IMG/VR virus record: IMGVR_UViG_3300010297_000058
Span: 1 to 29,225 of that record
Length of the DNA stretch: 29,225 nt
Reading direction: 5' to 3' (one strand)
DNA from: a virus
Positions within the stretch are counted from its first letter, which is position 1; every line of letters begins with the position of its first letter. Below, piece after piece: positions 1-29,225 of the stretch. The notes below the pieces were generated by a model that saw only the letters and a list, made by a program, of their open reading frames with translations, was not told the origin of the DNA and did not search any database. A program made the position numbers and the translations under genes.

Positions 1-18
1 CATTATGCATTACCTCCT
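1..18 (-). promoter_or_regulatory. Ribosome binding site and probable start of a further downstream gene at the window edge
   Basis: On the minus strand the end of the 204-aa gene reads AGGAGGTAATGCATAATG. The stop codon TAA (5-3) shares its A with an ATG at 3-1, giving a TAATG overlap like those at two other junctions in this window. A strong Shine-Dalgarno AGGAGG (18-13) sits nine bases upstream of that ATG. A second ATG at 10-8 is only two bases from the Shine-Dalgarno and is too close to be the likely start. The rest of the gene is outside the window, so its product is unknown. Confidence 0.6.
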
Positions 19-617
19 GACAAACTCTGTATTCTCACTGTATAGTCAATTTGTATTAGTCTGTTTAATGATTTTTGTACAGGGTGAAAAATAACATGTG
101 TAATCAGTTTACCTGATTCATTTGGATCACTTGATTTACTACGCAACCCTAATTCATCAAATATATAATCACTAGACAAATCAGTAGCATTATCAAATGC
201 TTCCTGTGCAACAGGCTCTGAATAGTCTAGTAAACAACTTACAAGTATGTCTGTATAATTTGTTCCTGTAACGTGTCTAATTTCTAAATAATTGCTTTCT
301 GGATTATTATTAAGCAGTCCGTCGTCAACTACAACTTTTGAATATGTTTGATTATAAAGACTTGCATTTGCGCCTGTACTGTTTGGTGTTAGATATGTAA
401 TAATACCTGTTGGATCAACACTTGTGCCGCCGTTGCCGAAGCTCATTTCGTATATAAATCCTTTACCCAAGTTTGCCATACTTTCTGCAAGAGCAACACT
501 CATATTTTCGTAGTGTATTGCATTACGCTTTTGTACAAAAACTTCGCCATTGCTAGGATCGTATATCTTAATATGGCCCTGTACTGCTATTCCGTTTAAA
601 TCTGTTATACTGTTCAT
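3..617 (-). CDS. Hypothetical virion structural protein (204 aa), downstream of the giant tail protein
   Basis: A 204-aa acidic, Asn/Ser-rich protein with no signal peptide or membrane segment; I do not recognise a named family. It looks like a compact beta-rich structural protein: an early strand-turn segment (HIKIYDPSNGEVFVQKRNAI, residues about 15-34), a Gly/Asn-rich loop with SFGNGGTSVDPTG near residue 60, and a C-terminal strand pair ending DYTVRIQSLSGG. The ATG at 617 is preceded five bases upstream by AGGAAG (628-623), and a late-promoter octamer lies just before that, so the start is well supported. Its place, last in a gp5-gp25-gp6-giant series, matches roughly where T4 encodes gp8. 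I see none of the T4 gp8 sequence, which is also longer (334 aa), so that identity should not be assumed. A baseplate or tail-periphery component is an inference from context only. Confidence 0.75.
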   Translation of the reverse strand: MNSITDLNGIAVQGHIKIYDPSNGEVFVQKRNAIHYENMSVALAESMANLGKGFIYEMSFGNGGTSVDPTGIITYLTPNSTGANASLYNQTYSKVVVDDGLLNNNPESNYLEIRHVTGTNYTDILVSCLLDYSEPVAQEAFDNATDLSSDYIFDELGLRSKSSDPNESGKLITHVIFHPVQKSLNRLIQIDYTVRIQSLSGGNA

Positions 618-622
618 GTTGT

Positions 623-628
623 CTTCCT
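623..628 (-). promoter_or_regulatory. Ribosome binding site of the 204-aa gene
   Basis: The minus strand reads AGGAAG followed by five bases and then ATG at 617-615. Together with the octamer at 637-644 it leaves a very short leader, about 14 nt if transcription starts six or seven bases downstream of the octamer. Confidence 0.7.
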
Positions 629-636
629 ATACAATG

Positions 637-644
637 TATTTATT
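637..644 (-). promoter_or_regulatory. Candidate T4-type late promoter AATAAATA upstream of the 204-aa gene
   Basis: The minus strand reads AATAAATA in the 25-base gap after the giant gene, overlapping its stop codon (645-643). This matches the NATAAATA late-promoter octamer reported for T4-like cyanophages and differs by one base from the T4 late consensus TATAAATA. In T4 the octamer is recognised by the phage sigma gp55 on host polymerase with the gp45 sliding clamp. In an AT-rich genome the octamer could arise by chance, but it sits at the correct distance upstream of a good ribosome binding site. Confidence 0.55.
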
Positions 645-3600
645 AGTTTCCGGATCTCAGAAAGAACCCGATACTTGTTTCTGTTTCAGTTATTGATTCG
701 CCTATTACGTTCCACATTGAGCCTTTTTTCCTAGTTACTACAATGTTTCTAGTAGCAAACTCTAGCAATGACGAATTAGTAATATCAATTATTGCTTGTA
801 CTGGTGTGTCGTTTTCAATTACATACGATAATGTAAAATCTGCTGCTACATCTTCATCACCTTCAGGCGAGTCTTGTGCTATATTAGGATTATATAATTT
901 AGACGTTTTACCAGTTAGTCTAATACCATTAATAAAGATTTCAAACTCATCGACAGAATTAGGTATAAACCCTAATTTAAATGTACTTGCAACTGAAGAT
1001 ACATCTGCACTATCAACTGTTTGTGTTTGCGTTACATCTTCATATGTAATATTTTTTGTTCTACTTTGATCATACACTGGTGTACCTAGTGGATGTACAT
1101 CACGCACTCCTGTACCAAGCGTTCCTCGACGTATTAGTCTAAGTCTATTTTCATCCTTAACTAGGTATTCAATACGCTCCTTACCTATCCAAAGCACCCC
1201 AGGTAAATTTAATTCTCTATCTGGTTCTGGTAAGTTAGTTGCATCTTTAACTTCAATTTGTAAATCATACTGCGTAAGTTCTTTTGAAAGTTTAGTTGCT
1301 GGGCTATCAATACGCTTATAAGTTGTATTATTTGTTATGTCTTTAAAGATTCTATAACTATATACTGCACTATCTTCTCCTTTAGTAGTAACTTGCATAT
1401 CGAGTGTATCTTGCACTTGTCCTGGAACTAGTTCTTCAACACTTTTTGCACTTTCAGGAGTAACAAAGTTATCACCATCAATTATAATGTCTTCAGGTCT
1501 TTGTCCACTTGCATTTAAATAGTTTAAATCACCACCACTAATATCAGTATCATAAGTTGCACCGTAAGGTAAAATACTACCATCGCTTGTAACTTTTCTT
1601 ACAACAATCTTTACATATGATTCTCCTTCTCTAATTGCAGTCATTATTCCTAAGTCATTTAGATTAATTACCTGTGTTTCACCGTCGCCGACTAATGTTT
1701 GACAAGTTGCGTTTAGATTAGATTGTTGGGCAGTACCAAAGTTTTCGTCATCGTATCTAATGTTACTAAAGATATTATCATTAGAATCTATACCAATCCT
1801 GTAAATGTTATATGACACATCTAATTCTAGTGCTCTAGGTAATATTATACTTGTACTAGAACCGTCAAGTTCTACAATTAGATCTTCTAATTCTTCATCA
1901 GTATCATAGTCAAAATCAGTCCATTCGCCGTTGCCCCAGCCACGTGCTGTTCCAAAATCTAAAGTATCAATTTGTACACCAGCATAATCAATACCATCCA
2001 TTAATTGTGCTGCATCTTTACTAATCATATTATCGTTTGGATTATACGCAAACTTAATTCTATCAATAGCATTTAATATTTCTAAACTTTTGTTATAGAC
2101 AATAGTAACAGTATCGCCTACACCAGCCGGTGTACTTAATACAACTCGACCTTTATATCTTGTATAACCTTTGGACATATCTTGAGTATTAGTTACTGAA
2201 TATTGTCCTGATAATATCTCGGTATTGTTGATGTATACTACATAAGTATTATTTAAAACTTGCATCGGCCATTCTAAATCAAACACTGTTTGTGTTCCTG
2301 TTCCGGTAAACGATTGTGTGTGCTCTAATGTATTTACAGATTGGGTTAGTACTGGCCAATTTCTATCAAATTTAATTGTAGATCTAATTGTTCTAGGTTT
2401 ACTTCTACCTAAGACAGGGTAAGCTGTTGCTTGAACTCCTTCTGAATTAGGAGGAGGTGCTATTTGAATAGTTGGTATTGATGTATAGCCTTCACCTGGA
2501 TATACAATTTTTAATCCGGTAATATTCCCGTACCCGATAAATGCTTCTATTACTGCGCCGCTGCCGCCGCCGCCGATAACTTCGACTGCTGGCTTTGTTG
2601 TATATTCTGTGCCGCTATTTGTAATTTTAATATCGGTAATTTCAAAGCCAACATTATCTAACCAATTACGTCTTGGATATTCTGTAATATTATCATCAGT
2701 TGTTACTATTTCTCCGTTTGTAACTTTAACACTGTTAGGAACTATTTTTTCTTTTGTATCATCGTAATAAGTTGGTAAATCAAAATCAGTTACAGAAGTA
2801 TTTGTTTCTTCTATTTTTGTATGATTACTAATAAATTCTCTTAATACAGTTTTGAAAGGTTTTACTTCTTCTATATAAGACTTATAATTATCTAAATTAT
2901 CAACATTAAATGTTATGTCTTGCTCTAATGTACTTGCATGATGTTTTACTTTAACAAAACTTGTTTTAAAGAACCAGTCTACCGAACTTTGTTCGCTTAA
3001 AACATATCTCAATGACGAAATAAACAACTGGTTATATTCATTTTGCAAGTTTCCGACAAATATATCGTCTCTAATTGCTTCTAATATTATTCTTAATTCA
3101 ATTCTAGGATCTTTATCAAAACTAAAATTATCAAAACTTCTATTATCAAATCCTGTGCTAGAATTTACGCCATAAAGCGAAGATAAAAGTTTAATTGTAC
3201 CATTCTGTCTGCCAATAGTATCGTAAACTTGTGTAAAATCTTCATTATCTGTTGTAGACTTTCTTTTAAGCAATAACCAGCCCCCTGTGCCTACATTTTC
3301 AACTTTTATAATTTGACCTAATTTTGCATTAGTTCCTTCTATTTGATATGTGCCCTTTATGTAATGGTCAACCTTTGATAATGCATTATATCCGGCTGCA
3401 TACCAATCAATATACTGCCAATATCTCGGAACAGAATAACTTTGTACTCTTGTTTTTTGCCATGTTTCTTCAGTAGAATTATATCTATAAATAGCCCAAG
3501 AATTATCAGATAGTGTATTATCAGTTATAACAAGAGCGCTATATGCTCTTACTGTAATACTAGTATTATTATCATAGTTTGATCCATTGTTAGTAAGATT

Positions 3601-6600
3601 TACACGGGTTATTTGTCCTAGATTATTAATTTCTATATCAAAATTAGCATCTTGTCCTATGCCGTTTATTGTATAAGTAGGAGGCACTTTATATCCTCTA
3701 CCAGGATCTAATATCTGTACGTTAGTTATTTTACCGTTGGTTATAACTGGTTTTAAAATTGGTGTTTTTATTTTCGAGTTAATAGAAGTAAGTTCAGTTT
3801 CATTATTAAATGTAACATCAAATAATCCAGAATTAATAGTAGGTAATTCGTCAACTAAATTTAAACTTTGCATATTAATATTGTCAACTATATTATTGTT
3901 TTCTAGAACTATATTAACCCTATCAACAAGATTTTTTAAAGCCTCTACTCTATTTTTAAACATGCCTTGACGTGGATTATTTTGTATACCATATCTGTTT
4001 TTCTCTAATAGTACAGGATCGGGTACAGTCCTATCTAATTTATCAAAACCGATTAGACTATCAAACCATTTTGTTTCGATAATTGGATGCGGTGCACTAT
4101 TTTTTAAACCATCTGAAAGAATTTGATAAACATCATGTTCATTTTGATCACGATTATCCTGTATGTGATACCTAATATTTAAAACTATATCATCATTTGT
4201 AATTAAACTATCGCAATTATTTAAAGATATACCATTAGAACTTAAGAAACTTATAAATCTATACCCCTGCTCTCTCGGTGTTGCAATTAATCTTGCAATA
4301 TCTAAAGCGGAAATTGTTCTGTTAGTATCTGTTTTAGGAACACTATTTTTATTGCGCACCCAGTAGTAGTAAATTTCACTAAATGTCTGACTGTCATTGT
4401 CGTATATAAAGCGTTTACTAAACTGTGTATCGCCGTATAATGTTGTTCCAGAAATGCCGAGTGTCGAACCTTCTGGTAAATTTGATAATTCGTCCCATGT
4501 GCTAGGCAAATAAACAGATTCTACCCATTCATAAACATCTACTGATGCGTCAGGCTGTAATTCATTCCAATTATCTTTTTGGTATTGTATAGACTTTTGA
4601 TATGGATATGTAAATTTACATTTAGATATATCCCACCAAATTTTTCCAACATGTTCATCTGACCAAAATACTGTATCAGCAGCATCACCGACATTATACG
4701 ATGCAGGATCATAAGGTGTTTTATAAGTAATATTCTTTTCTGCAGGTCCTGCAATCTTTCCTTGTATTGGATCAATAAAATCTAGGTAAGAAACAATTTC
4801 ATCACGGGTTTTATTATACAAAAATGCACTCTTAATTTTTTTAATATCTACAGGATCTGATATTTGTCTAGTTACTGTCCAAGTCTTTGCATCGTAGGTT
4901 TTCCTATAATTAAAAAACTCACCTTGATACTGATTATTATCTTGAGCCGATGCACCAATATACAAATGATTTCCATTAATTTTTACATTTTGTTCAGCAT
5001 TATCGTCGATTACTCCGTAGGTAATTCTTTCTGCAAAAATTAAGTTATTGTTAACTTCTTCATAATAATATACTACTCCTTGATCGTAAACTTCAGGAGT
5101 AAATATTCCGTTTACTATAAAATCAGTACTATCGTCAATAAACACCCTAGCATCTAAACTACCAATGGCTAAATTTTCTTCGCCAAAGGACAAAGTATAT
5201 CCAAACTTTTTGGTTGTAAACACAGACGGTGGTGTAATAATTTGTGGATTGTTTACATCAAACTGTCCGCTAACAAAATTATATATGTGTACTGAACCAA
5301 TTCCATCTAAAGTTCTCGAGACTGCTAATTTATTCCCTTGTGGATTTAATTTAAAACTAGTTGCAAACCCTACATTACCATCGGTATCATCTATAGTTTG
5401 TTGATATCTATACCTTCCATTATCAAGCACATAAACTACCAACGCAATAGAATTTCCTGTTTGTGAAATTTTTGTTATTAAAATATTTGCATTTTCACTA
5501 ACAATAAAGTCATCACTAAACAATACTATATCAGTGTTATCAAACTGCGCATCGCCAGTTATTAGACTTGACGTTATCCAAGGAATATATCCAATATATT
5601 CCACGTTGTTATCAACTGCTGTCCAACTTGCATCAGTTGAAAGATCTCCGATAGTTGCCGAGGTGATTATATTTGTTTTTGCTTTATATAATCCATTGTT
5701 ATACAGTACAACACTTCCTTTTCCATATTCTGAATTTATTGCGATAGTACCTCGGTATTTTTCATCAGTAGTTCTCCTCCAACTAATATCTTCCCAACTA
5801 TTGCTATCATCAATGTTATTATCAGAAGTTAATGTTGTTCTTGCTCTATAATATCTTCCTTCGTAGCTTACTGTTTCACCTATGACATAATTTTCATTAG
5901 AATTATATTTTCCTCTATAATTCGTTACATCTATAGGTCCATGTTCAAAGAAAGTTATTATTCCTGAATTTTCTTCTGTGCCCGAACCTTTACTCGAAAC
6001 ACACAACTTATAACCATTATTAGAATTTAATATTTTAACCTTTTTACCAAAATTTTCATTTAATACGTTAAAGTTAAATTCACTTACTAAAACTTGATTA
6101 AGAACATAATTATTGATGCCTGACTTACTATAGATAGCCACGGCTCCTACACCATTTAAACTAGGATTACCTGCTTCGTTTGTTTCAATATGATAGATTT
6201 GAGACCAGTCTAAGTTTAAAGAACTCGGAGCACTTGCAGTAATTTCTGAAGCAAGTGTCTGAGTAAGTACAGTATAAAAATAATATTCTTGATCAAAAAT
6301 TTCGCTATATTGAGAATAAGCAAAATCATTATCAGCTTCGAATACTAAAAACTTTCCGGCATCGCCTGATGGTACAACAGTGTCTGCATTAAAATCGTTT
6401 ATTTCACCTATAAGCCTGTTTACTTCTCTTACTGTGCCGTCAGTTGTTGTACCTGCTAGTCTAAGTATTTGAACTTGTGCAATATTTGGCTCTAAGTCCC
6501 ACAATCCACTATTAATTTTAATATATACTCTTACCTTTTGAAAGTCAACACCTGTATTTCTTTTTATATAGACAATAGTAGCTTCATGATCTGTTGGTGT

Positions 6601-9600
6601 TGGATTTGTGCTAGGTTGACCATTTATGTCTAGTGGTCGTTGCACATCTTGTATTACATCACCAACCTTTAAACCGTATATTGTTCCTTCAAAATTAGTG
6701 TATCCAGAAAAATCAATATCAATGTACCCATCCCATACATCATATACAGTTTGAGTTTTATTAGTAATAGCATGTGTAATTCCGCTTGCAGATACATCAA
6801 TAGCATTTTCATAATTATACATATAAAATTCGTATGACGGATTTGAACTACTACCGATACCTACTAGATTACTACTTACACTGTTTGACAAATTAGTAGG
6901 TACTCGTACAATCCATTTATCTGAAAAAACTAATCCGTTATCAGGATCGTTGTATGTTAATTGATCAATTATATTAACTCTATCTCTAGCTAGATTAACT
7001 TCTCCTATACTGTTTACTGTATCTAAGACATTAACATAGTCAATTCTTGTCTGAGTACCTGCATTGTAATTACTTGCTTCTAATACATCAAGATATACTA
7101 ATCCTTTTCCAGTTTCAAACGGAGTATTAGTAGAAGTGTATACTGGCGAGTCAATTAACCATAAGCCAAATTCTTCAGAAGTTTCACCTAACGTAACTTC
7201 AGTATATGTACCAATCGGTGCAGTTAGATCGTTTGCAAAATCATATAAATTTAAAAAATCAGTAGTTTCAAAAGTTCCCTTTTCGTCTTTTAAATAAATC
7301 ATAAGATCAGTTGACGTTGCTTTAACTTTTGCTACAGTTGCAGATCCAGTACTAGATTGTACTGTATCACCAGTATCAACTGTTCTTAAATAATCATTAA
7401 TTATTATAATTCTAGTAATTTTTTCTTGTATGCGATGCCATCCAGAAACAAAGTCTGTAGATATACCAAATGTACTTAATGTATCATTCCATGGTTTATA
7501 TACTGAAGTTAGTGAACCGTTAACGTATGATAATTCATTCCATTTTAGTCTTATATAGTCTCCAGTTGTGGTGGCAATATGCTGAGCAAGAGGAGCTCTT
7601 ACAAGAATATGATCATTACCGGACGTTGAGCCTAGTCCAGGATATGCTTGAGAAAGTAACGTTAAGTTTGTACTATCTTGATCTATTCTAGATTCTATGT
7701 TAATATAACTATCATATGTTTCAAAAGTCTGTGTTGTTCCTTCTTGTACAATATTTCTATTTGCACGCCATAACGACTCTTTATATTTTACAATATCTCT
7801 TTTAGAATACAATACATTAGATACATAGTCGCCTTTATATTTTGTTTTAATTTGACTAGCCCCGGGAATACCTATTGCTAAAAATTCTCCATCATCACTA
7901 ACAGATACAGACTTACCGTATTTGGCATTTTCCGTACTAAAAGGCAATTCTAAACTTGTAAAAGTTTGTACAAATTCATGTGCAGTATCTTCTCTATTTC
8001 GTGTATAGTAAAATACTTTACCATTACCGCTTTCAGGCGATGACAAAAATAAATCTTTATTATTGCTACTTATAGCAAAGTCACTTGCATAGTCTGTAAA
8101 AACTTCTAAGTTAGTGCTGTCTTCAGGATCTTCAGGATTAACAATTGACCCTAACACCTTATAAGATGGTGTATTTTCTAATACTGCCCAGCGATTTTCT
8201 CCTGCATAGTTATCTATCCATACTCGCTGACTTTCAAACTTAGACTCTCTAGCAATAGTATTAAATTCTTCAAAGTTACTAGCTCTTACTTTTTTAATTG
8301 TATAAATGTCAAAGTTTTCTGAATCAAAGTCAATTATGTTGTTGTCTTCAGATACTCTGATAAAAATTTGATTATCTATGTAACTTATTACTTCATAAAA
8401 AGAAAATACATTATAAAGTTGTGCACCTACAATAGCAACGTAGTCTCCTGATTCTAAATTAAATCCTTGATTCTCTGTAAGAGTTATAGTTGCATAATAT
8501 TGATTAGATTCATCAGGAGTTGCAAATACAGAAAGACTAGCGGAGTTAACTTCAAGATCTATAATTTGATATACATTCCAGTTATTTGGATTTTCGAATG
8601 TAACCCATATGTATTGTTCGATGTTCATTTGATTAATGTCAACATCTTTTAGGTCAGTTATTGCTGCTGTTTTAAAATCAATATCATCTTCATGAACATA
8701 ACCACCAGATAAAATATATTCTTTATTAGTAGTAGTTGGGAATGTGTTTACATTAAAATCCTGCGGTTTATCTAAAAGATCAAACGGTCTTACTCTGTAA
8801 GTTTTGTCAAATGTTTCTTCAGGTAGATATTCTACAAATTCAATCGATTGCGGAGACTCTCTTAAATTGCTTTGTGTTATAGGTATTTCTATCTGTTTAA
8901 TATTATCTGTCGAACCGTACTTTCCTACCTGTAGTGCCCATTCTTCGTAAAACTCTAAACCTTGTCCTCTAATAGAATTAAACAATTTATCAAGAGCATT
9001 CATAGTTCCTTTATCTTGGATATAACCTTGATAAAATTTATATTGACTTACATCATCTTGTATAATATTTGACAAGTATTCTCTTTTTTGGTAGCCAATT
9101 AAATGCTGTGCCATCTTTTGTTGTTCTAAATCAAAGTTATCAGTATCAAGATCATAGAAGTCAGCAAACTGATTAATTTTGTATTCAAAGTTAGCTATTA
9201 GTTTTGATTCAGGTTTTTCATTTAACCTTGCCCAATTAGTAAATTCAAAATTATACGACCCTGCTACTTCATTATTAGCAACATAATAGTACTCTTTGTA
9301 TTTTACAACACTTCCGATGTTATAGTCTTGCCATCTTGTCCATTCAGTAACGTGAGTATCGTCGTATATAAATCCAGGTATATTTAATCCGCCTAACCAG
9401 TTGTCACTGCGATAACCTAGAACCTTTAAACGTTCTTGTCTATATCCAGTTCTCGGTTGATAAATTTTATCATTAAACACTGTTTCGTTATCAATTATTA
9501 CAACATGTTCTTTTTGCACTAAAGGCAGTGCTAAATTATAAATTCCGCTGTCAGTATTTTTTGTTTTTAAACTAAAACTATTGCTGTCTCTTAAAATACT

Positions 9601-12600
9601 ACTAAATTTTTGCCTTAACGGTAAACCTTGTTCTGATAATAACGAATAGTCGTAAAACTCATCATATATATCATCTACTACTGCAAAATCTTTCTTAAAT
9701 TCTAATGCATATGCTCCCGGGCTTAACGAAAGTATTGTACCAGAAGCCCAGCCTTCAGACGTCCAAATAACAAACTCTTGAAGTGCATTATTCCAATTTT
9801 CTATAGTACCAAATTTATCATTAAAATAGTCAAAAGTAAACCCTGTTGATTTTAAATATTCTTGATATCCTAACAAGAAATCACAAACTTCCTGAGTACT
9901 TGTAAGTTTTGTGCCGTAGTTTAAATTAGAAATCTTTGTTTCAAACGTGGATTTAATAACTACAGACTTTCCTCCGTTTACCGGTAGATTGTCTAGTTTA
10001 AAATGAACATTAGTATCAAAGACGCTATCACTAGTATAATTAGACGACACTCTATAATATTCGTTTTTATACTTGACTATTTGTCCTTTTATATATTTTT
10101 TATTTTCAGTCCAATCTGCACTTGGCTCTGGATCACCACCAAATGTAAACTCTCTATCGCCCTGTCTAGTTAATGGTTTAAAATATTTAAAATTAGGATT
10201 ATTAAAGTTGTATCCTTTAACAATATATCCATCTGTTGCTTTTTCTATTATTACACCACTATACACAATTAAATCTATAGGTGAACTAGTATTTAAAAAT
10301 ACATCATAATTTTCTTGGGGAATAAAAATACCCGACGGTTGATCATTTGTAGGTGATTTACTATCTAATATAATGCTTAGTTTGTCTTTGTCTGTAAATC
10401 CTGCTAATTTAAATCCTAACTGATTGTTTATATTTTTTAAATCATACTGATAATCATCATACAATGCATATACATTTGATCCGATTAAATTATACACAAA
10501 ATTTACAAGTCCACTAGTAAACACACGTGAATTTTGATTTACTGTATTTGGTAATGATAACGATGCTAAATTAACTTGTTTTTGAGTACTTAGATATACG
10601 TTTTGATTTGCATTATTTTTTACTGTTCTTGATGTATCAAAAGCCATAGACATAAAATGTGCAGGTTTATTAAGTAGCATTGCTTTTACTAATGCAAAAC
10701 AATAAGAACTACTTCTACGCCATGCAGTTTCTACTGGAGAATGATCACCAAATTTGAAAGGTTTGCCTAAATCTCTAAACACAATATTTTCAACATAACC
10801 TGATTCAGCCGGTGACTTTAATTTACCTTGAGAATCTACTGGTACAAAATTAAGTAGTCCGGGTCTAGCATATAAAGGATTTATTTTAGTACCATTAGGA
10901 TCTTTTATAGTTCCTGTTTCTAAATCTTTCCACATTACTATGTTATCAGATGTATAAGGTGATGCACCATATTGTGTTTCCCACCATTCTGGCTTAATAC
11001 TAAATCCTAACATTTCCCACGGATGTGTATGTGGACGGTCAGTGTCATATGCATTTATGTAAACGCCTCTCCAAAATCCCTCTACCGTCTTTTTATTTTG
11101 ATTTACAGATGTGCTATAATTGTATGTAAACGTATTATCTACATTATAAAAGTCATTTTTAGTATAATCGGATATATTAGATCCTTGCATCCATTGAATA
11201 AAATCTTTTAACAGTATGTCATTAACTTTATCTGAATTAATATAACTGTTTCTATATGATCCTGATATAAAATTGTGTATATTAACTAAGGTTTTAGTAT
11301 AATCGATCTTAATATTATTATAGATACGTTTTTCAAAATCTAATAACAAGTTATCTCTAAAGTCTTTATATGCTCTAATAAAACTACCGTCGTGGCCTCT
11401 TATTAATGCAATTACAGGATATTCTTCATAATCGGTATTTGGTGCTACGCCCTTTTTAACTAAAGACTTTGGTGCATAAAAGTATACTGGTAGACCGTTT
11501 AACTTTATTGTTTCTACTTCGCCATTGGCATCAGCATCTCTTGCTGTACTTCTATCAATATATAACGGATGAAACCATCCTTGTGTAGTATGATTATTTT
11601 CTAATTGTCCATAACATGTATAGGCTAAAGTTGTATTAATTTCATCATCATTAACAAATGTATCATCAATTGTAATTTCTGGATGATAACGAGGATACAT
11701 TCCTAATTTTGTAGGTGTTGGCGGAACAAATGCTCCATCAGTATTGTCGTATTCATATATTTCTAATATATCACCTGTTTGCTGAACAGAATCTAGATTA
11801 ATAAATCCTTCATCTGTAAAATTATAATCGAGATTATAAATTAATTGTTTTCCGTTAAGATAAACATTAACTGATTTTTCTGATAGATTCGATAAATTAA
11901 ATTTCTTAGATAATCCGTAAAACTTATCATCTTTATCAAATATAGTATGTACAATTTTATTTGTTGTATTATATCCTAACATGTCTGAGAAATAGAAAGG
12001 CTGTGTTTCAGATTTATCTTTATTAATTTCTTGTAAAACTTTATCTAAATGAAGTTTTGTTTCGCCGTCAAAGCCTAAATTAGTTGCAGTATTAATAACC
12101 TCTCTTTTAAACTTCTCATATTCTTTTGCATTATATTCTATAGCATTAACAATATTAAATTTCTTACTAGTTAAGTGATATAGCGGTAAATTTAAAGGAC
12201 CTGTATGTTTAATAAATCTTTTTCCAAATTTATCAATATCTCCTAAATCTCGCAGATTACTGTTACCTGGAAACACACCGTCAAATTCTTGCAAATCTTC
12301 TACCATTGATAAAACTTGATCAGCAACTTCGCCAAATGTAAAACTTGTAATTTCTTCATTTAACGGATTTTTTTCTAAATTTAAAGGTATTTCATAAAAT
12401 CCATTGTCATTTTTATCAGCAGCAGAAGTAGTCTTTATTACAACACTGTCATTTTCGTTTAAGTCGTTAGTAAATATTACCGTTGCTTTAGAATCCTGTC
12501 TATAAATTGTATAATCGGTAATTTCTTTTTGTATATTATTATTAACAAATACACTTACAACTAAATCATTTAAATCACCAGGAGCATTGTAAACATCAAT

Positions 12601-14814
12601 AGCAAAATTATTTGCAGCATTAAGTGTAGCAATATAATGTCTAACTACTTTCTGACGTGTTTCCATAGGTGTACTTGACCAACCATTTGCATATTCAAAT
12701 TTGTCTAAAGCAGAATATTTTTTAAGGAAAGCTGTATCTGTACTAAGTGTTACAACCGATTCACCGTCCTCGTAACTAAAGGTGTCTGTTAGTAGATTAA
12801 AATCAAATACAATATCGCCGCTATTTTCTATGTTACGATATGTAAGAGGAAATCCTAACTCTGGGTCTGCTGTTCCTCTACCTTCTTTATATGAGAATAT
12901 TTTTGTTCCTTGGAATGTGCTACTATTAAATAATTCTAAGTCACCATAATACTTTCCATCAGCATCATATAGACAGAATAGAGGTTGTTGGTTAATTGTT
13001 GTTTTTTGTTGTGTTTTAATCCAATCTGTTCCATTATAATAGTAAACAATACCCTTGTTATTACTTCCAGATTTTATAAGTACATTTTCATCTAATAAAG
13101 GTGCAGTATCTTCTGATTCTATAAGTGTAATTAAAACGTTATTGTCTATCTTAACTTTTTTAACTTCGAATACTTTGTCTTTTACTAGTTTGTCTGTATC
13201 TTTTGTGAAGATAATTCTCATACCCTCTACAATATTCACACCATCAATATTATATCCTAATGAACCTTCAACCTCGCTAAAAACATCAGTAGTAAACGTA
13301 TCTATTAGATCTACATCTTTTTTAATTTTTGTGCCAAATTTAAATAATCTTAGCCCTGGCTCAAATTCGATGATAGGTCTTTTTGCTTTACCCGACTCGT
13401 CGATTGCTTCATTAGAATGATTGTATTCGTTTGTCTTTTGTAAAACGGTCTTATGAAACCATCTGTTTGCTCTTGACCAACTGTTTCCGTCAATACTTTG
13501 TCTGTTAATTACAATATAATCTTTTGTTGTTGAATAATTTTCAGCATTATCGAACGGTAACTCATCAAAATCGTTTTTATCAAAGTCTAAAGGACGATCT
13601 GTAGAATTTGTTTGAATTACATTAAGAGACTCCTGTGGTACTAGCTTAATTGCAGAACCTACTCCTTCTACATAATAATTGCCTTCAGCGTATTTTTCAG
13701 GACTAATTTGTCCTCTAAAATTAACTTTTAATCCGTTTGTAAATTCTATTCCATTGGCACTAGTGTATTTTCTTTTGCCAATAATATCATCTTCAACATC
13801 TAAGAATGTGTTTTCCTCAATGTCGTAAATTCTTATTACACCACTTACATTTATATCATTTTTTGATATGTAGTAAAGTCTATCAGGAGAGTTAAACGGA
13901 ATTGTAAATTCTATTTTACCTTTTTCAAGATAAACGTTTGCAACTTCTTCGCCATTTTCTCCTAACTTACGAATACCATCAGGGTATAATGTTGAAACAC
14001 TTTCGTCATCTTCAAACGTTACACTACCTTCATTTGGTAATACTAACCAATCGCCGGTGTCATATGTTGATCCGAATAAATCAACTCCAAATTTACCATC
14101 ATCTTTGATGCCTTCTGTTGTAGCAACTACAACTGCTTCACCTGGCTTAAAACTTTTTGTTAAAGAAAATGCTAACGGATGTCCTTCTGTATCTATTTCA
14201 AAAGTATATTTTTGACCTCTATATAATCTTAGTGTAGGATTTCTTTCCAACTTAGTATTAAACTGAAACGATGCATCACCGTCAGCATCATCAACTGTAA
14301 TAGTATATGTACTTTGAACTTCTCTAGACTGGCCTTGTACAGCAACCGAATTTGGTCCATCAGGTAACCAGTAGTATTCTCTAAAATTAACAAATTTGTC
14401 CCAATCAATATTTGGGTTCCACGGATAACTTACTTGTGCATTAATATTACTGTGATTACTAGTATCTACATTATAATATTTTAGTTGGTTTATATAGTCA
14501 TTATAATCTTTATAAAAAGTTACATTATCTAAACTGTCTTTGATAACAGTTGCTGGTTCTAATTGGTAGTTTTCTCTATCTTTACTAGCAGGATCGCCGA
14601 TGTAATTATCTGTAGATAAAAAACTTTTAGCAACTTTACGTCCAAAGTATCCACTAATCTTTTCTGCAACTCCAGGTTGTATAAGTTGATCCACAGTAGA
14701 TTGTAAAAACTTTTGATTTGCTTCTGAACGAAAAAATCTAGGTAAAAATCTAGCACTCTGTCTTTTATCGTCATCTGGAGTAGGTAGTCCAAATTCTCCT
14801 TGTATATCGGCCAT
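643..14814 (-). CDS. Giant multidomain tail/baseplate protein (4723 aa), in the gene 7 position
   Basis: This single intact frame is nearly half of the window. It starts at an ATG whose A is the last base of the gp6 stop codon (TAATG), with GGAGGA eleven bases upstream. No signal peptide or membrane segment is visible. In order I see: an N-terminal region (residues 1-150) with LPRFFRSEANQKFLQ and WNPNIDWDKFVNFREYYWLP, which I associate with very large structural proteins of marine T4-like phages; a cupredoxin-like beta domain (about 190-325, around TLRLYRGQKYTFEI); several short strand repeats of the VFVNN/VYLNG/VYINN type; five CBM5/12-like aromatic modules (about 1566-3071); FG-GAP-like propeller blades (about 2237-3305); two pairs of GxGY...P repeats (about 3690-3755 and 4057-4135); and a C-terminal segment with IGKERIEYL...RGTLGTG near 4550. 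T4 gene 7 (a 1032-aa wedge initiator) follows gene 6, so synteny suggests a gp7-like attachment to the wedge, but I see no sequence proof. An adhesive or fibre-like role is inference. Confidence 0.85.
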   Translation of the reverse strand: MADIQGEFGLPTPDDDKRQSARFLPRFFRSEANQKFLQSTVDQLIQPGVAEKISGYFGRKVAKSFLSTDNYIGDPASKDRENYQLEPATVIKDSLDNVTFYKDYNDYINQLKYYNVDTSNHSNINAQVSYPWNPNIDWDKFVNFREYYWLPDGPNSVAVQGQSREVQSTYTITVDDADGDASFQFNTKLERNPTLRLYRGQKYTFEIDTEGHPLAFSLTKSFKPGEAVVVATTEGIKDDGKFGVDLFGSTYDTGDWLVLPNEGSVTFEDDESVSTLYPDGIRKLGENGEEVANVYLEKGKIEFTIPFNSPDRLYYISKNDINVSGVIRIYDIEENTFLDVEDDIIGKRKYTSANGIEFTNGLKVNFRGQISPEKYAEGNYYVEGVGSAIKLVPQESLNVIQTNSTDRPLDFDKNDFDELPFDNAENYSTTKDYIVINRQSIDGNSWSRANRWFHKTVLQKTNEYNHSNEAIDESGKAKRPIIEFEPGLRLFKFGTKIKKDVDLIDTFTTDVFSEVEGSLGYNIDGVNIVEGMRIIFTKDTDKLVKDKVFEVKKVKIDNNVLITLIESEDTAPLLDENVLIKSGSNNKGIVYYYNGTDWIKTQQKTTINQQPLFCLYDADGKYYGDLELFNSSTFQGTKIFSYKEGRGTADPELGFPLTYRNIENSGDIVFDFNLLTDTFSYEDGESVVTLSTDTAFLKKYSALDKFEYANGWSSTPMETRQKVVRHYIATLNAANNFAIDVYNAPGDLNDLVVSVFVNNNIQKEITDYTIYRQDSKATVIFTNDLNENDSVVIKTTSAADKNDNGFYEIPLNLEKNPLNEEITSFTFGEVADQVLSMVEDLQEFDGVFPGNSNLRDLGDIDKFGKRFIKHTGPLNLPLYHLTSKKFNIVNAIEYNAKEYEKFKREVINTATNLGFDGETKLHLDKVLQEINKDKSETQPFYFSDMLGYNTTNKIVHTIFDKDDKFYGLSKKFNLSNLSEKSVNVYLNGKQLIYNLDYNFTDEGFINLDSVQQTGDILEIYEYDNTDGAFVPPTPTKLGMYPRYHPEITIDDTFVNDDEINTTLAYTCYGQLENNHTTQGWFHPLYIDRSTARDADANGEVETIKLNGLPVYFYAPKSLVKKGVAPNTDYEEYPVIALIRGHDGSFIRAYKDFRDNLLLDFEKRIYNNIKIDYTKTLVNIHNFISGSYRNSYINSDKVNDILLKDFIQWMQGSNISDYTKNDFYNVDNTFTYNYSTSVNQNKKTVEGFWRGVYINAYDTDRPHTHPWEMLGFSIKPEWWETQYGASPYTSDNIVMWKDLETGTIKDPNGTKINPLYARPGLLNFVPVDSQGKLKSPAESGYVENIVFRDLGKPFKFGDHSPVETAWRRSSSYCFALVKAMLLNKPAHFMSMAFDTSRTVKNNANQNVYLSTQKQVNLASLSLPNTVNQNSRVFTSGLVNFVYNLIGSNVYALYDDYQYDLKNINNQLGFKLAGFTDKDKLSIILDSKSPTNDQPSGIFIPQENYDVFLNTSSPIDLIVYSGVIIEKATDGYIVKGYNFNNPNFKYFKPLTRQGDREFTFGGDPEPSADWTENKKYIKGQIVKYKNEYYRVSSNYTSDSVFDTNVHFKLDNLPVNGGKSVVIKSTFETKISNLNYGTKLTSTQEVCDFLLGYQEYLKSTGFTFDYFNDKFGTIENWNNALQEFVIWTSEGWASGTILSLSPGAYALEFKKDFAVVDDIYDEFYDYSLLSEQGLPLRQKFSSILRDSNSFSLKTKNTDSGIYNLALPLVQKEHVVIIDNETVFNDKIYQPRTGYRQERLKVLGYRSDNWLGGLNIPGFIYDDTHVTEWTRWQDYNIGSVVKYKEYYYVANNEVAGSYNFEFTNWARLNEKPESKLIANFEYKINQFADFYDLDTDNFDLEQQKMAQHLIGYQKREYLSNIIQDDVSQYKFYQGYIQDKGTMNALDKLFNSIRGQGLEFYEEWALQVGKYGSTDNIKQIEIPITQSNLRESPQSIEFVEYLPEETFDKTYRVRPFDLLDKPQDFNVNTFPTTTNKEYILSGGYVHEDDIDFKTAAITDLKDVDINQMNIEQYIWVTFENPNNWNVYQIIDLEVNSASLSVFATPDESNQYYATITLTENQGFNLESGDYVAIVGAQLYNVFSFYEVISYIDNQIFIRVSEDNNIIDFDSENFDIYTIKKVRASNFEEFNTIARESKFESQRVWIDNYAGENRWAVLENTPSYKVLGSIVNPEDPEDSTNLEVFTDYASDFAISSNNKDLFLSSPESGNGKVFYYTRNREDTAHEFVQTFTSLELPFSTENAKYGKSVSVSDDGEFLAIGIPGASQIKTKYKGDYVSNVLYSKRDIVKYKESLWRANRNIVQEGTTQTFETYDSYINIESRIDQDSTNLTLLSQAYPGLGSTSGNDHILVRAPLAQHIATTTGDYIRLKWNELSYVNGSLTSVYKPWNDTLSTFGISTDFVSGWHRIQEKITRIIIINDYLRTVDTGDTVQSSTGSATVAKVKATSTDLMIYLKDEKGTFETTDFLNLYDFANDLTAPIGTYTEVTLGETSEEFGLWLIDSPVYTSTNTPFETGKGLVYLDVLEASNYNAGTQTRIDYVNVLDTVNSIGEVNLARDRVNIIDQLTYNDPDNGLVFSDKWIVRVPTNLSNSVSSNLVGIGSSSNPSYEFYMYNYENAIDVSASGITHAITNKTQTVYDVWDGYIDIDFSGYTNFEGTIYGLKVGDVIQDVQRPLDINGQPSTNPTPTDHEATIVYIKRNTGVDFQKVRVYIKINSGLWDLEPNIAQVQILRLAGTTTDGTVREVNRLIGEINDFNADTVVPSGDAGKFLVFEADNDFAYSQYSEIFDQEYYFYTVLTQTLASEITASAPSSLNLDWSQIYHIETNEAGNPSLNGVGAVAIYSKSGINNYVLNQVLVSEFNFNVLNENFGKKVKILNSNNGYKLCVSSKGSGTEENSGIITFFEHGPIDVTNYRGKYNSNENYVIGETVSYEGRYYRARTTLTSDNNIDDSNSWEDISWRRTTDEKYRGTIAINSEYGKGSVVLYNNGLYKAKTNIITSATIGDLSTDASWTAVDNNVEYIGYIPWITSSLITGDAQFDNTDIVLFSDDFIVSENANILITKISQTGNSIALVVYVLDNGRYRYQQTIDDTDGNVGFATSFKLNPQGNKLAVSRTLDGIGSVHIYNFVSGQFDVNNPQIITPPSVFTTKKFGYTLSFGEENLAIGSLDARVFIDDSTDFIVNGIFTPEVYDQGVVYYYEEVNNNLIFAERITYGVIDDNAEQNVKINGNHLYIGASAQDNNQYQGEFFNYRKTYDAKTWTVTRQISDPVDIKKIKSAFLYNKTRDEIVSYLDFIDPIQGKIAGPAEKNITYKTPYDPASYNVGDAADTVFWSDEHVGKIWWDISKCKFTYPYQKSIQYQKDNWNELQPDASVDVYEWVESVYLPSTWDELSNLPEGSTLGISGTTLYGDTQFSKRFIYDNDSQTFSEIYYYWVRNKNSVPKTDTNRTISALDIARLIATPREQGYRFISFLSSNGISLNNCDSLITNDDIVLNIRYHIQDNRDQNEHDVYQILSDGLKNSAPHPIIETKWFDSLIGFDKLDRTVPDPVLLEKNRYGIQNNPRQGMFKNRVEALKNLVDRVNIVLENNNIVDNINMQSLNLVDELPTINSGLFDVTFNNETELTSINSKIKTPILKPVITNGKITNVQILDPGRGYKVPPTYTINGIGQDANFDIEINNLGQITRVNLTNNGSNYDNNTSITVRAYSALVITDNTLSDNSWAIYRYNSTEETWQKTRVQSYSVPRYWQYIDWYAAGYNALSKVDHYIKGTYQIEGTNAKLGQIIKVENVGTGGWLLLKRKSTTDNEDFTQVYDTIGRQNGTIKLLSSLYGVNSSTGFDNRSFDNFSFDKDPRIELRIILEAIRDDIFVGNLQNEYNQLFISSLRYVLSEQSSVDWFFKTSFVKVKHHASTLEQDITFNVDNLDNYKSYIEEVKPFKTVLREFISNHTKIEETNTSVTDFDLPTYYDDTKEKIVPNSVKVTNGEIVTTDDNITEYPRRNWLDNVGFEITDIKITNSGTEYTTKPAVEVIGGGGSGAVIEAFIGYGNITGLKIVYPGEGYTSIPTIQIAPPPNSEGVQATAYPVLGRSKPRTIRSTIKFDRNWPVLTQSVNTLEHTQSFTGTGTQTVFDLEWPMQVLNNTYVVYINNTEILSGQYSVTNTQDMSKGYTRYKGRVVLSTPAGVGDTVTIVYNKSLEILNAIDRIKFAYNPNDNMISKDAAQLMDGIDYAGVQIDTLDFGTARGWGNGEWTDFDYDTDEELEDLIVELDGSSTSIILPRALELDVSYNIYRIGIDSNDNIFSNIRYDDENFGTAQQSNLNATCQTLVGDGETQVINLNDLGIMTAIREGESYVKIVVRKVTSDGSILPYGATYDTDISGGDLNYLNASGQRPEDIIIDGDNFVTPESAKSVEELVPGQVQDTLDMQVTTKGEDSAVYSYRIFKDITNNTTYKRIDSPATKLSKELTQYDLQIEVKDATNLPEPDRELNLPGVLWIGKERIEYLVKDENRLRLIRRGTLGTGVRDVHPLGTPVYDQSRTKNITYEDVTQTQTVDSADVSSVASTFKLGFIPNSVDEFEIFINGIRLTGKTSKLYNPNIAQDSPEGDEDVAADFTLSYVIENDTPVQAIIDITNSSLLEFATRNIVVTRKKGSMWNVIGESITETETSIGFFLRSGN
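2411..2646 (-). repeat. Second pair of GxGY-P protein repeats in the giant protein
   Basis: Residues about 4057-4135 contain two tandem units. The first has ITNSGTEYTTKPAVEVIGGG and the second has IVYPGEGYTSIPTIQIAPPP. Both follow the plan I-x-x-x-G-x-x-Y-x-x-x-P-x-V/I-x-I followed by a Gly-rich turn. The same unit occurs earlier in the protein, coded at 3544-3748. I know this kind of unit from large virion proteins of marine phages, where it is taken to form small repeated beta elements; its function is not established. Confidence 0.65.
3544..3748 (-). repeat. First pair of GxGY-P protein repeats in the giant protein
   Basis: Residues about 3690-3755 contain a clear unit (VQILDPGRGYKVPPTYTING) followed by a weaker one (RVNLTNNGSNYDNNTSITVR) in which the GxGY core has become GSNY and the proline is lost. 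The spacing is about 38 residues. Together with the copies coded at 2411-2646 this gives four units at different degrees of decay. Confidence 0.55.
4900..8105 (-). repeat. FG-GAP-like beta-propeller blades in the giant protein
   Basis: Several segments follow the integrin-type blade plan FGxxVxxxxDGxxLAIGxPxxxxxxGxVxxY. Examples are KYGKSVSVSDDGEFLAIGIP (about residue 2295), FGKKVKILNSNNGYKLCVSS (about 2920), FATSFKLNPQGNKLAVSRTL (about 3147), KFGYTLSFGEENLAIGSLDA (about 3203) and QNVKINGNHLYIGAS (about 3270). Several are followed by GxVxxY-type strands such as GKVFYYTRNR and GVVYYYEE. The blades are not contiguous: about 600 residues, including aromatic carbohydrate-binding-like modules, separate the first blades from the later ones. 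This suggests one propeller with a large insertion, or two partial ones. Confidence 0.55.
5605..10119 (-). repeat. Five scattered CBM5/12-like aromatic modules in the giant protein
   Basis: Five short modules share the plan W/Y-x(n)-Y-x-x-G-x-x-V-x-Y-x-x-x-x-Y-x-A/V typical of carbohydrate-binding families 5/12. They are: WTENKKYIKGQIVKYKNEYY (coded 10119-10051), WQDYNIGSVVKYKEYYYVAN (9345-9220), LYSKRDIVKYKESLWRANRN (7840-7735), NYVIGETVSYEGRYYRARTT (5925-5775) and EYGKGSVVLYNNGLYKAKTN (5760-5605). The last two are directly adjacent. Known members of this fold bind chitin or other polysaccharides; in phage tails such modules are plausible receptor- or glycan-contacting elements, which is inference here. 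Confidence 0.55.
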
Positions 14815-17800
14815 TAGTAACTATATCCTCCACCATTTGAATTATTCGAACTTCCAGAGTTAGGCGAACTTACACTACTACTCGAACTTGAATTACCGGT
14901 GCTTGTTGCACTTGTGTTTGCTGTATTTGATGTAGTAGATACAGTTCTACTTTGTACTTCAGATGTTAGTGTAGTAATAGATGTTACTACATTTCCTGAT
15001 GCTTGTAAATTATCAGACGTTAGTTTGTCAACAATTTCTATATTATCAACTGTAGCAGCACTAATAAATATTTCGTTTGATTCGGCACTTATTTCAAATA
15101 AACTACCAAATGTCTGTGTCGATCTTTTTGGTACAATAACTATACTTAACAGAGTTGGACTTAACACATTCATTATATAAGAACTAAGTTCTTGAAAGTA
15201 AAATGTGTCTCCAAAATCCCAATTTTCAATTTGAAAAAATTGATTTATTAAATCAATAATTCTACTCTTTAGTTCATTGTTGTTAATGGCAATTCTATCA
15301 TTTTTTACAATTTTAAATGTTACTTGAAGATCTTCGTTAGCTTTATCGCCAAACAACATTTTATACTTTACTGGATGAAATACAACTTCGTCACTTATAC
15401 TTTTTATTTGATAAATTTTAGATCCGTAGTTTCTAAATAACTCGTCAGTGCTAGGTGGTAAAGGTTTTACACTAAGACCACCGTTAATATATGTTCGCAT
15501 TGCTTGATCATACGATTTAACAAGCAAATACGTATCTAAAATATTAGAAGTTGCTGGATCAATTCTATAATTAGAATCAGAAACATGTACATAATGAAAT
15601 TTTAAATTATCTCTACCTATAAATGCTTTATAGTCATTTATAATACTAAGATTATTTTGAGTTTTATTTAATACCTTAAATAAATCAAAATCAGAAAAGT
15701 AAAAAATCTGTCCATCATCAAAATTTACATAAGAACCTAATTCTGAGTCATTGGCAAATTCAGTATTAATAGTACCATTGCTATTATCAAAATATCGTTG
15801 TGAAATGATGTTATCTTTTTTAGTAATTTTCTGGAATATATATTTGTCATTGCCGATAATATCATTGAACACTCCTAGATTATCAGCTATACCATCCGAA
15901 TCACTGTCAACAAATTTTAACTGTATTTTAGTATTATCAACGTAGCCAAACGAGTCAGTATATGAATCAGAAATATGCCAAACAAAATCGTTATTAAATG
16001 CTATATTGTTTAATTGATCAGGTTGTGTGTTAATATTTAAAACAGTAATTTTGTCTTGTTGTACTTGATTAGTCTTAGGATCGTATACTTTGTTATTACC
16101 ATCATAGAAGAATTTTATTTCGTCTTTGCTTTCAAAAATATATCTTATGTTTCTATAATTAACTGTATATTGTTGTCCGTTAGTTTTAAAATAAAATATC
16201 CAGCTCGAATCTAAGTTAGATGAAAGAGTACTACCGGCGTTTTGCAAACCAAATTTAGAAGTTGTATTAATGTCTTCTGATTTTATAAGTTTCCATTGAG
16301 CACTATTTTGATCATATCGTATGCCAAAATCTTTGTAAGAAAATGCTCTATCTATTATTTGAGTTTTTAAATCTGCAGATAATGCTAATGCATATTTTGG
16401 CAGTATTTCTACTAATAAAGAACCATTAGGAATTACGTCATTAAATGTAATAGGTCCTTGACCTGTTATTGTGTTTAGCGTCCCGTCGGCATCGACTGAT
16501 TGTACCGAAACCCATTTATATGTAGAGGAACCTGGATGGTCAGCTGTACCTGCCATTATTGTATCGCCCATAAAGTGATACCCTGTAGGTGCTTCAAATT
16601 TACACAATGCTCCTGCTTGTAAATTTTTAAGTGCATTTACTGTGTAAGTTCCTACTGGGTAAATGTTATCATTGTCAACGTTGTTTCCGCTAGGTGTAGA
16701 AAATATTTCGCCGCTGTCAAGAGTCTTTTCAAAATAACCAGTAGATGCATTTGTAGTTGATGTAACTTGTTTCCAATATGCTTGTAAATCGATTGTGCTT
16801 TGTTTAAAGAAATTTGCAATATAAAAATTTCTTATATTTGGAGACTTAATCCTAGGTTCAATGTCACTATATAATATGCCTTCAATATCAGATTGTGTTA
16901 CAAACGAAAAATTAAAACTATCTGTGAATTCTTCTTTATATAATACTCCGTCATTACCGTATAAATTTGTTGCTGAGTACTTACCGCTTGGATCTCGTAA
17001 ATCTAAATACCTACTTACTCCACTTGATATTCTATTTACAGTTCGTGTTTTAATAATATCCTGATCAATCCCTAAAGGACCAATATTATAGTCTTCAGCA
17101 GTTATTAGTCTGTTTTGTGTATAGTAAGTTGCTGGAGCATTTTGTTTTATATCTGCATCTGTTTCAGACGGTCTTGCATTAGTTACAGAAGTTTTTAATC
17201 CTAGTGTAATTGTCAGTGTTTCTTGTCTATTAATTTTACTTACGTAAGGAATTTCGATTGTTACATTACTAATAGTGTTAGGGTTAATTACCATATTTCT
17301 ATTATCACTAGTTCTATAATACAAACGAAATTTACCTGCAGGTAAATTACCAAATACACCATCACTAAACACAAGATTTACTCTGTCATTTACTCGAGTA
17401 GTAACTGCATAAACATTTTTGTTATTAGCAAATAAACTGTTATAAATTATGTTGTTACCTTCAACCGAATCAAGTTTTGTCCATAAATCAAGTTCAAAAC
17501 CATTGGTGTCAATACCATATAGCCATAAATCAGAATTATTAATATTTGAATTATCAATAGCAACAGTTTGATTTGGAATTGGGTTAGTAATATCAAACAC
17601 AACACTATCCATTGTACCTTGTCTAAAGTGCATAAAAAATCCTGTATTTGAACTACCGGCGCCTTGACCGTCATTTCTATACACAAACGACGGACTAACT
17701 CCAGGTAATGGTGGTTCTTCAATTATTGAATCTCCGCTTATAATTGTACTTGTAACTTCGAATTTAGTAGATATACCCTCTACTACAGCTTCAAAATTAT

Positions 17801-18395
17801 ATATCGGAACATCTGCATTTAACGCATTAAATGTATATTGCTCAGTAGTAATATTTTGTAAATTTGCAATGTTAGATGGATTTCCAATAGAGTTTTCACC
17901 TGGCAATGCAGAATTTAAAATTTTATTAAATTGTTCAAAATAATTAGGATTTGATCTGTCATTCCATACTACAGTTTTATTGGCTAAATTATTACCGTTA
18001 GTATCAATAATACCTTCAGTAGTTGATACACTATCAAACTTTAATAGTCCGTTGGCTGCTTTGTTCCTTGTAGGATTATACGAAATTAATCTAGCTAATC
18101 TTAGAACACTTTCTCGACGTTCTGCTGTTTCTAAAAAGTTTTCTCTAGCATTTAAGTCAATTCTGAAGGATAAGTTTTGTCCTAAAAATGCAATTAAATC
18201 GATTAGCGCAAGATATTCTGAACTTTCAATATAATCATTAAAGTCTTCTGGGTAATTTTGACGTAGGTAATTAATCATTGTCCTACGTAAGTTGTCAAAG
18301 TCGTAACTTTGAAAGTCTGCATTACGAAAAGATTGATAAACTCGTTTCCAATCTTCTGTTGCTAATAATCGCGATTGCCTATCAGTTGATGACAT
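14814..18395 (-). CDS. gp6: Baseplate wedge protein gp6-like (1193 aa)
   Basis: Homologue of T4 gp6, the wedge subunit that forms the inner ring of the baseplate and joins neighbouring wedges. The N-terminus is diagnostic: SSEYLALIDLIAFLGQNLSF (about 58-77) followed by ARENFLETAERRESVLRLAR (83-102) and LISYNP, the gp6/gpJ-like signature. I chose the ATG at 18395, preceded five bases upstream by GAAGGAAA. An in-frame TTG at 18410 would add five residues but overlaps that ribosome binding site. At 1193 residues it is nearly twice T4 gp6 (660 aa); the extra length lies in the middle and C-terminal parts. The last 50 or so residues are a Ser/Thr/Asn-rich, low-complexity tail ending GGGYSY. The stop codon overlaps the giant gene's start (TAATG), and gp25 lies just upstream, the T4 order. 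Confidence 0.92.
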   Translation of the reverse strand: MSSTDRQSRLLATEDWKRVYQSFRNADFQSYDFDNLRRTMINYLRQNYPEDFNDYIESSEYLALIDLIAFLGQNLSFRIDLNARENFLETAERRESVLRLARLISYNPTRNKAANGLLKFDSVSTTEGIIDTNGNNLANKTVVWNDRSNPNYFEQFNKILNSALPGENSIGNPSNIANLQNITTEQYTFNALNADVPIYNFEAVVEGISTKFEVTSTIISGDSIIEEPPLPGVSPSFVYRNDGQGAGSSNTGFFMHFRQGTMDSVVFDITNPIPNQTVAIDNSNINNSDLWLYGIDTNGFELDLWTKLDSVEGNNIIYNSLFANNKNVYAVTTRVNDRVNLVFSDGVFGNLPAGKFRLYYRTSDNRNMVINPNTISNVTIEIPYVSKINRQETLTITLGLKTSVTNARPSETDADIKQNAPATYYTQNRLITAEDYNIGPLGIDQDIIKTRTVNRISSGVSRYLDLRDPSGKYSATNLYGNDGVLYKEEFTDSFNFSFVTQSDIEGILYSDIEPRIKSPNIRNFYIANFFKQSTIDLQAYWKQVTSTTNASTGYFEKTLDSGEIFSTPSGNNVDNDNIYPVGTYTVNALKNLQAGALCKFEAPTGYHFMGDTIMAGTADHPGSSTYKWVSVQSVDADGTLNTITGQGPITFNDVIPNGSLLVEILPKYALALSADLKTQIIDRAFSYKDFGIRYDQNSAQWKLIKSEDINTTSKFGLQNAGSTLSSNLDSSWIFYFKTNGQQYTVNYRNIRYIFESKDEIKFFYDGNNKVYDPKTNQVQQDKITVLNINTQPDQLNNIAFNNDFVWHISDSYTDSFGYVDNTKIQLKFVDSDSDGIADNLGVFNDIIGNDKYIFQKITKKDNIISQRYFDNSNGTINTEFANDSELGSYVNFDDGQIFYFSDFDLFKVLNKTQNNLSIINDYKAFIGRDNLKFHYVHVSDSNYRIDPATSNILDTYLLVKSYDQAMRTYINGGLSVKPLPPSTDELFRNYGSKIYQIKSISDEVVFHPVKYKMLFGDKANEDLQVTFKIVKNDRIAINNNELKSRIIDLINQFFQIENWDFGDTFYFQELSSYIMNVLSPTLLSIVIVPKRSTQTFGSLFEISAESNEIFISAATVDNIEIVDKLTSDNLQASGNVVTSITTLTSEVQSRTVSTTSNTANTSATSTGNSSSSSSVSSPNSGSSNNSNGGGYSY

Positions 18396-18401
18396 AAAAA
18401 T

Positions 18402-18408
18402 TTCCTTC
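18402..18408 (-). promoter_or_regulatory. Ribosome binding site that fixes the gp6 start
   Basis: GAAGGAA on the minus strand lies six bases before the ATG at 18395-18393. An alternative in-frame TTG (18410-18408) overlaps this element, so the ATG is the better start and the protein begins MSSTDRQSRLL. Confidence 0.75.
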
Positions 18409-18419
18409 AATAACTTTTA

Positions 18420-18427
18420 TATTTATG
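18420..18427 (-). promoter_or_regulatory. Candidate T4-type late promoter CATAAATA upstream of gp6
   Basis: The 55-base gap between gp25 and gp6 is the longest minus-strand gap in the cluster and contains GCATAAATATA, with an exact NATAAATA octamer. Initiation about six bases downstream would give a leader of about 19 nt containing the gp6 ribosome binding site. By eye it is one of only two exact matches I found on the minus strand, and both are intergenic. It probably drives gp6, the giant gene and further downstream genes as a late transcript. Confidence 0.6.
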
Positions 18428-18450
18428 CAAGGAAATAATAGTATCTGTTA

Positions 18451-18888
18451 TTAATCTTTAGTACTTTGTTGATCAAATCGAAACAATAATTGCTCTGAAA
18501 TATTGTAAGGCAGATAGGATAATAAACAACTTACTTCAATACCTGATTCATAAGTATCAACAAATACATTCTCAACTTGAACTCTCGGATCATAGTTTAC
18601 AATATTTGTAACATTCTCTAATATAGCATCTCGCACATCATCAGTAAATGGTTCCCATAATAGATCCCAAATCACACATCCAAAATACGGATCACTTAGT
18701 TTTTCGCCACGTTGTATATGGAAATGATTGATAATGTCTTGTTTAATAAGCTCAAAATCATATAATGCAAATCCTTCGGTATTTTCGTTAATACTAGAAA
18801 ATCCTCTATAAGATCTTCCAACTGCTGATGGCGTTGGTTTACCTTGTACAGTAACTCTTTTGTATAGGTTTTTTTCTAATGAACTCAT
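18451..18888 (-). CDS. gp25: Baseplate wedge protein gp25-like (145 aa)
   Basis: Member of the GPW/gp25 family, a small wedge subunit found in nearly all contractile injection machines, which sits at the sheath end of the wedge and helps initiate sheath assembly. Visible hallmarks are FELIKQDIINHFHIQRGEKL (45-64) followed by DPYFGC, the WxxLxEPFTDDV segment (74-85), the core NYDPRV motif (98-103) that corresponds to the conserved EPR-type core, and a C-terminal GIEVSCLLSY strand. The length is close to T4 gp25 (132 aa). It starts at ATG 18888, with AAGG ten bases upstream and only 12 bases after the gp5 stop codon. gp25 next to gp6 is the T4 arrangement and supports the call. Confidence 0.93.
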   Translation of the reverse strand: MSSLEKNLYKRVTVQGKPTPSAVGRSYRGFSSINENTEGFALYDFELIKQDIINHFHIQRGEKLSDPYFGCVIWDLLWEPFTDDVRDAILENVTNIVNYDPRVQVENVFVDTYESGIEVSCLLSYLPYNISEQLLFRFDQQSTKD

Positions 18889-18900
18889 ACTGTATTTACC

Positions 18901-21864
18901 TTATGCAAATGCTGATCGAATACGAGTATTTTGCTGAGCTCTACCACTAGATATTTTAGAAGCCCATGTTGCTGTTTGATTATACCAAGAAAAGCCGCCG
19001 CCTCTGTCATTTCCAACAATATCTACGTGTATATTACTAGGCCAAGACATATAAGGTCTACCATTCTTTTTGTAGCCACCTACAGCACTACTTCCGCCGT
19101 ATTTAATAAACAGTCTTCCAAATTCTGCACCTAACGCAGTATTCCATAATATTTGATTTTCTGGACTTACTGAGTTTTCATAAATTCTAATATCAGCAGC
19201 AGATCCAAAATTGTGTCTAGGCGAACCCGTGCCTACTAATATGTCAGGTTCAGATGGATGTATCCAGCCTTTTTGACCGCCGATATACCCTTCCCAGCCG
19301 CCTTCTGATAGGCACTGATCTTTTGGCATTTGCCCGCCGCTAAAGATTTCTACTTTTACATCTAATTCTAGTGCAACTTTAATTAATAAATCTTCAAGTC
19401 GTTGTTCGCATCTAAGCCTGCGAGCCTTACCTTTACAATTATAGTATAACGGATCTCTGTTTACTCCTTCTTCACCGTACTTTACTTTGCCGTATGCTTT
19501 TCCAGTTCCCGAATATGGACGATAATCAGGATCAGTTGCAGGTGGAGTTTGTGAACTTGGTGTTCGATCAATCGGCATAGTATCAGCATCGTCGTTTTCG
19601 CCACTGTTAGGTATAGTACTGCTAGTAATATTACCGCCTGTGCCTAATACTCTGATAGAACTAGCAGATGATTTACCTTTATCAAACGCATCAGGAGAAA
19701 CAAACACATCAGTACTTGTAAGTGTACCAATCGATTCTCTGTCTGTTTTGTCTCTTTTAAATTCTACAGGGTTTAAATTCTCATGATGTGGCCAAGGCTC
19801 GTGCTGCGGTGCTCTTGGTACAATAGTTTGGTACGGAACTGGAGTAGGATTACCTGGAAATACATATGGAAGTGTATGAGTACTTAAAGGCGTAACGTTA
19901 CCATATCCTCCGCTATCTCCATTAGCCTTACCTCCATTATCTCCTCCAGATGATAATCCAGGACTTGCGTTTACTAACGCACCCGATGCAGTTTTATTAG
20001 GTAACGGTAACTTCGTATTTTTTGCTAACGCCGCAGGTATTGATGTTGGTGCTGATCCTGAAAAACTAAAACTATGCGAATTTAATTTTTGATCATCGTC
20101 GGATCCAGTATCAGACCATACACTGCCGGCAGTTGTTCCGTTAACACTACCTGCTGTTAGGGCTGAAACATCTGTTGTTAATTTAACTTGTAAATTTCCA
20201 TCAATATAACTATCAGTTGCTTTTATATTAACTAGACTAGATTCTATATCTAGTTCGCCTGTACTTTTATGATGAATTGTTCCTGCTGACAGATTGCTAA
20301 TCTTAGAAGTGTCAGCAGTTAATGTTTCGTTAACAATATTCTTTTGTGCAACATTTTGTATATCACCAACTATAGTTTTGTTTAATATATTTTGTCCAGC
20401 TGTTGTGTTTATAGTGTTACCAACTTTGGTGTTTATATCCTCGCCAATATTAAAGTTTGCAAATTCACCGTCTAAGTGATAAATTCCTTCTACAAAATCA
20501 TACATATTAGACCCAGATGTTCTATAAAAACTATTCGCTGACTTTAAATGTATGTCGCCTTCAGACTCTAAATAAATATGTTTTGCTTTAATACTTAATA
20601 TTTCATTTTGTGAGAAATTATTAGCGCCGCCTGCAGAAGTATTGTTATTACCTTTTACAGCAACATTGTAATCTCGTTCTGCAAGAATATTTGTATCGAA
20701 TAAACTTTCAATTTGCACTCGGCCACTTTCAATACCGGCTTCACTTGCCTTATAATCACTCCAACGTGCAGACGCTTTAACATTTACATTTCTACCTGCT
20801 TCCATATTGATATCACGTTCGGCAGTAAAATTCAAGTCAGTATCTGTCATTACCGAAATACTGTCTTGAGCATGTATATCTATTTTACCGTCTGACGATA
20901 ATTCAATCCAAGCAGTACCTCTTGAATTAGCAATATAGATTAAATCTTCTGAATTATGTAATAAAATCTGATGTCCGGTTCTAGTTCTAAAACGCATTAA
21001 TTCATTATGAGGAATAGTTTCGTCGCCTCCTTCTTCTAGTCGCTGTCTATTAATATATATAGGCGGTCCATCCTCAGCATGTGTTGCTCTTATTAACTTA
21101 TCGTCTCCGTCATCCATTACAAAACTACTACCACCGAGTCTATTAAACGGTACTTCAACGCCCCCGTCGGTTTCGCCATAATGAGATTTAGGACTACCCT
21201 GACGCTTATCCATCGGTCCTGGAGTAGAAAGTCCAAATACCATACTTGGTACTTCTCTTACTGCGCTTGTTGTAGTTGTTCCTCTTGCTTCGTCATCAAG
21301 TAATCCCTGAATCTGTAAAACACTTGTAAAATCTTTATTATATGGTCTAGCAAACTGTGACGGATTTGTCTTTTCACCTGTTTCAAACGCTTTATTATAT
21401 TCGCCTACAGGTAGTTTTTTACCTCTTAATTCTTTTGGAGTTCTTTCTGTAGTATTTTTTGTGCTAGGACGTCCGTCTGGTATTAAAAAATTCATATTTT
21501 GATCAGGTATACATCCAATCCAATAACCATTACTAGAATTTCCTTCTGCAAATATAACCAATACTCTAGTTCCATAATCTGGTGGAACTGCCCACATACC
21601 ATAACTTTTTTGAGAATTTTCAAAACCGTCTTTAGCCTTTAAATTATTTACTGGTGTTACTCCATAAAAAGGAGATAGGTATTTTACCTTTACTAGTTGT
21701 CCACTACGTTGCGGTGTATTACTGGCTGCATTATGTCGTAAAATTTCAACCTCTAACGACCCTTGATAATGAGGATCTAAATGGTTTATAATTATGGCTT
21801 CAAACGGGCCAGGGCCTCGTAGATTTGCATTTTTTAAAAGTCTAGTTCTTTTATAACTTAACAT
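18901..21864 (-). CDS. gp5: Baseplate central spike/hub gp5-like protein with C-terminal M15-type peptidase domain (987 aa)
   Basis: Spike protein at the tail tip, expected to be a trimer that pierces the outer envelope. Residues about 16-130 form the gp5-type OB-fold: GPFEAIIINHLD, GSLEVEILRH, SYGMWAVPPDYGTRVLVIFA and YWIGCIPDQNM. Residues about 295-560 are a VgrG/gp5-like beta-helix, with strands such as GTAWIELSSDGKIDIHAQDS and TAERDINMEAGRNVNVKASA. A Gly/Ser/Pro-rich linker follows (about 570-800). The C-terminal domain (about 805-975) has SGGQ (842-845), RHNFGSAADI (883-892) and HVDI (946-949). These give the HxxGxAxD plus later His pattern of M15/VanY-like zinc peptidases, with ligands His884, Asp891 and His946. 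T4 gp5 is 575 aa and carries a lysozyme between OB-fold and helix; no such lysozyme is visible here. A Glu three residues before the last His, common in M15, is Ser943. Peptidase activity is therefore likely but unproven. Confidence 0.85.
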   Translation of the reverse strand: MLSYKRTRLLKNANLRGPGPFEAIIINHLDPHYQGSLEVEILRHNAASNTPQRSGQLVKVKYLSPFYGVTPVNNLKAKDGFENSQKSYGMWAVPPDYGTRVLVIFAEGNSSNGYWIGCIPDQNMNFLIPDGRPSTKNTTERTPKELRGKKLPVGEYNKAFETGEKTNPSQFARPYNKDFTSVLQIQGLLDDEARGTTTTSAVREVPSMVFGLSTPGPMDKRQGSPKSHYGETDGGVEVPFNRLGGSSFVMDDGDDKLIRATHAEDGPPIYINRQRLEEGGDETIPHNELMRFRTRTGHQILLHNSEDLIYIANSRGTAWIELSSDGKIDIHAQDSISVMTDTDLNFTAERDINMEAGRNVNVKASARWSDYKASEAGIESGRVQIESLFDTNILAERDYNVAVKGNNNTSAGGANNFSQNEILSIKAKHIYLESEGDIHLKSANSFYRTSGSNMYDFVEGIYHLDGEFANFNIGEDINTKVGNTINTTAGQNILNKTIVGDIQNVAQKNIVNETLTADTSKISNLSAGTIHHKSTGELDIESSLVNIKATDSYIDGNLQVKLTTDVSALTAGSVNGTTAGSVWSDTGSDDDQKLNSHSFSFSGSAPTSIPAALAKNTKLPLPNKTASGALVNASPGLSSGGDNGGKANGDSGGYGNVTPLSTHTLPYVFPGNPTPVPYQTIVPRAPQHEPWPHHENLNPVEFKRDKTDRESIGTLTSTDVFVSPDAFDKGKSSASSIRVLGTGGNITSSTIPNSGENDDADTMPIDRTPSSQTPPATDPDYRPYSGTGKAYGKVKYGEEGVNRDPLYYNCKGKARRLRCEQRLEDLLIKVALELDVKVEIFSGGQMPKDQCLSEGGWEGYIGGQKGWIHPSEPDILVGTGSPRHNFGSAADIRIYENSVSPENQILWNTALGAEFGRLFIKYGGSSAVGGYKKNGRPYMSWPSNIHVDIVGNDRGGGFSWYNQTATWASKISSGRAQQNTRIRSAFA

Positions 21865-21889
21865 TTTTACTACCTATATTTGTCATTAT

Positions 21890-24649
21890 TTAAAATGTAA
21901 TTAATTCTGTTGTGCCATCTGCTCTTAATATTTCATAATTTATATATACATTTGATTCAGTAAGATAACCTGTAAACAAATCTCCTTCATTTAAATTATT
22001 TTCTACATCAGGAAAGTCTGCTGGTACATAAAAACCAGTTATTGTACGGCCTAGAGCATTTATTTGTGCTCTGCCATCGGAGTTAGTAGAAATACTAGAT
22101 ACTAATTCATCATAATCTGATGAAGTGAATCGAATGTTTTCTGCTAGACGCTTTTTAGCTTCAACTTTGTTGCTGTATGTGTTTCTTTTTATCTTTTCAA
22201 AAGAATTTTCCATAGCGCCAGAACCGTTATACATAAATTCATACCCTGGTTTAGTAACTATAACCTCTCCCGTGTTTGAATATGATATGTCAGTATCTTT
22301 AGGTGCTTCGCCTATTACTGCACCTGTTGTTGCATCGATAATTTGTCCGTCACTTTCTACTGTTTCGTAAGATGCTAAAGCTTCGAGGAATTCGTCGTCG
22401 TTTGCTGGAGGCAAATAACCTGATGACTGTTTCTTAGACACTATATCACGTTTCCATTCTGTAATTGAAGTGGAAGATCTACTAATAGTTTTTGTTGTTG
22501 GTAAAGGTTTTTCAGACAACCCTACGGTACCGGCTGGCCTGTTATTAAATGTTTCGCTATAATAAGAAACTGGATTAGACAAGTTTGTCTCAATAGTATT
22601 CTGTCTATCGGGTGAATAAAATTCGTCTTTAAATTTATCAGATCGTTTTTTTAAATTGTTAATATTCTCTATTTCCCTAGGATCATTTAGGTCAATTCCT
22701 TTTGTTGCAACATAAGTGTTTCTCATACTTGTAAGATCATATACACTAGATGCTTCTTTATAATAACTAGCAGTAATTTTAGCACCTATCGTAGGATCAT
22801 ATACAAGGTCAGGTGTTGATACTAAATCTATACCGATTTTGTCTGACATTTTTCTATAATTATCTTCTCCGGCTAAACCAATAAATCCTCTAGGTTTAAA
22901 TTTAGAGCCACCTAAGGATGTATAAATTTCATCAAAGAATAAATTAGGATCTTCTTTTATAGTATCTAAAGTTGAATCAGTGATGTTTTCTGCTAATGGT
23001 CCGTATTCATATCTTATTTGTTCATTTGAGAAACCTGCAACACTTTTAGTTGCGTTAGGATTCAATGCACTTTGGTGTTCTACCATTGCTATAATATTAG
23101 ATTTTACAGTATTATCTGTAATTCCTATATTTTCTAATTCTGAATTTATACTATTTGCCGAACTCAATGCTTGCCCTGTTGTTGTTACTGCAGGAAGTTG
23201 AGTTGTAGAGTCTATTACACCTCGGCCTCTTTCTTCAAAGCTAGGGTATCCTTTGTATATACTAGTAAAATTGTCTTCAACTTTATCTGCTTTGCCTATC
23301 GATTCGTTCTTTGACATATGGTTTGAATCAATTGTTCCGTTGTTTACTCTAAGATCTCTAACCATTCTTCCTAATCTAAAATCGTAGCGAGTGTAATGAG
23401 GTTCCATAGGCTTATATTCGTAAACATTACTATTAGCAGATGGCAACTCGAGCGATTTATTTGGATGAGCAGTTGTGCTGCGCCCTGCTGTCATAATATT
23501 ATTATTACCAGTAGCAAAATCTGTAGTACGTTTTAGACTAGCGCCACTTTCAGGATCAGCAACACTTGTTCCATCTGTGTTTATAACTGATTTAGTAATT
23601 TTTCCTGTGCCGCCGGTTCTAATATCTTTAAGAGCTTGTGTAAAATTAGAGCCTTTGTGTCCTACACCATTTATTCCGTCACCGTCGTAGAAACCCTGTC
23701 CTTTGGAAAGATTAGTATTTGGGATAGGAACTCCTTTATACTCTCCTACTGCTCCTTTTGATACATCAAACGGCACTGGTACACTTGCAAACTCCATAGC
23801 TAATTGTAGTTGAAAATCTTGATCTGATAATTTTCCAGCCTTCCATTTTTTTAGTTTTCGAAATCCTTCTAGTCTTATAATTATAAGAGCATCTTGCACT
23901 TCAGGAGTAAATCTAATAATATCTTTTTTATCGTTTAGTCCTGCATTCTTAATACAGTAATCTAGTGTTACTTTGATAAATTGATATCTGCCAACTGCTG
24001 ACGATTTACCTGGTTTACCTTCTCTACTGACTAATTCATTTTGTTTTTCTTTCACATCATCTAAGGTCATACTGCATAGTCGATTATCAGTTTCTCCCAT
24101 CCAATGCGCATTATAACCTAGAGGACCTGATTCGTATTTTGCAATTAAATCAAGTAACTTTTTATCTTGCTCAGTAATAGTAATGTACTCTTTGCTGTCT
24201 TCGTCTGCACTTTCAGATATGTCTGAAATTTTGTCTCTATTATTATATGTTTCCCCACTAGTAGATTGACTAGAAATCACACTTGTGCCATTGTTTAAGT
24301 TTATCTTTTTTGCGTTAAAGTCACCTATAATAGTTGCTTCGGGATATTGGTTCTTTATCTCTAGTGCCTTTTCTGTTGTAAGTTTAAGAGAGGCTCCTGC
24401 TTCCATAAAATCAGTAGCAGAAACAAGAGGTATAATTGTTGCTCCTTCTGCACTAGCTGCACTTTCAATTGCACTCTTATAAGAAGGTAACCCATTTTCA
24501 GGATCATCATTGGGCGGAACCACAACTATAGTTTCGTATCCTTTTAACTTTAAATCTTTAATAATTCTAGTAAGATTTTCGCCTGTGGTTGCAGCAGGTA
24601 AATTTTGATCATTATTGCCAATAGATATTATTGCAGTTTTTTTACTCAT
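21890..24649 (-). CDS. Multidomain tail-associated putative peptidoglycan hydrolase (SGNH-like, GH104-like and GH19-like domains; 919 aa)
   Basis: Placed between the hub-like protein and gp5, so probably a hub/tail-tip enzyme that opens the cell wall. Residues 5-115 resemble the second half of an SGNH hydrolase: GNND at 11-14 matches block III (GxND), but the nucleophile block is absent and no DxxH is seen. Residues about 160-300 resemble the lambda R-type lytic transglycosylase family (GH104): a probable catalytic Glu173 in KYESG, SSAVGRYQF (216-224), FTPEVQDALI (247-256) and a C-terminal FASVP like ASLP in lambda R. Residues about 505-635 resemble GH19: NIIAMVEHQSALNP (518-531), NEQIRYEYG (542-550), PRGFIGLAGEDNY (586-598) and GIDLVSTPDLVYDP (606-619). 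The position of the usual GH19 HES Glu is Gln526. The C-terminal third is unassigned. The start ATG overlaps the upstream stop codon by four bases (ATGA), implying translational coupling. Confidence 0.72.
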   Translation of the reverse strand: MSKKTAIISIGNNDQNLPAATTGENLTRIIKDLKLKGYETIVVVPPNDDPENGLPSYKSAIESAASAEGATIIPLVSATDFMEAGASLKLTTEKALEIKNQYPEATIIGDFNAKKINLNNGTSVISSQSTSGETYNNRDKISDISESADEDSKEYITITEQDKKLLDLIAKYESGPLGYNAHWMGETDNRLCSMTLDDVKEKQNELVSREGKPGKSSAVGRYQFIKVTLDYCIKNAGLNDKKDIIRFTPEVQDALIIIRLEGFRKLKKWKAGKLSDQDFQLQLAMEFASVPVPFDVSKGAVGEYKGVPIPNTNLSKGQGFYDGDGINGVGHKGSNFTQALKDIRTGGTGKITKSVINTDGTSVADPESGASLKRTTDFATGNNNIMTAGRSTTAHPNKSLELPSANSNVYEYKPMEPHYTRYDFRLGRMVRDLRVNNGTIDSNHMSKNESIGKADKVEDNFTSIYKGYPSFEERGRGVIDSTTQLPAVTTTGQALSSANSINSELENIGITDNTVKSNIIAMVEHQSALNPNATKSVAGFSNEQIRYEYGPLAENITDSTLDTIKEDPNLFFDEIYTSLGGSKFKPRGFIGLAGEDNYRKMSDKIGIDLVSTPDLVYDPTIGAKITASYYKEASSVYDLTSMRNTYVATKGIDLNDPREIENINNLKKRSDKFKDEFYSPDRQNTIETNLSNPVSYYSETFNNRPAGTVGLSEKPLPTTKTISRSSTSITEWKRDIVSKKQSSGYLPPANDDEFLEALASYETVESDGQIIDATTGAVIGEAPKDTDISYSNTGEVIVTKPGYEFMYNGSGAMENSFEKIKRNTYSNKVEAKKRLAENIRFTSSDYDELVSSISTNSDGRAQINALGRTITGFYVPADFPDVENNLNEGDLFTGYLTESNVYINYEILRADGTTELITF

Positions 24650-27600
24650 GGCTCGTCTGGCCTTCTCAATATAGTTCTACCACTTACGTCATTACCATCA
24701 GTTTGATTTTCTCGATAAAGGTTACCATAATAGTGTCCCGATGATCCTTCGCCTTCAGTAGTTTGATTAGCTCGTCTAATTAATTTTAAATTTTGTTTAA
24801 ACTCGCCGCCACTAAAACTATTTGACACCCCAAGTATTTGGAATAGTCCACTAAACGGTCTTACAAGCTCAGGCATATTCATTACAAAATTTCCCATTTC
24901 TTTAGGATAATCAATCGGTGTTTTAAAATTGATAATACATAGTACTTCGTTATTTAAATATTCAACAGTGCCATCCTTAGACACATTTGGTGATAAAAAT
25001 CCTGACTTATAATTTCCTTGATCTGTAGGTAGATAGAACGGATCTCCCCAAATTTCCATTGTAGCAGATATCATTTCTATTTCACTGTTAATAATTCTAT
25101 TATGAAAAGTTTCAGCAATACGTCTAGCAGTAGTTTTTGAATAACTGCCATTTAAAAATTGATGATCATTCCTTGCTATTAGAGATATAGCTCTTGAGTC
25201 ATAATCATCGTTATTTTCGGTTCCTGAATCATTTTCCGCTATCCGAGGATTGCTAACTATACCAGGTATTATTGATAATTTATTTGTGTTGTCATAACCA
25301 GATCCTACGTCACTAAGAACATTATTAACAAATGCATTATTAAAATTAATATTAAAATCTATAATATCTTCATTTTTTCCTGTATATATGTAATCATATT
25401 CTTTTACAGCAGAATCCTTTAACTTTTTTGTATTCATTGGAGATTCACCAGGTGCTAATGTCTTTGCTTCGTCTGGTAAATACGGATGTACACAATAAAC
25501 ATACGTCATTCTATGCCTACCAATAGATTTTTCGATATCTGTGTCATATTCAATAAAAACCATAGGCTCAATTATAAACCATTTCTTTTTACCGTCATTT
25601 GTTTTTTGTGGGGCTTTTTGACAATAGTCTGTATCTAACATTACATCTTCAATTATTTGTGTAATTTTTGATTGCTGAGGATACGTAAAAAGGTTAGAAG
25701 TTACGGCAGTTTCTAATTCTGCAGAATTCTGAAACATAATAGACTTTTCTTTTGCGGCGTTAGGATCGTTTGGTCCAACAGACACTGCTGCCGGTGAAGC
25801 ATTAGACGAATCATTAGATTTAGTAGGGTCTCCTAAAATTTTTGATCTACCTAGTTCGTTTACATTGTCTTCGTTCAGTCCCCATGCTCTTAAAGAACTA
25901 TATATCGGAGGAGCATTAAAAAATTTAACATCCGATTTTACTGTTGCAACTTTTTCTGGTGCATTAGGATTGTTATCTTGTCCGCCTCTTTCTGTTTGAT
26001 ATTGGTTTTCTGCATCTATCATTAGTGCATTAAGGTTTGTTTTAAAACCGTTATAATTATTATACGCCTGTATTACACTATCTTTCTTTTTAGGAAATAA
26101 AATTAAATATCTATCATATCCTTTTATTTTTTTAGATTCTTCTAGTTTTTCTATATGTTCATTAATATTTCTTGTTATACTTTTATTTGATGTTTCTAAT
26201 ACTTCTGCAGCAGTTCTTCCTGAAGCATTTACATCAGTTTTTATAGTATTAATAGAATCTTCAAAAGCTATTTCAGAGTATGCTACTGCTTTAACACTGT
26301 AAACGCTTCCTGATTCTGTAACGTCAAAATCTGTGTTTATTATCATAATAGGGATATATTTGTCAATTACGCCAGGAGCTTTTATTTTTTCGCCTGTCGG
26401 TCCGTATCCTTCAAATGATATTTTTAAACAAAAAGGTATTTTGTTAAAACTTGAATATTGCTTTTCTTCAGCAGTAATTTTTAATGCTTCTAAAAATTTA
26501 CCCATACTATAAGGTTCAGTTACTGTAAAATTTATAGTAGTTCCTAAAGATACTCCGGTTTTTGAATTTGGGGCAATTACACTGTCAATTTCCAAATCAT
26601 CTATAAAATACTCTGCGTGGCCTTTTAATTGTTCAACCTCAGCAGTAGTAAGTACTCGTCTATCTGTGCCGCCACCTGATCTAATTATTACACTTTCAAA
26701 TCCGTTAGTTTTATATTTTGATGCATTGTTATATTCTTCAGGAGATAAAACTCCTAAAGTAATTCTATAATTATATATACTATGTACTCTTAACGGATTT
26801 TTAAGTTTATTACCTTGCATAGGTATTCCGAGATTTGCAAGATCGTCAGTTATAGACATAGGGTCATTAAATAACTCTATAAACGAATCTGCACCTTCTA
26901 TAATATCAGTAAGTCCTGTAAAAAATTTATTACTTCTATCAATTTGTAAAAGGTCTGATAATGGCTGTTGTAAATTTCCTGTTAGATTAGATAATTGTCC
27001 TGCAAAATTTGAAATTTGACCGATTGTATTTGTAAGATTTGTTAGTTTTGCATTTTTTGAGCCAAAAACACCAGCAATATTATTAGCCGATATTAGTGCA
27101 TTATTAACATTAGAAAGATTAGATATGCTGCTGCCTGGTTTTAGATTTCCAAGGCTAGAATTAATACGATTTAAATTGCCTACGATAGAACTCGAACCTC
27201 CTAGAAGATTACCTGTTACACTATTAACTTGTTTTGAAAGATCATTGTTTAAGTTTACTCCTAGTATTCTAGCAGTATCAGAAAGTGGATTTTTTATTGC
27301 TCCAATGTTTCCTGCAAAATTTCCAGATAGTCCAGTTATCGAACTTATTTTACCAGCTGTTTCTAAAACACTAAGTCCAGATAACGACGTAGATAGTATA
27401 CTATCAAGAGCAGGTATTTTTCCTGCTATACTTCCAAGCCCACCACCGGTTGCTCGACTTAAAGAATTAAGACTTGCAATTGTACCACGCAATGCAGGAT
27501 TAATTGTACTAAGTGAATTAGAAATATTTGCAGCAACTTTATTTCGTTGAGGATCTAATGCTACAGTTGTTGCATCTGCAAAAGTAGTAATCGAATCTGT

Positions 27601-27735
27601 TAATTCACCAGGGAGTAAACTAGGGTTACTTAACGGTGACGAAGTTATATTTTTTGGTGCAACATTACTATCAACGTTTGCTGACGAACTTCTCGGCGTT
27701 TGTGTTACTGGTTGATAGTAAGACTTCGGTGCCAT
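24646..27735 (-). CDS. Baseplate hub-like structural protein with low-complexity N-terminus (1029 aa)
   Basis: Probably the gp27/gpD-like hub partner of gp5; this is inferred from fold-like patterns and position. Residues 1-270 are rich in Leu, Asn, Ser, Gly and Ile with repeated short L-x-N-L/I-x-G units (for example LTNLTNTIGQISNFAGQLSN, 231-250), probably helical or fibrous. Residues about 315-500 form a beta domain: SIYNYRITLGVLSPEEYN, FIDDLEIDSVIAPN, GTTINFTVTEPYSMGKFLEA and YIPIMIINTDFDVTESG, recalling the tube-like domains of hub proteins. The C-terminus has ATMEIWGDPFYLPTDQGNY (about 895) and FSGLFQILGVSNSFSGGEF (961-979) followed by KQNLKLIRR, a segment much like the final domain of hub proteins of the gpD/XkdQ/gp27 type. 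The start ATG lies three bases after the gp53 stop codon with AGGA seven bases upstream. T4 gp27 is only 391 aa, so the N-terminal extension is unusual. Confidence 0.65.
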   Translation of the reverse strand: MAPKSYYQPVTQTPRSSSANVDSNVAPKNITSSPLSNPSLLPGELTDSITTFADATTVALDPQRNKVAANISNSLSTINPALRGTIASLNSLSRATGGGLGSIAGKIPALDSILSTSLSGLSVLETAGKISSITGLSGNFAGNIGAIKNPLSDTARILGVNLNNDLSKQVNSVTGNLLGGSSSIVGNLNRINSSLGNLKPGSSISNLSNVNNALISANNIAGVFGSKNAKLTNLTNTIGQISNFAGQLSNLTGNLQQPLSDLLQIDRSNKFFTGLTDIIEGADSFIELFNDPMSITDDLANLGIPMQGNKLKNPLRVHSIYNYRITLGVLSPEEYNNASKYKTNGFESVIIRSGGGTDRRVLTTAEVEQLKGHAEYFIDDLEIDSVIAPNSKTGVSLGTTINFTVTEPYSMGKFLEALKITAEEKQYSSFNKIPFCLKISFEGYGPTGEKIKAPGVIDKYIPIMIINTDFDVTESGSVYSVKAVAYSEIAFEDSINTIKTDVNASGRTAAEVLETSNKSITRNINEHIEKLEESKKIKGYDRYLILFPKKKDSVIQAYNNYNGFKTNLNALMIDAENQYQTERGGQDNNPNAPEKVATVKSDVKFFNAPPIYSSLRAWGLNEDNVNELGRSKILGDPTKSNDSSNASPAAVSVGPNDPNAAKEKSIMFQNSAELETAVTSNLFTYPQQSKITQIIEDVMLDTDYCQKAPQKTNDGKKKWFIIEPMVFIEYDTDIEKSIGRHRMTYVYCVHPYLPDEAKTLAPGESPMNTKKLKDSAVKEYDYIYTGKNEDIIDFNINFNNAFVNNVLSDVGSGYDNTNKLSIIPGIVSNPRIAENDSGTENNDDYDSRAISLIARNDHQFLNGSYSKTTARRIAETFHNRIINSEIEMISATMEIWGDPFYLPTDQGNYKSGFLSPNVSKDGTVEYLNNEVLCIINFKTPIDYPKEMGNFVMNMPELVRPFSGLFQILGVSNSFSGGEFKQNLKLIRRANQTTEGEGSSGHYYGNLYRENQTDGNDVSGRTILRRPDEP

Positions 27736-27738
27736 ATA

Positions 27739-28020
27739 TTATCCTATGCTCTTTGTTAAATATTGCTCTTGCGGTAGATAAATTTTTGTACCTGCAATAA
27801 AATCAAAAATAGGATCTTTTAATATATCAGTATTTCTCTGAGCAAATACCCACCATAAATCTTTTGATCCATATAATGCCATTGCAAGTAAGTCAGGTCT
27901 ATATGTATACGCTGCTGGAATTTCAAACAATATATCGTCAGACGCTCTTGGAACTGGTCTAGGAACAAATAAGTCTAAATATCCTTGATTATTAATTGGT
28001 GTATTTTCGTATAACTTCAT
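27739..28020 (-). CDS. gp53: Baseplate wedge protein gp53-like, short form (93 aa)
   Basis: Resembles the core of T4 gp53, a wedge subunit needed to join wedges around the hub. The signature is YRPDLLAMALYGSKDLWWVF (40-59), which aligns with the T4 segment RPEELANAIYGNPQLYWVLL, followed by QRNTDILKDPIFDFIAGTKI and YLP, a LysM-like tail found in short gp53 relatives. At 93 residues it is about half of T4 gp53 (196 aa) and lacks the long C-terminal part. The start is ATG 28020, overlapping the upstream stop codon by one base (TAATG), with AAGGAT nine bases upstream. Position beside the tube-cap-like and hub-like genes fits a baseplate role. Confidence 0.82.
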   Translation of the reverse strand: MKLYENTPINNQGYLDLFVPRPVPRASDDILFEIPAAYTYRPDLLAMALYGSKDLWWVFAQRNTDILKDPIFDFIAGTKIYLPQEQYLTKSIG

Positions 28021-28706
28021 TAGATAAATCCTTTATCACTAAGTTTACCTTCAGCAAAATCTTTAAGTGTAAATTGCGATACTAACGCTCTTGCGTATGT
28101 TGGTGATGCTGTAACTGTAATAGTTGATGATACAGGAACATAATTGTCCTTGCCATCTACTTCACATTTTATGTAATCATTATCACCTAACAAATCAGTA
28201 GTAAAGTTTGTTATTACAACTGGTACTCTGTTAAATACATGTCTGCCATAACCACTTAATCTAGATATCGGAGGCGGGGCACCTGTATCGCCGTAAAACA
28301 TTTTTGTCATTGTTCTTAAAAAATGTACTGCTGCTACCCAATATTTTGCATCTTCTGCATTTTCGCTTATAAATTCACCGGTAATAGTAATTTGTTGAAT
28401 TTCACTATTTCTATAGGACTGGAATGGATAGTTAGAATGTGTTGGTGCTATTTGTGTATAATTTGCACTATGTCCTAAAATAATTGTAGGAGTAAAAGGA
28501 AAAATCATATGACTGCCTAATGGTTTTAATATTTCACCCTTTTTAAATTGGCTAGGTACTGCAAGTCTAACCCTCCAGTCATTTATAACTTCTCCATTAT
28601 TTGTGGATGCTTGTGCAATTGTCTGTTTTTGTGCATTTGATTCGAATCCATCCAGCGCTTTCATCCATGACGGTGAAAGATTATACTCATAAAATTTATC
28701 TAACAT
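28020..28706 (-). CDS. Tail tube cap/initiator-like baseplate protein (gp48/gp54-like, 228 aa)
   Basis: A 228-aa protein without signal peptide or membrane segments. Its strongest pattern is a tube-domain-like stretch: SEIQQITITGEFISENAEDA (101-120), then KYWVAAVHFLRTMTKMFYG (121-139), then GAPPPISRLSGYG and VPVVITNFTTDLLGDNDYIK. This beta strand, helix (WxxxxxFLRxMTKMFYG), beta arrangement resembles the C-terminal half of T4 gp48/gp54, which cap and initiate the tail tube on the baseplate, and tube-initiator proteins of other myoviruses. It is shorter than T4 gp48 (364 aa) and gp54 (320 aa). ATG 28706 has AGGAG nine bases upstream, and it is the first gene of the leftward series. Which of gp48 or gp54 it corresponds to cannot be decided, and a more general tube-associated protein remains possible. 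Confidence 0.6.
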   Translation of the reverse strand: MLDKFYEYNLSPSWMKALDGFESNAQKQTIAQASTNNGEVINDWRVRLAVPSQFKKGEILKPLGSHMIFPFTPTIILGHSANYTQIAPTHSNYPFQSYRNSEIQQITITGEFISENAEDAKYWVAAVHFLRTMTKMFYGDTGAPPPISRLSGYGRHVFNRVPVVITNFTTDLLGDNDYIKCEVDGKDNYVPVSSTITVTASPTYARALVSQFTLKDFAEGKLSDKGFI

Positions 28707-28723
28707 TAGTTATTCTCCTATAG

Positions 28724-28731
28724 TATTTAGT
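28724..28731 (-). promoter_or_regulatory. Weak late-promoter-like octamer upstream of the leftward cluster
   Basis: The minus strand reads ACTAAATA, one mismatch from NATAAATA, about 18 bases before the 228-aa gene's start and directly upstream of its ribosome binding site AGGAG (28718-28714). Its position is right for a late promoter but the match is imperfect, and it touches the -35 element of the divergent plus-strand promoter. Confidence 0.3.
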
Positions 28732-28759
28732 TGACAAATTTAACTACATAGTTTATAAT
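28731..28759 (+). promoter_or_regulatory. Perfect consensus sigma-70 promoter, rightward
   Basis: TTGACA (28731-28736), a 17-base spacer and TATAAT (28754-28759) match the bacterial housekeeping consensus at all twelve positions with ideal spacing. No TGn extended -10 element is present. Initiation would be expected near 28766, giving a leader of about 19 nt with AGGAGA before the plus-strand ATG. Such strong host-type promoters in T4-like phages usually drive early transcription by the unmodified host polymerase. Confidence 0.85.
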
Positions 28760-28774
28760 AGTAATAAAGTTTCT

Positions 28775-28780
28775 AGGAGA
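28775..28780 (+). promoter_or_regulatory. Ribosome binding site of the rightward gene
   Basis: AGGAGA lies four bases before the ATG at 28785, a strong Shine-Dalgarno at slightly short spacing. It supports this ATG as the start. Confidence 0.7.
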
Positions 28781-28784
28781 AATT

Positions 28785-29225
28785 ATGCGCAAAAAGAATT
28801 ATCTTAACAATAGAGATCTATTGTTAGAAATACACAAATCTAAAAATACATTTAATAGTTACATTGAACCGATGTATTCTGAGTTTGATATAATACTGAC
28901 TGATATCGACCGTATTAACATTCGTACAATAGCAGAAGCAAAGCGCAATAAAGCAAAACGTTTATCTGCACTAGAATACGAAACTCGGAAAATGGCAGGT
29001 GAGAAAGTAAAACAAGCAGATTGTGAAATTGATTATAGGACTATTACAAAAGAAGAATTAATCTTTCGTATTATGACATTTGATCATATTCCTGAAGAAC
29101 CGGGACGTAAGAAAAATCCTAAAACTGTTGCAGATACTAGAACAAAATTAAATTTTCCTCCATTTCAGCACTACAAGTTTAACGAGAACGACGAACTTGT
29201 TTGTGTAGGTAAAAGTCATTGGGAA
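28785..29225 (+). CDS. Conserved-looking hypothetical phage protein, rightward, 3' end outside the window
   Basis: An open frame of 147 codons with no stop before the window ends, starting MRKKNYLNNRDLLLEIHKSK. It is highly charged and contains FDIILTDIDRINIRTIAEAK (about 35-54), then RNKAKRL, a Lys/Glu-rich helix, ELIFRIMTFDHIPEEPGRKK (about 93-112) and FPPFQHYKF near 126. I associate this type of protein with T4-like marine phages but know no function for it, and I see no catalytic motif, signal peptide or membrane segment. It is the only plus-strand gene in the window and is served by a perfect sigma-70 promoter and a strong ribosome binding site. It is therefore probably expressed by host RNA polymerase early in infection, unlike the leftward structural genes. 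Confidence 0.82.
   Translation, partial: MRKKNYLNNRDLLLEIHKSKNTFNSYIEPMYSEFDIILTDIDRINIRTIAEAKRNKAKRLSALEYETRKMAGEKVKQADCEIDYRTITKEELIFRIMTFDHIPEEPGRKKNPKTVADTRTKLNFPPFQHYKFNENDELVCVGKSHWE

Follow-up and report, generated by a model that had tools for sequence, protein, structure and literature searches.

A putative tail-tip wall-breaching module of an uncultured T4-related phage: an M15-type spike tip and a GH104-bearing partner

Phage tail tips that bring two wall-degrading activities together are already known, those of phi29 and of the cyanophage A-1(L) among them. In phi29, a short-tailed phage of Gram-positive hosts, one tail-knob protein, gp13, holds both a lysozyme and a peptidase, such that the glycan cutter and the peptide cutter are found at one tail tip. 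The spike protein gp5 of T4 carries one lysozyme, which lies between the OB fold and the beta-helix (PMC3622015, PMC5259590). The hub protein gp15 of A-1(L) contains lysozyme, endoglucanase and peptidase domains, and endoglucanase and peptidase activities have been demonstrated for it (PMC10966104). For the jumbo phage CBB, the available part of a 2017 paper gives the gp5-like CBB_240 as a confirmed structural protein, and its virion table includes CBB_240, CBB_241 and CBB_242; in that part of the paper the second lysozyme of CBB is not confirmed as structural.

The locus described here lies in a stretch of DNA of 29,225 nucleotides, the whole of which is termed the window. It is proposed to be a tail-tip wall-breaching module of an uncultured T4-related phage, in which a spike with an M15-type tip and an adjacent partner protein with a GH104 domain would cooperate, a reading to which a probability of about 0.74 is given.

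The locus and its gp5-like spike

The baseplate genes of the window are as follows.

14814..18410, minus strand: gp6-like baseplate wedge protein (phrog_10646 'baseplate wedge subunit', E 2.7e-286)
18451..18888, minus strand: gp25-like baseplate wedge protein (PF04965, E 6e-7)
18901..21864, minus strand: gp5-like central spike protein, 987 aa (open reading frame with a phrog_13211 match)
21890..24649, minus strand: 919-aa partner or 'cassette' protein, flanked by the hub-position gene and gp5 (open reading frame)
24646..27735, minus strand: hub-position structural protein, 1029 aa (phrog_11190 'virion structural protein', E 9.4e-22)
27739..28020, minus strand: gp53-like baseplate wedge protein (phrog_7145, E 1.8e-24)

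The 987-aa and 919-aa reading frames are genuine and stand on the minus strand where the original prediction had placed them. The 919-aa gene starts, with an ATGA overlap, on the stop of the 1029-aa gene upstream of it, 25 nt separate its own stop from the start of gp5, and the order of hub-position gene, 919-aa type gene and gp5 is kept among relatives. The hub-position protein gave 10 matches at E<=5 in a profile search of the PDB, the best at 0.028, which are taken as chance, and no NCBIfam family was matched by the three proteins searched.

The spike itself is divided as follows.

21490..21819, minus strand: OB-fold domain of gp5, residues about 16-125 (PF04717; fold match to the R2 pyocin spike)
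20980..21477, minus strand: gp5 residues 130-295, the stretch from OB fold to beta-helix, without a lysozyme match (no family match)
20533..20919, minus strand: start of the beta-helix region, VgrG/gp5-type, residues 316-444 (DUF2345, PF10106)
18907..19476, minus strand: M15-type C-terminal domain of gp5, residues 797-986 (H884, D891 and H946 as candidate metal ligands)

An OB fold followed by a beta-helix, the arrangement of the gp5/VgrG central spike family, is thus present. The PHROG match is strong (phrog_13211 'baseplate hub subunit and tail lysozyme', E 2.5e-45) and the Pfam scores lie below the curated cut-offs, PF04717 at E 0.014 and DUF2345, only just below, at E 8.2e-7. Moreover, residues 16-125 superpose on the R2 pyocin spike with Z 7.3 and rmsd 2.7, and VgrG chains are matched both in profile search (best E 2.6e-4) and by Foldseek. 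The protein matches 60 named phage records, of which the 40 listed are mostly of 280-490 kb; CBB is a named relative (E 1e-39).

Family searches and the predicted model bear out the proposal that gp5 passes from OB fold to beta-helix without a recognisable lysozyme. In residues 130-295 there is no Pfam or PHROG family match, and no internal lysozyme of T4 type was found there. The predicted model of the protein, poor overall (pLDDT 56.5) and of low confidence in this stretch, has a single helix of over 5 residues (177-185) within it. A T4 lysozyme hidden in residues 130-295 is rejected on the absent family matches together with this low-confidence model. Aligned across 56 gp5 proteins, the stretch is conserved among relatives whose tips differ. 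The further proposal, that the enzymes of this locus replace the lysozyme of T4 gp5, is not sustained, since our own domain HMMs, applied to 344 gp5 proteins, gave no match beginning before residue 310, and 18 of 112 gp5 representatives have no recognised tip enzyme. In other words, the enzymes of these spikes are additions at the tip.

At the tip of the window's gp5, the predicted metallopeptidase-like end of M15 type is supported by a profile match, by invariant residues and by a middling fold match, with no match to any M15 model of Pfam (0/13 domains at E<=1). The best profile match is 2vo9, an L-Ala-D-Glu peptidase, at E 0.005. The His-Asp-His set of metal ligands expected of M15 is found in the gp5 tips of 10/10 representatives, H884 and D891, like D948, being invariant by column count and H946 in the aligned rows. 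Fold comparison places Hedgehog N-domains at Z 7.0-7.6, where the tool treats 8 as clear; M15 peptidases proper are not among the 50 VIA-align matches listed for gp5, which is no evidence against M15. Two relatives, L031 and L041, carry a clear M15_4 domain (E 8.3e-12 and 1.6e-14) at the same place on gp5. A tblastn search of named phages with the M15-type tip gave no match at E<=0.1.

The partner protein and its motif

Four features are distinguished in the 919-aa protein.

24263..24649, minus strand: Rossmann-like alpha/beta domain at the N-terminus, residues 1-129 (motifs resembling those of SGNH hydrolases, in permuted order)
23753..24184, minus strand: GH104-type domain, residues 156-299 (catalytic Glu173)
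23345..23431, minus strand: DRYDF-type motif, residues 407-435 (motif profile)
22607..23185, minus strand: domain of GH19 fold, residues 489-681 (neither catalytic Glu kept)

The N-terminal domain has been considered as a permuted SGNH hydrolase, a GTND-like block standing first and GDSNA late in L028 and L213. This assignment is kept tentative, since Lipase_GDSL_2 is found in only 2/52 members of the 919-aa family (E<=0.05, best 0.003) and fold comparison ranks halves of epimerases, with Z 8.8 to half of UDP-GlcNAc 2-epimerase; SGNH hydrolases are not among the 50 VIA-align matches listed for the domain, which is no evidence against SGNH. Neither this domain nor the DRYDF motif figured in the original prediction.

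The GH104 family, whose expected activity is that of a lytic transglycosylase, is presumably that of the lambda R type, and Glu173 is taken to be the equivalent of lambda R Glu19. The GH104-like domain predicted here is confirmed by both profile and fold: phrog_90 matches at E 8e-19 over residues 114-356, the lambda lysozyme 1am7 is matched in profile search at E 0.025, 8kea_A, which we take to be the A-1(L) hub, is matched at Z 11.4 (moderate for a helical domain), and the catalytic Glu lies in the first helix. The catalytic position is Glu in 34/37 GH104 domains. In L021-L023, three relatives that match the 919-aa protein over its full length, Asn replaces it, such that glycan cutting may be lost in them, and the M15-type tip of gp5 is kept.

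The GH19-like domain had also been put forward as a glycosidase, of which the fold stands and the activity does not. Its fold matches are 7r6s (Z 18.3), 9eoi (Z 15.1) and 4ok7 (Z 14.9), those to GH19 endolysins lying at about Z 15, whereas both catalytic Glu are substituted, by Q526 at the first position and, by alignment, within A533/T534/K535 at the second. Across eight such domains the first position is Q, V, I, T or K, never Glu (8/8), and the second is Lys in 7/8 and Gln in one. An active GH19 in the 919-aa protein is rejected for want of these residues; the domain, probably not an enzyme since both Glu are missing, would more likely bind the wall or act as a spacer without catalysis. From its residues, the GH104 domain looks to be the single active glycan-cutting domain of the protein.

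The motif, of consensus YxYxxxxPxDDRYDFxTGKKV, recurs across an uncultured clade in the gene beside gp5, whether or not an enzyme is recognised in that gene. The copy in the window is divergent (PHYTRYDF); held out from a profile for which half of the copies served as training set, it is recovered at E 2.2e-9. At E<=1e-3 a profile search finds the motif in 183 of 2025 ORFs and in none of 2024 shuffled ORFs. Of the 183, 166 stand in the position just upstream of gp5, 3 just downstream of it, 1 is that of the window and 13 are at other loci, outside the gp5 table, where gp5 is cut off or missing. In named phages there is no convincing match; matches in two Stenotrophomonas phage records, at E 5, were set aside, and one of these, RAS14, has no annotated baseplate gene around the match. 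Cassettes that bear the motif but no recognised enzyme stand beside a glycosidase-tipped gp5 in 32/112 representatives (26 VgrG3C, 4 GKYQ and 2 GH24b tips), and in some relatives the motif ends a hub-position protein that is fused to a peptidase. Since it persists without an enzyme and ends these fusions, the motif most likely docks the partner onto hub or spike.

Pairing of enzymes among relatives and the readings weighed

Among the 112 gp5 representatives, scored with enzyme HMMs trained on members of the same set and confirmed by library searches for a sample of rows, a gp5 tip with only a peptidase is always accompanied by a GH104 partner gene (38/38 scored). Opposite enzyme classes are found on gp5 and partner in 51/54 of the representatives that have both enzymes, a count in which the partners of L389 and L390, like that of L385, were called CHAP by eye and which becomes 49/52 without those two; a PDB search with the CHAP-like protein of L389 gave no match at E<=1. 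The three same-class exceptions are jumbo outgroups with glycosidases on both proteins. In this scoring L334 was assigned a GH104 from its cluster mates L335/L336, L034 and L375 were left unscored as they have no upstream ORF, and a degenerate GH19 was not counted where GH104 is present. L033, in which a single 496-aa ORF, itself with an insert of ~65 residues, holds the GH104 and the one after it the motif, stands outside both counts, which with it become 39/39 and 52/55. On a quick tree, in which several long branches meet, there are only 3-4 independent pairs, and sign tests are not significant (p 0.125-0.5).

The positions of the enzymes are also exchanged. In nine representatives the arrangement is reversed, the gp5 tip bearing GH104 and the partner ORF M15_4, the latter being fused to the hub-position protein in eight and the ninth being cut by the contig end; library search confirms this for L227 (hub M15_4 at E 3.8e-14, gp5 phrog_90 at E 3.8e-22). 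A hub-fused M15_4 also occurs with a GH24-type gp5 tip (L377) and with a tip called SleB-type by eye, from its likeness to L033 (L383; Hydrolase_2 of L033 at E 5.8e-8). Indeed, all three domains of the 919-aa protein have relatives borne on gp5: GH104 in L227 and Atu_ph07, GH19 in L390 and the N-terminal domain in L383. In L385 both enzyme classes are on one gp5 tip, scored so from M15a and from a match (E 1.7e-4) to PDB 3csr 'Morphogenesis protein 1', which we take to be phi29 gp13; this representative has no GH104 partner and is left out of the 54. PF21277 (VgrG3-like_C) is found on gp5 of L050 (E 5.5e-29) and L063 (E 5.2e-23), and in 26 representatives by our own HMM. The exchanged, fused and paired arrangements make it likely, on comparison of genes, that gp5 and its partner share a tail-tip role. 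The original proposal of glycan and peptide cutters on two adjacent tail-tip proteins thereby gains comparative support, from the exchanged positions, the gp5-borne relatives and the motif, and loses the degenerate GH19.

We infer that both proteins are located in the virion. The spike, with no internal lysozyme, would cut peptide stems with its M15-type tip, the GH104 domain of the partner, held to hub or spike by its motif, would cut glycan strands, and tail contraction would push both cutters through the outer membrane together, opening the murein. In a broader form of this proposal, whose chances appear evenly balanced, a dedicated slot beside the spike gene would be occupied, throughout an uncultured clade of T4-related phages, by a family whose mark is the short DRYDF motif rather than any enzyme and which mounts any wall enzyme or none on hub and spike, cutters would swap among slot, hub C-terminus and spike tip, and a lone peptide cutter on the spike would always be met by a glycan cutter in the slot.

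Other readings of the partner must be set against this. Were it a structural adaptor or hub assembly factor, with enzymes as optional passengers and entry lysis mainly by gp5, the 32 enzyme-free cassettes would be natural, as would the loss of the GH104 Glu in L021-L023 and of the GH19 Glu in 8/8. The retention of Glu in 34/37 GH104 domains and the GH104 partner of all 38 scored peptidase-only tips suggest, on the other hand, that the partner enzyme matters, and such a role is considered unlikely. That the partner acts freely as a lytic protein, as an endolysin would, and merely lies in the baseplate operon is judged distinctly improbable: the two best PHROG matches of the 919-aa domains are indeed named 'endolysin', but the gene stays in place, with the same motif, where no enzyme is recognised in it, fusion to the hub-position protein is seen in a related arrangement, and the same domains are found on gp5 proteins.

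As for the domains themselves, the gp5 tip could be a Hedgehog-like or binding module rather than a peptidase, in keeping with the missing Pfam M15 match, the Hedgehog signalling domains at middling Z among the fold matches listed and the lack of a conserved acid immediately ahead of the last His. This is judged improbable in view of the invariance of His884, Asp891, His946 and Asp948 in 10/10, the peptidase as best profile match and the M15_4 domains of L031 and L041. The version first proposed, of one peptidase together with a GH104 and a GH19 that are both active, would accord with the clear GH19 fold; with the catalytic Glu gone in 8/8, Lys or Gln at the second position and HTES kept in the GH19 tip of L390 gp5, this is very improbable indeed. 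Should the preferred reading of paired spike and partner cutters be true, lysis at T4-like tail tips would be a matter of mix and match with a defined mounting motif rather than of one built-in lysozyme, and it would predict which spikes need a partner enzyme. The motif could, moreover, mark virion wall enzymes in uncultured phages.

Comparison with described systems

With T4 gp5 the spike has in common the OB fold, the beta-helix, the baseplate neighbours and a presumed wall-breaching function; it differs in that no lysozyme is found between OB fold and beta-helix, the tip is of peptidase type and the glycan cutter is on another protein. The gp5-like proteins of the jumbo phages RaK2, CBB, GAP32 and XaC1 are named relatives in which a lysozyme lies past the beta-helix and a second lysozyme gene adjoins gp5 (GAP32, XaC1, CBB) or follows a few genes on (RaK2). 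Unlike here, both of their enzymes are of phage-lysozyme type, and these four phages gave no GH104 or M15 match and no DRYDF motif. The GAP32 gp5 has a weak match to M23 peptidase (E 4.4e-4, below cut-off), and CBB_240 may likewise hold an M23 peptidase. Agrobacterium phage Atu_ph07 gp5 also combines spike and GH104, there in one polypeptide, whereas its end reads as a trypsin-like protease and not as M15.

In domains and gene context the window fits the two-activity type represented by the A-1(L) hub and phi29 gp13, of which it would be a putative further case. A-1(L) differs in that all the domains are on a single hub protein, its spike gp25 being described, in the available text, without an enzyme domain (PMC10966104). 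Finally, the evolved VgrG proteins of type VI secretion (VgrG3-like) similarly comprise a spike with a C-terminal enzyme; there rivals are killed, whereas here an M15-type tip would serve phage entry.

The baseplate block and the 919-aa protein

The locus is best read as a split module for glycan and peptide lysis at the tail tip, whose virion location and activity we infer. This reading has comparative support beyond that of the original prediction, in which the observation is real and one domain, the GH19, was over-read. The window is a single virus record of 29,225 bases with a T4-type baseplate block on its - strand, consisting of a 228-aa structural protein, a gp53-like protein and gp25, together with gp6 and the following:

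24646-27735, - strand: 1029-aa structural protein in the hub position
21890-24649, - strand: 919-aa protein, the partner of the spike
18901-21864, - strand: gp5-like spike, 987 aa
643-14814, - strand: single ORF of 4723 aa, adjoining gp6

Giant ORFs also lie at the place of the last of these in named jumbo relatives (Paride_0436, GAP32_230). The 919-aa gene starts on the stop codon of the 1029-aa gene, in an ATGA overlap; AGAAGG lies 11 nt before this start, and 25 nt separate the 919-aa stop from the gp5 start. Such a layout would fit translational coupling. The 919-aa protein (mean pLDDT 67.6) has four recognisable pieces:

Residues 1-129: alpha/beta domain, identity uncertain
Residues 156-299: GH104-type domain
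Residues 407-435: DRYDF-type motif
Residues 489-681: GH19 fold

The predicted GH104-like domain is borne out by matches to phrog_90 (E 8e-19) and, by profile, to lambda lysozyme (E 0.025), and by the presence of Glu173. In fold comparison it matches 8kea_A, judging by length and range probably the gp15 hub of cyanophage A-1(L), with Z 11.4 over 154 residues at rmsd 3.2. The Glu is kept in 34 of 37 such domains; it is Asn in the three relatives' loci L021, L022 and L023, where the M15-type gp5 tip still has its ligands. The GH19-like domain stands as a fold (Z 18.3 to 7r6s), but not as the enzyme that had been proposed, both catalytic Glu being substituted: the first is Gln526 in the window and, across the eight aligned domains, Q, V, I, T or K; at the second position these eight have Lys or Gln. 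Direct alignment with the GH19 tip of the L390 gp5, which retains HTES, again places Gln at the Glu position of the window. The N-terminal alpha/beta domain (24263-24649, - strand) has SGNH-like blocks in permuted order, with relatives in residues 448-552 of the L383 gp5 and in the partners of L213 and L215, which are without a recognised wall enzyme.

The gp5-like spike and the history of its enzymes

As predicted, gp5 passes from an OB fold (residues about 16-125) to a VgrG/gp5-type beta-helix region (from about 300), on the basis of family, profile and fold matches, single-sequence Pfam scores for both being below curated cut-offs; between them, in residues 130-295, nothing lysozyme-like was found. 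The proposed M15-like C-terminal domain, or tip, is sustained in part. Taken as a whole, the AlphaFold2 model is poor (pLDDT 56.5), but its ten-residue blocks from 801 to 930 score 72-95, and this part matches the Hedgehog N-domain with a middling Z of 7.0-7.6, Hedgehog and M15 enzymes having a superfamily fold in common. A profile of 13 gp5 tips matches the L-Ala-D-Glu peptidase 2vo9 (E 0.005). Of the profile's top six matches, four are L-Ala-D-Glu or M15 enzymes, LysB4 among them, and two are viral VP1 chains (E 0.08-0.1). Pfam gives an M15 match in none of the 13 tips. His884, Asp891 and Asp948 are invariant in 10/10 representatives by column count, as is His946 in the printed alignment rows. 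In L033 the spike has acquired a further domain, Hydrolase_2 (E 5.8e-8), C-terminal to the M15-like one.

That these enzymes replace the T4 gp5 lysozyme, as had been suggested, is not borne out. Since no domain-HMM match starts before residue 310 in 344 gp5 proteins, with two GH24-type lysozyme profiles in the set, and since a Pfam scan of 16 gp5 proteins places Phage_lysozyme solely at the C terminus (L099, L213), nothing in these spikes points to an internal lysozyme having been replaced. The spike enzymes look, from sequence, like tip additions, as already described for CBB_240 (PMC5259590) and for RaK2 gp078, with its beta-helix, C-terminal lysozyme and 'very unusual domain composition' (PMC3622015). 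In 16 of 112 representatives there is no recognised tip domain and the hub-position gene immediately precedes gp5; a further two lack both a recognised tip domain and an upstream ORF. Within L285-L317 (e.g. L289, L294, L316) are spikes without a recognised tip domain, their neighbours being without a recognised enzyme.

Pairing, exchange and the DRYDF motif in relatives

The first set comprised 202 loci (with the window) with a complete gp5 end, giving 74 representatives at 90% identity; the larger set comprised 344 loci and 112 representatives.

Tip/partner classes among the 112 representatives (P, peptidase; G, glycosidase; 0, none recognised)
P/G: 38
G/0: 36
0/0: 14
G/P: 13
0/not scorable: 4
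P/not scorable: 3
G/G: 3
GP/P: 1

Every peptidase-only tip that was scored (38 of 38) is accompanied by a partner with a glycosidase, always GH104 (that of L334 assigned from cluster mates). Where both proteins carry an enzyme the classes are opposite in 51 of 54 representatives, the exceptions being the jumbo phages GAP32 (its gp5 having a weak M23 match besides), RaK2 and XaC1. The L385 tip, outside both counts, joins a phi29 gp13-like to an M15-type domain. Enzyme-free partners stand beside VgrG3-like tips in 26 of 36 cases, and the L050 tip matches PF21277 (E 5.5e-29). On the gp5-core tree the classes need few changes. There are three independent pairs (rows with both enzymes) or four (all rows with a tip enzyme), of which the paired trait follows in 2/3 and 3-4/4, never in the opposite direction. 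By sign test neither set reaches significance (p 0.5 and 0.125-0.25, respectively), and nor does the 74-row tree. Across a large clade, then, the pairing holds consistently, but it is statistically not proven.

The arrangement is reversed in nine representatives, with GH104 ending gp5 and M15_4 on the upstream ORF, which is the hub-position protein in eight; the ninth (L275) ends at a contig edge. Library searches agree for L227 (hub M15_4, E 3.8e-14; gp5 phrog_90, E 3.8e-22), and the first 856 residues of its hub-position protein match the 1029-aa protein of the window (E 5e-101). M15_4 is likewise hub-fused in L377 (GH24-type tip) and L383 (tip SleB-like, assigned by eye). Each of the three domains of the 919-aa protein has a relative on some gp5, with E-values that refer to a set of just four sequences: GH104 in L227 (E 6e-11) and Agrobacterium phage Atu_ph07 (E 4e-18), where spike and GH104 form a single protein, GH19 in L390 (E 9e-7) and the N-terminal domain in L383 (E 4e-4).

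After GH104 the Atu_ph07 gp5 (L097:5797-8394) ends, at residues about 691-857, in what looks like a serine protease of the trypsin type (NAHVV, DIAQL and GMSGGPV by eye; phrog_9683 'protease', E 8.8e-10), which would place a protease at the tip of a phage spike. L033 (3776-5976, 6001-9654) has enzyme and motif on two overlapping ORFs, of 496 aa (GH104 retaining its Glu, interrupted by an insert of about 65 residues) and 236 aa (motif), which may be either a real split or a sequencing error. CHAP-like cysteine hydrolase genes, recognised by eye, directly follow gp5 in L390 (8661-9428), L389 (8271-9023) and L385 (9287-10363), the L390 and L389 proteins showing WCAxFxxYxL and GGHIGF patterns and that of L389 giving no PDB match; they are possible peptide or amide cutters beside glycosidase tips. 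L242 and L243 come from contigs of 153 kb and 335 kb in one Candidatus Neomarinimicrobiota MAG, possibly a host hint or mis-binned phage.

The motif Y-x-Y...P-x-D-D-R-Y-D-F-x-T-G-K-K-V occurs in the gene adjoining gp5 in nearly all first-set relatives. A profile of every second of 64 strict copies, run on 2025 ORFs (each at least 60 aa, taken from the + strand of 239 loci that overlap or are nearly identical, plus the window's), matched 183 at E<=1e-3: 166 directly upstream of gp5, three directly downstream, the window's own (E 2.2e-9, held out of training) and 13 others, in loci outside the gp5 table because gp5 is cut off or missing there. None of 2024 shuffled ORFs passed (best E 0.19). Copies in L377 and L383 score E 1.6e-9 and 6.3e-8; those in L083, L089, L227 and L232 are degenerate and below threshold, and the profile has no match in the named outgroups L097, L099, L100 and L104, or in L034, where upstream sequence is absent. 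In the larger set the neighbouring ORF has the motif in 75 of 112 representatives (E<=1e-3); among named phages the sole matches are two Stenotrophomonas records (E 5).

Comparison with known tail tips

In the literature as scanned, that is titles and abstract openings, no report was seen of the DRYDF family (the motif name itself not being a query term) or of glycosidase/peptidase exchange among gp5, hub and neighbouring gene. Tail tips with two activities are already known, phi29 gp13 being one. The A-1(L) hub gp15 is another: the passage on it in PMC10966104 names residues 56-265 a lysozyme domain and reports activity for the endoglucanase and peptidase domains, claiming none there for the lysozyme domain. 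NlpC/P60 peptidases are noted beside tail-associated lysozymes in jumbo phage tails (PMC7824862), and VgrG3 muramidase tips are known from type VI secretion (PMC9927483).
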